A stretch of DNA of 64,000 nt. Origin: Vaginimicrobium propionicum (lineage in GTDB: Bacteria; Actinomycetota; Actinomycetes; Propionibacteriales; Propionibacteriaceae). Under the pieces are notes generated by a model, which was not told the origin of the DNA, made no database searches, and saw nothing but the letters and a program-made list of their open reading frames with translations. A program made the translations under genes and the position numbers. Of the stretch, positions 1-64,000 are shown piece after piece; position 1 is the stretch's first letter, and every line of letters starts with the position of its first letter. The DNA is taken from positions 1,240,001 to 1,304,000 of the forward strand of contig NZ_LT706985.1 in NCBI RefSeq assembly GCF_900155645.1. The letters run 5' to 3'.

Positions 1-414
1 TAGGAAATAGTTTTCTACCTCAACTTCTTCCAGCCTGGCAAGGTGGTCAATCAACGGGTAGCCGGGACGAGGCGCCAGCAGCTTATCTCCGGCGCAGCAA
101 AACAATTTCATTGCCCAGGCGTAACCCTGCGAAGTGGAGTTCAATAAATACAAGTTATCCGGGTCAACCTCGCGCCCGTAACGCCCACTCAGCCAGTCAG
201 CAAGCTGGCGGCGGGCGGCCAGCGATCCGCGCGGGTCAGCCTGGTATTCGTCCGGCAACAGTCTTGGCGCCAGGCAGTGCCTAGTCGGGTTTGAATCACT
301 GAGCCTAATCAGTGTGCCCGCGCTTTCAGCCGCGCGTTCAGCATGAGCAATCCGATTAAGCTCAGAGACCACAACCCTATTTGAAAACCGCACGCCACTA
401 AGTGTAGAAGCCAT
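1..414 (-). CDS. PLP-dependent aminotransferase, class I/II (N-terminal part)
   Basis: The reading frame starts with ATG at 414 and runs off the left edge, giving 138 codons. The product begins MASTLSGVRFSNRVVV and contains LSDSNPTRHCL, a stretch with LPDEYQADPRGSLAARRQLADWL, and LYLLNSTSQGYAWAMKLFCCAGDKLLAPRPGYPLIDHL. This is the usual fold-type I aminotransferase beginning: an N-terminal arm, a YQADPRGSLAAR helix that packs near the active site, and the conserved PGYP loop. In this family the enzyme transfers amino groups between amino acids and 2-oxo acids in the cytoplasm. The catalytic lysine lies outside the window, so the substrate cannot be judged. It is transcribed in the same direction as the next three genes but a gap of about 190 bp separates them, so co-transcription is uncertain. 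Confidence 0.8.
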   Translation of the reverse strand, partial: MASTLSGVRFSNRVVVSELNRIAHAERAAESAGTLIRLSDSNPTRHCLAPRLLPDEYQADPRGSLAARRQLADWLSGRYGREVDPDNLYLLNSTSQGYAWAMKLFCCAGDKLLAPRPGYPLIDHLARLEEVEVENYFL

Positions 415-606
415 CACTGACAACCCAGTCTGCCCGGCTAGGGCCGAACACTCACATTCTCATTTCATAACCAAAGCAGCGGCTCGTTCGCTATCCCTCG
501 ATTGTCGGTGAAGCTCTGCAGCCTGAACGGTTTCACCAACCAGCAGTCACCCGCATCCAATTACGCAACGCGGCAATCAGCCCCCGCAACCAGCGCACCC
601 GCCCGG

Positions 607-1617
607 TTAACGCCAAACGCCAGCAATCGCCGTCCCGCACGCCATACAGCACCCATCCGCCAGGCCAGTGATTTTCGTGTTATACCAATCCCGACGAATC
701 ACCATTGCCCCGCATTCGGGGCAAAACGTTGATTGACCGCTCGGGTCGTGCAGATTTCCGGTATAGACATAATGCAAGCCCGCGTCTAGGCCAATTTGGC
801 GAGCGCGATACAGAGTTTCGGGCGGGGTCGACGCGACCTCAGACATGCGATAAGAGGGGTGAAAAGCGCTGAAATGCAGCGGCACATCGACGCCTAACTC
901 CTGCGCTACCCACCCCGTTAACTCGCGTAACTCCTTATCAGAGTCGTTATAACCGGGGATTAACAGCGTTGTTAACTCCACCCAAGTCTCAGTTTCGTTA
1001 ACTAGCCAAGAGATATTGTCTAGGACGACATCCAGCCGCCCGCCAGTTATCTTGCGATAAAACTCGTCACTAAAAGCCTTGAGATCAACATTCGCGGCGT
1101 CCATTGGAGCAAAGAAATCGGCTCGCGCCATCTTCGAGATATATCCAGCCGAGACTGCGATATTTCGGATTCCGCGCTCATGGCAAGCCCAAGCGGTATC
1201 TATTGCATACTCCGCGAAGATAATCGGGTCGTTGTAGGTGTAGGCAACGCAGGCTGTGCCTCGGTGCAGCGCCGCGTCAGCTATCTGTTCCGGGCTAGCT
1301 TGCCTGGCCAGCGAATCGTCAGAACGCGACTTAGAAATATGCCAATTTTGGCAAAACTTACACGCTAGATTGCAGCCAGCCGTCCCAAAACTCAACACCC
1401 GGCAGCCAGGCAAGAAATGATTTAGCGGTTTCTTTTCCACCGGGTCAACGGCAAACCCGGACGATCTGCCGTAGGTGGTTAAATCAAGTTGGCCGCCAAC
1501 ATTGGCGCGCACATAACAGAACCCGCGCTGGCTCTCGCGCATTCGACATTCACGCGGGCACAGCAAGCACTGGACGCGACCGTCGTCCAATGTGCGGGCG
1601 TAGCGTGCGCGCGTCAT
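607..1617 (-). CDS. amrS: AmmeMemoRadiSam system radical SAM enzyme
   Basis: The 336-residue product has the radical SAM cluster motif CNLACKFC at residues 82-89 (C82, C86, C89), an N-terminal cysteine-rich segment (C17, C20, C24, C34) and a C-terminal rubredoxin-like ribbon (CPECG and CCMACG). This is the layout of the radical SAM member of the AmmeMemoRadiSam system. I chose ATG at 1617 because it overlaps the TGA of the AMMECR1 gene as ATGA, which implies translational coupling; an upstream extension to 1740 would run inside the AMMECR1 gene. The family is expected to bind a 4Fe-4S cluster and cleave S-adenosylmethionine, but its substrate is not known. It is the last gene of a three-gene operon. 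Confidence 0.9.
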   Translation of the reverse strand: MTRARYARTLDDGRVQCLLCPRECRMRESQRGFCYVRANVGGQLDLTTYGRSSGFAVDPVEKKPLNHFLPGCRVLSFGTAGCNLACKFCQNWHISKSRSDDSLARQASPEQIADAALHRGTACVAYTYNDPIIFAEYAIDTAWACHERGIRNIAVSAGYISKMARADFFAPMDAANVDLKAFSDEFYRKITGGRLDVVLDNISWLVNETETWVELTTLLIPGYNDSDKELRELTGWVAQELGVDVPLHFSAFHPSYRMSEVASTPPETLYRARQIGLDAGLHYVYTGNLHDPSGQSTFCPECGAMVIRRDWYNTKITGLADGCCMACGTAIAGVWR

Positions 1618-2159
1618 TGCGTGAACGCCTGCACACTGTAACGCGATAATTTCACCTTCGGGCTCCAATAACCCATGCCCAAACCGGCTTTCGCGCCTAG
1701 ATGGTCGAGAAAATCGTTGGGGTCGGGCAGCTGCTCCCACACTTGTGGCAAGAAAGTGCCGCGCCGAAAACCCTCCGACATGATTACCCCGTCAACGCCG
1801 GGACGAAGCTGAGCTATCGCCTCAGCACGATTTGCCGCTTTGATTTCTTCGTGCGGGCTGAGCACGGACACCTCGATTTTTATCAGCGGGTATTCGTCCA
1901 CATCTAAGGGCGGGAAACGCGGGTCACCAAAAGCCGCCGCCTTGGCGTTATAAGCCACATCATCGGCTAGCGGACGGTAAGCCTCCAACGCCCCAATACA
2001 CCCGCGCAGTCTGCCGTCAATGGTTAGGGTGACGAAAGACGCGCCCATCTTTTTCGCCCACTCGGGGATTGCCGGGCTAGGCGCATCAATGTCCAGCACA
2101 TCGGCAATAGCGTGCTTGGCGATAGCCAGTAGAACCTGTCCTTGTTCTTGGGTAAACAT
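1614..2159 (-). CDS. amrA: AMMECR1 domain protein (AmmeMemoRadiSam protein A)
   Basis: The 181-residue protein carries the AMMECR1 signature LRGCIG at residues 51-56, followed by DVAYNAKAAAFGDPRFPPL. This matches the length and conserved core of bacterial AMMECR1 proteins. The domain is universal in eukaryotes and common in archaea and bacteria, yet its biochemical role is not established. Start ATG 2159 follows the stop of the Memo gene after a single base, and its own stop overlaps the start of the radical SAM gene, so the three are almost certainly one transcript. Their fixed association across phyla suggests joint action on one substrate or modification. Confidence 0.92.
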   Translation of the reverse strand: MFTQEQGQVLLAIAKHAIADVLDIDAPSPAIPEWAKKMGASFVTLTIDGRLRGCIGALEAYRPLADDVAYNAKAAAFGDPRFPPLDVDEYPLIKIEVSVLSPHEEIKAANRAEAIAQLRPGVDGVIMSEGFRRGTFLPQVWEQLPDPNDFLDHLGAKAGLGMGYWSPKVKLSRYSVQAFTQ

Positions 2160-2160
2160 G

Positions 2161-2940
2161 TCACCTCATAACTATTGATGCATAGCCGACGACCCGCGAC
2201 TTGTCTCCTGCAGTGTCGCCGGAGTTGCAGGCCGCCACCAGCTTCGCTGTCATTTTGCGCCTAGCGCCGGTTATCGCTACCCCGTTCAAGGCGCGAATTC
2301 CGCACGCGGTGCGTTCGTCCAATTGTCGGAAACTGCAAATTCGTGCGATAGTGTCGGCGTCTATCTCCCGCGCTTGGTCATACGGCAAATAATGCGACAA
2401 ATCAGAGCTAATAAGAATCAGCGTTTCGTTACCGCCCCAAACTGCGTCCAAAACCTCGGCAACCGACTCCGGCGGGCACTCGCCAACCGCTAACGGCACG
2501 ATTTTCGCGCTCGGCGCCACTTGTTGCAGAAATGGCAGTTGCACCTCGATAGCGTGCTCAAAAGCGTGGACGTCTGGACGCTGCACAACCTGGGATAACT
2601 GCTCAAGCTGGCTGATCGCAGCTGTATCTACCTGACTCACCCCTGAAGGCGTCTCAAAAGCGTCAGCGCCGGCGGTAGCGATACCCCGAATCCCGACCCG
2701 GTGCGTGGGGCAAGTAATAACAATGCGCTGAATGCCGCTAAAGTCCACGCTCGCAAAACCGGCAGCCGCGGTAGAGCCAGAGTAAATATATCCGGCGTGC
2801 GGGGCGACTAGCACCTTCCATTTCTCGGCTCTGAAATGCGCGCTGGCTTCGGATAATAAGCTACGAACCGTCCGAGCTAAAGTGTCTGGTTCGCCGGGGT
2901 AAAACATGCCGGCAACGGCTGGTGGTCTAACAGAACTCAT
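2161..2940 (-). CDS. amrB: MEMO1 family protein (AmmeMemoRadiSam protein B)
   Basis: The 259-residue product starts MSSVRPPAVAGMFYPG and contains VAPHAGYIYSG (H48) and CPTHRVG (H80), with a late cysteine at C238. These correspond to the conserved His/His/Cys pocket of Memo proteins, which resembles the active site of class III extradiol dioxygenases and nonheme iron enzymes. Human MEMO1 has been linked to copper and iron handling, but the bacterial role is open. It is the promoter-proximal gene of the operon that continues with AMMECR1 and the radical SAM enzyme. Confidence 0.92.
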   Translation of the reverse strand: MSSVRPPAVAGMFYPGEPDTLARTVRSLLSEASAHFRAEKWKVLVAPHAGYIYSGSTAAAGFASVDFSGIQRIVITCPTHRVGIRGIATAGADAFETPSGVSQVDTAAISQLEQLSQVVQRPDVHAFEHAIEVQLPFLQQVAPSAKIVPLAVGECPPESVAEVLDAVWGGNETLILISSDLSHYLPYDQAREIDADTIARICSFRQLDERTACGIRALNGVAITGARRKMTAKLVAACNSGDTAGDKSRVVGYASIVMR

Positions 2941-3052
2941 TTTGGGCTCCTAACGCCTATTACTTTAGGCGGCTAGCCTCACATTGGCTGACCTTAGGCG
3001 TTTCTAAGCGCCCGCCTACTCAAAGTTTCGCTCGCCCGTTTACCCTAGATTC

Positions 3053-3337
3053 ATGGCTTATTTTGCTGTCAACTATCTTTACCGTTCAGAAGCTGATGTC
3101 GCTGCGGTGCGTCCAACTCACCGCGCTTATCTCGCTAAACTGCGCGACGAGGGCAAACTTATCGCTGCCGGCCCGCTGGTCGGCACCCAACGTGACACTG
3201 CCCTACTAATTTTCTGCGCCGAGGACGCGGACGCCTGCCGGGCCCTCATCGCCGCAGACCCGATGTCCACCAACGACATCATCGAAGATTTCCGCGTCAC
3301 CGAGTGGAATCCGGCAACCAGAATCTTCGATAATTAG
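3053..3337 (+). CDS. YciI family protein
   Basis: The 94-residue protein is a single YciI-like alpha/beta ferredoxin-fold domain: an N-terminal strand MAYFAVNYLYR, then RPTHRAYLAKLRDEGKLIAAGPL with the conserved histidine and the GKL..AGP turn, and a C-terminal FRVTEWN strand. Members are small cytoplasmic proteins; a few act as dehalogenase- or lactonase-like enzymes, but most have no assigned reaction. It is transcribed away from the AmmeMemoRadiSam operon. The following alkyltransferase gene is in the same direction about 90 bp downstream. Confidence 0.8.
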   Translation: MAYFAVNYLYRSEADVAAVRPTHRAYLAKLRDEGKLIAAGPLVGTQRDTALLIFCAEDADACRALIAADPMSTNDIIEDFRVTEWNPATRIFDN

Positions 3338-3425
3338 CCATCTGGCAAGCTCGTTTGGGGTGGCTACGGGGGTTTCGGCAAGATTTCCAACTCAAATCGT
3401 GGGGCTGCGCGGCTACCATACGGTT

Positions 3426-3917
3426 ATGCGGTTCGCAGTTCATGATTTTGCCGGATTAGGCACCTTGACTTTGCTCAACGATGAACGCTCGCGCCTGGTG
3501 TATTGCCAGTTCGGCGACGTTGCCGAACTGCTGGAACGCTTCGACGCCCAGCCGGGCGTGCCCGTAGAGTTTCCGGCTATCAAGCAGCTTGAGGAATATC
3601 TTGCCGGTCAACGACGCAACTTCGATATACCGCTCGCTCTGACATACACCACCGATTTTCAGCGCCGAGTGCTTACTACCCTGCTGGCCGTCCCGTACGG
3701 TCAGACGATTAGCTACAGCGAGCTGGCCAGCGAGGTAGGCGATCCGCGTGCTGCCAGAGCCGTCGGAACTGCGCTGCACAACAACCCGATTTGCATAATC
3801 GTGCCTTGTCACCGGGTAATTAAAGCGGACGGCTCGCTGGGTGGCTACGCGGGACGGGAAGGGTTGAAACGTCATCTACTAGACCTTGAACGCGCGCACC
3901 TAGACGCCGACAACTAA
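3426..3917 (+). CDS. ogt: Methylated-DNA--protein-cysteine methyltransferase
   Basis: The product has the invariant active-site motif PCHRV with acceptor cysteine C128, preceded by the helix-turn-helix region VLTTLLAVPYGQTISYSELA and RAARAVGTALHNNP, which carries the asparagine hinge and the arginine finger. The enzyme removes O6-alkyl groups from guanine in DNA by an irreversible transfer to its own cysteine. I prefer ATG 3426 (163 residues, start MRFAVHDFAG), because it matches the normal Ogt N-terminus; a GTG at 3360 would add 22 residues without family support. No strong ribosome binding site is visible before either start. Confidence 0.92.
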   Translation: MRFAVHDFAGLGTLTLLNDERSRLVYCQFGDVAELLERFDAQPGVPVEFPAIKQLEEYLAGQRRNFDIPLALTYTTDFQRRVLTTLLAVPYGQTISYSELASEVGDPRAARAVGTALHNNPICIIVPCHRVIKADGSLGGYAGREGLKRHLLDLERAHLDADN

Positions 3918-3935
3918 CCCAAATAGGCACCCTAG

Positions 3936-5654
3936 TTAGGGGGCGACTGGCGGAATCTCCTCCTCCAGCGCCTCGATGAGTTTGGAGTAGTCGGCAGTTT
4001 CGTCCAAGCCGAGCACTCGCACCCATCCTGGGACGGTTTGGCGCGCATGGTATTTGTGGCCGTAGCCAGCCTCCACGAAACGGCATACCGGCATGTCGGC
4101 AGAAACCTGCCAAAAAGTGGTGAACGGAAAATAACGCATGGCGGCCATCGTCGTACCAGCAGGGGCGTCGTCCACCCAATCAGGCCGTTTCCACAACAGC
4201 CGCGGCGTCCAATAAACCACCGGGTCGGTGACGTTTTGTAGATACAAGAATCTTGGCTCCTGCCAAGATTCACCTCCCGGAACACTCGCGCTAGGGTCAG
4301 CAGCGAACCGGAAATGTCGCCCGTTGTCGATAACCGGCTCAACAGAGCTCGAGCCGGGGTCGCGGGAGGCTAACAGCTGCCTAAGGATGGGCGTGAAGTT
4401 GGGGCAGCCCGTCCATAGTCCGCCCGCACAGCGAGCCATCATGTCGGCTGGCGAGTCAAAAATCCCGTTGGAACCGAAAGCGCCCAGCGATTCCCCATTG
4501 ACGAACAACTTCGGTCTACCCTCCACCGGCAGCTTAGCGATTCTGGCCTCGATAGCCTCGAAAAGCAATCGTGACGCATGCACCGGAACTTGTTTGGAGC
4601 TAACCATCGTCACCGCTGAGGGCAAGCCAGAATATTGCATGGCAATAATCGCGCAATCACCGAGCGTCAAATACTCGAATGCCGAAGCTGCCCACTCGTT
4701 GACATTGCCGCGTCCGGTAGTCGTCACAACTAGAAAGTTTTTACGTTCCCAAGCAGACATCCGGTCTAGTTCAGCCAGCACAGCGTCAACATTTTCTTCT
4801 ATGCTGCGCCCATTGAGGGAGGCATAAGCCCTTATCGGCTGCATTCCACTCACCCCCATAACGGACGCAATGCGTTCGGCGCGGGCGCCCGCGCAAGTAA
4901 AACGCTTGCCTTGTAGCCCTAGAGTGTCCCACGGCTCCAACGACCAAGGGCTACCAGAGTGCAACGGGGTTTGCGGCTGCTCAACGTTGGGCGGGGTGCG
5001 CAGATCAACTGCTGCTGAGGCGGTGGTTGCTACCCCAACTACCCCACGCAGAATCACCTGATCTAAAATCACCAGAATCGTCGCCAATGTGATAGCTGTA
5101 GCTGACAATCTGGCCGCTAGGCGCCACGAATATTTTTGGTTAAAATGCCTAGTCAAGTAGTTAATCATGGCCATTATTGCGCGGTACTGGCCAAGCAATA
5201 ACCAAAACACTGCACTGGCTGCACCCGCCGAACCTAACGCCCATTTAACATCTGGACCTTTTTGGTTAACCAACTTCGCTGTCCGCCGCTGCCACTTGAT
5301 ACTTAACAATGGGACGGCCACTACCCCAGCAATAGCTATCGCTGATGCGCCGATCCTACCCACCATTTTCAGGCTCGGGTTGATGTTAACTTTCAAACCG
5401 CTTAGACGAGCGATCTGATTCAATACGGCAGACCCGACTACTGCACTTTGATATCCACCCATAGCGCCAATTCCGGCAATCAGCCCTTGAAAATACCAGG
5501 GACGCGGCAACAAGCTGGGCGTGTATGAGGCAGCGTATCCAAGAATCGCCGCGCTCGTCCTTACTAGTGGGCGGGTGAAAAAACGCTTGGCACAGCGATT
5601 AACTCCGGCGATGCGAATCGCAGCGGATACTTTGGCTAGGCGCTTCGGTGTCAC
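3936..5654 (-). CDS. Membrane-anchored alpha/beta hydrolase (Abhydrolase_9 family)
   Basis: The 572-residue protein has about four hydrophobic segments in its first 205 residues (roughly 55-80, 100-118, 140-157 and 183-205), then a soluble hydrolase domain with the nucleophile elbow GESLG at 387-391 (S389). This is the two-part layout of actinobacterial proteins with an Abhydrolase_9 N-terminal membrane domain and an Abhydrolase_9 catalytic domain. An esterase or lipase-like activity at the membrane is likely, but no substrate is known. It ends a few bases from the convergent ogt gene and stands alone as a transcription unit. Confidence 0.85.
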   Translation of the reverse strand: MTPKRLAKVSAAIRIAGVNRCAKRFFTRPLVRTSAAILGYAASYTPSLLPRPWYFQGLIAGIGAMGGYQSAVVGSAVLNQIARLSGLKVNINPSLKMVGRIGASAIAIAGVVAVPLLSIKWQRRTAKLVNQKGPDVKWALGSAGAASAVFWLLLGQYRAIMAMINYLTRHFNQKYSWRLAARLSATAITLATILVILDQVILRGVVGVATTASAAVDLRTPPNVEQPQTPLHSGSPWSLEPWDTLGLQGKRFTCAGARAERIASVMGVSGMQPIRAYASLNGRSIEENVDAVLAELDRMSAWERKNFLVVTTTGRGNVNEWAASAFEYLTLGDCAIIAMQYSGLPSAVTMVSSKQVPVHASRLLFEAIEARIAKLPVEGRPKLFVNGESLGAFGSNGIFDSPADMMARCAGGLWTGCPNFTPILRQLLASRDPGSSSVEPVIDNGRHFRFAADPSASVPGGESWQEPRFLYLQNVTDPVVYWTPRLLWKRPDWVDDAPAGTTMAAMRYFPFTTFWQVSADMPVCRFVEAGYGHKYHARQTVPGWVRVLGLDETADYSKLIEALEEEIPPVAP

Positions 5655-5725
5655 CAGGCCAGTTTAGAGCTATGCGGCCAACGAAGTTAATCAGCCAAGA
5701 TGACGAGCACTAAAACAATCAGTAA

Positions 5726-7096
5726 TTAGAAGATAATTTGGGCGATCAAGCTGATATTCAACACCGACAAAACGACAGTGATAACCCATCCTAGAATTTG
5801 CATCCACAAGGGGTTTTTGAATTCCCCCATGATTTTGGCAGACGAAGTAAACCACACCACCGTGACCATCGAGATAGGTAGTGCTAAACACAAGAAAATC
5901 TGCGAATCTACCAATAGCTGTTCCATTGCTACTTCAGATTCACCAAATAGGACGGCACAAATCATCACGGGTATCACAGCAGCCACGCGAGTTACTAGGC
6001 GTCTAAGCCACAAGGGCATATGCAGACGAATGAAACCTTCCATGATAACTTGGCCGGTCAGCGTGCCGGTGATGGTGGAGTTTTGTCCAGACGCCAACAA
6101 CGCCACTGCGAAGAGCGTAGATAACAGGGGGCTAGCTACTCGTCCAGCAATCTGCGGGTCTTGTAGGGCGTCATAGACGCCGCCTAACGTCGCGAACTCA
6201 CCAGGCACGCCAAAGAAGAAAGCCGCACCCAGCACGAGCAGTAGACAGTTAATGAAAAATGCCCCACCTAATTGCAAATTGGAATCCCAGGTTGCAAACC
6301 GGACGGCTCTAGCCACAGCAGCCTTATCTTCCTGGTTAACAGCTCTCGACTGGACGAGAGCCGAATGTAGATAAAGATTGTGCGGCATGACGGTTGCTCC
6401 GATTATGCCTAACGCCATCGCCAGTTCAGAGCGGCCGAGCACTTGAGCGTTCGGAATGAAACCAGAAAACATTGAGCCCATGTCTGGGCTAGCCACCCAC
6501 ACTTCATAACAGAAGACCAACAAAATAGTTGTTATTAGCGTGACTACAATGGCTTCAATTTTCCTGATCCCGACACGTAGCAATAAAAGCAACAGAAACA
6601 CGTCCCCAACGGTTAGCAAAACACCCCACACTAGGTGCAACCCGAATAGCAGGTTAAGGGCGATTGCTGCACCGATGACCTCTGCCACATCGGTGGCCAT
6701 AATCGCTAGCTCAGCGATTACCCAAAGTATGACGCCAGCAGTTTTGCTGGTGTGCGAGCGAGTGATTTGGGCTAGATCTTGACGTGTGACTAGGCCTAAC
6801 TTGGCGCACATGTGTTGCAGCAGCATAGCAACCAAGCTCGATATGGCTATCACAAATAACAGCAGATAACCGAACTGTTGGCCGCCACCGATAGAGGTCA
6901 CCCAATTACCGGGATCCATGTAGCCAACAGCAACTAATGCACCAGGGCCAAGGAATGCTCGAAGGTTACGAAAAAATCCACTGTTCTTCTCGGGCACTGC
7001 GATAGTGGCATTAATTTCTTCGAGGGAAGCTCCATTAGATTCACCGAAGCTAAAGATGGGTCGGCGCGTTATATTGCCTTGTCTCCTGAGATCCAC
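5726..7096 (-). CDS. mntH: Nramp family divalent metal (Mn2+/Fe2+) transporter
   Basis: The sequence has the two defining Nramp motifs: DPGNW in the first membrane helix and MPHNLYLHSALVQSR in the sixth, with eleven or so hydrophobic helices. Such proteins import Mn2+ or Fe2+ with protons. The start is uncertain. The open frame extends to 7306, which would overlap groEL, and the first ATG lies within helix 1. A GTG at 7096 gives 456 residues, a normal length, but lacks a clear Shine-Dalgarno. A good AGGAG lies just downstream of it with only ATA at the expected distance, and a GTG at 6997 is a further option. Confidence 0.88.
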   Translation of the reverse strand: MDLRRQGNITRRPIFSFGESNGASLEEINATIAVPEKNSGFFRNLRAFLGPGALVAVGYMDPGNWVTSIGGGQQFGYLLLFVIAISSLVAMLLQHMCAKLGLVTRQDLAQITRSHTSKTAGVILWVIAELAIMATDVAEVIGAAIALNLLFGLHLVWGVLLTVGDVFLLLLLLRVGIRKIEAIVVTLITTILLVFCYEVWVASPDMGSMFSGFIPNAQVLGRSELAMALGIIGATVMPHNLYLHSALVQSRAVNQEDKAAVARAVRFATWDSNLQLGGAFFINCLLLVLGAAFFFGVPGEFATLGGVYDALQDPQIAGRVASPLLSTLFAVALLASGQNSTITGTLTGQVIMEGFIRLHMPLWLRRLVTRVAAVIPVMICAVLFGESEVAMEQLLVDSQIFLCLALPISMVTVVWFTSSAKIMGEFKNPLWMQILGWVITVVLSVLNISLIAQIIF

Positions 7097-7191
7097 AGAC
7101 CGTATTTTAGAACCGGCTAGAAACAATAGTTGCAGTTGACCAAAATTAAAAGATCGTCTAGCCGAACTTTTTTGGTGCTGATCTATAGACA

Positions 7192-7227
7192 ACAAAACGG
7201 GGAGCCGAAACCGACTCCCCGCCTTGT
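7192..7227 (-). terminator. Intrinsic terminator of groEL
   Basis: A GC-rich hairpin lies directly after the groEL stop. The core stem pairs CGGGGAG with CTCCCCG, is extended by CCG/CGG-type pairs, and is flanked by ACAA/TTGT. Read on the minus strand it is followed by GTTTTGTTGT. It separates groEL from the Nramp gene downstream on the same strand. Confidence 0.7.
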
Positions 7228-7238
7228 TATTTAGTAGA

Positions 7239-8906
<1,668 letters not shown>

Positions 8907-8998
8907 CTAGTTCTCATAGGTGGTGAGGACGGTTCCGCTGCCCGCGACGGACGGCCAACTGGCCTCAGCGGTTTCACCTCAAGCCTCAGCTCACCTAG

Positions 8999-9025
8999 GT
9001 GGCACTCTCAACTAAAGAGTGCTAA
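8999..9025. promoter_or_regulatory. CIRCE operator 1 (HrcA site)
   Basis: The left arm GTGGCACTC (two mismatches to the consensus TTAGCACTC), a 9-base spacer and the right arm GAGTGCTAA match the CIRCE arrangement. It lies upstream of groEL and 8 bases from a second copy. Confidence 0.85.
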
Positions 9026-9033
9026 CTACATGT

Positions 9034-9060
9034 TTAGCACTCTACCTAAGAGAGTGCAAA
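9034..9060. promoter_or_regulatory. CIRCE operator 2 (HrcA site)
   Basis: The left arm TTAGCACTC is a perfect consensus match. After a 9-base spacer comes GAGTGCAAA (one mismatch). Because the two CIRCE copies abut, the central 26 bases also read as an everted repeat, GAGTGCTAA followed by TTAGCACTC, which is a by-product of the tandem arrangement. Confidence 0.88.
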
Positions 9061-9095
9061 AAAATTTTGTCGAAGATTATGCCCGGCCAGATGCG

Positions 9096-9380
9096 TTAAC
9101 GGTCGCGCAACCTGGCTGCAGAACGGTCGCGTTGCCGCTGTTCACGCATTCTGCGTAGCCGCTTAACGAGGAGTGGGCTGTACATTAGAGCATCGTCTCG
9201 ATCAATCAGCCCATTTAAGATTTGGTAGTAGCGAACTGGTGACAGGTTAAAACGCTCGCGAATCTCTTGATCTTTCGGCAGTCTAGACGTCCACCACTCG
9301 GCTTCGAAATCTAGGACGGCCAGCTCGCGCTCAGTCAGCTGGCAAGTAGCCTCGTCAATAACATTCGCCTGGGTGGTCAT
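9096..9380 (-). CDS. DUF3263 domain protein
   Basis: The product (94 residues from ATG 9380) contains LTERELAVLDFEAEWWTSRLPKDQEIRERFNLSPVRYYQILNGLID, the hallmark of the short actinobacterial DUF3263 family, whose pattern resembles a sigma-like or Xre-like helical domain. Members are small, basic at the C-terminus (here RRMREQRQRDRSAARLR) and probably bind nucleic acid, but their function is not known. The start at 9380 is preferred over the frame opening at 9401. It lies divergently from manA. Confidence 0.85.
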   Translation of the reverse strand: MTTQANVIDEATCQLTERELAVLDFEAEWWTSRLPKDQEIRERFNLSPVRYYQILNGLIDRDDALMYSPLLVKRLRRMREQRQRDRSAARLRDR

Positions 9381-9560
9381 GCTTTGAATTATAGCGCCCA
9401 AATTACATTGACGTCATTTGCGGTTTCCGCCGTTACGCTTACAGCTTTATTTCCCCTGAGCTTTCCCCATACGCTTGCACGTCGCTTAGGTACTGAGGCG
9501 GCAATCATGCGATAGTTGGGGGTACGCATGAGCGAGATACCTCAAGGAGGCGCGGCACCA

Positions 9561-10748
9561 ATGCAGCGACTGGTCGGCTCTGTTCGCAATTACGAATGGG
9601 GCTCACTGGAATTCATCCCCAACCTGCTTGGCAAACCAGCGGACAACAAACCGCAAGCCGAGTATTGGCTGGGCGCGCACCTATCCTCCCCTTCCAAAAT
9701 TGAGATAGCGGGAACCTCTTACGACCTAGCCGAATGGTTAAAAACAAACCCTCAAGCACTCGGCAACCAAGCCCGGGCACGATTTGGCAGCGAGCTTCCT
9801 TTCTTAGTGAAGGTGTTATCAGCTCGCGTCCCGTTGAGTCTCCAAGCTCACCCTAACGCCCGTGACGCCGCCAGCGGCTTTGCTAAGGAAAATGAGCAAG
9901 GCATCAGCCTTGACGACCCCAAACGCACTTTCAAAGACCCTCATCACAAGCCGGAATTGATTATTGCGCTGACGCCATTCGACGCTCTGGTTGGCTTCCG
10001 CGACCCTAACGAGACGTTAGATTTATTTGATCGGCTAGGGGTTAAGACGTCTTTAGAGCCGATAATCGGCCCACTTAGACACCGTAGTGGACAAGCTGGA
10101 ATGGCTGAGGTCTTCTTAGACGTACTAACCATTAACGATGAGCGTATAGCACTAGCAAACGAGGTTGTTTCAGCCGCGGTCGGCCACGTCCAGGATGAGG
10201 GAGACCTTGGGGAATTCGCGCGTACGGCTGTGCTTCTGGACGAATACTTTCCCAATGATCCGAGTTTGATTGCCGCACTACTGCTGAACCGTCGCCACCT
10301 TGAACCCGGCGAAGGCTTACATGTTCGAGAAGGCACTATGCACGCCTACCTAAGCGGGTCTGGTGTTGAAGTGATGGCTAGTTCAGATAACGTGCTGCGC
10401 GGTGGATTGACCCGCAAACACATTGATGTTGACGCCTTAGTTCAAGTAGTAAATTTCCGCAGCGAGATCGCGCCTATTCTCCACCCCACACCGGTTTCGG
10501 AAGGGGTTTGCGAATACCGTATCGACGAGGACGCTTTCCGCGTTTGGAGAATTTCGCCGTCAAAATTCCTGGGAGTTCTTCCAGCCAGTGATACGGCACG
10601 AATCATTCTCGCTACCGAAGGCCAGATCTCCATGTTCTGCAAGGACGAAAACCTGAAATTGGAACGCGGCCAATCGGCATTCCTGCCCGCAGGCGAAGAA
10701 ATAGGCTTCACTGGCACAGGTCAAGCTTTCCTCTCAGCAAGCGGCTAG
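9561..10748 (+). CDS. manA: Mannose-6-phosphate isomerase, class I
   Basis: The product (395 residues) starts MQRLVGSVRNYEWGS and carries the zinc-site motifs of type I phosphomannose isomerases: LSLQAHPNARDA (Gln and His ligands), the PHHKPELIIAL segment with its Glu, and GEGLHVREGTMHAYL (His). It interconverts mannose 6-phosphate and fructose 6-phosphate and so feeds GDP-mannose synthesis or mannose use. ATG 9561 is chosen because AAGGAGG lies at 9544-9550 with a spacing of about ten bases and it matches the family N-terminus; ATG 9528 and TTG 9516 are in frame upstream but less likely. Confidence 0.93.
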   Translation: MQRLVGSVRNYEWGSLEFIPNLLGKPADNKPQAEYWLGAHLSSPSKIEIAGTSYDLAEWLKTNPQALGNQARARFGSELPFLVKVLSARVPLSLQAHPNARDAASGFAKENEQGISLDDPKRTFKDPHHKPELIIALTPFDALVGFRDPNETLDLFDRLGVKTSLEPIIGPLRHRSGQAGMAEVFLDVLTINDERIALANEVVSAAVGHVQDEGDLGEFARTAVLLDEYFPNDPSLIAALLLNRRHLEPGEGLHVREGTMHAYLSGSGVEVMASSDNVLRGGLTRKHIDVDALVQVVNFRSEIAPILHPTPVSEGVCEYRIDEDAFRVWRISPSKFLGVLPASDTARIILATEGQISMFCKDENLKLERGQSAFLPAGEEIGFTGTGQAFLSASG

Positions 10749-10800
10749 CGTTCATTTTCATTTTTCGTGAACGATTGGGCACAATAGTTCCCAGTCGTTG

Positions 10801-10935
10801 CACTCGCTAGCGCACGCCACCTTAGCTCAGTTGGCAGAGCACCCGCCTTGTAAGCGGACGGTCATCAGTTCGAGTCTGATAGGTGGCTCCACTAGGACGT
10901 CGAAAATGATAAACACCCTCTTGCGTTAGCGAGTG
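10801..10935. repeat. Inverted repeat flanking the tRNA-Thr gene
   Basis: CACTCGCTAGCGCA at 10801-10814 is matched by TGCGTTAGCGAGTG at 10922-10935 in inverted orientation, 13 of 14 bases. The tRNA gene sits between the arms. The segment TGCGTTAGC recurs once more near 10984. The arms might form a processing stem or a weak terminator, or mark an old recombination site. Confidence 0.5.
10816..10891 (+). tRNA. tRNA-Thr (anticodon TGT)
   Basis: The acceptor stem pairs GCCACC with GGTGGC. The D-arm is TAGCTCAGTTGGCAGAGCA, the anticodon loop is CTTGTAA with anticodon TGT, the T-arm contains the universal GTTCGAGTC, and CCA is encoded at 10889-10891. The gene borders a region that looks acquired (see findings). 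Confidence 0.97.
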
Positions 10936-11257
10936 CAGCGCAAGGGGGTGAAAATTTTTGCCACCATTAGCGGGTACAAGTTTTGCGTTAGCACGTAGGG
11001 TGTTTTGCCGGGGCGAAGTTTAACTGAGTGAAGTAATTCCTGACTGCAGTGATTCATCTGAATCATGATTTCCCCGTCATGGGTTTGGTCGGAGCCGAAC
11101 TCGTACCACATTTACTCGTACCAAAGTCTTATTTGCGATGTACTTTGGGGCGGCAGTTCGGCTCGTTGTGACGATGTATAGCGGGAAGTCGCGAACTTAG
11201 AGTGCTTAACAGGTCGCTATTTGTAGGCGACTAGTGGATTCTCTAGGAGCGCTTGGG
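10892..11257. other. Intergenic region without recognisable gene
   Basis: About 365 bases separate the tRNA from the carboxypeptidase pseudogene. Apart from the right arm of the tRNA-flanking repeat and a second TGCGTTAGC copy I see no convincing coding signal. A short open frame on the minus strand (10926-11111) has no family resemblance. Confidence 0.5.
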
Positions 11258-12139
11258 ATGCAGCATCGAAGAAAACGCAGACGCCTTGGCTGTCTAGTTT
11301 TGACAGTCGCCATCGTTGCGATGATCACCGTTTCGTCGGTGGTCAAGGACGCGTTACAGCATTTCGCATCGCCCTATAACTCCGAGAGCGTTTTCGTTTA
11401 TAACTTGTCAGATCAGGTTGAAGTGATCAACATTCAGGACGATAAGAAGAGGGCTCCGGCGTCTTTGGTGAAGATTGCGACCGTTTATGCCTCATTGCAG
11501 CACTTGGAGGATATGTCAGCATCTGCGCCAGTAGATCAGGCATCGTAGTTGGCTGTCAGGAATGACCTTGCCATGGCTGGTTTTGTTCCCGGGGAACGGA
11601 CGACATATCGGGATCTGCTGTATGGGACGATTTTGGCTTCTGGTGGGGAAGCAGCTAATGCGTTAGCCACGAATCTGGCTGGTAGCTCTGAGCTGCTGGT
11701 TCCTGACATGAATCGACTTGCTAAAGAACTCGGGTTACGTAACACCCGGTTCACCAACGTGGAAGGTCGAGACGAGTTCGGTCAATGGATGTCGGCCAGA
11801 GATATTGCCTATTTGACTGAAGCTGCGCTACAGAACGGGCATTTTCGTGTACTTTTCACCACATCGACGTTCACAACAAGCAACACGTCCGTGCATCCGA
11901 GTGGAATCCGACTTGAACATTCGGTGTTGTCCAAAGTCAATCTAGCACCGGGAAGTGACTTTCGCATTCTCGACGGAAAATCTGGAACGACAAAGAAAGC
12001 CGGATTGTGTTGGGTCGTGCTCGCTGAAAAAGCAGGAAAGCAGTACGTCATCGTCACGATGGGTTGTCCTTACGACGACATCAACAACCCGGGTGATGGG
12101 CATATCCAAGACACTCTACGTATCTTGCGAGATCTATGA
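11258..12139 (+). pseudogene. Serine-type D-alanyl-D-alanine carboxypeptidase, interrupted by an amber codon
   Basis: A single continuous frame is cut by TAG at 11546-11548. The part before it holds an N-terminal membrane anchor (CLVLTVAIVAMITVSSVV) and the active-site motif SLVK within APASLVKIATVYA. The part after it holds the SxN-type motif SGGEAAN and the KSG motif within LDGKSGTTKKAG. All three catalytic motifs of a PBP5/VanY-like peptidase are thus present but on two sides of the stop. The codon was probably CAG (one transition). An AGGAG at 11245-11249 supports ATG 11258. A TTG immediately after the stop could restart translation but would yield a protein without the nucleophile. It leads an apparent operon with an ABC transporter and a two-component system. 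Confidence 0.8.
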
Positions 12140-12213
12140 CTCGATGAGGAGCTACCAGGAAAACGGGCATATCTGGCTGTCACACCAGAGAATGCCCACT
12201 ACGAGAAAGAGAA

Positions 12214-13107
12214 ATGCTAATGGCGCTATCACTACATAACCTCACGAAACGATATGGGAAGACTGCTGCTGTCAAAAATGTGAGCCTGACTTTGACAACG
12301 GGCGTGTATGGCCTTCTTGGCGTCAATGGGGCCGGGAAAACGACGTTGATGCGGATGGTCTGCACCTTGACCCGGCCTACGAGTGGACGTATCACCTTTG
12401 ACGACCAAGATATTTTCACGATGGGTGAGGCGTACCGGCAACAGTTAGGTTATCTTCCGCAAGATTTTGGTTTCTATCCTGATCTCAATGTCGTGGACTA
12501 CTTGATGTACATCGCAAGCCTCAAAGGGCTACGAGCCGATTTTGCGAAACGAAGAACATTCGACCTCCTGGAACAGGTCGGCTTGAAAGACTCTGCGAAG
12601 ACGAGAATGCGTAATCTTTCCGGCGGCATGGTCAGACGTGTCGGAATTGCTCAAGCCATGCTGAATGACCCGAGAATATTGATTTTGGATGAGCCTACAG
12701 CAGGGCTCGACCCCCGTGAAAGAATCCGTTTTCGCAACCTCATTAGCGAACTCTCTGGCAACAGACTGGTATTGCTGTCCACTCACATTGTTTCTGACGT
12801 CGAATTCATCGCAAACACCATCATCCTTATGAACCAGGGGCAATTTATCTTTACGGGAACATCTGAAGAAATCGTCGCCTCCCTCGAAAAGAGAGCGTGG
12901 GTTTTCACGGTACCCCAAAGCCAAGTGGGTCACTATCTTGAGCAGTTCTTAGTAGCGAACGTCAAAACAGCTCCCCACGGTACCACCGAGCTACGCGTGC
13001 TCTCTGGCTATCCGCCAACACCGCAAGCTCAAGAAATAGGTGTGACCTTAGAGGACGCATTTTTGATCTATTTCGGCACGAAAGCAAAGGAAATCCAATC
13101 ATGCTGA
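12214..13107 (+). CDS. ABC transporter ATP-binding protein
   Basis: The 297-residue product has Walker A GVNGAGKTT, the Q-loop LPQDFGFYP, signature LSGGMVRRVG and Walker B ILILDEPTAGLD followed by the H-loop STHIVSD. The sequence is closest in style to CcmA/DrrA-type exporters. It energises the neighbouring permease, whose gene overlaps by seven bases. The C-terminal 70 residues form a small accessory domain. The setting, with a cell-wall carboxypeptidase and a two-component system, suggests export or immunity linked to cell-envelope stress. Confidence 0.93.
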   Translation: MLMALSLHNLTKRYGKTAAVKNVSLTLTTGVYGLLGVNGAGKTTLMRMVCTLTRPTSGRITFDDQDIFTMGEAYRQQLGYLPQDFGFYPDLNVVDYLMYIASLKGLRADFAKRRTFDLLEQVGLKDSAKTRMRNLSGGMVRRVGIAQAMLNDPRILILDEPTAGLDPRERIRFRNLISELSGNRLVLLSTHIVSDVEFIANTIILMNQGQFIFTGTSEEIVASLEKRAWVFTVPQSQVGHYLEQFLVANVKTAPHGTTELRVLSGYPPTPQAQEIGVTLEDAFLIYFGTKAKEIQSC

Positions 13108-14255
13108 TGTACGAGTTGAAGAAAATCGTGAACAATCGAGTCAACCGCGCATTGTTTGCTGCTGTTGTTGTGCTCGCAGTAGTCTTCAGCGGTTTTGCGA
13201 TCAGTAGTTTCCAGTTTGTAGATTCCAGTGGTGAAACCCATACCGGTATCTCTGCTGCCCGCTCCCTCGTTGCTGGTAAGAACCGGTGGCAAGGCGAACT
13301 CACCCCAGAGACGATCAGCACGATTGCGAACAAAGAAAGTAATACTGATTGGCAGTCCCGCTCTGACATTATCTACTTGACGAGCGAGATGCTCGTCGGT
13401 GAATTCAGCGAATTTGATGACTACAAAGCCGTACTATCTGCTGAGCCTTCACAAATAGCATCGATTTATGACATCTACCAGGAAAACCTTCGGGTGATGA
13501 GCCACGAGTATGGTGACACCCCAGCGAAGGCACAATACCTGCAGAAGCAATACGACGCTATTGAGACTCCCTTCTATTATGAAGCGTACGATTCCTGGGA
13601 CACCATGCTTTTATATGGCACAACGTTCAGCCTGATCCTCATCATCGTCATAAGTTTCATTACCCCCGGTATCTTTGCCGACGAGTTCCGCAACCATGCA
13701 GACGCCGTCTTCTTCTCCACCACATACGGACGAAGTAAAGCCATTCGAACAAAGATCTTTGCAGGGTTGATCATCACAACAGGGGTTTATTGGGCTGGTA
13801 TTGCTTTGCTGTCCGCCATATCGTTTGCGGTCATGGGAGTAAGCGGCGCAGATACCGCTTATCAGTTCTCGCAACCTTACGCTGTGTATTCGGTGACGTT
13901 TAGCCAAATGTACGGCCTGGTTCTTGTCGGTGGGTTTGTCGCCAGTCTTCTTTCGGCTTCCATCTGCATGTTGGTCGCGTCCCGAACACGAAAAATGAGT
14001 TTGGCTGTTGCTGTTCCTTTTGTGCTGTTCTTTGTCTCTCCGTTTGTCGGACGAGCCCTGCCTTTCCTGACATTTTTCACTCTGACGCCTGATCAACTGA
14101 CCAACATCATGAACTGCGCTCGTATCCCCTACATTTACGAAATAGGGGGCGCAATTTTTCGGCAGATCCCTTTCATCCTCGTGTTGTACACCGTTGTTGC
14201 TGTCGTCCTTCTGCCACTTGTTCATCGAAGCTACAGCAGGACAATGGCACAATAA
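13101..14255 (+). CDS. ABC transporter permease
   Basis: The 384-residue protein has one N-terminal helix (ALFAAVVVLAVVFSGFAI), a long extracytoplasmic loop of about 140 residues, and five or more C-terminal helices beginning at MLLYGTTFSLILIIVISFITPGIF. The motif FADEFRNHADAVFFSTTYGRSKAIRTKI after the second helix is the cytoplasmic coupling region often seen in ABC-2 type permeases. The start overlaps the end of the ATPase gene, so the two are translated together. Substrate unknown. Confidence 0.85.
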   Translation: MLMYELKKIVNNRVNRALFAAVVVLAVVFSGFAISSFQFVDSSGETHTGISAARSLVAGKNRWQGELTPETISTIANKESNTDWQSRSDIIYLTSEMLVGEFSEFDDYKAVLSAEPSQIASIYDIYQENLRVMSHEYGDTPAKAQYLQKQYDAIETPFYYEAYDSWDTMLLYGTTFSLILIIVISFITPGIFADEFRNHADAVFFSTTYGRSKAIRTKIFAGLIITTGVYWAGIALLSAISFAVMGVSGADTAYQFSQPYAVYSVTFSQMYGLVLVGGFVASLLSASICMLVASRTRKMSLAVAVPFVLFFVSPFVGRALPFLTFFTLTPDQLTNIMNCARIPYIYEIGGAIFRQIPFILVLYTVVAVVLLPLVHRSYSRTMAQ

Positions 14256-14288
14256 AGATTGGCTCGACGATTCTAGGTGAGGTGCGAG

Positions 14289-15644
14289 ATGGCTTCTGAC
14301 AAGCAAGAAGCACCCACTCTCATGCCCGACGAAAAAGATGTGAGATCTGCTGTGGGTAGCGACCGGGCTGTGGTCAAAGGACGTGGGCTGATTCCACGAA
14401 TGGTTGCGAGCGGATTGCTACTTCTGCTGGGGCTCGTCGCATCTATCGGGCAAGATCCAGGCCCCTATCACGATCTGACCTTGGTATTCATCATTATGCT
14501 CGATGCGTTGAGCGTACTCGTTGTTCGTTACGTTCCGTTGCTTGGGTACGCATTGAACTGGCTAGCCTTGATCATCCAAGTGATGTTTGAGACAGATTTC
14601 ACCCTGGCGCAAGCAGGCGTGGTCTACACCATGTGGGTGGTCTCCTGTTACGGTTCACGATTGATCGTAATAGTAACCGGAGTGACTGCGCCTATCGGGC
14701 TCGTTGTGGGTGCCTTGGTCGTATCAAGCAGGGCCGGGGGTGATTCACTGACTTCGTCGTCGCCTTTGTCTGGTCCGCTGTGGAGATTAGTGAGCGAAAT
14801 TAGGCCTGGTACGACGCCACGCGCGGTATATATCGTCGCCACTGTTTGCCTAGTCATTTTGCCGTGGCTCTTGGGTCTGATTAGGCGCAGCCAAATCCGT
14901 GCCCTGCGCGCAGAGGAGCAACAGCGACAAGAACACGAGGAACGTTTAGCTGCTGAAGAACGTGCCAGACTCTCCGATGAACTTGCTGAAACCCAAAAGG
15001 CTAAAGCACAGCTTGCTAGAGATGTTCACGACGTGGTGGGACACTCCTTGGTCGTAATAGCCGCCCAAGCACAAGCAGCATCGTGCGTTGACGATGTCGA
15101 ACAAATCCAACAGATTCTGTCCACCATTTCGACAACCGCCAAAACGTCACTCCAAGAAGTTCGAGCAGTCGTGCACGACACTGCTCACACAAACACCAAC
15201 CCGTTCGCCCCGATCATCCAATCAATTCAAGGCACTGGTATCGACGTGCGAACTACAATTGACGGAACACCACGTCCGCTGGCACCAGAGATCAACCAGG
15301 TCGCCACCTTGGTGCTCAAGGAGATACTGACCAACGCTCTCAAGCATGGCGACAACTCCGCCGTCATTGATATCGCACTCAGCTGGCACAACGGCCTAAC
15401 GATGTCTGTCACAAACGCCGCTAACCCACAGAATGGTGAACCAAAACTAGTCTTCGGTTTCGGGCTGGCCGGAATGCGCGACAGGCTTTCCTCAGTGGGT
15501 GGAACCTTGAACATCACCTCACAGCAAACACCGTCCGGCTGGAGCGTGACAACATCAGCCTGGCTGCCATTCCAGGGCGTACAAACCCCGACCCGACCCC
15601 CAGCACAGACGTCGTCCGCCCACTCGCAAGGACAAACCGCATGA
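14289..15644 (+). CDS. Sensor histidine kinase, NarL-partner type (HisKA_3)
   Basis: The product (451 residues) has about five N-terminal membrane helices, a charged coiled-coil linker (RAEEQQRQEHEERLAAEERARL), the H-box DVHDVVGHSLVVIAAQ with the phospho-accepting histidine, and a HATPase domain with LKEILTNALKHG (N-box) and FGFGLAGMRDRL (G-box). ATG 14289 is preferred over GTG 14277 because AGGTGAGG precedes it. It is the last-but-one gene of the locus and its stop overlaps the response regulator start as ATGA. Confidence 0.92.
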   Translation: MASDKQEAPTLMPDEKDVRSAVGSDRAVVKGRGLIPRMVASGLLLLLGLVASIGQDPGPYHDLTLVFIIMLDALSVLVVRYVPLLGYALNWLALIIQVMFETDFTLAQAGVVYTMWVVSCYGSRLIVIVTGVTAPIGLVVGALVVSSRAGGDSLTSSSPLSGPLWRLVSEIRPGTTPRAVYIVATVCLVILPWLLGLIRRSQIRALRAEEQQRQEHEERLAAEERARLSDELAETQKAKAQLARDVHDVVGHSLVVIAAQAQAASCVDDVEQIQQILSTISTTAKTSLQEVRAVVHDTAHTNTNPFAPIIQSIQGTGIDVRTTIDGTPRPLAPEINQVATLVLKEILTNALKHGDNSAVIDIALSWHNGLTMSVTNAANPQNGEPKLVFGFGLAGMRDRLSSVGGTLNITSQQTPSGWSVTTSAWLPFQGVQTPTRPPAQTSSAHSQGQTA

Positions 15645-16324
15645 GCCAAACAGCAACCAACCAGATCAGCGTTTTACTCGTTGATGACCAAGAGCTATTC
15701 CGGCACGCAATCGAGATCATGGTCAACTCTCAACCCGACATGCAAGTTGTAGGGCACGCAACCAACGGCCTCGAAGCCATCAAAGAAACCACCAGACTGC
15801 AACCAGACATCGTGCTGATGGACATCCGAATGCCCGACATGGACGGAGTCGAAGCGACCAGACGAATTCTGCGCGGTGAACGAGTCGAATCACCCGGAGC
15901 AGGACCGAGAATCATCATCTTGACCACATTCGACTTTGACTCGCTCACAGCACAAGCAATTCGCCACGGGGCAAGCGGTTTCCTCCTCAAAGACGTATCC
16001 CCGCACATGCTCCAAGAAGCAATCAGAACCGTTCACGCCGGTAATTCCGTCCTGTCACCAGAAAACCTCGACAAACTGCTCACCGGCGACATTCGCATGA
16101 CACCCGCGCTACCAGAGGAATACGATTCACTCACCGAGCGAGAACGCGAAGTCCTGCTTCTCGTTGGCCAAGGCCTATCAAACAAAGAAATCGGCCAAAC
16201 CCTGTACGCATCAGAATCCACAGTGAAAACACACGTAGGCCAAATCCTTCGCAAGCTAAACCTTCGCAACCGCACCCAAATCGTCGTCTTCTGCTTCGAA
16301 CACGGGCTGCGCTCGATTAATTAG
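15641..16324 (+). CDS. Response regulator, NarL/LuxR family
   Basis: The 227-residue protein has a receiver domain (VLLVDDQELF with the acidic pair, DIVLMDIRMP with the phospho-accepting Asp, and a conserved Lys in GFLLKDVSP) and a C-terminal LuxR-type helix-turn-helix (LTEREREVLLLVGQGLSNKEIGQTLYASESTVKTHVGQIL). It is translationally coupled to the histidine kinase. The natural target is presumably the adjacent ABC transporter operon. Confidence 0.94.
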   Translation: MSQTATNQISVLLVDDQELFRHAIEIMVNSQPDMQVVGHATNGLEAIKETTRLQPDIVLMDIRMPDMDGVEATRRILRGERVESPGAGPRIIILTTFDFDSLTAQAIRHGASGFLLKDVSPHMLQEAIRTVHAGNSVLSPENLDKLLTGDIRMTPALPEEYDSLTEREREVLLLVGQGLSNKEIGQTLYASESTVKTHVGQILRKLNLRNRTQIVVFCFEHGLRSIN

Positions 16325-16434
16325 CATCCGGTGAACTTGGGACTGTTAGAGCGAACGGTTTTAGCAAGCTCGTAAGACTTATCTCTTAGGATGTCGTATC
16401 GTTCCTGATCTTGATTTCGATTCTGCCTGGAGCC

Positions 16435-17120
16435 CTAACGCGAATCGCCGAGAGAAATGTTGGTCTTAATGCCGGTTCTGAATACGAACCTGATCTCACT
16501 CTCTCCAACCACGGCGTGATCTATCAGTGCTGTCCACTGGGACGGCTGGAATCGTTCGACGGGCTTGTCGTCTAACTGCTTGTAGGCGGTCTTGATCGCG
16601 GTGAGCTTCGCCTGCCTGGCAGCGATCTCAGCGTCAACCGACTGTTTGCGGGCAATGGTTTTCTGGTATTTCGCATCCAACGCTGCGTAGCGAGCGTGAT
16701 AGAGGTCTTGGTCTTGCGCAACCCGCTGATTTTCCGCAATCAGCTCTTCAATCTCATCGGCAAGGTCACGAATCTTCTCATCTAGCGAAGCGGAGTCAGC
16801 CTCGAGAACAGCAGTGTCGAACATGGCGGTGATCGTCTCCGGTAGTCGGCTCTGCCCTTGATACCGTTCGATGAGTTGATCCAACGCTTGCAGGAACGCG
16901 TCCTGAATCTGCTCGTCACGCAGCGTGGCGGTCTGGCAGGCTGGTCGTGGTCGTATTTGGCGTTGCACCGCCACACCATGTACTTGTATTTCGTGGTCGA
17001 CGCCTACGTTTTCCTGCCATACCACGCCCCACACTCACCGCATTTCAGTCGGGTAGAGAACAAACCAACTTTTGAGGTTTTGATGTCCCCGTGCCGGGTG
17101 GCTAGTTCGTATTTGGACTG
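16435..17120 (-). pseudogene. Large serine recombinase, C-terminal remnant
   Basis: The minus strand encodes a zinc-ribbon region (KCGECGAWYGRKT, then KYKYMVWRCNAKYDHD) followed by the coiled-coil end of a large serine recombinase (DEQIQDAFLQALDQLIERYQG through LDKPVERFQPSQWTALIDHAVV-type sequence). The zinc-ribbon part has an in-frame TAG after GRKT and is in a different frame from the coiled coil, with a frameshift near 16940. The catalytic resolvase domain is absent. It is a decayed integrase of a mobile element. Confidence 0.8.
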
Positions 17121-17139
17121 ATCCCACACTCTCGGCTCA

Positions 17140-17262
17140 ATGACCGGCAATCATGAGCCGATTATCGACCCGGCTGTGTGGGAACAGGTACAAGCCGAAC
17201 TCGCCAGGCGCGCAGGTAAAGGTAAAGCCAACGCGCATCCGTTCGCAGGCAAAATCATTCCG
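17140..17262 (+). pseudogene. Serine recombinase fragment in opposite orientation
   Basis: The plus strand encodes NHEPIIDPAVWEQVQAELARR, the end of the Recombinase domain that precedes the zinc ribbon in large serine recombinases, then unrelated sequence and a stop. It faces the C-terminal remnant to its left, so part of the gene was inverted or two elements are juxtaposed. Confidence 0.7.
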
Positions 17263-17490
17263 AGGTCGAGTTCGCTACTGCTCGCTACTTTGGGCTGAGT
17301 TTACTGGTGGAACCATAAACGTTTGCACGATTCGCTAGGCCACTAGGCCCCGGCAGAGGCCATCGCTGCCTCTAATCAAACCCAAGCCAAAGTCCTGGAA
17401 CCCATATAAAACCCGGAACAAAACCCAGGACGCTTCATTCATGGCACCACACCGCCTTCGCGCTCAAAGTACATAAGGTACGCCGAATGA

Positions 17491-17509
17491 TTGACTAAGG
17501 CTTACCTTA
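17491..17509. promoter_or_regulatory. DtxR/IdeR-type iron box
   Basis: The 19 bases match the IdeR/DtxR consensus TWAGGTWAGSCTWACCTWA at 16 positions; the right half is a perfect match. It also contains the inverted repeat ACTAAGG/CCTTAGT. It lies 18 bp before the methyltransferase start codon, a position suited to repression when iron is replete. Confidence 0.65.
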
Positions 17510-17526
17510 GTTAGTATGGTTTTGGT

Positions 17527-18330
17527 GTGGGTTACGCGTCTTCTTTGCCTCAATCTGATCGCTCAACCAGTACCGCTGCCGGACACTGGGTGCTTGCTCG
17601 TGCCGGTAAGCGGGTGCTTCGCCCCGGCGGGTTGAAGTTGACGAAACGGATGTTAACTGCCGCCGATATGCAGGGAAAGCAAATCATTGAGTTCGCTCCA
17701 GGGCTGGGGCGTACTGCACAATTAATCATCACCGAAGGTGTAGCCTCTTATGTTGGTGTTGATCAGGATCCGGCGGCAGTCGTACGGGTGGAAGCCATCG
17801 TCAAACCCCACGGCGGAACAGTCATTAATGCTAAAGCACAAGACACCGGGTTGAGTAGTGAAAGCGCTGACGTGGTGGTTGGTGAAGCAATGCTAACCAT
17901 GCAAGGTGAAAAGACTAAAGCCGAAATCGTTGCCGAGGCATTTCGTCTCCTCAAACCAGGGGGTCGTTACGCCATCCACGAGCTCGGACTCACGCCAAAT
18001 GATATTGACCCAGAGTTGGCTGACGGGTTACGCAAGCAATTAGCCCGGACGATCCGAGTTAACGCGCGCCCGCTGACCGAGAATGAATGGCGTACGGTGC
18101 TAACGAATGCTGGTTTTGAGGTGGAATGGATTAGTTTTGCACCGATGGCGTTATTGTCGCCCAGACGTAACCTTGCTGATGAAGGCCTCTTGGGGGTCTT
18201 CCGGATTATCGGTAACTTAATCCGCGATAAAGACTTACGAGCCCGGGTTCTTCAGATGCGATCCACTTTCAACAAATACCGCGACCACCTGACCGGAATC
18301 GCGATAGTAGCTAAGAAACCATCCAACTAA
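17527..18330 (+). CDS. Class I SAM-dependent methyltransferase
   Basis: The 267-residue protein has motif I IIEFAPGLGRTAQLI, motif II VGVDQDPAAV, and LLKPGGRYAIHEL, the standard Rossmann methyltransferase core with the post-IV strand. The N-terminal TAAGHWVLARAGKRVLRPGG and the C-terminal FRIIGNLIRDKDLRARVLQMR helices resemble small-molecule methyltransferases, but the acceptor is unknown. The start is GTG, directly after a putative iron box. A cupin gene follows 33 bases downstream in the same direction, so the two form an apparent iron-regulated operon. Confidence 0.87.
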   Translation: MGYASSLPQSDRSTSTAAGHWVLARAGKRVLRPGGLKLTKRMLTAADMQGKQIIEFAPGLGRTAQLIITEGVASYVGVDQDPAAVVRVEAIVKPHGGTVINAKAQDTGLSSESADVVVGEAMLTMQGEKTKAEIVAEAFRLLKPGGRYAIHELGLTPNDIDPELADGLRKQLARTIRVNARPLTENEWRTVLTNAGFEVEWISFAPMALLSPRRNLADEGLLGVFRIIGNLIRDKDLRARVLQMRSTFNKYRDHLTGIAIVAKKPSN

Positions 18331-18363
18331 ATTATCTCCCTAATCACCTGAGAGGTCACCGTC

Positions 18364-18723
18364 ATGAGCGCTGAAACTCCAGCATCCCCAGCCCTAGGCT
18401 TTATCAATAATCTAGCTAATGAAATTGAGTACGCGACAGGCTCAACTGTCTCCAAAACCTTGCTGCGTGCAGAGGGCGTCAATGTCGTGCTATTTTCCTT
18501 CGATGTCGGTGAGGAACTTTCCGAGCACACGGCTGCAATGCCGGTGCTCGTTGAAACTTTAGAAGGTGAGCTTGAAATCACCGCCGAAGGTAAAACCGTT
18601 ACTCTACTACCTGGTGGGTTAGTACATTTCACTACCCGATTGCCGCATGCAGTCAAGGCCATCAAACCATCAAAAATGGTGCTTTATATGATGCAAGACC
18701 AAGAAACTAACCTCGACGGATGA
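18364..18723 (+). CDS. Cupin domain protein
   Basis: The 119-residue protein is a single small cupin barrel: FSFDVGEELSEHTAAMPVLVETLEGELEITAEGKTVTLLPGGLVHFTTRLPHAVKA. It has histidines and a glutamate at the metal-site positions of cupin motifs 1 and 2. Such proteins bind a metal or a small ligand. It follows the methyltransferase and probably shares its iron-box promoter. Confidence 0.88.
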   Translation: MSAETPASPALGFINNLANEIEYATGSTVSKTLLRAEGVNVVLFSFDVGEELSEHTAAMPVLVETLEGELEITAEGKTVTLLPGGLVHFTTRLPHAVKAIKPSKMVLYMMQDQETNLDG

Positions 18724-18725
18724 GA

Positions 18726-18837
18726 GTCGCAGGGAGTAAGTTTTTCCTCCCGCCCAAGAATTCGGAAAAAGACCGCAGGCATTTTCCGAATTCTTATGCC
18801 CACCGCGCCCACTAAGATAAAATTTACTCCCCGCGAC
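18726..18837. repeat. Nested long inverted repeats
   Basis: The inner arms AAGAATTCGGAAAA (18756-18769) and TTTTCCGAATTCTT (18782-18795) are a perfect 14-base inverted repeat with a 12-base loop. The outer arms at 18726-18744 and 18819-18837 pair with two mismatches (GTCGC, GGGAGTAA core). The sequence between inner and outer arms is not complementary. The whole could be a strong bidirectional terminator for the cupin operon or a small mobile palindrome. Confidence 0.7.
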
Positions 18838-18945
18838 CACAAGAGCGCGCCTAGCTGAAAAACACTCCTCACACCACAATTGCTCAACCCCAAAGGAACG
18901 GCTAGTCAAAAGAGAAATGAAGCGTACTGGGTTTTGTTCCGCTTC

Positions 18946-19813
18946 TTATACGGGGGTCAGTTGACTGACCCGGTGTTGATTGTAACTTGCGATAATCTCC
19001 TCTGGGGTGGCGTAGGCTAGGGATTCGTGGAGGCGGTGGTTGCTCCACCAGTACACCCAGTTCAGGGTTGCCACTCGACCTGGCTAGACGAGTGCCAGGT
19101 ACGAGAGTAGATCAACTCGGTCTTGTATAGCCCGCCCGCGGTTTCTGCTAGGGCGTTATCGTAGGAATCACCAACAGTTCCGGTTGATGATTTGATACCG
19201 GCTGTTGCCAGGCGTTCAGTGTATTTTATACTTATGTATTGTGACTCGTGATCGCTGTGGTGTATCAAATCTTTAAAGCTTACCTTGGCGCATTCGATTG
19301 CCTGTTCTAAGGCCTCTAAGGGCAGCGTCTCAGTAGCCATGGTCGAACGGGTGGACCAGGCAACAATCTTTCGGCTAAACACATCAATCACAAATGTCGT
19401 ATAGGCAAAGCCCGATAAGGTTCTAACGTAGGTAATATCGGCTACCCATAGCTGGTTAGGTTCTGTAGCACTGAAATTACGGTTGACTAAATCAGGACGG
19501 TTATCAATTGTTTTAGCGGGCCTTGTGGTTAGAGGTTTTCGCCCCCCCTAACCACACCCTTGACACCGGCTAGGCGCATTAGTCTGGCGGTTTGGTCGCG
19601 GCCAATATGCCAACCGGATCGGGTCGTGACATGCCACATTTTCCGTATCCCATACGCGGCATACTCTTTCGGCGTGAATACGCTTTATCTCGGCCACCAG
19701 AACCTTATCGCGCATACTTCTAATGTTGGGTAGGCGTCTTTTAGCAGTCCGATAACCCCTAGCGGTGATGAACCCGCCCTCCAGATAAGAATTAAGTGTC
19801 CACTTAGGACGCT
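18946..19813 (-). pseudogene. IS3-family transposase OrfB remnant
   Basis: The minus strand preserves most of an IS3 OrfB: MRDKVLVAEIKRIHAE, then MWHVTTRSGWHIGRDQTARLMRLAGV, the integrase core NQLWVADITYVRTLSGFAYTTFVIDVFSRKIVAW, KDLIHHSDHESQYISI, SYDNALAE, and the end NWVYWWSNHRLHESLAYATP. At least three frameshifts break it: an extra A after HAE, a miscounted G tract near 19545, and one missing base near 19065. Its 5' part is cut by the neighbouring IS1249-like element. The D-D-E positions can be recognised but the gene is dead. Confidence 0.85.
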
Positions 19814-19821
19814 CATTTTGA
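19814..19821. repeat. Target site duplication, left, of IS copy 1
   Basis: CATTTTGA is repeated exactly at 21117-21124, immediately right of the element. An 8-base duplication is usual for IS256-type elements. Confidence 0.9.
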
Positions 19822-21116
19822 GAGTTAATACCCAAAATGTGTGTATAGAATCGCTGTTTTTCTTGGTTTGACTTGGGGTTTTAGGGGTTTACACATGCTT
19901 TGAGAGCATGTGGTGTGAAGGGTGCTTGCAATCAACCTGTTTGTGGAGTATGCGGTTCGAAGCTGGTCAAGAATGGTCGTACTAGCGCAGGGCGGACGCG
20001 TTGGCGGTGTAAATCTTGCGGGGCCTCGACGACTCAAGCCCGTCCTGATGTGACGGCTAAAGCCCAAGCCAGACTTTTCGCTAAATGGCTTTTGGAGGGA
20101 TTTACGGCGCGTCAGCTTGGGCTAGCGAAAACTTCTTTTGCCAATAAGATCAGCTGGTGCTGGCAGGTCGAGGTTCCTAAACCGCCAGTTACTGGTGAGG
20201 TCTATGATCAGGTGCTGCTTGACGGCATCTATCTTGCTTACGACTGGTGTCTGATCACTGCCACTAACGGGAAGAAGATTGTTGATTGGCAGTGGTGCGC
20301 CCACGAAAATTCTGCTGCTTATCGGGCGTTGATGAGTAGGTTGCCTGCCCCGGCCGTGGTGGTCACCGACGGTGGGGCTGGGGTGGCTAAAGCGTTACGC
20401 CTGACCTGGCCAGGCACCCTGGTTCAACGCTGCTTGTTTCATGTTCGGGCTAACACCATCACTGATTTGACCAGGCGTCCTCAAAGTGATGCTGGCAAGG
20501 CATTACTTGAGCTAGCTAACCGGCTAGTGGCCACTAAAACATCTCAAGGCGCAGGTGAGTGGCTTAGCCTGCTGCAAGACTTCTATCGCCTCTATCGGGG
20601 GTTTATCAACGAGAAAAGCTACGGCATAGACCCCGTCGGGCACCAGCAGTGGTGGTGGACCCATGAGCGGGTTCGGCGGGCCTATAAACGCCTAGAACGT
20701 CTCGCTAGAGCCGGCCACTTGTTCACCTGGCTCGACCCCCAATTCGACCGAGCCGATATTCAAGCCACCACAAGTCGCCTCGAAGGCAGTGTTAACGCCC
20801 AGATCCATCGTCTACTTAATGCGCATCGAGGCATGAGCGAAGCTCACATGAAGACAGCGGTCAAGTGGCTGTTAAACCAAAAATCTATTGACCCGGCAGA
20901 CCCGGTTGCCTGGCTGACCACCCACCGCCATAACACCGACCAAGCCAAACCAAAACCGTCATCCCCAGGCCCTGCTGGCCCGGCAGACTACGACACCGCT
21001 ATCGACTACGACACCAGCTTCCAAGACGGCTCCCTACACATCCGTAAAGGCTGGGCCGGACGATGAAAACAAGCCACGACACGCCGCAGCCATACACACA
21101 TTTTGGGTATTAACCC
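19822..21116 (+). mobile_element. IS1249-like insertion sequence (IS256 family), copy 1
   Basis: The element is 1295 bp, with terminal inverted repeats of about 25 bases that differ at one position: the left end is GAGTTAATACCC and the right end read inward is GGGTTAATACCC, after which both continue AAAATGTGTGTAT. It is flanked by the perfect duplication CATTTTGA. It is inserted at the 5' side of an older IS3 remnant. Copy 2 begins 605 bp downstream. Confidence 0.92.
19900..21066 (+). CDS. IS1249-family transposase, copy 1
   Basis: The 388-residue product has an N-terminal zinc ribbon (CGVCGSKLVKNGRTSAGRTRWRCKSCG), a helix-turn-helix region and a DDE nuclease core with LLDGIYLAYDW (first Asp), VVVTDGGAG (second Asp) and a late SRLEG (Glu) separated by a helical insertion. 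This is the IS1249 branch of IS256-like mutator transposases. The start is TTG at 19900; a GTG five codons further in is an alternative. The protein is full length and identical in both copies, so the element is likely active. Confidence 0.92.
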   Translation: MRACGVKGACNQPVCGVCGSKLVKNGRTSAGRTRWRCKSCGASTTQARPDVTAKAQARLFAKWLLEGFTARQLGLAKTSFANKISWCWQVEVPKPPVTGEVYDQVLLDGIYLAYDWCLITATNGKKIVDWQWCAHENSAAYRALMSRLPAPAVVVTDGGAGVAKALRLTWPGTLVQRCLFHVRANTITDLTRRPQSDAGKALLELANRLVATKTSQGAGEWLSLLQDFYRLYRGFINEKSYGIDPVGHQQWWWTHERVRRAYKRLERLARAGHLFTWLDPQFDRADIQATTSRLEGSVNAQIHRLLNAHRGMSEAHMKTAVKWLLNQKSIDPADPVAWLTTHRHNTDQAKPKPSSPGPAGPADYDTAIDYDTSFQDGSLHIRKGWAGR

Positions 21117-21124
21117 CATTTTGA
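21117..21124. repeat. Target site duplication, right, of IS copy 1
   Basis: CATTTTGA, identical to 19814-19821. Confidence 0.9.
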
Positions 21125-21132
21125 TGCAAAGT

Positions 21133-21148
21133 GGGGTTAATACCCAAA
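21133..21148. repeat. Solo IS1249-like end
   Basis: GGGGTTAATACCCAAA is the outer part of the element's right terminal repeat in inverted orientation, 15 bp outside the right end of copy 1, with which it forms a 16-base perfect inverted repeat. It is probably a leftover of another copy or of an aborted transposition. Confidence 0.65.
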
Positions 21149-21208
21149 GTAGGCTGAAGGTCTGCCTTTGAGCGCTGACGGGTATGAGTGTGGGTTTTAT
21201 TGCAAGGA

Positions 21209-21415
21209 CTAGGAGGTTTTGGTTACCCAGAGAGGACTTTCTTGCCAATTTCCTGGTGCGCCGAGCCTACTGAAGGGCACAAGATCGTTATGAGGGAATT
21301 TCTTCAAGACGCTAGGTAGCGTCTCGGTTCCTAACAGCTGCAGTTCATGCAACAGGTACTGGGCAAGCAGTTCTATCTGCTGCTTGTACGAGAGGAAAGG
21401 TTTCACCTGATCCAC
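21209..21415 (-). pseudogene. Abi_2 (AbiD/AbiF-type) abortive infection protein, internally deleted
   Basis: From GTG 21415, behind GGGAGG, the frame reads VDQVKPFLSYKQQIELLAQ, the N-terminal signature of Abi_2 family proteins. It then passes directly into ELQLLGTETLPSVLKKFPH and LVPFSRLGAPGNWQESPLW, which resembles the C-terminal end of the same family. The protein has about 68 residues where about 300 are normal, so the middle, with the RNase-like active centre, seems deleted in frame. The gene lies between the two IS copies. Assignment rests on pattern recognition of the two termini. Confidence 0.6.
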
Positions 21416-21442
21416 CTTTGCACCTCCCACCTGAAAGAAAAG

Positions 21443-21485
21443 GACCGGCCCTGGACTCCCACCTAGGCGGGCAGCGGAACCGGTC
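21443..21485 (-). ncRNA. Structured leader, candidate abiF-type RNA
   Basis: On the minus strand GACCGG (21485-21480) pairs with CCGGTC (21448-21443), enclosing a hairpin CCCGC-CTAG-GTGGG. The outer stem is followed by CTTTTCTTT, so it looks like a terminator or attenuator ahead of the Abi_2 remnant. Conserved structured RNAs preceding Abi_2 genes (the abiF motif) are known; membership here is inferred from position and layout. Confidence 0.5.
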
Positions 21486-21713
21486 TTGTTAGAACGATTT
21501 TAACTCAGATCCGCAAAATATGCCAGCACAAAAGCTTTAGGTATCAACCGATGCGCATTATTGTCTACTTGGCTCTCAGAACAGAACCCTCACTGTAGGC
21601 AACCAGATTCAAATATTCACCAGCCAGCACCATTCGCTTGATCTTGTCCAACAACGAATACAAGCCCGGATACCACTGCACAACCCCACACGTCACCGAG
21701 CAAGCGCATTGTG
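21486..21713. other. Intergenic stretch between Abi_2 remnant and IS copy 2
   Basis: No intact gene. On the minus strand about 45 codons (with QWYPGLYSLLDKIKRMVLAG and ending SEGSVLRAK) read open across the IS2-copy insertion point when the IS is removed, which hints at the 3' end of a lost gene; I do not recognise it. Confidence 0.35.
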
Positions 21714-21721
21714 CAAGTTGG
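21714..21721. repeat. Target site duplication, left, of IS copy 2
   Basis: CAAGTTGG is repeated exactly at 23017-23024. Confidence 0.9.
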
Positions 21722-23016
21722 GAGTTAATACCCAAAATGTGTGTATAGAATCGCTGTTTTTCTTGGTTTGACTTGGGGTTTTAGGGGTTTACACATGCTT
21801 TGAGAGCATGTGGTGTGAAGGGTGCTTGCAATCAACCTGTTTGTGGAGTATGCGGTTCGAAGCTGGTCAAGAATGGTCGTACTAGCGCAGGGCGGACGCG
21901 TTGGCGGTGTAAATCTTGCGGGGCCTCGACGACTCAAGCCCGTCCTGATGTGACGGCTAAAGCCCAAGCCAGACTTTTCGCTAAATGGCTTTTGGAGGGA
22001 TTTACGGCGCGTCAGCTTGGGCTAGCGAAAACTTCTTTTGCCAATAAGATCAGCTGGTGCTGGCAGGTCGAGGTTCCTAAACCGCCAGTTACTGGTGAGG
22101 TCTATGATCAGGTGCTGCTTGACGGCATCTATCTTGCTTACGACTGGTGTCTGATCACTGCCACTAACGGGAAGAAGATTGTTGATTGGCAGTGGTGCGC
22201 CCACGAAAATTCTGCTGCTTATCGGGCGTTGATGAGTAGGTTGCCTGCCCCGGCCGTGGTGGTCACCGACGGTGGGGCTGGGGTGGCTAAAGCGTTACGC
22301 CTGACCTGGCCAGGCACCCTGGTTCAACGCTGCTTGTTTCATGTTCGGGCTAACACCATCACTGATTTGACCAGGCGTCCTCAAAGTGATGCTGGCAAGG
22401 CATTACTTGAGCTAGCTAACCGGCTAGTGGCCACTAAAACATCTCAAGGCGCAGGTGAGTGGCTTAGCCTGCTGCAAGACTTCTATCGCCTCTATCGGGG
22501 GTTTATCAACGAGAAAAGCTACGGCATAGACCCCGTCGGGCACCAGCAGTGGTGGTGGACCCATGAGCGGGTTCGGCGGGCCTATAAACGCCTAGAACGT
22601 CTCGCTAGAGCCGGCCACTTGTTCACCTGGCTCGACCCCCAATTCGACCGAGCCGATATTCAAGCCACCACAAGTCGCCTCGAAGGCAGTGTTAACGCCC
22701 AGATCCATCGTCTACTTAATGCGCATCGAGGCATGAGCGAAGCTCACATGAAGACAGCGGTCAAGTGGCTGTTAAACCAAAAATCTATTGACCCGGCAGA
22801 CCCGGTTGCCTGGCTGACCACCCACCGCCATAACACCGACCAAGCCAAACCAAAACCGTCATCCCCAGGCCCTGCTGGCCCGGCAGACTACGACACCGCT
22901 ATCGACTACGACACCAGCTTCCAAGACGGCTCCCTACACATCCGTAAAGGCTGGGCCGGACGATGAAAACAAGCCACGACACGCCGCAGCCATACACACA
23001 TTTTGGGTATTAACCC
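21722..23016 (+). mobile_element. IS1249-like insertion sequence (IS256 family), copy 2
   Basis: The element is 1295 bp in the same orientation as copy 1 and appears identical to it, with the same terminal repeats. It is flanked by its own perfect duplication CAAGTTGG. Separate duplications show two independent insertions rather than one composite transposition. Confidence 0.92.
21800..22966 (+). CDS. IS1249-family transposase, copy 2
   Basis: The 388-residue product is identical over its full length to the transposase of copy 1, with the same zinc ribbon, Asp-Asp-Glu residues and TTG start. Identity implies recent transposition or gene conversion. Confidence 0.92.
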   Translation: MRACGVKGACNQPVCGVCGSKLVKNGRTSAGRTRWRCKSCGASTTQARPDVTAKAQARLFAKWLLEGFTARQLGLAKTSFANKISWCWQVEVPKPPVTGEVYDQVLLDGIYLAYDWCLITATNGKKIVDWQWCAHENSAAYRALMSRLPAPAVVVTDGGAGVAKALRLTWPGTLVQRCLFHVRANTITDLTRRPQSDAGKALLELANRLVATKTSQGAGEWLSLLQDFYRLYRGFINEKSYGIDPVGHQQWWWTHERVRRAYKRLERLARAGHLFTWLDPQFDRADIQATTSRLEGSVNAQIHRLLNAHRGMSEAHMKTAVKWLLNQKSIDPADPVAWLTTHRHNTDQAKPKPSSPGPAGPADYDTAIDYDTSFQDGSLHIRKGWAGR

Positions 23017-23024
23017 CAAGTTGG
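23017..23024. repeat. Target site duplication, right, of IS copy 2
   Basis: CAAGTTGG, identical to 21714-21721. The 279 bases between here and the end of the Ktr gene at 23304 show no gene. Confidence 0.9.
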
Positions 23025-23303
23025 ACCGTTTCAGTTGGGCAAGTTGGCGAAAGATCTTCTGTTGAACAGAGCGTAGCCAACGTCCCGTATCTAATTAGTA
23101 ACGAGCCAGTTGCTGCTTAAAACTTATTTTGACCTGTCGAACGTTTTCTAGCTGATGTTCGACGTCCAGCCGGTGACTGCATTGCTAGTTGCCACTCAAT
23201 GATCGAGTGTTGGCATCTTAAGCACTAGATTTTGGTGCGGCTGCCTACGACTCATCGAAGGACTCAGACCGCAACCTGCCAGAAAGTCCCTTGCTAGCTG
23301 GAG

Positions 23304-23972
23304 CTATTTCTTCGCCGCCAACCGGCCAAACTTTTCCACCCGTTTCGATTCTCCGTAAATCTGAACTTGGTCGCCCACAGACAACTCAGCCGCACCAAGA
23401 ACCGGCTGCCACTGTTCGCCGTCGCGGATAGCCACAATCTTCACGCCAAAACGACGCCACAACGCATCTTCATCAAGCTGGCCGGCCACGCTCTCTGAAA
23501 TAATGGTTTGAGCCATTGCCGTACCCGACGACAGCTCCACGTAGTCGAGGATTGCTCCGCGCACCAGATGCGCAACCCGCCGCCCCATGGCCACCTCAGG
23601 GTGAACAATGTGCGGGACGCCAATCTGGTCAAGAATGCGGCCATGCGCCGTGCCAGAAGACTTTGCCCACAGATTTTTCACTCCCATGTCTTTTAGCAGC
23701 GAGCAAGTAAGGATTGACGATTCTACGTGCTCGCCGCCGATGGCCACCACCACCGCATCAAATTCCGCAACACCCAACTCGCTCATCGAGTCGATATCCG
23801 CTGAATCCGCCTGCACAACTTGGGTTAACATCCCATTGTTGCGGTTGACCACGGCTTCGTTACAATCCACGCCAACGACGACGGCATCGTCCGACATGAG
23901 CTCGCGAGCTACCGCCGAACCGAACCTGCCCAACCCCAGAACTGCATAGGTTGGTTTAGCGAAATTAACCAA
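23304..23972 (-). CDS. Potassium uptake regulatory subunit, KtrA/TrkA type
   Basis: The 222-residue protein begins with the RCK Rossmann motif VLGLGRFGSAVARELM, continues with the DADS segment QADSADIDSMSELGV typical of KtrA, and ends with an RCK_C domain (ELSVGDQVQIYGES). These proteins bind nucleotides and gate the KtrB channel from the cytoplasm. TTG 23972 is chosen because AGAAAGG lies seven bases upstream, the codon overlaps the KtrB stop, and the length equals the family norm; the upstream frame to 24065 would lie inside ktrB. Confidence 0.9.
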   Translation of the reverse strand: MVNFAKPTYAVLGLGRFGSAVARELMSDDAVVVGVDCNEAVVNRNNGMLTQVVQADSADIDSMSELGVAEFDAVVVAIGGEHVESSILTCSLLKDMGVKNLWAKSSGTAHGRILDQIGVPHIVHPEVAMGRRVAHLVRGAILDYVELSSGTAMAQTIISESVAGQLDEDALWRRFGVKIVAIRDGEQWQPVLGAAELSVGDQVQIYGESKRVEKFGRLAAKK

Positions 23973-25311
23973 TGATCGGCCTTTCTCTAGGACGTGTGAC
24001 GCTAGAGCGTTTTGGAGCAAACGCCAATGCTGTCGCAATTGTAATTGGCCCCAACCGTCCAACAATCATCAAGGCAATAAGTATAAGCTGAGCCACGCCA
24101 TTAAGAGCAGGCGTGATACCTGTGGACAGCCCGACGGTACCGAATGCCGAAAGCACCTCAAAAAGTGTCTGAGACAAGGTAAAAGGTGTGAGGACGAGAA
24201 TCGCCAGCGTTGCCACCGCAACGAGGGTAAACCCCAGCATGATAACGGTTATCGCTTGTCGAACTACTTCTTGAGCCATCCCCTTACCAAATACCACGGC
24301 TTCAGGACGCCCCCGGATCACGGAGACCACAACCGCTAGCAGCACAAACAAGGTAGTGATTTTGATGCCTCCCGCAGTGCCTGCAGGGCCGGCTCCGATA
24401 AACATGAACGTGTCCATAGCAAAAAGAGTGGCCTCGTGCATAGAACCGATGTCGATGGAATTGAATCCGGTCGTGCGGGTTTGGACGGCTTGAAAAATGC
24501 CGGCAAGAATCGCGTCTGCCGTGGGTAGCTTGCCAAGCGTATCAGGGTTGTTCCACTCGAAAAGCGTGACAATAAGCGAAGAAATGAACAACAGCCCTAC
24601 TGTTCCCGCTAACACCATTCGCGTATGCAGTGACCAGCGATGTGGCTTAAATAGGTCGTGACGAAGCTGAAACAGGACGGGAAACCCCATGCCGCCGATG
24701 ATGATGGCTGTCATTAGCGGCACGCAGACCCACCAGTCACCAACGAAAGGCACCATATTGTCTGAAAAAAGCGCGAAGCCCGCGTTGTTGAATGCCGACA
24801 CAGCGTGAAAGACGCCGTACCAGATAGCGCGCATCGGGGAATATCCGAGGTTATAGAAACGAGCTGTGAGTACGAGGGCGACGACGAGCTCAACCGTAAG
24901 GCTCGTGGCTAGAACCCGTTTTAGCAGCGACCCAACCCCACCCACAGCAGAGTGGCGTTCGGTAGCTGAAGCAAGGTTGGCGTTCAGATTGGCTTTGCGG
25001 ATAACGGCCTGGCCAAGAATGGTAGCGAAGCTCATAACGCCGAAGCCGCCAACTTGAATCAGCACGAGAATGACGACTTTACCGAAATTCGTCCAATAGG
25101 TTGCCGTATCGACAATTGTTAACCCAGTAACGCATAGCGCGGATGTCGCCGTGAACAGCGCGGGCAGAGCGGGAATCCCGCCATAGTGAAATGTTGCTGC
25201 AGGCAGCATCAATAAGCAGGTACCGGCGAACAAAGCCACCACAAACCCGAACAGAATAACAGCCGCGTGATTGAGCTGGCGGCTATGCATTCCAGACACA
25301 AAGTAGGACAC
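23965..25311 (-). CDS. Potassium uptake membrane subunit, KtrB/TrkH type
   Basis: The 448-residue protein has the fourfold membrane-pore-membrane layout of Trk/Ktr channels, with selectivity-filter segments such as ATSALCVTGLTIVDT, FHAVSAFNNAGF, FQAVQTRTTGFN and LSAFGTVGLSTGI, each with the conserved filter glycine. It translocates K+ and often Na+-coupled uptake is seen. Its 3' end overlaps the KtrA gene, so both are made as a unit. Confidence 0.93.
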   Translation of the reverse strand: MSYFVSGMHSRQLNHAAVILFGFVVALFAGTCLLMLPAATFHYGGIPALPALFTATSALCVTGLTIVDTATYWTNFGKVVILVLIQVGGFGVMSFATILGQAVIRKANLNANLASATERHSAVGGVGSLLKRVLATSLTVELVVALVLTARFYNLGYSPMRAIWYGVFHAVSAFNNAGFALFSDNMVPFVGDWWVCVPLMTAIIIGGMGFPVLFQLRHDLFKPHRWSLHTRMVLAGTVGLLFISSLIVTLFEWNNPDTLGKLPTADAILAGIFQAVQTRTTGFNSIDIGSMHEATLFAMDTFMFIGAGPAGTAGGIKITTLFVLLAVVVSVIRGRPEAVVFGKGMAQEVVRQAITVIMLGFTLVAVATLAILVLTPFTLSQTLFEVLSAFGTVGLSTGITPALNGVAQLILIALMIVGRLGPITIATALAFAPKRSSVTRPRERPIIG

Positions 25312-25585
25312 TACGCCAAATATTCTCTTAACTACAAGCAGCGTTAATTGCAGTTGCTTACGACGCCATCCTATATATGTATATGTCGCGCAACCGCTGC
25401 GCCTGACCCGCCAATTATGTGTCGGTTCAAGCCGGTTATGCTCACTTGCACGCCTGGGCGCGCTGAAGCATTTAACTTAACTGCTAAAGACCGCTCGCTT
25501 ACAAAGTTGCAACGAGGCTGGTAGGGCAACATTGGTTGCTCACAAAGCACAGCGCGGCCAGCAGAAATGGTTAGAGGCTTAACAG

Positions 25586-27979
25586 ATGAATGTGAATGAT
25601 TTAAGTGCCGTCGAGAAGGCTGCCTTGCTTGGCGGCAAGGATACTTGGCGTTCTCGCGAATTACCTGCAAAAGGCGTTAAATCGATATTTTTTGCGGACG
25701 GCCCTCACGGCGTACGTAAACAAAAGGGAGAAGGCGACCACCTAGGCATTAACGCTTCCGAACCAGCAACTTGCTTCCCAACGTCAGCGACTACCGCAAA
25801 TAGCTGGGACCCTAACTTGGCTGAACGTATCGGTCAGGCTCTTGGACGTGAAGCTCGCGCACTGGGGGTTAACGTGTTACTCGGGCCTGGACTGAATCTG
25901 AAACGCTCCCCGCTGGGTGGGCGAAACTTCGAGTATTTCTCTGAAGATCCATACCTAGCTGGGAAGATGGCTGCTGGCTACGTTCGGGGCATTCAGTCGC
26001 AAGGTGTTGCGGCAACCCCGAAACACTTTGCAGTCAACTCGCAGGAGCTGCGTCGCATGGCGTCCAACTCGGTAATTGACGAGAGAACTTTGCGGGAATT
26101 GTATCTGACGGCATTCGAGATCGTGACGCGCGAAGCTCACCCAATGGCGTTCATGAGCAGCTACAACAAGATAAATGGCGTCTACTCGCACGAAAACAAG
26201 AAGCTGCTCACCGATATTTTGCGCAACGAGTGGGGCTTCGACGGCATCGTCGTCAGCGACTGGGGCGGCAGCAATGACCCGGTGAAAATGGTTGAGGCTG
26301 GCGGAACTATCGAAATGCCTAGCCCGGGCTGGGATTCGGTGAAACAGATTGTCTCGGCGGCAGAATCTGGCAAACTATCTGCCGATTCTCTAAACGCGCG
26401 CGCTAGCGAAATGCTCGCCCTAATTGAGAAACTTCCGCAAGACGAAACCGGCGCTTTCAACGTTGATGATCACCATGCGCTAGCGCGCGAGGCTGCCGAA
26501 CACTCCATCGTTTTGTTAAAGAATGATGACGCAATTTTGCCATTAAAAGCTGGCACGAAGATCGCTGTAATTGGCGACATGGCTGATACCCCGCGCTATC
26601 AAGGTGCCGGGTCGTCACAAGTCAACCCGACCCGGTTAACTTCACCTAAAGATGCGTTGACTGATTCTGCCTTGGATGTTGTTGGATTCGCCCAAGGTTA
26701 TCGTCGCCACAGCAATGTTGACTTAACCTTAGAAAACGAAGCCCGCGAACTAGCGGCGAAAGCCGAAGTGGCAGTGGTTTTCATCGGCCTTGACGAGGTA
26801 AGCGAATCGGAGGGTGCAGACCGGCAATCTATCGGGCTGCCGGCAGCTCAGCTTTCGTTGTTACGTCAGGTCAGCGCAGTCAATTCAAATGTGGTTGTGG
26901 TGCTTAGCGCAGGTTCATGCGTCGATACCGGTTGGGTATCGCACACGAAGGCGGTGCTGCATGGTTATCTTTCTGGTCAGGCGGGCGCTGAAGCGATTAC
27001 CAATATTTTGGTTGGCGATGTGAATCCGTCCGGAAAGTTGGCTGAGACTTACCCTGTGGCGCTGTCAACCACCCCAACCAGTGACGCTTTCCCAGCTCAA
27101 GGACCAACCAGCGTCTACCGCGAGGGATTATTTGTCGGCTATCGCTACGCTCAAGCAGCCGGTTTGACGCCCACATTCCCGTTTGGTTTCGGGCTGTCCT
27201 ACACCAGTTTTGATTATCGCGATATTGAGATTACCGATGACGGCGTTAGCTTCGTTATCGAAAATACTGGTCAGGTCGCTGGATCCGAGATTGCGCAGCT
27301 TTATGTTGCTCACCCCGATAGTGGGGTCACTAGGCCAAATCAAGAGTTGAAAGGCTTCGTCAAAGTTAATTTGGCGCCCGGCGAACAGCAGAAAGTCACT
27401 ATTGCCTTCGATGCATACACTTTCCGCCATTTTGATATTGAGCAAAATAAATGGGTTATTGAAGCTGGACGCTGGCAGATTCTTATTGGAGCTAGCAGCC
27501 AAGATATTCGCTTGCGTGGCGAGATTGAACGCCCCGGCGAAAAAGTTAGTCAACCAATTGCCCCAGCAACACTTCGCGAGGCCATGCTACGCGGTTTAAC
27601 CGACGATGAGCTACGCGATTGGTTACATGTAGAGGTGCCAAGTTCCCAGCAGAATAAGACGATGGGGCTAAACGACCCACTGGGAGATTTAGCTATTTAC
27701 GGCAACTGGCTAGGCCGTCTCGTTTACAAAATGTTGGCCAAAGCGAAGCGCAAAGCCGAAATTAAAGGTGAGCCAGATCTTAATGTTCTTTTCCTCTACA
27801 ACATGCCAATTAGAGCTATTGCGAAAATGTCTAACGGTATGGTCAGCATGAAAATGGCTCGCGGCATTTTGGACGCTTTAACTGGCCATTTCTTCAAAGG
27901 TTTAGGCACGGTGATAGCCGGGTTTTTCCGCAACCGTCGTCTTTCTCGGTCACTAAATAAGAAAGTTGAAGGAAAGTAA
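25586..27979 (+). CDS. Glycoside hydrolase family 3, beta-glucosidase type
   Basis: The 797-residue protein has the normal GH3 order: an N-terminal TIM barrel with GPGLNLKRSPLGGRNFEYFSEDP and KHFAVNSQE, and the nucleophile motif VVSDWGG (D225); then the C-terminal sandwich starting SIVLLKNDDAILPL with QGAGSSQVNP, then a fibronectin-III-like domain. A tail of about 120 residues (DPLGDLAIYGNWLGRLVYKMLAKA onward) is extra. No signal peptide is seen, so it is probably cytoplasmic and hydrolyses imported beta-linked oligosaccharides. It is followed after two bases by a GtrA-like gene. Confidence 0.93.
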   Translation: MNVNDLSAVEKAALLGGKDTWRSRELPAKGVKSIFFADGPHGVRKQKGEGDHLGINASEPATCFPTSATTANSWDPNLAERIGQALGREARALGVNVLLGPGLNLKRSPLGGRNFEYFSEDPYLAGKMAAGYVRGIQSQGVAATPKHFAVNSQELRRMASNSVIDERTLRELYLTAFEIVTREAHPMAFMSSYNKINGVYSHENKKLLTDILRNEWGFDGIVVSDWGGSNDPVKMVEAGGTIEMPSPGWDSVKQIVSAAESGKLSADSLNARASEMLALIEKLPQDETGAFNVDDHHALAREAAEHSIVLLKNDDAILPLKAGTKIAVIGDMADTPRYQGAGSSQVNPTRLTSPKDALTDSALDVVGFAQGYRRHSNVDLTLENEARELAAKAEVAVVFIGLDEVSESEGADRQSIGLPAAQLSLLRQVSAVNSNVVVVLSAGSCVDTGWVSHTKAVLHGYLSGQAGAEAITNILVGDVNPSGKLAETYPVALSTTPTSDAFPAQGPTSVYREGLFVGYRYAQAAGLTPTFPFGFGLSYTSFDYRDIEITDDGVSFVIENTGQVAGSEIAQLYVAHPDSGVTRPNQELKGFVKVNLAPGEQQKVTIAFDAYTFRHFDIEQNKWVIEAGRWQILIGASSQDIRLRGEIERPGEKVSQPIAPATLREAMLRGLTDDELRDWLHVEVPSSQQNKTMGLNDPLGDLAIYGNWLGRLVYKMLAKAKRKAEIKGEPDLNVLFLYNMPIRAIAKMSNGMVSMKMARGILDALTGHFFKGLGTVIAGFFRNRRLSRSLNKKVEGK

Positions 27980-27981
27980 TA

Positions 27982-28620
27982 ATGCTGAAGAAAATCAAGG
28001 ACTGGTGGGATCGTTACTGTCAACGCCACCCGGAACTATCGAAGTTCATTATGTTCTTCATCCTCAGCAATGGCGTCACCATATTTCAGATTGTCGTTAT
28101 GCCGGTTTTCAAGGCGATTTTCGCTCAAACCGATCTGATAAACACTAATTTTCAGGTGTGGCCGGTAGGTTCAAATGTTGACGGCTCGCAATACTATATT
28201 TTCGACTATGCGGCAGGTGCGTTACCTAATGGCGGCGGCGGGCTGGCCTATTTCCTAGCCGTCCAATTAGCAATCGGGCTTGCCCAAGTAATCAATTTCT
28301 TCGCTCAAAGAAATATCACTTTCAAATCTAATTCGAGTATCGGCAAAGCCGCTTTTTGGTATGTGGTTGCCTACATTGTGATTACGCTAGTTGCGGCTGC
28401 TGCTCAAGGTTTCTATAAGGCGCCAATCTACTCGTTCTTCATCGACACCTTAGGTTGGGTTGGAGCCGGAGAAACTACCGCCGACGTCATCACAATGATT
28501 ATTAACGCAGCAATTTCATTCTGGGTTTTCTACCCCATTTTCCGGGTAATTTTTAAGCAAGAGCCGACTGGAGCCAGCAACTCAAAAGAAAACGAAAACC
28601 AGGTGACAGCAAGTAATTAA
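27982..28620 (+). CDS. GtrA-like membrane protein
   Basis: The 212-residue product has four predicted membrane helices: FIMFFILSNGVTIFQIVVM, LAYFLAVQLAIGLAQVINFF, WYVVAYIVITLVAAAAQGF and VITMIINAAISFWVFYPIFRVIF, with the NFFAQRNITFKS segment that is typical of GtrA/DPMS3-like flippase-related proteins. Family members assist transfer of lipid-linked sugars. Its gene starts two bases after the GH3 stop, so it is translated with it. A strong hairpin follows. Confidence 0.82.
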   Translation: MLKKIKDWWDRYCQRHPELSKFIMFFILSNGVTIFQIVVMPVFKAIFAQTDLINTNFQVWPVGSNVDGSQYYIFDYAAGALPNGGGGLAYFLAVQLAIGLAQVINFFAQRNITFKSNSSIGKAAFWYVVAYIVITLVAAAAQGFYKAPIYSFFIDTLGWVGAGETTADVITMIINAAISFWVFYPIFRVIFKQEPTGASNSKENENQVTASN

Positions 28621-28642
28621 CTAAAACCATTCCGTGATATAT

Positions 28643-28680
28643 CAGCGGCTAGTCGCCTACCCCCTGGCGGCTAGCCGCTG
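28643..28680. terminator. Bidirectional terminator between GtrA-like and histidine kinase genes
   Basis: CAGCGGCTAG at 28643-28652 and CTAGCCGCTG at 28671-28680 form a perfect 10-base stem. The left arm overlaps the kinase stop codon. It serves the two convergent transcripts. Confidence 0.75.
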
Positions 28681-29968
28681 GCAATAAGACACTCAAAACA
28701 AACCATTCGCCTTGTTTCTCAGCTTTAACTTGCCCCGCATATTTTGCGGCTACTTCGCGGATACTGCGAAGCCCCAAGCCATGTCGTCCACCAATTTTCC
28801 TGGTCGCAATCTGACCACCCGAAAAGCGCAGGGTGCCGTCAAAAATGTTTTCAAAACGCATTATGACGAATTTGCCTTGATTAATAATCGCAACCCTAAT
28901 TAGGCGTTTATCTTTATCTTTAAGACGCAAAACAGCTTCTGTGGCGTTATCTAGTGCATTGCCGATAATGGAGGCTAAATCCATTACCGCTATATGAGTA
29001 AGTTTTGATCCGTCAGCCACACACGAAAAGTGAATGTCGTGCGAACGCGCGAACCGGGCTTTAGCGGTGAGCATAATGTCTAACACTTGATTACCAGTGT
29101 CAAATACTTCACCGAATAGTTGCAGCGATTCAGCTAATTTATCGAAATAGTTGTTGCGTTTTGTTTTGTCTGTTTCTGCCCTAATCACTTCAAGTTGATG
29201 TTTCAAATCGTGTGCTGTTCGAGCTGCTGTTTCAACATCGCGCTTTGCAGCTAAATATTGATCGTGCTGGGTTTGGAGAATCGCATTCATCCTGGCTAAG
29301 TCTTGATCGGTACGATCAGAAACTAATTGCTCATGTTGAGCATAAAGCGCTACGAAACCGATGGCGTCAACCAAGGTGCGAATATAGAAACCTTGAAGCG
29401 AAACCTCGCCACTAAAGGGGGTGTTTGGGGTGATAAAGCTTAAATTGCTTAACGCGAAAGTGATTACGGCGAAAGCCATTGCGATAGCTACAATTCGCCA
29501 ACCCACTCCCGGTGCGCTGTGATCAAAATGTCTTTTCTCTAGAAAGAAAAACAGTGTAAAGGCCACCGCATAAATGACAGTTAAGAAAATGGTTCCTCTT
29601 ATGCTCGGTTCAGAGACCGGATTGAGATAGAAGCAGTGGATTTGCCATTCCAAGCTAGCCACCAACTCGGCAAGCACGAAAGCCCTAGCTGCAATGTAAA
29701 ATACATCATGAATTGCAAGCTTTGTGATAATCCCAATAAGGCCAGCCATACAGCTAAATGCAATTATCATGCCAAGCACCCAAAGGCTTAGCGGTAAGGT
29801 GCCAGCAATTAGTTGCCAGCCTGCAACGGTAACTAGCCCTAATGCGGTCAGTGTGACCGTCGCAGCTAGGTTAAAGCGTTTCGGCAGCAAAAAAATATAG
29901 ATCAAACATGCTAGCCATTCCGCCAAACCCGTTATGTAACGCGGAATGTCTGGCAGCACGTCAATCAA
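28649..29968 (-). CDS. GHKL sensor histidine kinase, LytS/AgrC type
   Basis: The 439-residue protein has about six N-terminal helices, a coiled-coil stretch, the H-box AARTAHDLKHQLEVIRAE with the conserved His, and an ATP-binding domain with the N-box ASIIGNALDNATEAV and the G-box KIGGRHGLGLRSI. It is a GHKL kinase of the type paired with LytTR regulators, often in peptide quorum sensing. The start overlaps the regulator stop by four bases. Confidence 0.88.
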   Translation of the reverse strand: MIDVLPDIPRYITGLAEWLACLIYIFLLPKRFNLAATVTLTALGLVTVAGWQLIAGTLPLSLWVLGMIIAFSCMAGLIGIITKLAIHDVFYIAARAFVLAELVASLEWQIHCFYLNPVSEPSIRGTIFLTVIYAVAFTLFFFLEKRHFDHSAPGVGWRIVAIAMAFAVITFALSNLSFITPNTPFSGEVSLQGFYIRTLVDAIGFVALYAQHEQLVSDRTDQDLARMNAILQTQHDQYLAAKRDVETAARTAHDLKHQLEVIRAETDKTKRNNYFDKLAESLQLFGEVFDTGNQVLDIMLTAKARFARSHDIHFSCVADGSKLTHIAVMDLASIIGNALDNATEAVLRLKDKDKRLIRVAIINQGKFVIMRFENIFDGTLRFSGGQIATRKIGGRHGLGLRSIREVAAKYAGQVKAEKQGEWFVLSVLLPAASRQGVGD

Positions 29969-30678
29969 GAGACTCGACCCCCGAAATAGCTAGTTAGCGC
30001 CTCTAAAAATGATTTTCGTCGCGATCTGCTTACTGGCAAGGATTCGCCGTTCGTCATGCGAGTTTCGTTATCGGCAAACCCCTCAACATGCCCAAGGTTT
30101 ACTAAGAGAAAACTGTTAGAGCGATAAAAGCCTGCTGGCTCAAGCTGATCTGTCATCGCTTTTAAGGTGCCAGTTGTTTGCAGTGCTGTAGCGTCACTGA
30201 GATGGAATAATAGATTGTGTTTGACACTTTCTACATAGACCACTTTCGCTAAATCTATTTTGAGCAATTCACCAGAGACATTGACTAAAATGTGCTGATC
30301 TTTCTTAGATATTCGCTCGAGCGAACGTTTTAGGTTCTCTGAGAAAGCGAAATATGGCACGGGTTTCACCAGATAGCTAAGCGCGTCCACCTCGTAGCCT
30401 TTAATGGCGAATTGTGCCATATTCGTGACGAAAACTAACACCACCTCGGGGTCAGTTTCGCGAATCATTCTGGCAGCAGAAAACCCGTCAAGATTCTCCA
30501 TTTTCACATCAAGAAAAATGATGTCGAAACGCGGTCTATAAGAGGCTGTCAGCTCAGAGCCATCAGCAAACTCTTCAATAGCAAAAATGGCATCGTTCTC
30601 GCGTTGAAAACGTTCAAGATAGCCACGCAATAACTGTCTGCTAACCGGCTCATCATCGACGATACCTACCCGATACAC
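29965..30678 (-). CDS. LytTR family response regulator
   Basis: The 237-residue protein has a receiver domain (YRVGIVDDEPVSRQLL, FDIIFLDVKMENLDG with the phospho-Asp, ALSYLVKPVPYF) and a C-terminal LytTR DNA-binding domain (LLKIDLAKVVYVESVKHNLLFHL and GFYRSNSFLLVNLGHVEGF). It lies divergently from the large GH3 gene at 30907, which is a plausible target, as is the GH3/GtrA operon. Confidence 0.9.
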   Translation of the reverse strand: MYRVGIVDDEPVSRQLLRGYLERFQRENDAIFAIEEFADGSELTASYRPRFDIIFLDVKMENLDGFSAARMIRETDPEVVLVFVTNMAQFAIKGYEVDALSYLVKPVPYFAFSENLKRSLERISKKDQHILVNVSGELLKIDLAKVVYVESVKHNLLFHLSDATALQTTGTLKAMTDQLEPAGFYRSNSFLLVNLGHVEGFADNETRMTNGESLPVSRSRRKSFLEALTSYFGGRVS

Positions 30679-30906
30679 GACGCCTCCTTAACGGGGAATT
30701 CTAGCAATCAAGCACCAAACAGACCCGTCTATGTGGCGTTACGCACCGATTATGCAGGTGAATCGGCGGTGATGACTGTTTGAAAATACTCTCGTGTTAC
30801 CGCGTTTCAATAGGGAAACCCCTATCTGTCGTGATGCTCGCCAAGGCGGCCTGCACCACGCTGCCGCGCAAGTTACTTTATAGATCACGTGAAAGGAAGA
30901 ACTCTC

Positions 30907-33828
30907 GTGGCGAAGGTAAAAACACCGGCTAAGCAACGACGCTCAGTCAAAATCTGGGCTGTCGTCGTTGCTGTCGTCACCGTGCTGGCCGTAGTACTCA
31001 ATATCTTGATGGGGGTATTTAAAGGTTATGTAGAAACATTCCTTGGCACCGGCACATGGAACGTCAAGAATTCGGCTCAAGCTAAAGACTGGGATACCGA
31101 ATACTACAAGTCTGATTACCCGTCTCAAGATGAGGCATTGGACGCCTCTGACAAGCTCGTCCAAGACATTGTGGCTGAGGGCGTGGTGTTGTTAAAGAAC
31201 ACCAATAACACTTTGCCGCTAGGCGAAAAGCCGAAAGTGACACTGCTTGGTTCTGGTGCCGCCGACTCGATCTATGGCGGTTCCGGCTCAGGCATGACGT
31301 CCACTCCACCAAAGAACATGTTTGACGGTTTCACCGAAGCCGGCATTGAGGTTAACAAAACTGTCTACGACCTGATTAAGGGCTACACTGACGCAAATCC
31401 ACGTGGCCAAATCAGTATGAAACCATCCGAAACTTCGTACGGCATCGGCGAAATGCCGGTTGCGAACTACACTCAGGACGCAGTTGCAACATTCTCTGAT
31501 TATTCAGATGCTGGCGTTGTGGTTATTTCTCGCGTCGCCGGCGAGGGTGGCGACTTAACCACCGACATGAACGGTCAGGACGATAATTACGTTGAGGGTC
31601 AGCATCAGCTAGAGCTAAATAAGGACGAAAAGGATCTTATCGCCCTGGCTAAGCAAAACTTCGACAAGGTCGTTGTACTGGTCAATATGTCCACCTCTTT
31701 CGAGCTTGGTGAGCTGCAAAACGACGAGGGCATCGACGCGATAGCCCAGATTGGCTCCCCCGGACAGTCCGGAATGATAAGCGTCGGCAAAGTGCTAACT
31801 GGCGAGGTCAACCCTTCCGGACGCACCACTGACATTTTCGCCGCTGATTTCACCAAAGACCCGACTTTCGTAAACTTCGGCAACTTTGATTACGCGAATA
31901 CCAAAAACCTGCCGATGAAAGACGCGGGCGGCCACTTCGTCGATTATGCGGAAGGTATCTATATGGGATACCGCTACTATGAGACCGCTAGCGAAGAAGG
32001 TTTCATCAACTATGATGACGCGGTTGTTTACCCGTTCGGCTATGGCATGTCCTACACGAACTTCAAGTGGGAGCTAGAGTCTTCTAACCTGCCCTCTGAC
32101 ACTAAGGGTGACATTGAGGCCAAGGTTAAGGTCACCAACACCGGCGATGTTAAAGGCAAAGATGTTGTTGAGGCTTACTACACCGCGCCTTATACCAAGG
32201 GGGGCATTGAGAAGTCGCACGTCGTTCTAGGCGATTTCGCTAAGACGAAAGAGTTAGCTCCTGGCGAGTCTGAGACTGTGACTTTGACTATCCCGGTTGA
32301 GGATATGGCCTCTTATGATTACGAGAATGCGAAAGCTTACGTCCTAGAGCAAGGCGATTACCAGATCAAATTGCAAAAGGATTCTCACAACATGGCCGAG
32401 GGTATTGCGCCCATCACTTATTCGGTTGCTCAAACCGTAGTTTATGGTGCAGATAACCCCCGCTCATCTGACGATGAAGCTGCAACTAACGAATTCGATG
32501 ATGTTTCAGCTAAGTTCTCTGATACCCCAGCCCAGGGCAAAGTGGTGAACATGTCTCGTGCAGATTTCGCGGGCACCTTCCCGAAGGCTCCTAGCGAAGA
32601 CCTTTTCACCGCCCCTGAAGAGGTAGTTAAAAATATGCAGGCCTTCGATCATGCTGCTGCCGCTGAGGCATACACCGGCGAGGCACCGACTCTCGGCGCT
32701 AACGGCAATCTCGGGTTGATCGACCTGCGCGGTAAAGCCTGGGACGACCCAATGTGGGACGAGCTGTTGGATCAGTTGACCGCCCAAGACATGTCTAACG
32801 TGCTGTTGGATGGCGCCTACAAGACGAATGCAATCGTCGGCATTACTAAGCCGGCTACGGTTGACCCAGACGGGCCTGCAGGGTTCTCGTCCTTCATGAA
32901 CCCTGACAAGATTTACGGCACTGCGTTCATGAGCGAGTACACCTTGGCTCAAACCTGGAATGTGGATCTTGGACATCAGATGGGCTTGGCTATCGGCAAT
33001 GAAGCGTTCTGGCTGAAGGATTTGGTTTCTGGTTGGTACGCGCCCGCCGTGAATACTCACCGCTCGCCTTTCGCTGGCCGTAACTTCGAGTACTACTCCG
33101 AGGACGGCACACTGGCTGGCAAGATGGCCGCGCAGGTGCTGTCCGCAACCCAGGAGAAAGGCGTTTACTCCTACATCAAGCACTTCGCTTTGAATGACCA
33201 GGAAACTAACCGCGAGCAAAATGGTGTTGCGACTTGGGCAAACGAGCAAACTATTCGAGAGATTTATTTGAAGCCTTTCGAGGTTGCGCTGAAGAATACT
33301 TCGTCCGAGGTTAAATACATTGCTGACGATCAGGGCACTGTTAAGACCACTGAGGTCGGACCGCTGGCTGTGATGAGTTCATTCAACCGTATTGGCGACA
33401 CTTGGGCTGGCGGCTCTAAGCCCCTCATGAACAACGTGTTGCGCGGCGAATGGGGATTCCGCGGCATGGTAATCACCGACTTCAACCTGTTCGAGTACAT
33501 GTACCCCGAGCAGGGCATGGAAGCCGGCAGCGACCTCATGCTGACTATCGCCCCGATGAAGCAATTCGTTGACGGCAAGTCAGCGTGGTCACTATCTGTG
33601 CAGCGCAACGCTATGCACAACATTCTCTACACCGTGGCGAATTCGTCCGCGATGAACAATGTTGCCCCTGGCGCTGAAATGAAATACCACATGGCCACTT
33701 GGGAGATCGTCCGCATAATCGTTGACGTTATCCTTGTTGGGCTGTTGGCATTCGTGGTCTACCGGCTAGTTCGACGCTGGAAGAATGCTGACAAGCTGGC
33801 TGAAGCTCCAGTTTCTCAAACGAGTTAA
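30907..33828 (+). CDS. Membrane-anchored glycoside hydrolase family 3 with permuted domain order
   Basis: The product (973 residues from GTG 30907) has one N-terminal helix (IWAVVVAVVTVLAVVLNILMG) and one near the C-terminus (IIVDVILVGLLAFVVYRLV). The usual GH3 C-domain comes first (EGVVLLKNTNNTLPL, GGSGSGMTS, then a fibronectin-III-like domain after YGMSYTNF), and the catalytic TIM barrel comes last (NTHRSPFAGRNFEYYSED, KHFALNDQETNRE, and nucleophile MVITDFN, D858). This reversed order is known in some GH3 enzymes. The start is set by GAAAGGAAG at 30891-30899. The enzyme probably acts outside the membrane on beta-glucans or beta-glucosides. Confidence 0.9.
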   Translation: MAKVKTPAKQRRSVKIWAVVVAVVTVLAVVLNILMGVFKGYVETFLGTGTWNVKNSAQAKDWDTEYYKSDYPSQDEALDASDKLVQDIVAEGVVLLKNTNNTLPLGEKPKVTLLGSGAADSIYGGSGSGMTSTPPKNMFDGFTEAGIEVNKTVYDLIKGYTDANPRGQISMKPSETSYGIGEMPVANYTQDAVATFSDYSDAGVVVISRVAGEGGDLTTDMNGQDDNYVEGQHQLELNKDEKDLIALAKQNFDKVVVLVNMSTSFELGELQNDEGIDAIAQIGSPGQSGMISVGKVLTGEVNPSGRTTDIFAADFTKDPTFVNFGNFDYANTKNLPMKDAGGHFVDYAEGIYMGYRYYETASEEGFINYDDAVVYPFGYGMSYTNFKWELESSNLPSDTKGDIEAKVKVTNTGDVKGKDVVEAYYTAPYTKGGIEKSHVVLGDFAKTKELAPGESETVTLTIPVEDMASYDYENAKAYVLEQGDYQIKLQKDSHNMAEGIAPITYSVAQTVVYGADNPRSSDDEAATNEFDDVSAKFSDTPAQGKVVNMSRADFAGTFPKAPSEDLFTAPEEVVKNMQAFDHAAAAEAYTGEAPTLGANGNLGLIDLRGKAWDDPMWDELLDQLTAQDMSNVLLDGAYKTNAIVGITKPATVDPDGPAGFSSFMNPDKIYGTAFMSEYTLAQTWNVDLGHQMGLAIGNEAFWLKDLVSGWYAPAVNTHRSPFAGRNFEYYSEDGTLAGKMAAQVLSATQEKGVYSYIKHFALNDQETNREQNGVATWANEQTIREIYLKPFEVALKNTSSEVKYIADDQGTVKTTEVGPLAVMSSFNRIGDTWAGGSKPLMNNVLRGEWGFRGMVITDFNLFEYMYPEQGMEAGSDLMLTIAPMKQFVDGKSAWSLSVQRNAMHNILYTVANSSAMNNVAPGAEMKYHMATWEIVRIIVDVILVGLLAFVVYRLVRRWKNADKLAEAPVSQTS

Positions 33829-33866
33829 AGGTCAGAAATACCTAATTAAATACAGCAAATAACAAC

Positions 33867-33902
33867 GGTTTGGGTCATGCGCAATTGTGCATGACCCAAA
33901 CC
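33867..33902 (+). terminator. Terminator of the membrane GH3 gene
   Basis: GGTTTGGGTCATGC and GCATGACCCAAACC form a perfect 14-base stem with an 8-base loop, downstream of the stop at 33828. A weak AT-rich tail (ATTTAG) follows. Confidence 0.8.
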
Positions 33903-34008
33903 ATTTAGTGTCAATTAAGAAGCTAAGATATCTTGTTAGCTAGTGTTTAACTGGTTCGTTCAGTCCGGGGTTGTCACACTAAAGTTGGCAGACGGATAGG
34001 AGCTTGAT

Positions 34009-34692
34009 TTGAGCGAGAAAATCATTTCACTCGAAATGGCTAGGGCGCTGCCGGATACGGTTTACGAGCGACTATTAGATTTACTGACGTGGGGCGAGTT
34101 TCCACCGGATTCCAGTCTGCCCATCGACGGCCTCGCTGCTCAGCTAGGCGTTTCCCCTACACCCGTACGCGAGGCACTTGCTCGGCTAGAAGCGACTGGC
34201 TTGGTCAAGAGAAAGGCTAGGTGCGGGTACCGCGTTGCGGCACCTATGTCTCAGGCACAAATGCGCGAGTTAGTGGATGCTCGAATGGTGTTAGAAGTGG
34301 GCGCAGTCGAGCGTGCCATGCGTAATCCTGATGAATTATTGCCAGATTTAGAAGAGGCTTTTGAACGTCACAAACGATCTGCTAATCGCATCCTGCATTT
34401 GTCTAAATCCGATAATGAGCGAGAAGCGATGAGACAATATTTCGCCGACGACTGGTCATTTCATGAGGTCATGCTCAGCCATTGCGGAAATAGATATATC
34501 GTCCATGCAGTTGATTCGTTGTCGTTCCGCGTTCACCGCATGCGTCAGACTGTCGGATCTGGGGTTTCAGATGCCTCTGATGCGTTGGCTGAGCACCAAA
34601 AAATCTTGGAGGCAGCTCGCACCAAGAACCCTGCCGCGGCCGCAGCCGCAATGAAAATGCACCTGCAAAAGCTGTACCAGCGAGTGGGATAA
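34009..34692 (+). CDS. GntR family regulator with FCD domain, copy 1
   Basis: The 227-residue protein has a winged helix-turn-helix (FPPDSSLPIDGLAAQLGVSPTPVREALARLEATGLVKRKAR) and an all-helical FCD ligand domain with metal-site residues (DARMVLEVGAVE, FHEVMLSHCGN, AEHQKIL). FCD regulators usually bind sugar acids or keto acids, often at a metal site. The TTG start at 34009 lies behind TAGGAG at 33997-34002. It is convergent with a second FCD regulator, both next to the sugar-acid genes. Confidence 0.88.
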   Translation: MSEKIISLEMARALPDTVYERLLDLLTWGEFPPDSSLPIDGLAAQLGVSPTPVREALARLEATGLVKRKARCGYRVAAPMSQAQMRELVDARMVLEVGAVERAMRNPDELLPDLEEAFERHKRSANRILHLSKSDNEREAMRQYFADDWSFHEVMLSHCGNRYIVHAVDSLSFRVHRMRQTVGSGVSDASDALAEHQKILEAARTKNPAAAAAAMKMHLQKLYQRVG

Positions 34693-34700
34693 ACCGATTA

Positions 34701-34729
34701 GGCTGCACCGATCATCGGACACCGCAGCC
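34701..34729. terminator. Bidirectional terminator between the two GntR genes
   Basis: GGCTGC at 34701-34706 and GCAGCC at 34724-34729 form the outer stem, with an inner CCGAT/ATCGG pairing. It separates the convergent regulator genes. Confidence 0.6.
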
Positions 34730-34736
34730 GCTTTAC

Positions 34737-35468
34737 TTAAATCTGTGACGTTAGTCGCTTGTTTGCTGTATTCATATGGGCGCGCATCGCTTCTTCAGCA
34801 CCCTTTGGGTCGCCGGCCTTAATCTTGTCGAGAACCTCTTGGTGCTCCCTAATAGCTTTTCGAGCCTCTTCTATATTTGTCAAGGAACGCTCTAGCCAGA
34901 TCCCGAGGAGAGAACGACATAGGCGCAATTGGTCTTTGACTAGCTCGTTTTGGCATATCTCGGCTAGGCAAACATGAAAATGGAAGTCAGGCGGCACTGC
35001 AGCCTCTAATTCAGGCAATGCGGCAGCCATTTCATCAATGGCAGTTTGCATTTTGGTGATTCCACTAACGTCAGGATTTTCGGCAGCCATTTCAGCGGCT
35101 GATATCTCCAAAACGCTTCGATAGGCTAACAAATCTTCGGTACTTGATCGCCCTAAAGCTACACCCCAACCTAGGCTTTTCGGTAATAAATCTGAAGCGC
35201 CGCCCGAAATAAAAGTGCCTGCTCCTGGACGAACTTCAACCAACCCAAGTAACTCTAAGGCTGCGATAGCCTCACGAATCGTTGATCTGCCAACTTTCAA
35301 CTTCTCCGCCAACGCACGCTCTGGTGGAAAACGATCACCAGAATTAAGCGGGCCAGAGGTAATCTGACTCAGCAGATATCGCGCCACATCAGCAGTAGAC
35401 GAACCTCTAGGCAAGGCGGATATTGTCTCTAGGAATTCATCGGCGGGGCCAAATGCATAAGCTGGCAT
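34737..35468 (-). CDS. GntR family regulator with FCD domain, copy 2
   Basis: The 243-residue protein has the winged helix-turn-helix SGDRFPPERALAEKLKVGRSTIREAIAALELLGLVEVRPGAGTFI, then the FCD domain (YRSVLEISAAEMAAEN, PDFHFHVCLAEIC, REHQEVLDKI). The FHFHVCLA segment carries the usual metal-binding histidine. It is divergent from the MFS transporter gene, with a strong palindrome in between, so it is the likely regulator of the 35.6-38.7 kb operon and of itself. Confidence 0.9.
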   Translation of the reverse strand: MPAYAFGPADEFLETISALPRGSSTADVARYLLSQITSGPLNSGDRFPPERALAEKLKVGRSTIREAIAALELLGLVEVRPGAGTFISGGASDLLPKSLGWGVALGRSSTEDLLAYRSVLEISAAEMAAENPDVSGITKMQTAIDEMAAALPELEAAVPPDFHFHVCLAEICQNELVKDQLRLCRSLLGIWLERSLTNIEEARKAIREHQEVLDKIKAGDPKGAEEAMRAHMNTANKRLTSQI

Positions 35469-35542
35469 AGCTTTAGGCTACCCAGTCACCGAACATCTCT
35501 GCCATTTTCTACCCCTCAGCCAGAAATTCCCAAAAAGTTTTG

Positions 35543-35565
35543 GTCAACCGGTTGACAGGTTAACC
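35543..35565. promoter_or_regulatory. Palindromic operator, probably for the FCD-GntR protein
   Basis: GTCAACCGGTTGAC (35543-35556) is a perfect 14-base palindrome and GGTTAACC (35558-35565) adjoins it, in the gap between a GntR gene and the transporter operon. The half-site CCGGTTGAC recurs upstream of the kinase gene at 57723. Confidence 0.6.
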
Positions 35566-35633
35566 AGTTCAGGAATAGTTTTTAGATACGTTCTCAGAGT
35601 CGAGAGCTACAAAGATGACAAGGAGGTCAGCTA

Positions 35634-36977
35634 ATGTCACAGGCAATGGCACCTGATTCAGTCGAAAAATCAGCCATCCACAAGGTTTCTGTGCGCCTAG
35701 TGCCGTTCGTAGCCTTGATGTTTTTTATCAATTTTTTGGATCGGACAGCGATTGGCTACGCCGGCCCGCACGGAATGGAACAAGACCTCGGCATCAATGC
35801 CGCACAGTTCGGTTTAGCGTCGGGCATCTTCTTCATCGGCTACATAATTTTGGAGATTCCAAGCAACCTGGCGTTGCACAAATTCGGAGCACGCAGATGG
35901 CTTGCGCGCATAATGGTTTCTTGGGGTATCGTCGCTACGCTTTTCACCTGGATCCAAACCGTTACGCATCTATACATTTTGCGCGTGCTATTAGGCGTTG
36001 CCGAAGCCGGATTCTTCCCTGGAGCGATTCTGTTCCTAAGCCTCTGGGTTCCTAGCCGCTATCGCCCTCGCATTTTGATGCTGTTCTATCTTGCCCAACC
36101 GCTTACCACCATGATTGGTGCACCGCTGGCAAGCTGGCTGATATCACACCACGGCGCCCTCGGCCTCGAAGGCTGGCGGTTTATGTTCCTTATGGTTGGT
36201 CTACCGGCTTTCATTGTGGGGATCATCGCTTTCTTTTATTTGAAAGATCGCCCTGAGGACGCGAAATGGTTAACTCCTGATGAGCAAAGCTGGCTTCGTA
36301 GTGAACTTGATAAAGAAGCAGCCTCAACCACAAGCTCAAACAAATCAGATAACAACGTTAAGGCGGCTTTAACTAGCGGCAGAGTCTGGGTGTTGTCACT
36401 GATTTACTTCGGTTTTATTTACGGTTTATACGCTTTGGGGTTCTTCCTGCCATCAATCATTAAAGGATTTGGCCAGCAATTCGATATGGAAATTAGTTTG
36501 ATCAATCAGGGACTAATTACCGCTATCCCCTACGCCTGCGCAGCCATAGCAATGTATCTATGGAGCAATGACGTAGGTCGTCGCGGACTAAAATCCTGGC
36601 ACATCGCAGGGCCAGCAGCTGTCGGAGGTATCTGCATTCCCATAGCTTTGTTTTTAGATTCCCCGATCCTGTCAATCATCATCATCTCGATCACCGCTAT
36701 GTCAATCTTTTCGGTGCTCCCTAATTTCTGGACGCTACCAACACAGTTTTTGACTGGAGCGCCAGCTGCAGCCGGTGTTGCACTCATTAACACCCTAGGT
36801 AATGTCGCCGGATTTTCGGCTGGTTACATCACCGGAGCCGTCCATGACCTGACCGATGGGTACATCATTCCAATGTTCATAGTTGGCGGATTCATGATCC
36901 TGTCAGCCGTATTGATGGTTCTTCTGGCTCGTTCGGGGAAGGTTAAAGTGGCTGACGAGATTAAGGCGGAGGTGTAA
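35634..36977 (+). CDS. MFS transporter, anion:cation symporter type
   Basis: The 447-residue protein has twelve hydrophobic helices, FINFLDRTAIGYAGP at the start of helix 1 and the signature ARWLARIMVSWGIVATLFTWI in the first half. The segment LGVAEAGFFPGAILFLSLWVPSRYR is characteristic of the anion:cation symporter branch, whose members import sugar acids such as gluconate, galactarate or tartrate derivatives with protons. AAGGAGGT precedes the start. It leads an operon with a TIM-barrel enzyme and an ApnO-like enzyme, so D-apionate or a relative is a reasonable substrate. Confidence 0.9.
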   Translation: MSQAMAPDSVEKSAIHKVSVRLVPFVALMFFINFLDRTAIGYAGPHGMEQDLGINAAQFGLASGIFFIGYIILEIPSNLALHKFGARRWLARIMVSWGIVATLFTWIQTVTHLYILRVLLGVAEAGFFPGAILFLSLWVPSRYRPRILMLFYLAQPLTTMIGAPLASWLISHHGALGLEGWRFMFLMVGLPAFIVGIIAFFYLKDRPEDAKWLTPDEQSWLRSELDKEAASTTSSNKSDNNVKAALTSGRVWVLSLIYFGFIYGLYALGFFLPSIIKGFGQQFDMEISLINQGLITAIPYACAAIAMYLWSNDVGRRGLKSWHIAGPAAVGGICIPIALFLDSPILSIIIISITAMSIFSVLPNFWTLPTQFLTGAPAAAGVALINTLGNVAGFSAGYITGAVHDLTDGYIIPMFIVGGFMILSAVLMVLLARSGKVKVADEIKAEV

Positions 36978-36981
36978 CTAA

Positions 36982-37785
36982 ATGACCCTCGGCATTGGCA
37001 CTTATGCCACCTTTTGGGAATGGTCATCCAGAAATCCGAACCCAATATCGTTGGCAGGCATGATTGAACGAACCCATGATTTAGGGTGTGAGGTTTTCCA
37101 AATTTGCGACTATCCGCAGATCGAGAAAATGGATACAGTTCAGCTGGAAGAAGTTAAAGCTCAGGCAGATGAACTTGGCATTGAGCTGGAGCTGGGCACC
37201 CGTGGCACAGACGTAAACCACCTCACGAAATACCTTGATATCGCCGATATTTTGGGGACGCGCACGCTGCGTTCTATGGTGCAGGTCGGTGATGGGAAAC
37301 CATCCCTGGAGCAATCTCTACAGAATGTCAAAAATTTGCTGCCCAGACTGCATGAACAAGAGGTGAAGCTCGCCTTTGAAACCTACGAGCAATTACCGAC
37401 CGCCAAACTAGTGGATTTCATCAAGCAAATAGCCGATCCAGCAGTCGGAATTGCCCTGGATCCGGCTAATTGCGTGGCTGGGCTTGAGCATCCTAACGAT
37501 GTAATCAGACGTTGTGCACCGTACACGATTAATTTGCATGTAAAAGATTTCGCTTTTTCACGGCGCACCGGGTGGGTCGGTTTCACTTATGCCGGAGCAA
37601 AAATGGGCGAAGGACTACTTGATTTTGCGTACGAAATTGAGCAGGTGCGTCCGGTCGAAAGAAATATCAACATGATCGTCGAGCATTGGTTGGTTTGGCA
37701 GGAGACCGCCGAGAAAACCATTGAGCTCGAACAGAAATGGACGCGCGACACCATCGAATATGTCCGCGCCCACCTCAAAAATTAG
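36982..37785 (+). CDS. Xylose-isomerase-like TIM barrel enzyme, candidate 3-oxo-isoapionate decarboxylase
   Basis: The 267-residue product has the metal-ligand set of the AP_endonuc_2/xylose-isomerase fold: E133 (AFETYEQ), D160 (IALDPAN), H186 (NLHVKDF) and E234 (IVEHWL). Members isomerise, epimerise or decarboxylate small sugars and sugar acids. It is preceded by the transporter after four bases and followed by the ApnO-like gene after 31 bases. In known D-apionate clusters a TIM barrel of this type (OiaC) decarboxylates 3-oxo-isoapionate to L-erythrulose. That specific role is inferred from neighbours; a plain isomerase is the alternative. Confidence 0.8.
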   Translation: MTLGIGTYATFWEWSSRNPNPISLAGMIERTHDLGCEVFQICDYPQIEKMDTVQLEEVKAQADELGIELELGTRGTDVNHLTKYLDIADILGTRTLRSMVQVGDGKPSLEQSLQNVKNLLPRLHEQEVKLAFETYEQLPTAKLVDFIKQIADPAVGIALDPANCVAGLEHPNDVIRRCAPYTINLHVKDFAFSRRTGWVGFTYAGAKMGEGLLDFAYEIEQVRPVERNINMIVEHWLVWQETAEKTIELEQKWTRDTIEYVRAHLKN

Positions 37786-37816
37786 ATAAAAATCAAACTC
37801 AAAAAGGAGAGACAAA

Positions 37817-38674
37817 ATGAGTGAAAATCTAAAAGTTGCGGTTATCGGTGCTGGCGGAAAAATGGGTCAACGAGTGTCTGCAAACCTAGAAAAAAAGGTT
37901 GGCTGGAAGACTTACTTTTGCGAGAACGGCGAAAAGGGCATAAAGACGGTCGAGGAGCTAGGTCGAAAGGTGACCCCTACTGATGAAATTATCAGTGAGG
38001 TGGATGTTGCTGTATTGGCTGTCCCGGACATTGCACTTGGCCCAGTGACTGCGGACGTCGCCCCGAAGATGAAACCAGGCGCCATGATTCTTACCCTTGA
38101 CCCGGCGGCTGCCTACGCCAACCTACTAACTGTGCGCGAAGACTTGGCCTACGCCGTCGCTCACCCAACCCACCCATCACTCTTCCTGGAACGCACCTCA
38201 AAAGAGGAGTGGGCTGACACCTTCGGCGGTGTTGCTGCCGCACAGTACTCTATGGCTGCGCTTCAACAGGGAAACGAATCTGACAAGAAACTAGCCACTG
38301 AGGTCATTGAAACCATTTATGCCCCTGTCATCAAGGTTCACTGGGTTTCCCTACATGATCTAGCAGTACTTGAGCCGACGCTAGCCGAAACCATCGGTTG
38401 CATGCTTGGCCAGTTTTGCCGCGACGCCCTCGACTACTGTGTCGAGGTGACCGACATGACCACTGAACAGGTAGAAGCAATGTTCTTTGGCCACATGTGG
38501 ATTGCGCTAACAAACGGGTTACGCGGTTCAAACCCCTTCTCAGATGCTTGCTTACTGGCCATGGACTACGGGCGCAACACCATCATCAAAGATGATTGGA
38601 AGAAAGTTTTCCAGGACGAAGACCTCGACCAGGTTCTTTGCAAGATGCTGAAGCTCGACAAAATTGAGCGTTAA
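37817..38674 (+). CDS. ApnO-like oxidoisomerase (phosphogluconate dehydrogenase C-terminal domain family)
   Basis: The 285-residue protein opens with the dinucleotide motif KVAVIGAGGKMGQRVSANLEK and has a Rossmann domain to about residue 130, then a helical domain with LTLDPAAAYANLL, AVAHPTHPSLFLERTSKEEWADTFGG and LRGSNPFSDACLLAMDYGRNTIIKDDW. This matches the family that includes D-apionate oxidoisomerase (ApnO), which uses NAD+ to turn D-apionate into 3-oxo-isoapionate. AAGGAG precedes the ATG by nine bases. The assignment of the family is firm; the substrate is inferred from the neighbours. Confidence 0.82.
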   Translation: MSENLKVAVIGAGGKMGQRVSANLEKKVGWKTYFCENGEKGIKTVEELGRKVTPTDEIISEVDVAVLAVPDIALGPVTADVAPKMKPGAMILTLDPAAAYANLLTVREDLAYAVAHPTHPSLFLERTSKEEWADTFGGVAAAQYSMAALQQGNESDKKLATEVIETIYAPVIKVHWVSLHDLAVLEPTLAETIGCMLGQFCRDALDYCVEVTDMTTEQVEAMFFGHMWIALTNGLRGSNPFSDACLLAMDYGRNTIIKDDWKKVFQDEDLDQVLCKMLKLDKIER

Positions 38675-38688
38675 CCAAATTAAATAAA

Positions 38689-38726
38689 ACTAGGTGACGG
38701 TTACCTTTTGGTATCCGCCACCTAGT
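38689..38726. terminator. Bidirectional terminator after the ApnO-like gene
   Basis: ACTAGGTG and CACCTAGT form the outer 8-base stem, with an inner stem CGGTTACC/GGTATCCG (one mismatch) closed by TTTT. GTTTTG follows on the plus strand. It separates convergent operons. Confidence 0.75.
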
Positions 38727-38739
38727 GTTTTGAACCAAA

Positions 38740-39480
38740 TTAACTACGCGCCAACGTTTCTTTGGCAACCTCAAGGAAAGCCTTGGGATCGTGGGCGAAA
38801 CGTCCCAGGAAAAGCCCATCAATAGCGCTATCCAATTTGGTTATTAGCCCAGGCCCGGCTGAACCACCATAAAGAATCGTCACCGAAGACAATTCCGGCA
38901 AGCCCTCCCGAATATTGCGACAAACCTCAGACACATATTCGGAGCTAGCCGGCTCTGCTGCCCCAATAGCCCAGTAAGGCTCATAACCGAGCCACATTTC
39001 CGCAGGCGTACCGTATTTCAACGCAGAACGCACCTGCTCCACACATAGTTTTGCCGCTTGTTTGGCTGTGGTTTTCTCAGGCTCACCTATGCAAAGGAGT
39101 GGAATTATCCCGTTCCGTTTAGCCGCCAAAACTTTTTTAGCGACCATGTCATCGTCTTCACGGAAAATAGTTCTACGCTCAGCGTGCCCAATCTCGACTA
39201 TTCTGACGCCTAACTCCGCCAAGTCGGTACCAGAGACTTCGCCCGTAAAAGCGCCACGGTCTTCATAAGCCAAATCTTGAGCACCCAGAAAAATACCACT
39301 ATCTTTCAAAATTTCCGCAGCCTGCGGGACAGTCAAAAAATCTGGTAAAACTGCAAGCCGAACATTATCACTAAGACCAGACTCACCAACAATTAAACGT
39401 TTCAAATCACGACAATAATCCAAAGTTCGCGACCTGGTAAAATACATCTTCAGGCTTACAGCAGCCACCGGTTTATTCAT
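38740..39480 (-). CDS. Triose-phosphate isomerase family protein, candidate tetrulose-phosphate isomerase
   Basis: The 246-residue protein keeps the TIM catalytic set: Lys in AAVSLKMYFTRS, His in EIGHAERRTIF and Glu in GYEPYWAIG. The N-terminal SLKMY replaces the NWKMN of housekeeping TpiA, as in the TpiA2/EryH branch that acts on L-erythrulose 1-phosphate in tetrose catabolism. It is followed on the minus strand of the same operon by RpiB (RpiB is upstream by 31 bases). The pairing of these two isomerases is typical of erythritol and L-erythrulose routes. Confidence 0.87.
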   Translation of the reverse strand: MNKPVAAVSLKMYFTRSRTLDYCRDLKRLIVGESGLSDNVRLAVLPDFLTVPQAAEILKDSGIFLGAQDLAYEDRGAFTGEVSGTDLAELGVRIVEIGHAERRTIFREDDDMVAKKVLAAKRNGIIPLLCIGEPEKTTAKQAAKLCVEQVRSALKYGTPAEMWLGYEPYWAIGAAEPASSEYVSEVCRNIREGLPELSSVTILYGGSAGPGLITKLDSAIDGLFLGRFAHDPKAFLEVAKETLARS

Positions 39481-39511
39481 TTCACTCCCAAAAAGGTGAA
39501 CAAATATCTAG

Positions 39512-39946
39512 TTATTCAGCCTCATATTCACAAATTCGAGCAACCTTATCTTTGCTGCGCGAATTCGGATCAAACTCATTCTTAAGATATTCCTCTAAGA
39601 ACACCTCGGCAGACTTAATACCCACCACCTGAGAACCAATAGCAATCATATTTGCATTATTGCTAAGAGTGGCTCGCTGAGCCTGATAAACATCAGCAAC
39701 ACAAGCGCAATAAGCGCCTTTCACCTTGTTAGCCGCTATTGAAACGCCAATACCAGTGCCGCAAACCACAACACCACGGTCATATTCGCCAGCAGCTACG
39801 GCTTCAGCCACCGCAACAGCAACATTGGCATAAATAGGATCATCGGAACCAAAATCTTTAACCTCGTGACCTAATTCCTTAGCCTTAGCAATAAGAGCCT
39901 GCTTAAGCTCTGTAGCGTTTGGATCACAACCGAATGCGAGTTTCAT
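39512..39946 (-). CDS. rpiB: RpiB/LacAB-type sugar-phosphate isomerase
   Basis: The 144-residue protein has the signature VVCGTGIGVSIAANKVKG with the catalytic Cys, and RATLSNNANMIAIGSQVVG. RpiB proteins interconvert ribose and ribulose 5-phosphates; the EryI branch converts D-erythrulose 4-phosphate to D-erythrose 4-phosphate. Its position at the head of an operon with a TpiA-like enzyme favours the tetrose role. An inverted repeat lies upstream of the start and may bind the DeoR regulator at 41080. Confidence 0.9.
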   Translation of the reverse strand: MKLAFGCDPNATELKQALIAKAKELGHEVKDFGSDDPIYANVAVAVAEAVAAGEYDRGVVVCGTGIGVSIAANKVKGAYCACVADVYQAQRATLSNNANMIAIGSQVVGIKSAEVFLEEYLKNEFDPNSRSKDKVARICEYEAE

Positions 39947-39980
39947 TCTTCACCTAACCTCGTTTAACATTAAATTCCTA

Positions 39981-40022
39981 TAAACAAGATTACATCATCT
40001 ATAACTTGTTTAATGCTCTGGG
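39981..40022. promoter_or_regulatory. Inverted repeat upstream of rpiB, possible DeoR operator
   Basis: TAAACAAG (39981-39988) and CTTGTTTA (40015-40022) are perfect inverted arms 26 bases apart, in the divergent region between rpiB and the aldo/keto reductase gene. Confidence 0.4.
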
Positions 40023-40117
40023 TATTGTTTTTTCTATTTCAGAAGAGCCAAGGCATGTATTGAGAGTATTCGAAAAGTTTTATCTCATACTGGTTTACAG
40101 TTCACAACTGGCCTAAT

Positions 40118-41080
40118 ATGAGTGATATGAAATATAGGCGGTTAGGTGATTCTGGTCTTAGCGTTTCTGTTTTGGGGTATGGCGCGAATAACTTAGGTCG
40201 AAAAGGCTCAGCTTCAGAAGATATTGCAGGCGCAAAGAAAGTTGTGGATGCCGCCCTGGATGTAGGCGTGACATATTTTGACACAGCAAACGTATATGGG
40301 CACGAACCGGGATTATCAGAAACGCTGCTGGGTAAGGCATTAGGTAATCGTCGCAACGATATCGTGATTGCAACTAAATTCGGGCTGCCAGTTGCAGGCG
40401 AACCTAAAGAATTGGCACGCGGATCGCGTCGCTACATTATGAAACAATGCGAAGCCTCTTTACGACGACTCGGCACCGATTGGATCGACCTTTATTACTA
40501 TCATTCCCCTGACTCTCTAACCCCAATTACTGAAACAATTGACGCGCTAGACAATTTGGTAGATCAAGGAAAGATTCGCTACTACGGTGTGTCAAATACG
40601 ACTGGATGGCAATTGGCAGACGCATGGCATAATTCACGTCCGGGGCGTCTAGTAGCAACACAAAATCATTACAATCTTCTGGATCGGCGAGCCGAACAGG
40701 AAATCGTTCCGGCAGCACAGCATTTCGGTTTAGGATTAGTTCCCTATTATCCGTTGGCGGCAGGCATATTGACAGGAAAATACACTCAGTCAGTGCCACA
40801 AGATGCCCGCTTAAAGCCAGGGGATCCCAAACTTGCTGCAGCTAATTTTGACGCATTACGCGCATACCAGGATTTCTGCTCCCAACGCGATATGCAACAG
40901 GCCTCAGTAGCAATTGCTTGGCTTGCTTCCCATTCTCCGGTGGCATCAATTATTGCCGGAGCTACACGTCCTGAGCAGATCCGCAAAAACGCCCAAGCAG
41001 TTGAGCTTGAATTAAGCATGGATGATTTAGCGACGTTAGACGAGATTTTCCCCCGTCCAGAAAAGGTTGCATTGTTCTAA
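40118..41080 (+). CDS. Aldo/keto reductase
   Basis: The 320-residue protein is a TIM-barrel reductase with LGYGANNLGR, GVTYFDTANVYG (catalytic Asp and Tyr), VIATKFG (Lys), DLYYYHSPD (His) and the C-terminal NADPH loop SIIAGATRPEQIRKN. It belongs to the class that includes voltage-gated channel beta-like and L-glyceraldehyde-3-phosphate reductases. It reduces or oxidises a sugar or aldehyde with NADP(H). Its stop overlaps the DeoR start (TAATG). Confidence 0.9.
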   Translation: MSDMKYRRLGDSGLSVSVLGYGANNLGRKGSASEDIAGAKKVVDAALDVGVTYFDTANVYGHEPGLSETLLGKALGNRRNDIVIATKFGLPVAGEPKELARGSRRYIMKQCEASLRRLGTDWIDLYYYHSPDSLTPITETIDALDNLVDQGKIRYYGVSNTTGWQLADAWHNSRPGRLVATQNHYNLLDRRAEQEIVPAAQHFGLGLVPYYPLAAGILTGKYTQSVPQDARLKPGDPKLAAANFDALRAYQDFCSQRDMQQASVAIAWLASHSPVASIIAGATRPEQIRKNAQAVELELSMDDLATLDEIFPRPEKVALF

Positions 41081-41907
41081 TGGATGATGAGATTGAGGCC
41101 AAACTTGCTGTACCACCATCAAAGCAAGATTTGAGGCGCGACGCGATAACCGAACGCGTTCTTGAGATTGGATCTATCCGAATAGATACGCTCGTCGATG
41201 AACTCAATGTGTCACGAATGACGATTCACCGCGATCTGGATGCCTTGGAGGCTCGCGGTGTGCTGCGTAAATCTAGAGGTGTAGTGACTGCAGTAGCGTC
41301 AAGCCTATTTGAGGCGTCAACTGATTATCGTTTGCGGCAACAATCTGCAGAAAAGCGCGCGATTGCCAAACTAGCGTTTGATCTTATTGAACCTGGGGAA
41401 GCGATCGTACTAGACGACTCAACAACAGGCTTGAATTTAGCCGAATTGTTGCCCCAAAAAGAACCTCTAACAGTTATCACCAATTTTGGGCGCGTCCTAG
41501 ACATGCTTTATGGCAAGAGAGGCATTTCACTTATCTCCACGGGTGGGGAATATTACCAACTATGTGACGCCTATAAAGGCAACTTGGCTCTTTCAGCTTT
41601 AAGCCAGTTGAGCGCGGATACATATTTCATGTCCACACCTGCCGTCAGCAATGGCGTTTGTTTCCACCAACAACCTGAGCTGATTCAAGTTAAACGTGCC
41701 ATGTTCCAGTGCGCAAAAAAGCGTGTATTGATTGCTGACCATACGAAATTCTATAAACGGGCGTTGTATTCGATGATGCCAATACGCGAATTCGACATTG
41801 TTATTTCCGACGCGGCATTGAGTCGCGAACATGTGACTGAGATTCGACGAAGTGGCGTCCAATTAATCATTGCAAAGACGCGTCCGGGAAAAACTGAAAT
41901 CAGTTAG
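41080..41907 (+). CDS. DeoR family transcriptional regulator
   Basis: The 275-residue protein has an N-terminal DeoR helix-turn-helix (ERVLEIGSIRIDTLVDELNVSRMTIHRDLDALEARGVLRKSRGVV) and a DeoRC sensor domain with AIVLDDSTTGLNLAELLP and RVLIADHTKFYKRALY. Such regulators bind phosphorylated sugars. It is translated with the aldo/keto reductase. The likely targets are that gene and the divergent rpiB/tpi operon. It converges on the operon at 41948, leaving 40 bp. Confidence 0.92.
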   Translation: MDDEIEAKLAVPPSKQDLRRDAITERVLEIGSIRIDTLVDELNVSRMTIHRDLDALEARGVLRKSRGVVTAVASSLFEASTDYRLRQQSAEKRAIAKLAFDLIEPGEAIVLDDSTTGLNLAELLPQKEPLTVITNFGRVLDMLYGKRGISLISTGGEYYQLCDAYKGNLALSALSQLSADTYFMSTPAVSNGVCFHQQPELIQVKRAMFQCAKKRVLIADHTKFYKRALYSMMPIREFDIVISDAALSREHVTEIRRSGVQLIIAKTRPGKTEIS

Positions 41908-41947
41908 CCCCGAACGCGCCTGCAATTTGATTCTTCTAGGTTCCTAT

Positions 41948-43342
41948 TTAGAGTCTCGTCAGCTTATTGTTGAGAATCTTGTCGGAGAAATTGTTATATT
42001 TACCAATTTCCCATTCACCGTTGATCATGTCCCAAACTATGGTGGTCAGAAGGTTAGCGAATTCTTCGTCAAGAATATGGTGATCCGTCCAGATGAGATC
42101 TACCACATTCGGATCAACCTTCAACCACATCCGCTGCAACATTGCAGTTGCTCTGCGCGACCATTGCGGATATTTTTCATCGGGTTCCCAAACGGGACCA
42201 TCACCATTGCCTTCCGCCCAACCACGCTCACGAGTGCACAAGGCTGCTTCCTGATCATAGGCTGACCAACCACGCATTGGGATGACAAATGCGCACGGAC
42301 CTTTGGAACCGTTCAAGGTTTCAGCGAGAAAATCCGAAAGCTCGATAATTTCCGGGATAGTGGGCACCATCTCGGTGACGTTCTCGTTGTGAATGTAAGG
42401 CTTACCAGTATCGCGGAAACCTTTACGTTTACCGGTGCGGAAGTCCTCTAGGTATTCTTCCTTCATTGTTTCAAAAGCGCCATAGGCACATTGATCCAAA
42501 CCTCCAGGGGCAACCACATTTGGGATTCCCATGTCAGGAGCGGCAGTCATACGTACGCCCCGCCAAGTTTTAGGCGTACCGTAAACGGAATCGTACATGT
42601 TGTTAGTCAATTCGCCAGGTGTCATATCAACAACAGCAGTGATGTCACCAGAGCGAATCAGGTCTTCCATAGTCGCGCCGACACCAACAGCATGGAAAGT
42701 TGAGCAATCCCACCCGTGATCGTTGAAGAAATTAGTAATTCTCATCTGGGTGGGCGTCGTCGTCCCATAGCTAGTAACGGCAGCCAACGGACGACCAATC
42801 GGAGGATCATCAACCTTGGCCATAGCAACGATGCCTGCACAAGCTTGCGTAACGATCTTTGATGTTACGGCCGTGATGCCTTGCTCAGCGGTTGGCGAAA
42901 CAATGAAAATATCTTTATTGCCTAGCCATCCTGACACGTCCGATGACGCCATGTCGGTCATCAGAATCTTGGGAACGCCAAATGGCAGCGCCCGCATCAC
43001 AATGGACACAGTGGTGGATCCCACCGAACCAGCCCAGCTTATGATGCCGTCACAACGTCCTTCTTCGCGTAGCTTGAGAGCCATTTGGGCGCCAGCTTCA
43101 CCAAGTTTTTTGATCGCGTCGGCACGTGGGCCAGCAAATACCTCATCCATGTCCAAGGACGCCAACTCGCCAACATCATGGTTGGAAATGTCAGCGAAAT
43201 CTACACTTCCACCAAGCGAAAGATCCATAATCACAGGTTCGCCACCGTTGGCACGAACCTGTTCGGCAAGGAATTGGATTTCCGTGCCTTTTGTATTGCA
43301 CATCCCCGTGCAGAGAATGACGGGCTTACCATTCTTATTCAT
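41948..43342 (-). CDS. UPF0261 (Tm-1-like) protein
   Basis: The 464-residue protein starts NGKPVILCTGMCNTKGTEIQFLAEQVRANG, with DGIISWAGSVGSTTVSIVMRALPFGVPKILMTDMAS and NVVAPGGLDQCAYG further on. These are the signature segments of UPF0261, the bacterial counterpart of the N-terminal domain of the tomato Tm-1 resistance protein, which binds ATP. The reaction is unknown. It is the last gene of the RuBisCO-like operon and follows a PEP-hydrolase-family barrel; in plants and fungi these two are fused into one protein, so they probably work as a pair. Confidence 0.88.
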   Translation of the reverse strand: MNKNGKPVILCTGMCNTKGTEIQFLAEQVRANGGEPVIMDLSLGGSVDFADISNHDVGELASLDMDEVFAGPRADAIKKLGEAGAQMALKLREEGRCDGIISWAGSVGSTTVSIVMRALPFGVPKILMTDMASSDVSGWLGNKDIFIVSPTAEQGITAVTSKIVTQACAGIVAMAKVDDPPIGRPLAAVTSYGTTTPTQMRITNFFNDHGWDCSTFHAVGVGATMEDLIRSGDITAVVDMTPGELTNNMYDSVYGTPKTWRGVRMTAAPDMGIPNVVAPGGLDQCAYGAFETMKEEYLEDFRTGKRKGFRDTGKPYIHNENVTEMVPTIPEIIELSDFLAETLNGSKGPCAFVIPMRGWSAYDQEAALCTRERGWAEGNGDGPVWEPDEKYPQWSRRATAMLQRMWLKVDPNVVDLIWTDHHILDEEFANLLTTIVWDMINGEWEIGKYNNFSDKILNNKLTRL

Positions 43343-43370
43343 CTGTTACTCCTTATGTCACCGGTGACTA

Positions 43371-44201
43371 TTAGTTATTGAGTGCGTCTTTATATTCGCG
43401 AGTGATTTCCAGAATCGCTTTTTCAATCGGGACGCGTTCAGCCGCAGAACCACCTATAAACCCGTGAGCAGAGGTGTTTTTAATTACATGAGCCGCCTCG
43501 GCAGGACCTTTGATAGGGCCGCCGTGGGCGAACAAGATAACATCGGGATTTTCTTTGAGAGCAGCATCGAAAATCAGCTGGCTTCGTTCAGTGGCCTCGT
43601 CGAGCGTCATATTGGACGCCGCACCTTTGAGCCCACCGACGGTCGAACCAAAGTGGGTTGCTATGGAGTGCGCGCCAACGCTGGCCATCACTTTAGCTTC
43701 CTCGGGAGTAAATGCGTATGCGAGGGTAAACATGTCCATTTTTACGGCCGTTTCGACGAATTCGACCTCGCGTTGCCAGCCGATGCCAATTTTGTCCATC
43801 TGGGCAACCGTTTCGTCCCCGTAGATCTTGATCATGAACGGGTTGATGCCGCTAACGCCAGCCTCTCGGAGGCGCTCGAGATGTTCTTTATGAGGCAATA
43901 GCGGGTTGAAAGCTCCAGATAGGGTCAAGATTGGGGCGTCAGAAACATTGGCAACAACCTCGGGAAGAAGATTGAAGATAATCTCGTTGATGTCGCTGTT
44001 TGGCATTAGCGCCGAAAGGGATCCCTGCCCTTTCATCCGCCAGTAGCTGGTTGCCGAGGTGATGATTAAATCAGCACCACCCATTTCTTGTAGTTTCGCT
44101 GACAACCCAAACCCGCAGTTTGGTGCGAACAGCGGTTTGCCAGTGCTGATCTCTTCGCGTAACCGTGACGTGACTTCATTTGCTGTGTAGAGTCGTGCCA
44201 T
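43371..44201 (-). CDS. PEP hydrolase family TIM barrel (second half of Tm-1-like pair)
   Basis: The 276-residue protein reads GKPLFAPNCGFGLSAKLQEMGGADLIITSATSYWRMKGQGSLSALMPNSD, with SGINPFMIKIYGDE, AHSIATHFGSTVGG and LFAHGGPIKGPAEAAHVI. This is the PF09370-type TIM-barrel family annotated as phosphoenolpyruvate hydrolase-like, which resembles PEP mutase/isocitrate lyase-type barrels and is the C-terminal half of plant Tm-1. It lies between the amidohydrolase and UPF0261 genes in one operon. Activity unproven. Confidence 0.85.
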   Translation of the reverse strand: MARLYTANEVTSRLREEISTGKPLFAPNCGFGLSAKLQEMGGADLIITSATSYWRMKGQGSLSALMPNSDINEIIFNLLPEVVANVSDAPILTLSGAFNPLLPHKEHLERLREAGVSGINPFMIKIYGDETVAQMDKIGIGWQREVEFVETAVKMDMFTLAYAFTPEEAKVMASVGAHSIATHFGSTVGGLKGAASNMTLDEATERSQLIFDAALKENPDVILFAHGGPIKGPAEAAHVIKNTSAHGFIGGSAAERVPIEKAILEITREYKDALNN

Positions 44202-44244
44202 TTCATTCTCCTTTGAATAGTTGGGACCGGCTGCTAGATTCCGG

Positions 44245-45114
44245 TCAGAGTTGGTAGCGATTCAAAAATGTTGACGAATGTGCATCGCGAATTGCGACAA
44301 CATCTTCGGCTGAGATCACAGGATCGGGGGTCTCCTGTAACTCAGAAATAAGTAAGTCGAGGTTGCCCAGTGTTTTTTCGTAACTGTAAAGGGGCATATC
44401 AGATCCAAATAGAATCCGATCTACAGCCCCAGCCCAGGTCTTGACCTTCGTGATGAGATCACGCAGCGGGTAGGTCTGGAGGTTTGGATCGCGTCCGATC
44501 ACAGAGCTGATATCGACGTAAACGTTTGGGTGCTTTCGCAGCAGACCTGCCGTCCGCGAGAAGTCGATGCGTCCGGCATGCCCCAAGATGGCGGGCATCT
44601 GTGGAAAATCGCAGAACACTGAATCAAAACGGCTAACGTTCGTATATCTGTCATTGAGCGGGAGGACACCGATATCACCAGAGTGAAAAAGAACGGGCTT
44701 TTGAGCTTCTTCCAACACTTTGTAGATCGGCCACAGCCCAGGATCATCAACACCCATGTTTTGAAATGCCCCATGGAACTTTAGACCTTTGTGGCCGTCA
44801 GCTATTGCCTCTGCAACGATCATCGCCGCATTCGGGCTGCGCGGATTCACGCAACAAAACGGAATTAGACGCTTGGGGTATTTGCTGCATTCACGCAGAA
44901 CAAAATCGTTGATGCGCCTGATGTGCTCGTCAGATAGATCTGGTTCATAAGCGAGTGCAACAGCGATCGATGCGTCAATGCCGTTTTTGTCCATGGAAGA
45001 AACTAATGTTTCACCATCACAGGAAAGTGAGCGACTGGAGTCATAACTCCTAATCTGGGGCGGAATGTCCGATTCTTCCCAAATATGAGCGTGGACGTCA
45101 ACGCGCTTGATCAT
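44245..45114 (-). CDS. Amidohydrolase family 2 (TIM-barrel) enzyme
   Basis: The 289-residue product has the metal-site motifs of the PF04909 branch: DVHAH near the start, FHGAF and LFHSGD, LGHAG, and RILFGSDMP near the end (catalytic Asp). Family members hydrolyse or decarboxylate cyclic or aromatic acids and lactones. Its start overlaps the RuBisCO-like gene stop by four bases, so they are translationally coupled. A lactonase or a carboxylate lyase fits a sugar-acid pathway. Confidence 0.87.
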   Translation of the reverse strand: MIKRVDVHAHIWEESDIPPQIRSYDSSRSLSCDGETLVSSMDKNGIDASIAVALAYEPDLSDEHIRRINDFVLRECSKYPKRLIPFCCVNPRSPNAAMIVAEAIADGHKGLKFHGAFQNMGVDDPGLWPIYKVLEEAQKPVLFHSGDIGVLPLNDRYTNVSRFDSVFCDFPQMPAILGHAGRIDFSRTAGLLRKHPNVYVDISSVIGRDPNLQTYPLRDLITKVKTWAGAVDRILFGSDMPLYSYEKTLGNLDLLISELQETPDPVISAEDVVAIRDAHSSTFLNRYQL

Positions 45115-46361
45115 TTGACCACCCCGAATACGTCTAGTGCAGTTGATAACTCAGCGTGTTCTTTGGCTGCTTCTTCCAATGTCACTCCATCCATGTAGGA
45201 GTCAATTGCTTGATACATTGCCCGAACACCTGCGGCAGGCCCTTGCGGATGGCCTTGAATAGCCCCACCTGAGGCCAAAATAATGTCCGTACCTAAGTCG
45301 TCTAGGTATCGGTGCACAACCCCAGGCTTAACTCCACCACCGACAACGGGGAATGACGGTCGCAAATCACCGGCTGGTGCTAGCAGTTTGCGTGCTGTCG
45401 CTAAATACGCCGCCTTCCTCATGGGGTAGCCACTGTAGGGGGTATTGATAACTGCCATATCAGCACCCACTAGCCTTGGGAAAAACCCGAGCGCCAAAGC
45501 AGCTGACATCCCCGATGACGCGTTCTCGTAGTAGGTGTTGGCTGAGGCGTAATGGCCGAGGATGGGAACGTCGAACCTTTCCCGCAATTCGACAACACTG
45601 CCATAGCCGACCGCTGCATAGCACACCATGAGGGCACGCGCGCCGGCATTGACCGCGCGTTTAGCATTCTCGAACAAGGTTGTACCTTGAGCAGTGATGT
45701 TAGGTACATAGATGGTTCTGTGACCGGTTTCTTCAAAGGCCTGCTCTGCGGCTTTGTTATATGCTGCGACACGCTGATCAATGGGAGAAAACTCTGGATC
45801 CCCCATAAGCTCATCGTCTTTGATTAGGTCAGGAGCACCTAATGCTGTCTTGCGGAAGATTTCACTTCCCTGAGCAGGTGTTAGACCAGTGCATGGTTTG
45901 ATCATATTGAGCAGAAGCGGGCGAGATTGGACGCCTAGAACCTTTCGCAGCCCAGCCACGCCGTACTTTGGACCCGAAAACCCGCTTGTCATCGACGCGG
46001 GCAGTTGAACCTCAGTAAGCTTTGCTGCCATTGAGGTTGAGGCATCATTGCCCAGCAGAGCGGTAAACAGACGAGGAACATCAGCTCCAATACTCACCGC
46101 AGGTAAGGCGAGAGTTGCTGCATATGTTGCGACACCTTGATCGTCCGTAACTAAATCGCTGGGATCTAAGCTCGTAATGTCGACGACTTCACCTTGATAT
46201 TTGTCAATCATTTCCTTTGTCAAGCCAGGTACTTCTACCCATGTTCCAATGGTTTGGCCTACAGCAAAGGCTCGAACTTTTTCTAATGGGTCAACATTGG
46301 CGGGGATGGAAAAGGTGTATGTCGCGAGAACCGCATCATTCTTGTTATACGCCTGGGACAT
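45111..46361 (-). CDS. RuBisCO-like protein (form IV)
   Basis: The product (416 residues) keeps the RuBisCO barrel: K155 in NMIKPCTGLTP, the carbamylation motif K181-D182-D183-E184, the histidine in PILGHYASANTY, and ASGGAIQGHPQGPAAG for phosphate binding. The loop-6 lysine needed for CO2 fixation is not visible, so it is not a carboxylase. Known form IV proteins act in methionine salvage or decarboxylate/transcarboxylate 3-oxo-isoapionate 4-phosphate (OiaX, OiaT). ATG 46361 lies behind AAGGAG. It heads a four-gene operon. Confidence 0.92.
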   Translation of the reverse strand: MSQAYNKNDAVLATYTFSIPANVDPLEKVRAFAVGQTIGTWVEVPGLTKEMIDKYQGEVVDITSLDPSDLVTDDQGVATYAATLALPAVSIGADVPRLFTALLGNDASTSMAAKLTEVQLPASMTSGFSGPKYGVAGLRKVLGVQSRPLLLNMIKPCTGLTPAQGSEIFRKTALGAPDLIKDDELMGDPEFSPIDQRVAAYNKAAEQAFEETGHRTIYVPNITAQGTTLFENAKRAVNAGARALMVCYAAVGYGSVVELRERFDVPILGHYASANTYYENASSGMSAALALGFFPRLVGADMAVINTPYSGYPMRKAAYLATARKLLAPAGDLRPSFPVVGGGVKPGVVHRYLDDLGTDIILASGGAIQGHPQGPAAGVRAMYQAIDSYMDGVTLEEAAKEHAELSTALDVFGVVK

Positions 46362-46392
46362 GTTACTCCTTCTCATCACTGAAAATGTTACA

Positions 46393-46402
46393 TATCATGA
46401 TA
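46393..46402. promoter_or_regulatory. Short palindrome in the divergent promoter region of the RuBisCO-like operon
   Basis: TATCATGATA is a perfect 10-base palindrome within the 106-bp gap between the RuBisCO-like and metallo-hydrolase genes. It may be an operator for both; the evidence is only position and symmetry. Confidence 0.35.
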
Positions 46403-46467
46403 CATAAACCGTCATTCATGTGATAACAATACATGAAAATTGTTATATTTTGGTATTAAGCCCATCA

Positions 46468-47553
46468 ATGAGTAAGGATAAATCTGTGGAAACGGTTGAT
46501 ACACACATTGTTCTTCTCGGTACAGCAGGCGGCGCAGTCACATGGGGCTCTGCGGGCACGTCTACTGCATGCCGATACGGGACTTCGACAGCTCTAGTCG
46601 TTGCTGGAAAGATTTATATTGTCGATTTCGGCATGGGGGTTGCTCGGCAGCTAACCAGGGCAAATCCCCTGGGGCGTCCTGAAGCGAAAATTTTTGAAGA
46701 TCTGCAAGCAATGTTTATTACACATATGCATTCTGATCACACCTTGGATCTGTCAAACCTATTGTTATGTGGATACAACCAAGGGTGGCCGTCGCATCGA
46801 GTTGAGGTTTATGGCCCATGGGACAGAGTTCTTAGCCCTCATCTTTACTCAGACTTGCCAGAGTCAGACGTGTGGACACCAGGTGCTGAAAAATTTGTGG
46901 ATAATCTACTGTCCGCATTCGAGGCCGAAACTCTCGACAGAGTTTATGGCGCAAAGAAACGTGATCCGCACGACATGCTCGTCGGGGTCAACGTCCAACG
47001 TCCCAGGATAATCGGGCGTGACGCTCATGGGGACTTTAACCAATCCGGGAATTCTGATTCTCAGATGAACCTGGGGCACCTGGAAACACCTGTAGATCCG
47101 TTCTTTGTGTATGAAGACGATCGAGTACACGTGAGCGCAACATTGACAGAACATGGATCCATGTACCCTGCATTCGCCTACCGCTTTGACACAGATGACG
47201 GATCGGTAGTCTTTTCAGGTGATACTGGGCCTTCTGAGAACGTAATTCGGCTTGCCACAAATGCCGATGTGCTAGTTCATGAAGTAATCGACCCAAACTA
47301 TGCTCGGTGGCAATTCGGAAATCCTCCGTACACCCCCAAGCAGCAACAAGCGCTTGACGTAGTATTTCAGAAACACTGTTCGGTTGAAGTTGTGGGGGCG
47401 ATTGCCCAACGCTGTTCAGTGCGAACATTGGTACTAAACCATTTTGTTCCAGGCAATCTGCCACAAGGGTCATGGGCGTCAAAAGTGACAGGCTTCGACG
47501 GGCATGTCATCGAAGGTCGCGACCTAGACACCGTGCACCTTGCCAACGTTTAG
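46468..47553 (+). CDS. Metallo-beta-lactamase-fold hydrolase
   Basis: The product (361 residues) has the metal-binding motif THMHSDHTLD, an upstream strand IVDFGMGVARQL, VVFSGDTGPSENVIRLA with the Asp ligand, VLVHEVID, and LVLNHFVPG with the final His. The layout is that of the RNase Z/arylsulfatase-like metal hydrolase branch. It is divergent from the RuBisCO-like operon and probably hydrolyses an ester, lactone or phosphodiester of the same pathway. ATG 46468 is preferred, as residues before it look non-conserved. No signal peptide. Confidence 0.85.
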   Translation: MSKDKSVETVDTHIVLLGTAGGAVTWGSAGTSTACRYGTSTALVVAGKIYIVDFGMGVARQLTRANPLGRPEAKIFEDLQAMFITHMHSDHTLDLSNLLLCGYNQGWPSHRVEVYGPWDRVLSPHLYSDLPESDVWTPGAEKFVDNLLSAFEAETLDRVYGAKKRDPHDMLVGVNVQRPRIIGRDAHGDFNQSGNSDSQMNLGHLETPVDPFFVYEDDRVHVSATLTEHGSMYPAFAYRFDTDDGSVVFSGDTGPSENVIRLATNADVLVHEVIDPNYARWQFGNPPYTPKQQQALDVVFQKHCSVEVVGAIAQRCSVRTLVLNHFVPGNLPQGSWASKVTGFDGHVIEGRDLDTVHLANV

Positions 47554-48078
47554 CAGGGCGCGCGCAACACGTAATATCTGCGCAAGTTAATCGAACGCTT
47601 CGAGCCACTATGCACAGCCGGAGAACCTTGGCAGCCAAGCTATCCAGCTTGAATACGCATTGCGCAAGACAGCGAGAAAAACATCTAGAATGCTGCTCTG
47701 CACGTTACTGAACGAGAGAATGTAGCTGCCTGTTTCCATAAGAGGATGAATTATGCCGATGCAAACTTCAACTAAGCTCCGAAGAGCACCGGCATAACTG
47801 ATTATTTTACGTGAGCCAAATTTGTCCAACAGTCACCCGCCGGAAATTTGGAATAACAAATAAATCCCGAAGAAAGTACCTAATATCTATCCTCTAGCTC
47901 CTAGAGTTATATGAAGATCCTGAGACATATAAAGTTAGGCAATGGAAAGGGCGGCACGATCGATAGAACTAAGCAAAGTTATAATTTGTGACACCCCCAA
48001 ATCTCGGAACCTAAAGCGTGATTCCTTATCAGCTGGCTTGCGATTCGCTTGACCACGCCTGTCATTAGTTGACATTAT
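47554..48078. other. Region without an intact gene
   Basis: Apart from the MFS fragment at 47608-47886 I see no coding sequence, tRNA or clear hairpin in these 525 bases, which separate the metallo-hydrolase from the PdxA-type operon end. Confidence 0.6.
47608..47886 (-). pseudogene. MFS transporter fragment
   Basis: The minus strand reads GTFFGIYLLFQISGG, then TGA at 47835-47833, then LLDKFGSRKIISYAGALRSLVEVCIGII, which is the helix 2-3 region with the DKFGSR loop of an MFS transporter. The stop stands where a tryptophan (TGG) is usual. No further transporter sequence is found on either side, so only a fragment remains. Confidence 0.65.
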
Positions 48079-49080
48079 TCAGAATCCCTTGCGCGAATTT
48101 GCGACATTTTTCCCTAAATTGACCGCAATATTAAAAGCACGCTGAGTTGGTCCTAGAGAAGCCTTATTTTGACCGACAATGTTGTATGCCGTTCCATGAG
48201 CCGGAGTCGCAATGGGGACGGGCAGCCCACCCTGAACAGTGACACCGCCATCGAATCCCATTAGCTTCATGGCGATTTGCCCTTGGTCATGGTACATGGT
48301 CACGACCCCGTCATAGTCGCCGTTACGGGCTGCGATGAATATCGTGTCACACGGGAACGGTCCAGCCGCGTTTATGCCGTCTACCTGAGCCAACTTCACA
48401 CCCGGAGCGATGTGATCAATCTCCTCGCGTCCAAATTGACCATTTTCACCGGCGTGTGGATTCAAAGCACACACCGCCAACCTAGGTTTTTCAACGCCAT
48501 TGCCTTTAATAACGTTGTCAAGCAGCTTGATGGCCTCATAGACCGAACGAGCATTAATTCGTCTCGGCACATCTGCAATTGAGCAGTGCGAAGTGACCCG
48601 GCTAGTGGTCAGATTCTCCACAAAGTTCAGCTCAGAGGTAGTGCCGTCATAACCAAGTTCTTTGGCGAACCAACGCAACTCATCCTCTTCATGCATTCCA
48701 GCGTCATGAAGTGCTGTCTTGTTCAACGAGAGGAACATAATGGCGTCGGCTTCGCCCTTCTTATACATGTCCAGACAATCCAACAAATCTTGCATAACTC
48801 GCCTACCGCCAGCGATTGACGTCCTCCCACGCTCTACGGGCTGATCGGCATACTTTGAACCAACTAATGTAACCTTCCCCGGCGTCGGTTCGGTAGCAGT
48901 TGGCACTTCCACACCCACTTCGGCCGAAAAATGATCGACCTCCGCTTGTGAAGCGAGTAGCCGGATATCGGCACGATTTCGATTGTCCTCTATATCCAAA
49001 AGTTTCATAGCTAGTTCAGGACCGACTCCTGACAAATCGCCAAGAGTTAAAGCTAGTTTTGGCAGACTAGATGCAGACAT
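48079..49080 (-). CDS. PdxA-family dehydrogenase (PdxA2 type)
   Basis: The product (333 residues) shows the PdxA core: LALTLGDLSGVGPELAMK, CALNPHAGENGQFGREE, AAGPFPCDTIF and MYHDQGQIAMKLMGFDGGV, with the metal-binding histidines. PdxA enzymes oxidise 4-phosphohydroxy-threonine with NAD; PdxA2 paralogues oxidise and decarboxylate 4-phospho-D-threonate or -erythronate to dihydroxyacetone phosphate. Its position in a sugar-acid operon, with no other pyridoxine genes nearby, favours the PdxA2 role. ATG 49080 fits the family N-terminus (MSASSLPKLALTLGD). No DUF1537 kinase, the normal partner, is present in the window. Confidence 0.88.
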   Translation of the reverse strand: MSASSLPKLALTLGDLSGVGPELAMKLLDIEDNRNRADIRLLASQAEVDHFSAEVGVEVPTATEPTPGKVTLVGSKYADQPVERGRTSIAGGRRVMQDLLDCLDMYKKGEADAIMFLSLNKTALHDAGMHEEDELRWFAKELGYDGTTSELNFVENLTTSRVTSHCSIADVPRRINARSVYEAIKLLDNVIKGNGVEKPRLAVCALNPHAGENGQFGREEIDHIAPGVKLAQVDGINAAGPFPCDTIFIAARNGDYDGVVTMYHDQGQIAMKLMGFDGGVTVQGGLPVPIATPAHGTAYNIVGQNKASLGPTQRAFNIAVNLGKNVANSRKGF

Positions 49081-49213
49081 ACCTAATAGATTCCTTCCTA
49101 ACAAAATAAAAAACGATCAATTGTCATTTACGAATACATTCAATTTTTTTGAATTATTGCCAGCCCATCACGGGCGAGAATAATGCGAAACACAAAATGC
49201 TAAATAAATAATG

Positions 49214-50515
49214 CTAAAGTTCACCAACTTTTTGTGCCTCTTTGCGCTGGGCAAGTTCCCGTTTAACGGCGGGGGTAAGAAGCACGGCCATAACACCAGC
49301 CATCACTACGGAGGCGCCAAACACAACTGTGGCAAAGGGCGTTGACCCGGTGGCGTCGGTTATCCAACCCCCAACGTATGGACCGAGGAAGCCGCCAAGA
49401 TTTCCGATACCGTTGATTATTCCGAATCCGGCGCCCACCGCAGCCGGCTTAACCAAAATTGAGTTCATCGTCCAGTAAGACCCAAAGAAAGAAAGCTGAC
49501 AGGCTTGAGCGATGGCGAATATCCCAACAATCAGCCAGCGCATATCAGCGGTGACGAACGTAGATAACGCCAAAATTATGCCGCCGAGAATGAGCGGAAC
49601 CGCAACACGAAAGTTATATCGTCCGTCCTTGTCAGCACCACGACCGTTTAAATAGATGGCAATCGCCGTTACTACCGGAGGAATAGCAGACACCAAGCCA
49701 ACTTCCATATCAGTGGTAAAAGATTGTTTGAGCAGCGTTGGCAGCCACATCTGAAGCCCGTAAAAACCGAACCAAACAAAGAATCCCAAGAGCGCCATTA
49801 GCCAAACGAATGGTGAACGAACTGCAGCACGCCAGTCAGACTCGACCGCAGGGCGCTCTTCGGATTTGCGCTTCGTCTCGATTAGTTGACGTTCATCCTG
49901 GGATGCCCAACGCGCCTTATCAGGAGTATCGGCACCGAAAGCCCACCAGATTGCCAGGCCTAGGATGGGAAGCAGACCTTGGATTATGAATAACAAACGC
50001 CAATCACCAAACGACAAGATTAAACCGGCAAATGGGCCGGTGATAAGTGTCGCAATCGGATTATGCATAATGAAGAATGAATTGGCGCGTGTTTTTTCTG
50101 ATAGTGAGAACCAGCGATTAATCATAACCATGAGCGCTGGTTGAACGCCGCCCTCAAAAACACCCAGCAGAAACCGAGCAGCCAAAAGCTGTCCGAAAGA
50201 AGTAACAAGACCCTGAGCAATCGCCATAATGCCCCAGAGCACCATAAGAATGGTTACGACCTTCTTCGCACTCCATTTTTGAGCCAGGTAGCCACCAGGA
50301 ACCTGCAATATCAGATATCCGATAAAGAATATGCCTGACGCGAAACCCGCCTGCGATGCTGACATATTCAAGGCTTCGCGTATTTGAGTTAAACCAAAAC
50401 CAATGTTGACCCGGTCAATATACGCAATTATATAAATAAACATTATGACCGGGATAAGAATTGTCCACCGCCGGTTTAATTTTTTCCGGTCACCTGCGAC
50501 TACACTAGCATTCAT
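49214..50515 (-). CDS. MFS transporter, anion:cation symporter type
   Basis: The 433-residue protein has twelve helices, FIYIIAYIDRVNIGFGL in the first helix, QKWSAKKVVTILMVLWG after helix 2 and FLLGVFEGGVQPALMVMINRWFS in helix 4-5, as in sugar-acid and hydroxy-acid importers. It starts four bases after the cyclase gene stop and is cotranscribed with it. It gives the locus a second uptake route beside the TctCAB system. Confidence 0.9.
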   Translation of the reverse strand: MNASVVAGDRKKLNRRWTILIPVIMFIYIIAYIDRVNIGFGLTQIREALNMSASQAGFASGIFFIGYLILQVPGGYLAQKWSAKKVVTILMVLWGIMAIAQGLVTSFGQLLAARFLLGVFEGGVQPALMVMINRWFSLSEKTRANSFFIMHNPIATLITGPFAGLILSFGDWRLLFIIQGLLPILGLAIWWAFGADTPDKARWASQDERQLIETKRKSEERPAVESDWRAAVRSPFVWLMALLGFFVWFGFYGLQMWLPTLLKQSFTTDMEVGLVSAIPPVVTAIAIYLNGRGADKDGRYNFRVAVPLILGGIILALSTFVTADMRWLIVGIFAIAQACQLSFFGSYWTMNSILVKPAAVGAGFGIINGIGNLGGFLGPYVGGWITDATGSTPFATVVFGASVVMAGVMAVLLTPAVKRELAQRKEAQKVGEL

Positions 50516-50518
50516 GAT

Positions 50519-51211
50519 TTAGGCCTCCAACGCCACAGCTCTAATTGGCGAACCATCGCAGCCCGTTATCTTTAGAGGCAATCCAAAAAATATGAATCGC
50601 TTTTGCCTGAGGGCGCGAAAATTACTTAAATATTCAAATTGGGGAATTCCGAATCTCAATAATTCTAGGTGACATGCTTCGTCTTCATCTACGTCCTCAC
50701 TAGAAAGATAATTGGGATCGTAAGCTGCGCGAATACTTCGATCTTGCGGAAAATCAAATGCAGTCGCTTTTACCTTAAGCTCCCTCAAATAGCGTGCTCC
50801 CGACAGACTTACCCAAGGAGATACCGTCCAATATTCCTTAGTGGCGGTCGGGTGACGGAGCTCTTGATCGGAACGCAAAAGCACAATGTCACCTGCCTGG
50901 ACCTGTGCGCATTTCGATTCAAGCACTTCGCGATTTATCTCTGCATTGTCACCAAGATCACTCAAATCTACAACGGTTGCAGAACCCCAAAATGGCTCTA
51001 GTCCCATATTGTCGATAGTCGTCATATTCCGGTCAACGTGAAAAGGAGCATCGACATGACTAAAACCATGCGACATAATCTTGATTTCCGTCGTATGAAA
51101 AACAAACTGGGGTCGTGCAGTATACTTAGAAATTCTAGAAAGCGGAAATCTCCAATGGTCTTCTATGGGCATTGACAAATCAACAATCCGCATATTTTCT
51201 TTAAGATTCAT
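50519..51211 (-). CDS. Cyclase family hydrolase
   Basis: The product (230 residues) begins MNLKENMRIVDLSMPIEDHWRFP and has the metal-binding signature SHGFSHVDAPFHVD, ALEFDFPQDRSIR-type strand and a late HLELLRFGIPQFEYLSNF. This matches the PF04199 family, which includes kynurenine formamidase and other cyclic-amide or lactone hydrolases. ATG 51211 lies downstream of a strong hairpin at 51281-51321; the longer frame to 51319 would run through it. It is followed by an MFS gene and a PdxA2 gene. Confidence 0.8.
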   Translation of the reverse strand: MNLKENMRIVDLSMPIEDHWRFPLSRISKYTARPQFVFHTTEIKIMSHGFSHVDAPFHVDRNMTTIDNMGLEPFWGSATVVDLSDLGDNAEINREVLESKCAQVQAGDIVLLRSDQELRHPTATKEYWTVSPWVSLSGARYLRELKVKATAFDFPQDRSIRAAYDPNYLSSEDVDEDEACHLELLRFGIPQFEYLSNFRALRQKRFIFFGLPLKITGCDGSPIRAVALEA

Positions 51212-51280
51212 ATCAACTTCTTTATACGACGATATAAAGTGTTTTATTCTTTGAGATAGATTAATAATTCGTGCAACCAC

Positions 51281-51321
51281 CATTGGGGAGGCGAATACTC
51301 TCGATGATCGCCTCCCCAATG
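51281..51321 (-). terminator. Hairpin between the TctC and cyclase genes
   Basis: CATTGGGGAGGCGA and TCGCCTCCCCAATG form a perfect 14-base stem with a 13-base loop. There is no U-tract, so it may act as an RNA stabiliser or partial terminator that sets TctC levels apart from the downstream genes. Confidence 0.7.
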
Positions 51322-51360
51322 GGCAGCATTTCCGAAGAATTACAATTGCCTCAAAGCAAC

Positions 51361-52338
51361 CTACTTGCCTAAACCGGCCTTTAGATCCTTTTCGTAATCT
51401 TCCAGATATTTGGAGAAATCGTCACCAAACAAAGTATCGGTTTGCATATAATTACTGCTCATATATTCCTTGAATGCATCAGATGCGGTATATTCTTTAG
51501 CGGCGCTGATCCAATACTCCTTGGCCTCGTCACTAATACCCCCAGGAGCAATCACTCCACGGAACTGAGCAAAGGTAACATTGATGCCTTGCTCGATAGT
51601 GGTCGGAATGTCCTTCAACTCTTCATATTCATAACGCTTATCGGCGATAACACACAATGCTTTCATATCCCCAGACCCAAGCTGACCCATAACTTCACTC
51701 GGGTTAGTCAGCGCAACATCGACGTGGCCACCCAGCGCTGCAGCTATGGCCTCGCCGCCGGATTCGTACGGAACCCGCTGGAAAGTGACATTTTGATCTT
51801 TTTCAATCAGGCCAAACTGAATCGCATCATTGCCAGTTACGCCACCCGAGACGGCAACCTTCACGTCCTTGGTTTTAGCTTCCTTCACTACGTCGGCGCA
51901 CGTACCAAATGAAGAATCTCTCGGGACGACCATTATTGTGGAGTCCTGACCAACCTTCATAATTGGAGTGAACGAACGCCAGCTGAACGGAACATCCTCA
52001 GTCAAGGCCAGATTAATCAGCGCGGTTTCTGTAGCAAGCAGATACGAAGCATCACCTTCGTGACCCATAAAAGCCGCGTAACCAACAGCACCACCGCCGC
52101 CCTGTTGGTTCTCTACGCTGATAGTTTTACCAACAATTGGCTCTAGCCCTGAAGCTATCGCCCGTCCAGACATATCCGAACCACCACCCGGCGCCATTGG
52201 CACGATCATGGTTAGCCGGTTGCCTGGATTAAAACTCGCATCCGCTTTTTCGGAGCTACCTCCGCCTCCGCTGCAAGCCGTCAAAGTCAAGACAGAGGCA
52301 GCTAAGATAGCGCCCAACGCGGTGACTTTCTTCATCAT
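51361..52338 (-). CDS. Tripartite tricarboxylate transporter substrate-binding lipoprotein, TctC type
   Basis: The product (325 residues) starts MMKKVTALGAILAASVLTLTACSGGG, a lipoprotein signal with the lipobox LTAC. The mature part has GNRLTMIVPMAPGGGSDMSGRAIASGLE, ending in the helical region typical of Bug/TctC proteins, which bind carboxylic acids outside the membrane. AGGGAGG precedes ATG 52338. It is the last gene of the TctB-TctA-TctC transcript. Confidence 0.9.
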   Translation of the reverse strand: MMKKVTALGAILAASVLTLTACSGGGGSSEKADASFNPGNRLTMIVPMAPGGGSDMSGRAIASGLEPIVGKTISVENQQGGGGAVGYAAFMGHEGDASYLLATETALINLALTEDVPFSWRSFTPIMKVGQDSTIMVVPRDSSFGTCADVVKEAKTKDVKVAVSGGVTGNDAIQFGLIEKDQNVTFQRVPYESGGEAIAAALGGHVDVALTNPSEVMGQLGSGDMKALCVIADKRYEYEELKDIPTTIEQGINVTFAQFRGVIAPGGISDEAKEYWISAAKEYTASDAFKEYMSSNYMQTDTLFGDDFSKYLEDYEKDLKAGLGK

Positions 52339-52428
52339 TGTTTTCCTCCCTAATTGCGCTTCGGCGTCTTTGCCGCAGCCCATTGATTGATTCAGTTGTT
52401 TTCTTATTCGCTATTTTTCAACAGGGTT

Positions 52429-54027
52429 TTAGACAGGTTCATTGTCTTGAGCTTCAGAGTTTTTTGTGGCAATAGTTGATTCCACCGGTTTATTCAGAGC
52501 AGAAATATTTGGTTCGCTATTTTCCGGAGAACTCTTTTTCGCATTATTTCGACTTAACTTGCTCATAAGTTTCTTCATTAATGCCGGGACGGTCATGATC
52601 AACACGGTCAGCACTAAAACTGCAAGCGCTAGAGGCTCCCGGAAAATAACAGTCAAGTCTCCATTAGCGTAGGCAGAAGTCTGCACTAGGGCTCGTTCCA
52701 CCATAGGCCCAAGAACTAGGCCGAGGATTAACGGCGCGGTCGGGTAATCATATTTCTTAAAGAAGAACCCTGCGACACCAGCGAAAAATAACACCACTAG
52801 GGCAAAAATATTGTTGCCAACTGCGAATGCTCCCATTAGCGAGAAGAAGATAATCAGCGGATACAAATAGGAATACGGCAGCCTTAGAGCCTGTGCGAAC
52901 ACCGGAGCCAATGGCAAGTTCAATACCAACAAAATCACATTGCCGATAAAGAAAGATGTCAGCAGACCCCAAACAAGATTTGGCTGAGAGTCGAAAAGCA
53001 ATGGGCCTGGCTGTAGCCCATACATAACGAAGGCACCCAGTAACACTGCGGTTGTCGTTCCACCAGGGACGCCCAAGGCCAAGGTTGGTATGAAGTTGGC
53101 ATTTGCGGCAGCATTGTTGGCGGACTCTGCGGCCGCAACACCCTGAATTGCGCCTTTGCCAAACATCTTGCGATACGGGCTCACTTGCTTTTCTACTCCA
53201 TATGCAACAAGAGACGCTAGCGTCGAACCAGCCCCCGGCAAAGTTCCTAGTAAAAATCCGACTCCAGTGCCACGACCGATAGCTGGCAATGACTCTTTAA
53301 TGTCTTTTGGTTTTATGACCATGTCACGCATACGTGTGCGTATTGGCTTTACACCGCCTTGACCAACTTGACTTAAGACTTCTCCGATAGCGAAGACACC
53401 GATCATTACCACGACGAAATCAATGCCACCTAGCAATTGAACATTGCCGAAAGTGAAACGCGATTCAGCGAAGCCTGTGGACATGCCTACTGTGGATAGA
53501 AACAGCCCGATGCCCGCCATCATTAAACCTTTAGCTAAGTTTTCACCGGAAAACGAAATAATGGTTAGCAAACCCATTATCATGATTGCCAGCATTTCTG
53601 CAGGGCCGAATTTAAGAGCAAAATGTGCGATTGGAGCCGCCAGCAGCATGAGCAGGATTAGCGAAACTATAGCCGCACAGAATGAGCCTATAGCAGCTAT
53701 AGCTAACGCTTTTCCAGCTTTCCCTTTTCTCGCTAACGCATATCCATCTACAACAGTAGCCACAGCATTCGCATCACCTGGAGTTGCAATTAGGACAGCC
53801 GCGATAGTGCCGCCATATTGGCAACCATAGTAAATGCCCGCCAGCATAATTAGTGCGGTTACTGGATCCATACTGAGTGTGAGCGGCAGAAGAATTGCTA
53901 CTCCAGTAGTCGCCCCTAAGCCTGGCAACATTCCAATAACTGTGCCCAGGACAACACCTATTAGACACCAGAGTAGATTCTCAGGAGTTAGCGAAGTACT
54001 GAATCCTAAGATAAGATTTTCTAACAT
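52429..54027 (-). CDS. Tripartite tricarboxylate transporter large membrane subunit, TctA type
   Basis: The 532-residue protein has about twelve helices and the TctA signatures VIGMLPGLGATTGVAILLPLT, GIYYGCQYGGTIAAVLIATPGDANAVAT, and ESANNAAANANFIPTLALGVPG. This subunit forms the channel for uptake of citrate-like acids energised by an ion gradient. A C-terminal tail of about 40 hydrophilic residues is extra. AGGGG precedes the start. Confidence 0.93.
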   Translation of the reverse strand: MLENLILGFSTSLTPENLLWCLIGVVLGTVIGMLPGLGATTGVAILLPLTLSMDPVTALIMLAGIYYGCQYGGTIAAVLIATPGDANAVATVVDGYALARKGKAGKALAIAAIGSFCAAIVSLILLMLLAAPIAHFALKFGPAEMLAIMIMGLLTIISFSGENLAKGLMMAGIGLFLSTVGMSTGFAESRFTFGNVQLLGGIDFVVVMIGVFAIGEVLSQVGQGGVKPIRTRMRDMVIKPKDIKESLPAIGRGTGVGFLLGTLPGAGSTLASLVAYGVEKQVSPYRKMFGKGAIQGVAAAESANNAAANANFIPTLALGVPGGTTTAVLLGAFVMYGLQPGPLLFDSQPNLVWGLLTSFFIGNVILLVLNLPLAPVFAQALRLPYSYLYPLIIFFSLMGAFAVGNNIFALVVLFFAGVAGFFFKKYDYPTAPLILGLVLGPMVERALVQTSAYANGDLTVIFREPLALAVLVLTVLIMTVPALMKKLMSKLSRNNAKKSSPENSEPNISALNKPVESTIATKNSEAQDNEPV

Positions 54028-54036
54028 CTCAAACCC

Positions 54037-54609
54037 CTAAATTAAACCCAATATTCCGGTTGGTAATGGAACTTGTAGAGCTACCGAAAACACCAAGTAA
54101 CCGAATAAAAATGTCGCTACGCAACTAACTAGGGCAGTCCAGATAGGCTTCTTCTCCACAAAGAACACCAAAACAAAAACCATTAACGTCACCGATAGCA
54201 ACAATCCAATTAGATAAGCGCACAGCACGACCCCAAGCAAAACGCCAAATACCACAGCAACCGAGATATTCTTTTGACGGGTGGTTCTTGAGGATTCTTC
54301 TAGGGCGTCCGCGTCTTCAATAGCGTTAACATGTTCTTTGGCCAGTCGCGGCTTTCTTGCCACAACAAATGCCCGCACGATTTCAACAGCGCTGGCGCAC
54401 ACCGTGAGGAGAGCCGCCACGAACGGCATTAGCCCTGGCCCCACCAGACCATTATCTTGCCTAAGGCCATAGCTTAAGGCACCTATCATGATGGCTATAC
54501 CGATAGCCAAGAATATGCAGCGCATCACCCATGCACCGATATCAACGGCGGGCACCGCCTCGTCCTTCAACGCTGAAGACATGGAACCAATTTCCCTCTC
54601 GTGTTTCAT
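54037..54609 (-). CDS. Tripartite tricarboxylate transporter small membrane subunit, TctB type
   Basis: The 190-residue protein has four hydrophobic helices (IFLAIGIAIMIGALSYGL, LMPFVAALLTVCASAVEIVRAF, a C-terminal pair from VAVVFGVLLGVVLCAYLIGLLLSVTLMVFVLVFF), as in TctB. A start at ATG 54582 (MSSALKDE), with GAGAGG upstream, is an alternative that removes nine residues. It leads the TctBAC operon. Confidence 0.87.
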   Translation of the reverse strand: MKHEREIGSMSSALKDEAVPAVDIGAWVMRCIFLAIGIAIMIGALSYGLRQDNGLVGPGLMPFVAALLTVCASAVEIVRAFVVARKPRLAKEHVNAIEDADALEESSRTTRQKNISVAVVFGVLLGVVLCAYLIGLLLSVTLMVFVLVFFVEKKPIWTALVSCVATFLFGYLVFSVALQVPLPTGILGLI

Positions 54610-54704
54610 TCAGACCGACAACTGAAATAGCCGGTTTGATTCATAATTAATTCGCAAACTGTCATTTTTAAGGAATTACGAACTTTGACCAATGGGACAT
54701 AGAT

Positions 54705-55628
54705 TCAGATTAAATTTTTGGCCCCTCGCAAAACATTACGGATATATCTGGCATTAGTTGCTCCAACTCCTAACCAATCGCCGCCGTATTGTTCTGTCTG
54801 GAAAGCACCTTTATAACCAAGCCTTAGCGCTTGCCGAATAATAGATCGATAGTCAATCCATCCTGACTCCAGTGGTGCTGGAGCTGAGAAATATGCGCCT
54901 GTTTCTGGATCTTCGTCCCGAAGATAATTCTTTATGTGCCAGTAATTCGCATACGGCAAAACTAAATCGAACATTTGGTGATAATCGGGTATCGGCCTGT
55001 GAAGTCTAATCAAATTCCCAATGTCTGGGTTAATTCCAACTGCTGGATGATCGCAATCTTTAACAAATGAAACGGCTGCCTCGGCAGTTCCCACATAGGT
55101 GTCCTCGTACATTTCAAGGGCAATTTCCATATTATTGGCACTCGCATGATCTGCTAGCTCACGAACCCTCTCTATCGCTAATTGCCGCAGCTTGGGATCG
55201 TCTTTATGCCCCGATGCATGCCAAAACCACTGTGCCTTTTCCTGAGCGGGGGTTAATTCCTGCATAAAACCGATATTCAGAATCTTGGCTCCAAGCTCTG
55301 CACCCCTGTCGAGAGCAATGTGCATACGCTTCACATATTCTTCGCCGTGGTCTAAATCCACCGGACTACGTCGTCCAAACGAAATGCCTGGAATCATCAA
55401 GTTGTAGCTATTTATTAACTGCTTAAACTCCTCAAAGCGAGCCTGGCTGAGCGTCGAAATGTTTACCCAGTCATCGATTGGGTCGATTGATCGAAATCCC
55501 AGCGCAATCACCTGCTCTATCTGATCCGCCCAAACAGAGACTGAGGCATCGTTGATTGGTGTACCGTCATCCGCTTTCGCCCCGAAGTTCATCTTGCATG
55601 CAATGGGCCAATTCTCTGCGGTATACAT
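54705..55628 (-). CDS. Xylose-isomerase-like TIM barrel enzyme 2
   Basis: The product (307 residues) has EIALEMYEDTYVG, GINPDIGNLIRLH, YWHIKNYL and GAFQTEQYGGDW, the four metal-ligand positions of the sugar-isomerase TIM barrel. ATG 55628 has GAGGGGAG upstream and is preferred over the open frame from 55703. It is a sugar isomerase or epimerase of a carboxylate pathway; a hydroxypyruvate-isomerase-like role is possible. A palindrome at 55736 is shared with the kinase gene. Confidence 0.85.
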   Translation of the reverse strand: MYTAENWPIACKMNFGAKADDGTPINDASVSVWADQIEQVIALGFRSIDPIDDWVNISTLSQARFEEFKQLINSYNLMIPGISFGRRSPVDLDHGEEYVKRMHIALDRGAELGAKILNIGFMQELTPAQEKAQWFWHASGHKDDPKLRQLAIERVRELADHASANNMEIALEMYEDTYVGTAEAAVSFVKDCDHPAVGINPDIGNLIRLHRPIPDYHQMFDLVLPYANYWHIKNYLRDEDPETGAYFSAPAPLESGWIDYRSIIRQALRLGYKGAFQTEQYGGDWLGVGATNARYIRNVLRGAKNLI

Positions 55629-55735
55629 ATGTCTCCCCTCATTGGGATATCGAAGATGACAACAACTTTGCTTCGCTGCGAAGTTGTTGCATTGCAACAC
55701 CAAACTGCTGCAACTCTTATTTTTCTATATTCTAT

Positions 55736-55747
55736 ATCCTATAGGAT
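55736..55747. promoter_or_regulatory. Palindrome ATCCTATAGGAT upstream of the TIM barrel gene
   Basis: The 12-base perfect palindrome is followed by TTT and lies about 108 bp ahead of the 54705-55628 gene. The same 12 bases occur at 57632-57643, ahead of the kinase gene, which suggests a shared regulator. Confidence 0.65.
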
Positions 55748-55816
55748 TTTTGAAGCAAGGGGTTTTCACGATTTAATATGTTATTTTTCGCCAGAGACCG
55801 CTTAGAGAATAAAAAT

Positions 55817-55850
55817 CTCTGAGCCGCACCAGAGCAGGCGCGGCTCAGAG
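55817..55850 (-). terminator. Intrinsic terminator of the dihydroxyacetone-kinase-type gene
   Basis: CTCTGAGCCGC and GCGGCTCAGAG form a perfect 11-base stem. Read on the minus strand it is followed by ATTTTTATT, directly after the kinase stop. Confidence 0.85.
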
Positions 55851-55867
55851 ACTGACAATCAGCAACC

Positions 55868-57586
55868 CTAAGCTAGCTCTATAAAAGGCGTTATAGCGTC
55901 CACTATGAGCGAGAATGAGACGGCGCCGGGGTCGGGCACACCGAGGGCTTTTTCCCCGTGCGAGCGAGCTCGTCCCAAACCAGGCATCATGTCCTTCGAA
56001 TCTTCCGCACCCCTCTTTGCAGCTTGGACGGCGAGCCGCCAAGCGCTGGCGATGTCACCATTATCTGCATTTAGGGTCTCGACGAACGGCGCAATGGCGT
56101 CGACCATCGTCTTGTCACCGACTTTGGCGCCACCTTGGCTGACAATTTTGTCTAGCGCAGCTTTTACACCGGCACGCAAATTTTCGGCCTTGAAACCGTC
56201 TTGATCACCGAAGGTTGCACCTAGCTCCCGCAACATCGACCCCCACAATGCGCCCGAAGTGCCACCCGCACCGTCTTGCCAAGCATCACCGGCTCGACGC
56301 AAAACACTTCCCGCCCCAGCCTCAGCTTTAACCGCCTGCAGAGCCGCATTCATCGCTGCGCGAGACCCGTTTTGCATCCCAATTCCATGATCACCATCAC
56401 CGGCGATTGAATCGATGCGACCCAACTCGCTAGCGTTTTCATCAACAGTTTTAGCCAACGCTTCTAGGGCTTTTGCAACCACGGCAGCCAGTGACTTTGA
56501 CTGATCGCTAGCATTAGCGGCTTGGGTCTCGCGAAGCTCAGCTCGCCCATAACTAGCTTCATCGACACTCACTAAATCGGCATTCGCTTCACCAACCGAG
56601 TAGGCAGGCGATTGCGCCGGAGCAAACCATAATTTCTCTAGCTCATCATCAAGCACCATCAACGTCAACGACACGCCGGCCATCTCGAAACTTGTGCAGA
56701 ACTCACCGACCTTAGAATCAGCGATTTCAACACCAGCTTTTTCCAACTTTTCGCGCACATACAAATAAACCACGAACATTTCGTCGTTCTTGAATGCGCC
56801 CAGTCCGTTAACCACAACAACGACGCGCATGCCCTTAGCGTCACCATTTGCTGCCTCCGCAAGCAGCTTGCTGACCAGTAAATCTGCAAGTCCTTCAGGT
56901 GTCGGGATGTCTGCCTCGTCAAGACCAGGTTCGCCGTGGATTCCCAAACCGATAGCCATCTTGCCTTGCGGCACTTCAAATAACGGCTCCTTAGCACCCG
57001 GCAAAGTGCAACCCGTAAAGGCCACACCCAATGAGTAGGTATTGGCGTTAGCCCGTTTCGCAAGGGCATATACACTGTCTAAATCACAGCCCGCAGCCGC
57101 AGCGGCACCGGCAACCTTAAAGACACACAAGTCCCCCGCTATTCCACGACGCTTTTCCTTTTCTTCCGGCGGTGCCGAATATATATCGTCGGCCACCCTA
57201 ACAGTCCGCACCGGAATACCATCAGCCTCTAGGCGCTCGGCGGCTGCATCAAATTGCAGCTTGTCGCCCGCATAGTTTCCGTAGCTAAGAAAGACACCGC
57301 GCCCCTGCTCGACCGCTCGCGAAACTGATTCCACTTGATGCGCACTTGGGGAAGCAAAGATATTTCCTAGTACCGCGCCATGTGCCAGGCCAGGACCGAC
57401 CAATCCCGCGAACGCCGGATAGTGCCCCGAGCCGCCACCGATAACAACGGCCACTTGGTCATCGCTACTTCTCGTCGTCCGGACGACGCCACCACTGACA
57501 GGGTGAACCTCGCTCTCATGCGCTAAAGCAAACCCTTTTGCGGCTTGGGCAGCGAAAGTTGCAGAATCATTCAGCAAGAAAGTCAT
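55868..57586 (-). CDS. Dihydroxyacetone-kinase family protein (fused DhaK-DhaL), candidate erythrulose kinase
   Basis: The 572-residue protein has a DhaK domain (VVIGGGSGHYPAFAGLVGPGLAHGAVLGNIFASPS, and GLGIHGEPG with H217, the residue that binds the substrate covalently) and a C-terminal DhaL domain with SIAGDGDHGIGMQNGSRAA for ATP-Mg binding. The fused form uses ATP directly, not PEP. Family members phosphorylate dihydroxyacetone or tetruloses (LerK, DerK). Given TpiA-like and RpiB-like enzymes in the window, L-erythrulose is a likely substrate. Two operator-like sequences lie upstream. Confidence 0.88.
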   Translation of the reverse strand: MTFLLNDSATFAAQAAKGFALAHESEVHPVSGGVVRTTRSSDDQVAVVIGGGSGHYPAFAGLVGPGLAHGAVLGNIFASPSAHQVESVSRAVEQGRGVFLSYGNYAGDKLQFDAAAERLEADGIPVRTVRVADDIYSAPPEEKEKRRGIAGDLCVFKVAGAAAAAGCDLDSVYALAKRANANTYSLGVAFTGCTLPGAKEPLFEVPQGKMAIGLGIHGEPGLDEADIPTPEGLADLLVSKLLAEAANGDAKGMRVVVVVNGLGAFKNDEMFVVYLYVREKLEKAGVEIADSKVGEFCTSFEMAGVSLTLMVLDDELEKLWFAPAQSPAYSVGEANADLVSVDEASYGRAELRETQAANASDQSKSLAAVVAKALEALAKTVDENASELGRIDSIAGDGDHGIGMQNGSRAAMNAALQAVKAEAGAGSVLRRAGDAWQDGAGGTSGALWGSMLRELGATFGDQDGFKAENLRAGVKAALDKIVSQGGAKVGDKTMVDAIAPFVETLNADNGDIASAWRLAVQAAKRGAEDSKDMMPGLGRARSHGEKALGVPDPGAVSFSLIVDAITPFIELA

Positions 57587-57631
57587 TCTAAACTCCTCAA
57601 CAGTGAGGGATATATCAAATCAATATCCAAT

Positions 57632-57643
57632 ATCCTATAGGAT
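57632..57643. promoter_or_regulatory. Palindrome ATCCTATAGGAT upstream of the kinase gene
   Basis: Perfect 12-base palindrome identical to that at 55736-55747, about 45 bp upstream of the kinase start. Confidence 0.65.
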
Positions 57644-57722
57644 TTGCACAACGCCTACAAGGCTTTGCACCTACTCACCATTTTAGAGCGCGAGAGACAC
57701 TAGCGTTGGAGTTTCAATAAAT

Positions 57723-57734
57723 CCGGTTGACCGG
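57723..57734. promoter_or_regulatory. CCGGTTGACCGG, related to the operator at 35543
   Basis: The site pairs CCGGT with ACCGG around TG, and shares CCGGTTGAC with the palindrome at 35543-35556 in front of the ApnO-type operon. It lies about 140 bp upstream of the kinase. Confidence 0.45.
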
Positions 57735-57956
57735 TTTGCTCTAGCGGCCAAGCACGTTTACAAAACACACCACGCTGCATGAATAAGCTTTGAACACCAA
57801 CTGTAATTCTTCGCAAAAAGTAAGATAGGGGTCTTGAATAACAAATGCGACACATCTACAAAAGCGCGCTAAAACCCGCATCTAGCGATGTTAACAGCAC
57901 ACGATGCCGACAATAAACCAAGTTAGGAATACATTTCATATGAGAACAAAACAGCA

Positions 57957-60113
57957 CTATGTCAAATGTACACGTTCTACAAGTTCTTTCGCGCGAATGG
58001 GATTCTCTGCGAAACACCGAATCGCCTCTAAAATATTGTCTTTGTTCATAGAATCAGATAAAAAGGATAATCTAGTGGTTAAAAGAAACCCTTTTTTCCA
58101 AGAATCGTTAAATAATTCCAACCACGGATAGGTTTTTCTAACCTCAGCATTGCTAACACAATCCTTACGAACCGGCATGCCAGAGAGTATGGTCAGTTTA
58201 TTAGCAACAAGCGGACTGGTTATCCAATGAATAAACTTCCCGGAAAGTTCAGGCGCCTTCGAGTCAGAAAGGATTCCTAATACATATAGGTCGTTTACCG
58301 AAGTACTGGCAGGCATATATGAAAAATACGTTTTATCTATCAGTTCAGAAAACGACGTAGAATTCAACGCTGAAGAAGAACTAGTGTCGATGATAGCTAA
58401 TGGCGATTTATTAAAAATATACTTTTCAAATGAAGCCGAATGCATCTCATCATAAAACAGATCAAACCTAAAGACGGTCGCACAAATACGAACACAGTTA
58501 AAAATAACGGAATGATCGATTTCGTCTCCATTCGAATAGGCTGAGAGCAACCAACCAAATTCCTGCCAAAAACTAGAAGAACCCAATGCTGAAAAGAAAT
58601 TGCCTCCAACCAATTGATTGGAACTCATATCAGACAATTCGTCAAGCGTTGCGGAGATGTCCAACAGATCGTTGAGAGAGACCGGATGTTTGAAAGGCTT
58701 CTGACCAAGAACACTAAGATGTTTTTTTATCCAAGACTTATTAAATATCTCATTTCTCATAAAAAGGAGCTGAGTACTCGCATAAAATCCGAATAAAAAT
58801 ACATCACACAGCTCAGGCAAGTAGGATGCCTTTTGGATGTCACTCGCCTGAATATTCTCCCAAATAGTCTCATTAGACTTTTTTGCTAAAAACGTACGAA
58901 AGAAGTCAGCATCATTAAAATTGCGTAATTTAACAATAGCTACGTCACATCCACGTCTAGCAGGTTCATCAAGTCTCTCACTATCTGCCTCACCCGCGGG
59001 TAAAACCCAATTAATTTTTGCAGACGTGAGGTCACAAAATTCCTCTGCCAAGGATCGAATAGACCCCACCAGGCTAGTATCTGAAATGAAGACACTCAAA
59101 TTATTCTGAGTTTTTACGCCGCACCGTAAGTTAGCAACAATCTTGTCATCGGCCAAGCGGTTTTCGGCTCCTTGTATTAGGCGGCTTGATTTTTGAACTT
59201 CCCCATTGAATTCATTTAGCTGTTTCACTAACGCGCGACCAGCTGCACTCCCTAACCGCTCGTTATTGAGTAATACACAGTTATAATTATGATCGAAAAT
59301 TGAATCACATGAACTTAACGAAATTACTTCAGGACCTTCACCTTGAATACAATTAAGATTCAGACTAGCTCGAATTGCATTTGCTCGAGAAATGTTGGAA
59401 GTTATTATAACATCACTGTTTCTCAAATAGGATAGCGAAGCTAAAGCAGAATACATGATAGCCCTATCAGGACAAGATATAAGCTTTATTTTAATCCTAT
59501 GACCACTCAATATCTCAATAATAATTTGGACAAAATCTTTAGAGAATCTCTGACTGTCAACAAACAGGCAAGCATTCTTAAATCCAAATTTAATTATATG
59601 GGAAGCAATTTGACTAGCAATTTGCGCGTAATCAAAAGTGACACTGAAAAATGGTCTAACCACACCCTCCGGAGGCGGCCCAACTAGAGTTAGATGTATT
59701 TTATTTGGGACTCGATTATAAATCGTGGCAGGCTGTGTGTAAGTTGGATAAGCAACGATGGCTCGCACATTTTGCGACTTAAGAAATTCTACAGAAGATG
59801 ACTCTCTACTATATAGAAATCCCGTTTCATGTAAATTAGTCTTCAAACCTGATGTTTGAAGCACCTTAGACATCGATTTATAAAAATCTATATAATGTCT
59901 TTGCCTCATATCAGGAATCAATATCGACACAGCATCACTAACATTTTGTCGTAATTGCCGAGCTGACATATTTACTTGATAACCAAGACTAGCTATAGCA
60001 TCTTCAACACGAGCAGCCGTTTTAGCGGAAACGTTCCCCGTGTTATTAATCACGTTTGACACAGTGGCGACAGATACATTTGCCCTATTGGCAACCTGCC
60101 TCATTGTAACCAT
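57957..60113 (-). CDS. LacI-type regulator fused to a solute-binding-protein-like domain
   Basis: The 718-residue protein starts with a LacI helix-turn-helix (MRQVANRANVSVATVSNVINNTGNVSAKTAARVEDAIASLGYQVN), followed by a type 1 periplasmic-binding fold to about residue 330. A further 380 residues resemble an extracellular solute-binding protein of ABC sugar transporters, ending with the recognisable pattern LSGKFIHWITSPLVANKLTILSGMPVRKDC and EVRKTYPWLELFNDSW. There is no signal peptide, so the whole protein is cytoplasmic. LacI proteins usually have about 340 residues. The base composition is AT-richer than the neighbouring genes. Its target and ligand are not known. Confidence 0.82.
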   Translation of the reverse strand: MVTMRQVANRANVSVATVSNVINNTGNVSAKTAARVEDAIASLGYQVNMSARQLRQNVSDAVSILIPDMRQRHYIDFYKSMSKVLQTSGLKTNLHETGFLYSRESSSVEFLKSQNVRAIVAYPTYTQPATIYNRVPNKIHLTLVGPPPEGVVRPFFSVTFDYAQIASQIASHIIKFGFKNACLFVDSQRFSKDFVQIIIEILSGHRIKIKLISCPDRAIMYSALASLSYLRNSDVIITSNISRANAIRASLNLNCIQGEGPEVISLSSCDSIFDHNYNCVLLNNERLGSAAGRALVKQLNEFNGEVQKSSRLIQGAENRLADDKIVANLRCGVKTQNNLSVFISDTSLVGSIRSLAEEFCDLTSAKINWVLPAGEADSERLDEPARRGCDVAIVKLRNFNDADFFRTFLAKKSNETIWENIQASDIQKASYLPELCDVFLFGFYASTQLLFMRNEIFNKSWIKKHLSVLGQKPFKHPVSLNDLLDISATLDELSDMSSNQLVGGNFFSALGSSSFWQEFGWLLSAYSNGDEIDHSVIFNCVRICATVFRFDLFYDEMHSASFEKYIFNKSPLAIIDTSSSSALNSTSFSELIDKTYFSYMPASTSVNDLYVLGILSDSKAPELSGKFIHWITSPLVANKLTILSGMPVRKDCVSNAEVRKTYPWLELFNDSWKKGFLLTTRLSFLSDSMNKDNILEAIRCFAENPIRAKELVERVHLT

Positions 60114-60239
60114 GACACTATATTAACCTTCGCTAGTTACGTTGCTTATCGCATACCAACAACCAGGGCAAGCTACTATTTACAGCAAATCATTCACCTA
60201 AACCATTGTGGTTGACCGCAAGTTGTGGACACGTCCCGC

Positions 60240-61133
60240 TTATGCTGCTTGTGGTTGTTGGTGTGTTTGTTCTTGTTTTTCCAGGTTGGTTTCGTATTCG
60301 ACTGGGCGGAGGTAGCCGATTGATGAGTGTCGGCGTGTGCGATTGTAGGTGACTTCGATCCAGCGGGCGACGCCTTGTCTGGCATCGGCTCGTGTCGGCC
60401 ATGTGAAACGGTTGTAGAACTCGTTTTTCAGCGTTGACCAGAAGGATTCTGCCATCGCGTTGTCGTAGCACACGCCAGTGCGGCCCATCGATTGATCGAT
60501 GCTAAGTCGCTTAGTGGCTTTGTGTAACTGCTCGGAGGTGTATTGAGTGCCGCGATCAGCATGGAAGACGACGCGGCCGGGGAAATCGCCGCGTAAAGTT
60601 TTGGCCATCACCAATGCGCGTTCAACCAGGTCGGCATCTTGGTGGCTGTCCATGGCCCATCCCAAGACGCGACGTGAACAGCCATCACGAACGACACACA
60701 GGTAGAGCCAGCCCTCGCCAGTACGTAAATAGGTGATGTCCGAGATCCACACTGTGTTGAGTTTTCCGGTATCCCACACCCGTTTGACACGGTCAAAAAT
60801 CGCATGAGTCGGGATCCCAGGAATTGTCGTCACTGGGGTGAATCCGCGTGGTGAAATGCCTTCAAGGCCTTGTCGGCGCATGGATGCCGCCACTGTTTTC
60901 ACATTCACCTGCGTGCCTTCAGCGTGAAAATCAGCCGTGATCCTGGGTGCCCCGTAAACACCATCGGAATCGGCATGAAACTCGCGGACTTTCTGGTCAA
61001 GTATGGCCTGTTTCTGCGCTCGTGGAGACGGCCCCGTTTTCCGTCGCTTGACCCAGGCGTAATAGCCTGACCGTGACACCTCTAACAGCCGAGCCATGCG
61101 TGTGATCTCGAAGTTTGCCTTCTCCTGTTCCAT
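60240..61133 (-). CDS. IS3-family transposase OrfB
   Basis: The 297-residue protein has the HTH_21 region SRSGYYAWVKRRKTGPSPRAQ, GVYGAPRITADFHAEG, and the rve integrase core with VWISDITYLRTGEGW (first Asp), VVFHADRGTQYTSEQL (second Asp) and NAMAESFWSTLKNE (Glu). It is intact. The start ATG overlaps the orfA stop as TAATG. Such elements often also make a fused OrfAB by frameshifting, but no slippery signal was verified here. Confidence 0.92.
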   Translation of the reverse strand: MEQEKANFEITRMARLLEVSRSGYYAWVKRRKTGPSPRAQKQAILDQKVREFHADSDGVYGAPRITADFHAEGTQVNVKTVAASMRRQGLEGISPRGFTPVTTIPGIPTHAIFDRVKRVWDTGKLNTVWISDITYLRTGEGWLYLCVVRDGCSRRVLGWAMDSHQDADLVERALVMAKTLRGDFPGRVVFHADRGTQYTSEQLHKATKRLSIDQSMGRTGVCYDNAMAESFWSTLKNEFYNRFTWPTRADARQGVARWIEVTYNRTRRHSSIGYLRPVEYETNLEKQEQTHQQPQAA

Positions 61134-61453
61134 TAGCTCAAACCGTTCGCAGGTGGTTGCTTCGACGCGAAGAAGGCTGCTGCTTTTCCCAAAAACGCGT
61201 TGTCCTTTTTCAGCTCTTGAACCTCACGCCGTAACCGTTTGAGCTCAACCCGCTCATCCACAGACAACTCGCCAGTCGGCTCGTTTCCCTGTTCCTGCCG
61301 GTACTTGCGCACCCATTTACCCAAGAGCTGTTCACCCAAACCGAGCTCTCGTGCGACATGCGCGATCGGTCTTCCAGTGTCGACGACCAAACGAGCGGCC
61401 TCTTCACGATATTCCGGCGTGAACCTACGCCGGGTCTTTCCTACTCCTGCCAT
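61133..61453 (-). CDS. IS3-family transposase OrfA
   Basis: The 106-residue protein is the helix-turn-helix subunit: RRRFTPEYREEAARLVVDTGRPIAHVARELGLGEQLLGKWVRKYR, then a leucine-rich coiled coil (ELKRLRREVQELKKDNAFLGKAAAFFASK). It binds the IS ends together with OrfB. Confidence 0.92.
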   Translation of the reverse strand: MAGVGKTRRRFTPEYREEAARLVVDTGRPIAHVARELGLGEQLLGKWVRKYRQEQGNEPTGELSVDERVELKRLRREVQELKKDNAFLGKAAAFFASKQPPANGLS

Positions 61454-61485
61454 AACGGCACCCTTTCACGCGGGAACCAATCCCG

Positions 61486-62481
61486 CTAACTCAGGTGTCC
61501 ACAAATGCAGGGTAACCTCACCATCATTTTTTTGGGCTTATTTTTCAATGATTTTATTTTGTATATAAGATTCTTTGCGCCGCCCATAATACCGTCCGGG
61601 AGGAACAAGATGGTCAGAACAAAGATAGCTCCAATAATCATCCAGTATCTCTGGGTTTCAGCTGAAACTATACTAATTAAATATACAACAATAAAGCTTC
61701 CTAACACTCCACCTTCTAGCCACAAAGCACCACCAATAATAGACGCCATAATGACCTTAAGGATTTCAATTAGGCCTGTAGTTGCGGGTGACACAACCCC
61801 ATATTGCATGATTCCCATTACGCCAGCAATGCCTGCAATAAATCCTGCAATAATATGAGCCGTGAATCTTTGCCTTCTCACGTCCATTCCGAGTGAACAG
61901 AGCTTAGTGCCACTGTCCTTACCCGCTATCAAAGCTACACCGTATTTTGACGCGCTAATGTATTTAAGCAGTACGTAAACCAATATGGTTAATACCAAAA
62001 ACAAATAATACCTAGGCAAACTTTGAACTAAATTCACACTACCTATATTCGGGCGTCCAACTCCTGAGAACCCCCTAAATCCACCAGTTATCCAATCTAG
62101 CTGCAAAAAAGCACTATATGCTACCTGCGATAAAGCTAAGGTCATCATCAAGAAATAAATGCCCTCAGTCCTATATGCCAGCAACCCAAATATCGCAGCG
62201 GTCACTACTGCGAAAACAATTCCCGCTACTGCAGCAAACCAATAATTTTGAGAATAAGTTACCGTCATAATAGCAACGGTATATGCGGATACTGCGAAGT
62301 AAGCCATCTGAGCCATAGAGGCTAGCCCTGTGTATCCGTATAGAAATGTAAATCCCATAGCGGATACAGCGAGCACCAAGGATTCGGTCATCAACTGCGT
62401 ATTATGGGTTGAACCCACAAAGGGCATACACCCAAAAAACACGAGAATGACTAGCGCGATTATTACTTGTCTTAATTTCAT
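61486..62481 (-). CDS. livM: Branched-chain amino acid ABC transporter permease, LivM type, 3' end overwritten by IS3
   Basis: The 331-residue frame has about nine helices and the LivM signatures GFTFLYGYTGLASMAQMAYFAVSAYT and the conserved GKDSGTKLCSLGMDVRRQRFTAHIIAGFIAGIAGVMGIMQYG. The genuine sequence ends near IMGGAKNLIYKIKSLKNKPKK; the last dozen residues (MVRLPCICGHLS) and the stop come from the IS3 end. The loss affects only the tail, so the permease may work. The start overlaps the livH stop. Confidence 0.88.
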   Translation of the reverse strand: MKLRQVIIALVILVFFGCMPFVGSTHNTQLMTESLVLAVSAMGFTFLYGYTGLASMAQMAYFAVSAYTVAIMTVTYSQNYWFAAVAGIVFAVVTAAIFGLLAYRTEGIYFLMMTLALSQVAYSAFLQLDWITGGFRGFSGVGRPNIGSVNLVQSLPRYYLFLVLTILVYVLLKYISASKYGVALIAGKDSGTKLCSLGMDVRRQRFTAHIIAGFIAGIAGVMGIMQYGVVSPATTGLIEILKVIMASIIGGALWLEGGVLGSFIVVYLISIVSAETQRYWMIIGAIFVLTILFLPDGIMGGAKNLIYKIKSLKNKPKKMMVRLPCICGHLS

Positions 62482-63326
62482 TAATTGCTCCTGCCCATAA
62501 TACCCTGTGGGCGCACCGCTAAAACAATCACCAAAGTGCCCATTAACAGAAAGCTAGACAATCCGCCCGCATAAACGCGACCGAACGAATCGACTAGTCC
62601 AACGATTATCGCGCCTATAGCCGAACCAGGCACACTTCCCATGCCTCCAATGATTACGACGACAAGGGCTAATGTTAAAATACTGAATTCAGTTCCAGGT
62701 CCGAACGATATGTAGCTGCCACCAACAACTCCAGCCAATCCAACTAGAGCTCCTGCAATCACCCAAGTCGCAGTGAATACTAAACCGACATTAACCCCAT
62801 TTGCGCGGAGCATCTCCCGATCATCTACACCGGCTCGTAGATATCGCCCTAATTGTGTTTTGGCCATAAGTAGCCACGTAAACAAGCCAATTATTATGGC
62901 TAACACGAGGGTGAAAAGACGATATCCAGGGAAAGTGACACCAAACATATTTATTGGCACAGACAAGCTCTTGGGCGGCGTAAGTGTGGAGGGTAGACCA
63001 CCCCAAATCCACAAACACAGATCTGACAGGCATAATGTAAGCCCCAGCGTAAGCAGAGTTTGAGGCATATCTCCATCGGTAAAGCTGACCAATTTTTCTA
63101 GCAAGATAGAAAGCAATCCGACGGACAATGCTGCGACCAACACCGCTACCCACCAGTTTCCTCCAACTGCACGTTGAGCGGCTAGACCGATGTAAGCGCC
63201 AATTAAATACATAGCACCGTGGCCCATATTGACCACTTGCATAATACCAAAAATTAAAGAGAATCCGACGGCGATTATAAACAATAAACCGGCGTACGTG
63301 ATTCCATTAAATAAAGCCATTAACAT
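62481..63326 (-). CDS. livH: Branched-chain amino acid ABC transporter permease, LivH type
   Basis: The 281-residue protein has GITYAGLLFIIAVGFSLIFGIMQVVNMGHGAMYLIGAYI, and GVDDREMLRANGVNVGLVFTATWVIAGALVGLAGVVGG, both typical of LivH, with eight or so helices. It forms the membrane channel with LivM. LivF-like and possibly LivG genes lie upstream; binding-protein genes are not seen in the window. Confidence 0.92.
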   Translation of the reverse strand: MLMALFNGITYAGLLFIIAVGFSLIFGIMQVVNMGHGAMYLIGAYIGLAAQRAVGGNWWVAVLVAALSVGLLSILLEKLVSFTDGDMPQTLLTLGLTLCLSDLCLWIWGGLPSTLTPPKSLSVPINMFGVTFPGYRLFTLVLAIIIGLFTWLLMAKTQLGRYLRAGVDDREMLRANGVNVGLVFTATWVIAGALVGLAGVVGGSYISFGPGTEFSILTLALVVVIIGGMGSVPGSAIGAIIVGLVDSFGRVYAGGLSSFLLMGTLVIVLAVRPQGIMGRSN

Positions 63327-63333
63327 GTTAACC

Positions 63334-64000
63334 TCACGCGCCTACTGAAACACCCAATATGCGTTCTTGAACTCGTTTATCCGACGCCAAAGTACTCACT
63401 GATATTGAATTCGCAATCCGGCCGTTATCCATTATAAAGACTTCGCCATTAACAGTTTTTTCAACAAGACTTAAATTCTGTTCAATAAGCAATATAGGCA
63501 TATCTTGCTGAGCCAATTTCGAAATAATTTTTGACAGTTCGTCAACTATTACAGGAGCTAACCCTTCAGAAGGCTCATCCATAATTAGTATTTTTGGATT
63601 TTGCAACAAAGCCCTAGCAATGGCAAGCATCTGTTGTTCACCACCAGAAAGCTGCGAGGCACGATTCGTTAATCTTTCCGACAGTCGAGGAAACAACTCT
63701 AAGACATCATAATCGGGCTTTCCAGAAAAAGCCTTTTCCATCATCGTAAGATGCTCTTGAACCGTCAAAGACTTAAAAAGCCTTCGCCCTTGCGGCACTA
63801 ACGCGATACCAGACCTAGCGATTTCATTAGATTTCTTGCCGCAAAGCTCAATTCCATTGAATTTTACAGATCCAGAAAACGGAGAAAGGATACCCATAAT
63901 CGACTCGGCCAAAGTCGTCTTACCCATTCCATTCCGACCAATCAGGCCAACCACGCCCTGACTAACCTCAAACGAAACGCCTTGCAAAATTATGTTATGG
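63334..64000 (-). CDS. livF: Branched-chain amino acid ABC transporter ATPase, LivF type (partial)
   Basis: The frame enters from beyond the right edge, so the first residues are missing. It has Walker A GLIGRNGMGKTTLAESIMG, Q-loop VPQGRRLFKSLTVQEHL, signature LSGGEQQMLAIARALL, Walker B PKILIMDEPSEGLAP and the switch histidine region LLIEQNLSLVEKTV. This is the LivF subtype. It powers the LivHM channel, with its stop eight bases before the livH start. Confidence 0.92.
   Translation of the reverse strand, partial: HNIILQGVSFEVSQGVVGLIGRNGMGKTTLAESIMGILSPFSGSVKFNGIELCGKKSNEIARSGIALVPQGRRLFKSLTVQEHLTMMEKAFSGKPDYDVLELFPRLSERLTNRASQLSGGEQQMLAIARALLQNPKILIMDEPSEGLAPVIVDELSKIISKLAQQDMPILLIEQNLSLVEKTVNGEVFIMDNGRIANSISVSTLASDKRVQERILGVSVGA

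Follow-up and report, generated by a model that had tools for sequence, protein, structure and literature searches.

A four-gene operon of Vaginimicrobium propionicum that encodes a RuBisCO-like protein (RLP) has about an even chance, in our judgement, of being the core of a conserved and so far undescribed catabolic module. We infer the chemistry of this module, in which the substrate would be a small phosphorylated carbon compound. All coordinates given here are positions in the window, the 64,000-nt stretch of contig NZ_LT706985.1 that was analyzed.

Operon layout

The genes run head to tail on the minus strand in the order RLP, amidohydrolase (AMH), PF09370 barrel and UPF0261 protein, and the gene for an MBL-fold metallo-hydrolase is divergent from them (Table 1). 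The open reading frames are present at the coordinates given by the first-pass annotation and their products match the expected Pfam families above cutoff (UPF0261 N and C, PEP_hydrolase PF09370, Amidohydro_2 and RuBisCO_large), so that the gene set and order it described are real, and its divergent metallo-hydrolase is indeed a Lactamase_B/B_2 protein by Pfam. The RLP and AMH genes overlap by 4 nt, the next two intergenic gaps measure 43 and 28 nt, and a good ribosome-binding site precedes each of the last two genes (PF09370 and UPF0261). The RLP probably starts at an internal ATG near 46361 (~416 aa), and not at the GTG at 46379, because the sequence AAGGAG stands upstream of the former. The DeoR, aldo/keto reductase, RpiB and TPI genes just past the end first assigned to the operon are part of its functional neighbourhood. 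Promoter and terminator scans gave no excess with respect to shuffled sequences, and a palindrome in the gap between the RLP and MBL genes, TATCATGATA at 46391-46404, was discarded as an operator since no equivalent was found in the corresponding gaps of relatives.

Table 1. Genes of the RLP operon and of its neighbourhood, with window positions
Feature	Position	Strand	Evidence
RuBisCO-like protein (RLP)	45111..46379	-	422 aa from GTG; Pfam PF00016 141 bits; trees; site residues
Amidohydrolase-2 family enzyme	44245..45114	-	Pfam PF04909 104.8 bits; alignment; predicted structure pLDDT 89
PF09370 (PEP_hydrolase/TBST) barrel, operon-type subfamily	43371..44201	-	Pfam 248 bits; 2p10 E 7e-46; own clade
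UPF0261 protein, operon-type subfamily, 464 aa	41948..43342	-	Pfam 143.8 and 117.1 bits; nearest folds Tm-1, 9mpy
Divergent MBL-fold metallo-hydrolase, HxHxDH motif	46420..47553	+	Pfam; best solved match 8gyg
DeoR-family regulator	41080..41907	+	Conserved with operon: 95% in L004, 65% in L005 and L078
Aldo/keto reductase	40118..41080	+	Adjoins DeoR here and in L004 (89%)
RpiB-type isomerase	39512..39946	-	RpiB copies also near TPI in L005/L074
Second, divergent TPI paralogue	38740..39480	-	Catalytic K, H, E kept; N11 replaced by S

Conservation of the gene set

The four-gene set is conserved in A. urinimassiliense, and two more genomes from the family also have it (RLP 51-58%); the genes stand in the same order in at least three genomes apart from that of V. 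propionicum (L004, L005 and L078). The PF09370, UPF0261 and AMH genes are also present, in rearranged order, in four small low-GC genomes of another class, three of which carry the RLP as well, and in one other-class genome the RLP, TPI, MBL and xylose-isomerase-like genes form a single run beside a sugar ABC transporter. Because the set recurs in the same order within these genomes and rearranged in another class, it represents more than chance, and the concern that the neighbours might not co-occur elsewhere is clearly dispelled. Given its recurrence in distant Actinomycetota, the set probably encodes an undescribed breakdown pathway.

The RuBisCO-like protein

The RLP keeps K201/D203/E204, as well as K175, N123, H294, T65, W66, G381, G403 and G404. 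The RuBisCO K177, R295, H327, K334 and S379 columns hold C, Y, V, G and G, respectively; the full RuBP site is thus absent, with its P2-side residues lost, and a catalytic RuBisCO is rejected. The conservation of the metal and P1-phosphate sites suggests instead that the protein isomerises a mono-phosphorylated ketose by enolising it. In trees built without the DeepYkr references (R. rubrum RLP and R. palustris RLP1, neither of which was seen among the plasmid matches listed), a split at 100/99 sets the RLP apart from OiaX and the relatives of OiaX, and at 95-99% bootstrap it clusters with MtnW, its nearest named relative. Its score against the OiaX model (NCBIfam NF042437) is 187.3 bits, for a cutoff of 700, and falls below both cutoffs against the MtnW models.

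The UPF0261/PF09370 pair

The pairing of UPF0261 with PF09370 (TBST) has been published as a co-occurring and co-evolving association that is fused in plants (PMC5028733). The two domains are found here on adjacent genes, and fold comparison places UPF0261 nearest to Tm-1 and 9mpy. The two proteins correspond to the halves of Tm-1, which confers virus resistance in tomato. As opposed to the published pair, the one in this operon is of a divergent subfamily that goes with an RLP and an amidohydrolase. The literature searched yielded no mention of this link, and no description of the normal function of either UPF0261 or PF09370, two widespread families. The UPF0261 protein of the window is 69-70% identical to the operon copies from elsewhere in the order, and identities then drop, after a gap, to 35%. 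Operon-type UPF0261 and PF09370 proteins are each monophyletic at 1.000, the branching of both trees matches, and there are 17 and 7 fixed changes, respectively, at otherwise near-invariant sites. As judged from sequence, the known Tm-1-type pair is thus present here in a dedicated version. Loss of the Asp in the GTxDTK motif was dismissed as a general mark of operon copies, since the L170 and f15 copies keep it.

DUF1537 (PF07005), the family of the OiaK-type kinase, has no match anywhere in the genome, which extends to the whole genome the absence claimed by the first-pass annotation. RLPs of the OiaX side often adjoin DUF1537 kinases on plasmids, and the clusters of sister RLPs carry a GlpK-like FGGY kinase; the window cluster has neither, and the Tm-1 pair occupies the slot that a sugar kinase has in other RLP clusters. 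A kinase role for the pair is plausible. This preserves one part of the suggestion that UPF0261 replaces the DUF1537 kinase; the other part, an OiaX/OiaT-type pathway around it, is contradicted by the tree, score and site residues of the RLP. A DhaK-type kinase gene lies ~9 kb away and could supply phosphorylation.

Accessory enzymes

The AMH metal ligands (H8 and H10 in an HxH motif, H144, H179 and D239) are invariant in the 8 copies aligned, and the solved folds nearest to its model are amidohydrolase-superfamily decarboxylases, a likeness (TM 0.65-0.71, ~18% identity) that holds at superfamily level only. Orthologues of the MBL protein occur in L004 (79%) and L078 (48%), and a related MBL gene follows those of the RLP and TPI in L167. 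The TPI is a second paralogue, the canonical enzyme being encoded elsewhere in the genome, and other RLP-linked TPIs share its N11 to S replacement. Copies of TPI lie near RLPs in L005, L075, L077, L079, L080 and L167; the parts of L168 and L169 that were read yielded none. Neither TPI nor RpiB adjoins the operon in L004 or L078, and RpiB copies flank a TPI placed directly after UPF0261 in L005/L074. In the erythritol/L-erythrulose branch, EryH and EryI are TPI-like and RpiB-like isomerases, a combination resembling the genes near the window operon, but there is no equivalog-level match here (RpiB reaches 125.6 of 240 bits against the D-erythrulose-4-P isomerase model).

Alternative readings

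The first-pass annotation had proposed a pathway for 3-oxo sugar acids of the OiaX/OiaT type, with UPF0261 replacing the DUF1537 kinase. The OiaK/OiaX (OiaT) pathways of D-apiose and apionate (Carter et al. 2018, via PMC6302742) likewise rest on a catabolic cluster with an RLP and no CO2 fixation, an MBL protein precedes OiaX in one such cluster (A. tumefaciens), the end of the window operon is separated by 3-5 kb from ApnO-like and xylose-isomerase-like genes, and a genome devoid of DUF1537 would leave room for the replacement. The RLP, however, belongs to another branch, and OiaX and its relatives keep R295 and K334, most of those relatives also H327 and S379; with all four replaced, the RLP no longer has the pocket in which an acid would be expected to bind. 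Given also the score of the RLP, we regard this pathway as highly improbable. That the RLP is a methionine-salvage enzyme, either the MtnW (YkrW) DK-MTP-1-P enolase or a DeepYkr 5-methylthioribulose-1-P isomerase, with incidental neighbours, is also unlikely. Grouping with methionine-salvage enolases had been named as fatal to the sugar-acid proposal, and the protein does stand beside MtnW, with which it shares the metal and P1 phosphate sites and a likely single-phosphate substrate; DeepYkr RLPs, moreover, isomerise a ketose-1-phosphate (PMC5893883), as proposed here. Yet it is not MtnW itself: the column of the catalytic base K98 holds N in every row of clade A, clade B and f15, S379 is G, MtnA (TIGR00512) and ARD (PF03079) have no match in the genome, and the neighbours, which are not salvage genes, are conserved across classes.

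A more serious contender, possible though still doubtful, is that the UPF0261/PF09370 pair cleaves a C-C bond (retro-Claisen or aldol type) in a beta-keto compound and that the RLP takes the cleavage product. The PF09370 protein is a TIM barrel whose family takes its name from the PEP-hydrolase type, and 9mpy is the structure of an N. aromaticivorans UPF0261 protein to which an aryl ketone, acetovanillone, is bound; this species lacks the VceA/VceB enzymes processing the matching beta-keto acid in SYK-6. The bound ligand does not tell which reaction UPF0261 catalyses; it also suggested a kinase of the HpeHI type, a lead that was abandoned because HpeHI, the two-component kinase that has been characterised for acetovanillone catabolism, is an ATP-grasp/RPH-type enzyme unrelated to UPF0261. 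Cleavage would leave the kinase slot unfilled, and UPF0261 proteins are commonly named ATP-binding. A sulfate or sulfonate derivative is a very unlikely substrate for the module; in this reading the MBL protein would be a sulfatase and the remainder would handle the desulfated polyol or acid. The best solved match of three MBL homologues, 8gyg, is named arylsulfatase, but the similarity is low and common to RNase Z and PNGM-1. In L170, UPF0261 is followed by genes for a sulfatase, a SPASM radical-SAM protein and an anion transporter, and in L168 and L169 AMH has a gene of the 2-phosphosulfolactate-phosphatase family beside it; the sulfatase, nonetheless, is near one copy only, and nothing else in the window operon is sulfur-related.

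Proposed module and its significance

Under our preferred reading of a catabolic module for a small phosphorylated compound, the likeliest task of AMH and of the MBL enzyme is to open or deblock the compound that comes in, which may be a lactone, an ester, or a phospho- or sulfo-ester. The UPF0261/PF09370 pair would most likely act as a two-subunit enzyme on a keto substrate; ATP-dependent phosphorylation is our first choice for its reaction, somewhat short of an even chance, and C-C cleavage comes second. For the RLP, the most likely function is that of an enolase or enolising isomerase that depends on a metal and a carbamate; its substrate would be a mono-phosphorylated neutral C4-C5 ketose or dicarbonyl with its phosphate in the P1 site, and its product may pass through the dedicated TPI-like isomerase, together with the RpiB-type isomerase, into central metabolism.

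The dedicated Tm-1-type pair is locked to the TPI paralogue and to the RLP, an enzyme type whose chemistry follows a known logic. This restricts the candidate substrates to small, phosphorylated keto compounds and makes the question testable with four purifiable proteins. The module adds an RLP branch outside apionate catabolism and methionine salvage. We tentatively suggest that UPF0261 and PF09370 together form an ATP-dependent kinase of small molecules (or a cleaving enzyme) with two subunits, which feeds a new RuBisCO-like isomerase; if true, this would provide a metabolic function for the protein pair that is fused in plant Tm-1, as well as a new reaction class for RuBisCO-like proteins.

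Conservation of the operon

The gene set and positions recorded by the first-pass annotation were recovered, with each family assignment backed by Pfam, as four consecutive minus-strand genes (one 4-nt overlap, then gaps of 43 and 28 nt) in a source genome consisting of one contig of 2.01 Mb. For the RuBisCO-like protein (RLP), the preferred start is an ATG inside the ORF, near 46361 and preceded by AAGGAG, and a divergent gene for a metallo-beta-lactamase-fold hydrolase (MBL) starts 40 bases past the RLP gene. The RLP-MBL gap contains the palindrome TATCATGATA, a candidate operator not seen in the gaps of relatives.

Coordinates of the operon and of other features (window-based unless marked)
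Feature	Position	Strand	Support or remark
RLP	45111-46379	minus	Pfam
Amidohydrolase	44245-45114	minus	Pfam
PF09370 barrel	43371-44201	minus	Pfam
UPF0261	41948-43342	minus	Pfam
Palindrome	46391-46404		RLP-MBL gap
MFS	35634-36977		
Xylose-isomerase-like barrel, then PGDH_C protein	36982-38674		
PdxA-like, MFS, cyclase, TctABC-type transporter, xylose-isomerase-like and DhaK-type kinase genes	48079-57586		
Transposase-like ORFs	19900-21066; 21800-22966		identical 388-aa translations
Ordinary UPF0261, two PF09370	G000:C1 (source contig) 1306112-1309087		L043:3112-6087 (locus coordinates)
Canonical triosephosphate isomerase	942449-943198 (genome)		

The association of RLP, UPF0261 and PF09370 genes recurs in other genomes. 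Identical four-gene order is found in Arcanobacterium urinimassiliense (L004; 87-94% identity, RLP 87%), the closest named relative found, in an actinomycetote MAG (L005/L074; RLP 58%) and in locus L078 (RLP 51%), accompanied in each by a DeoR regulator (65-95%) and, in L004 and L078, by an orthologous MBL gene. Among 393 genomes drawn from the order, operon-type UPF0261 occurs only in operon-carrying genomes, with identity dropping from 69% to 35% at the next matches; a family-wide search added one genome, with UPF0261 at a contig edge. In a phylum-wide draw, four genomes belonging to a different class, all small and low in GC, contained the UPF0261 subfamily (49-52%). In all four, operon-type PF09370 (55-60%) adjoins UPF0261 and an amidohydrolase (34-39%) is present, and an RLP (41-42%) lies less than 2 kb from UPF0261 in three, the fourth contig spanning just 10 kb. 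The order in one of these genomes (L167) is sugar ABC transporter, PF09370, UPF0261, MFS, RLP, triosephosphate-isomerase-type protein (TPI), MBL, xylose-isomerase-like, PF09370, amidohydrolase, PF09370. Such retention of gene content despite rearranged order strongly supports a shared pathway, and the operon observation stands confirmed more firmly than the first-pass annotation could show.

A dedicated Tm-1 pair

The pairing of UPF0261 with PF09370 (TBST) proteins has already been published, UPF0261 being present in 97.4% of bacterial genomes having TBST proteins and the two domains being fused in plants (PMC5028733). What is new relative to this pairing is the operon-type subfamily. Operon-type UPF0261 (n=9 copies) and PF09370 (n=8) form one clade apiece at 1.000, and the two branching orders match. 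At 17 of 104 UPF0261 positions that are near-invariant elsewhere, all operon copies share one identical other residue; 7 of 60 such positions in PF09370 are uniformly swapped (G28N, A29C, Y49S, D99N, N121P, D128G and S253A). A second, ordinary UPF0261 gene with two PF09370 genes lies just past the window, immediately next to a branched-chain-type ABC transporter set. The predicted UPF0261 model (pLDDT 84) matches Tm-1 (TM 0.63-0.72) as well as 9mpy, the structure of a Novosphingobium UPF0261 protein with acetovanillone bound; this ligand places a small ketone in the structure and does not indicate the reaction.

Affiliation and active site of the RLP

The window RLP falls together with the RLPs of the other operons in both of the trees built, which have 52 and 43 rows (support 100/98 and 99/98), nested in a clade (100/99) with sister RLPs lacking the Tm-1 pair. 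This clade adjoins the methionine-salvage enolase MtnW at 95/88; with a further RLP set (f15) added, it stands beside MtnW at 99/96, the three groups forming an unresolved fork. Both trees split it from OiaX, the 3-oxo-isoapionate-4-phosphate decarboxylase, and its relatives at 100/99. The window RLP scores 187 bits against a cutoff of 700 for the OiaX NCBIfam model, and 256 and 295 bits against cutoffs of 514 and 409 for two MtnW models. It is neither an OiaX nor an MtnW, and the OiaX/OiaT-like reading of the first-pass annotation is contradicted by the split and by the OiaX score.

By alignment, the RLP retains the carbamate K201, D203, E204, K175, N123, H294, T65, W66, G381, G403 and G404, and replaces R295 by Y, H327 by V, K334 (read from one of two alignments, the column in the other being shifted by one) by G, and S379 by G. 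OiaX and relatives possess R295 and K334 and, in most cases, H327 and S379; the MtnW base K98 is N in the window RLP. In RuBisCO, the retained glycines, T65 and W66 form the P1 phosphate site and the lost residues the P2 side; this pattern would point to a substrate that carries a single phosphate and is neutral at its far end. Such an end argues against a sugar acid, the kind of substrate that the first-pass annotation had put forward.

Neighbouring genes and possible substrates

The reported absence of a DUF1537 kinase, a family of apionate-type pathways, extends to the whole source genome, and in operon-type clusters the scanned neighbours of the RLP include neither FGGY nor DUF1537 kinases. 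DUF1537 kinases often adjoin OiaX-side RLPs on plasmids, and sister-RLP clusters often carry a GlpK-like FGGY kinase, a glycerol-1-phosphate-dehydrogenase-like protein, a class II aldolase and HAD phosphatases. Arguing from position only, the Tm-1 pair may occupy the kinase slot. The sister RLPs (51-56%; L075, L076, L077, L079, L080), whose clusters also contain E1/E2 dehydrogenase subunits, represent a second RLP setting that is so far undescribed. Members of another RLP clade (38-40%; L081-L086) lie beside FGGY-type kinases in most loci, with two copies in some genomes.

The window TPI is the second copy in the genome, and TPI genes are also found near the RLP in L005, L075, L077, L079, L080 and L167. 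RLP-linked TPIs retain the catalytic K, H and E, with S in place of the canonical N11. All metal ligands are conserved in the amidohydrolase, whose predicted fold resembles amidohydrolase-superfamily decarboxylases; it may act as a lactonase, hydrolase or decarboxylase. A weak lead towards a sulfur-ester substrate comes from three MBL homologues with 8gyg, named an arylsulfatase, as best match (at low similarity), from a set of sulfatase genes following UPF0261 in locus L170, and from a 2-phosphosulfolactate-phosphatase-family gene adjoining the amidohydrolase in loci L168 and L169.

Elsewhere in the window, the PGDH_C protein has as best solved match 5t57, which we take to be an ApnO, and shares 51% identity with a neighbour of an OiaX-side RLP (L087); with the preceding barrel gene, next to the MFS gene, it possibly forms a separate apionate route. 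The genes from PdxA-like to DhaK-type kinase are another catabolic cluster, its PdxA-like gene occurring in a genome that has no DUF1537 kinase. The two transposase-like ORFs reflect a mobile element that duplicated recently.

No paper joining RLP and UPF0261 was found in the literature searched, coverage of which was partial, and the novelty of the link is hence provisional. The pathway idea survives in changed form: a conserved Actinomycetota module, the chemistry and substrate of which we infer, that combines an RLP of neither OiaX nor MtnW type with a dedicated Tm-1 pair.
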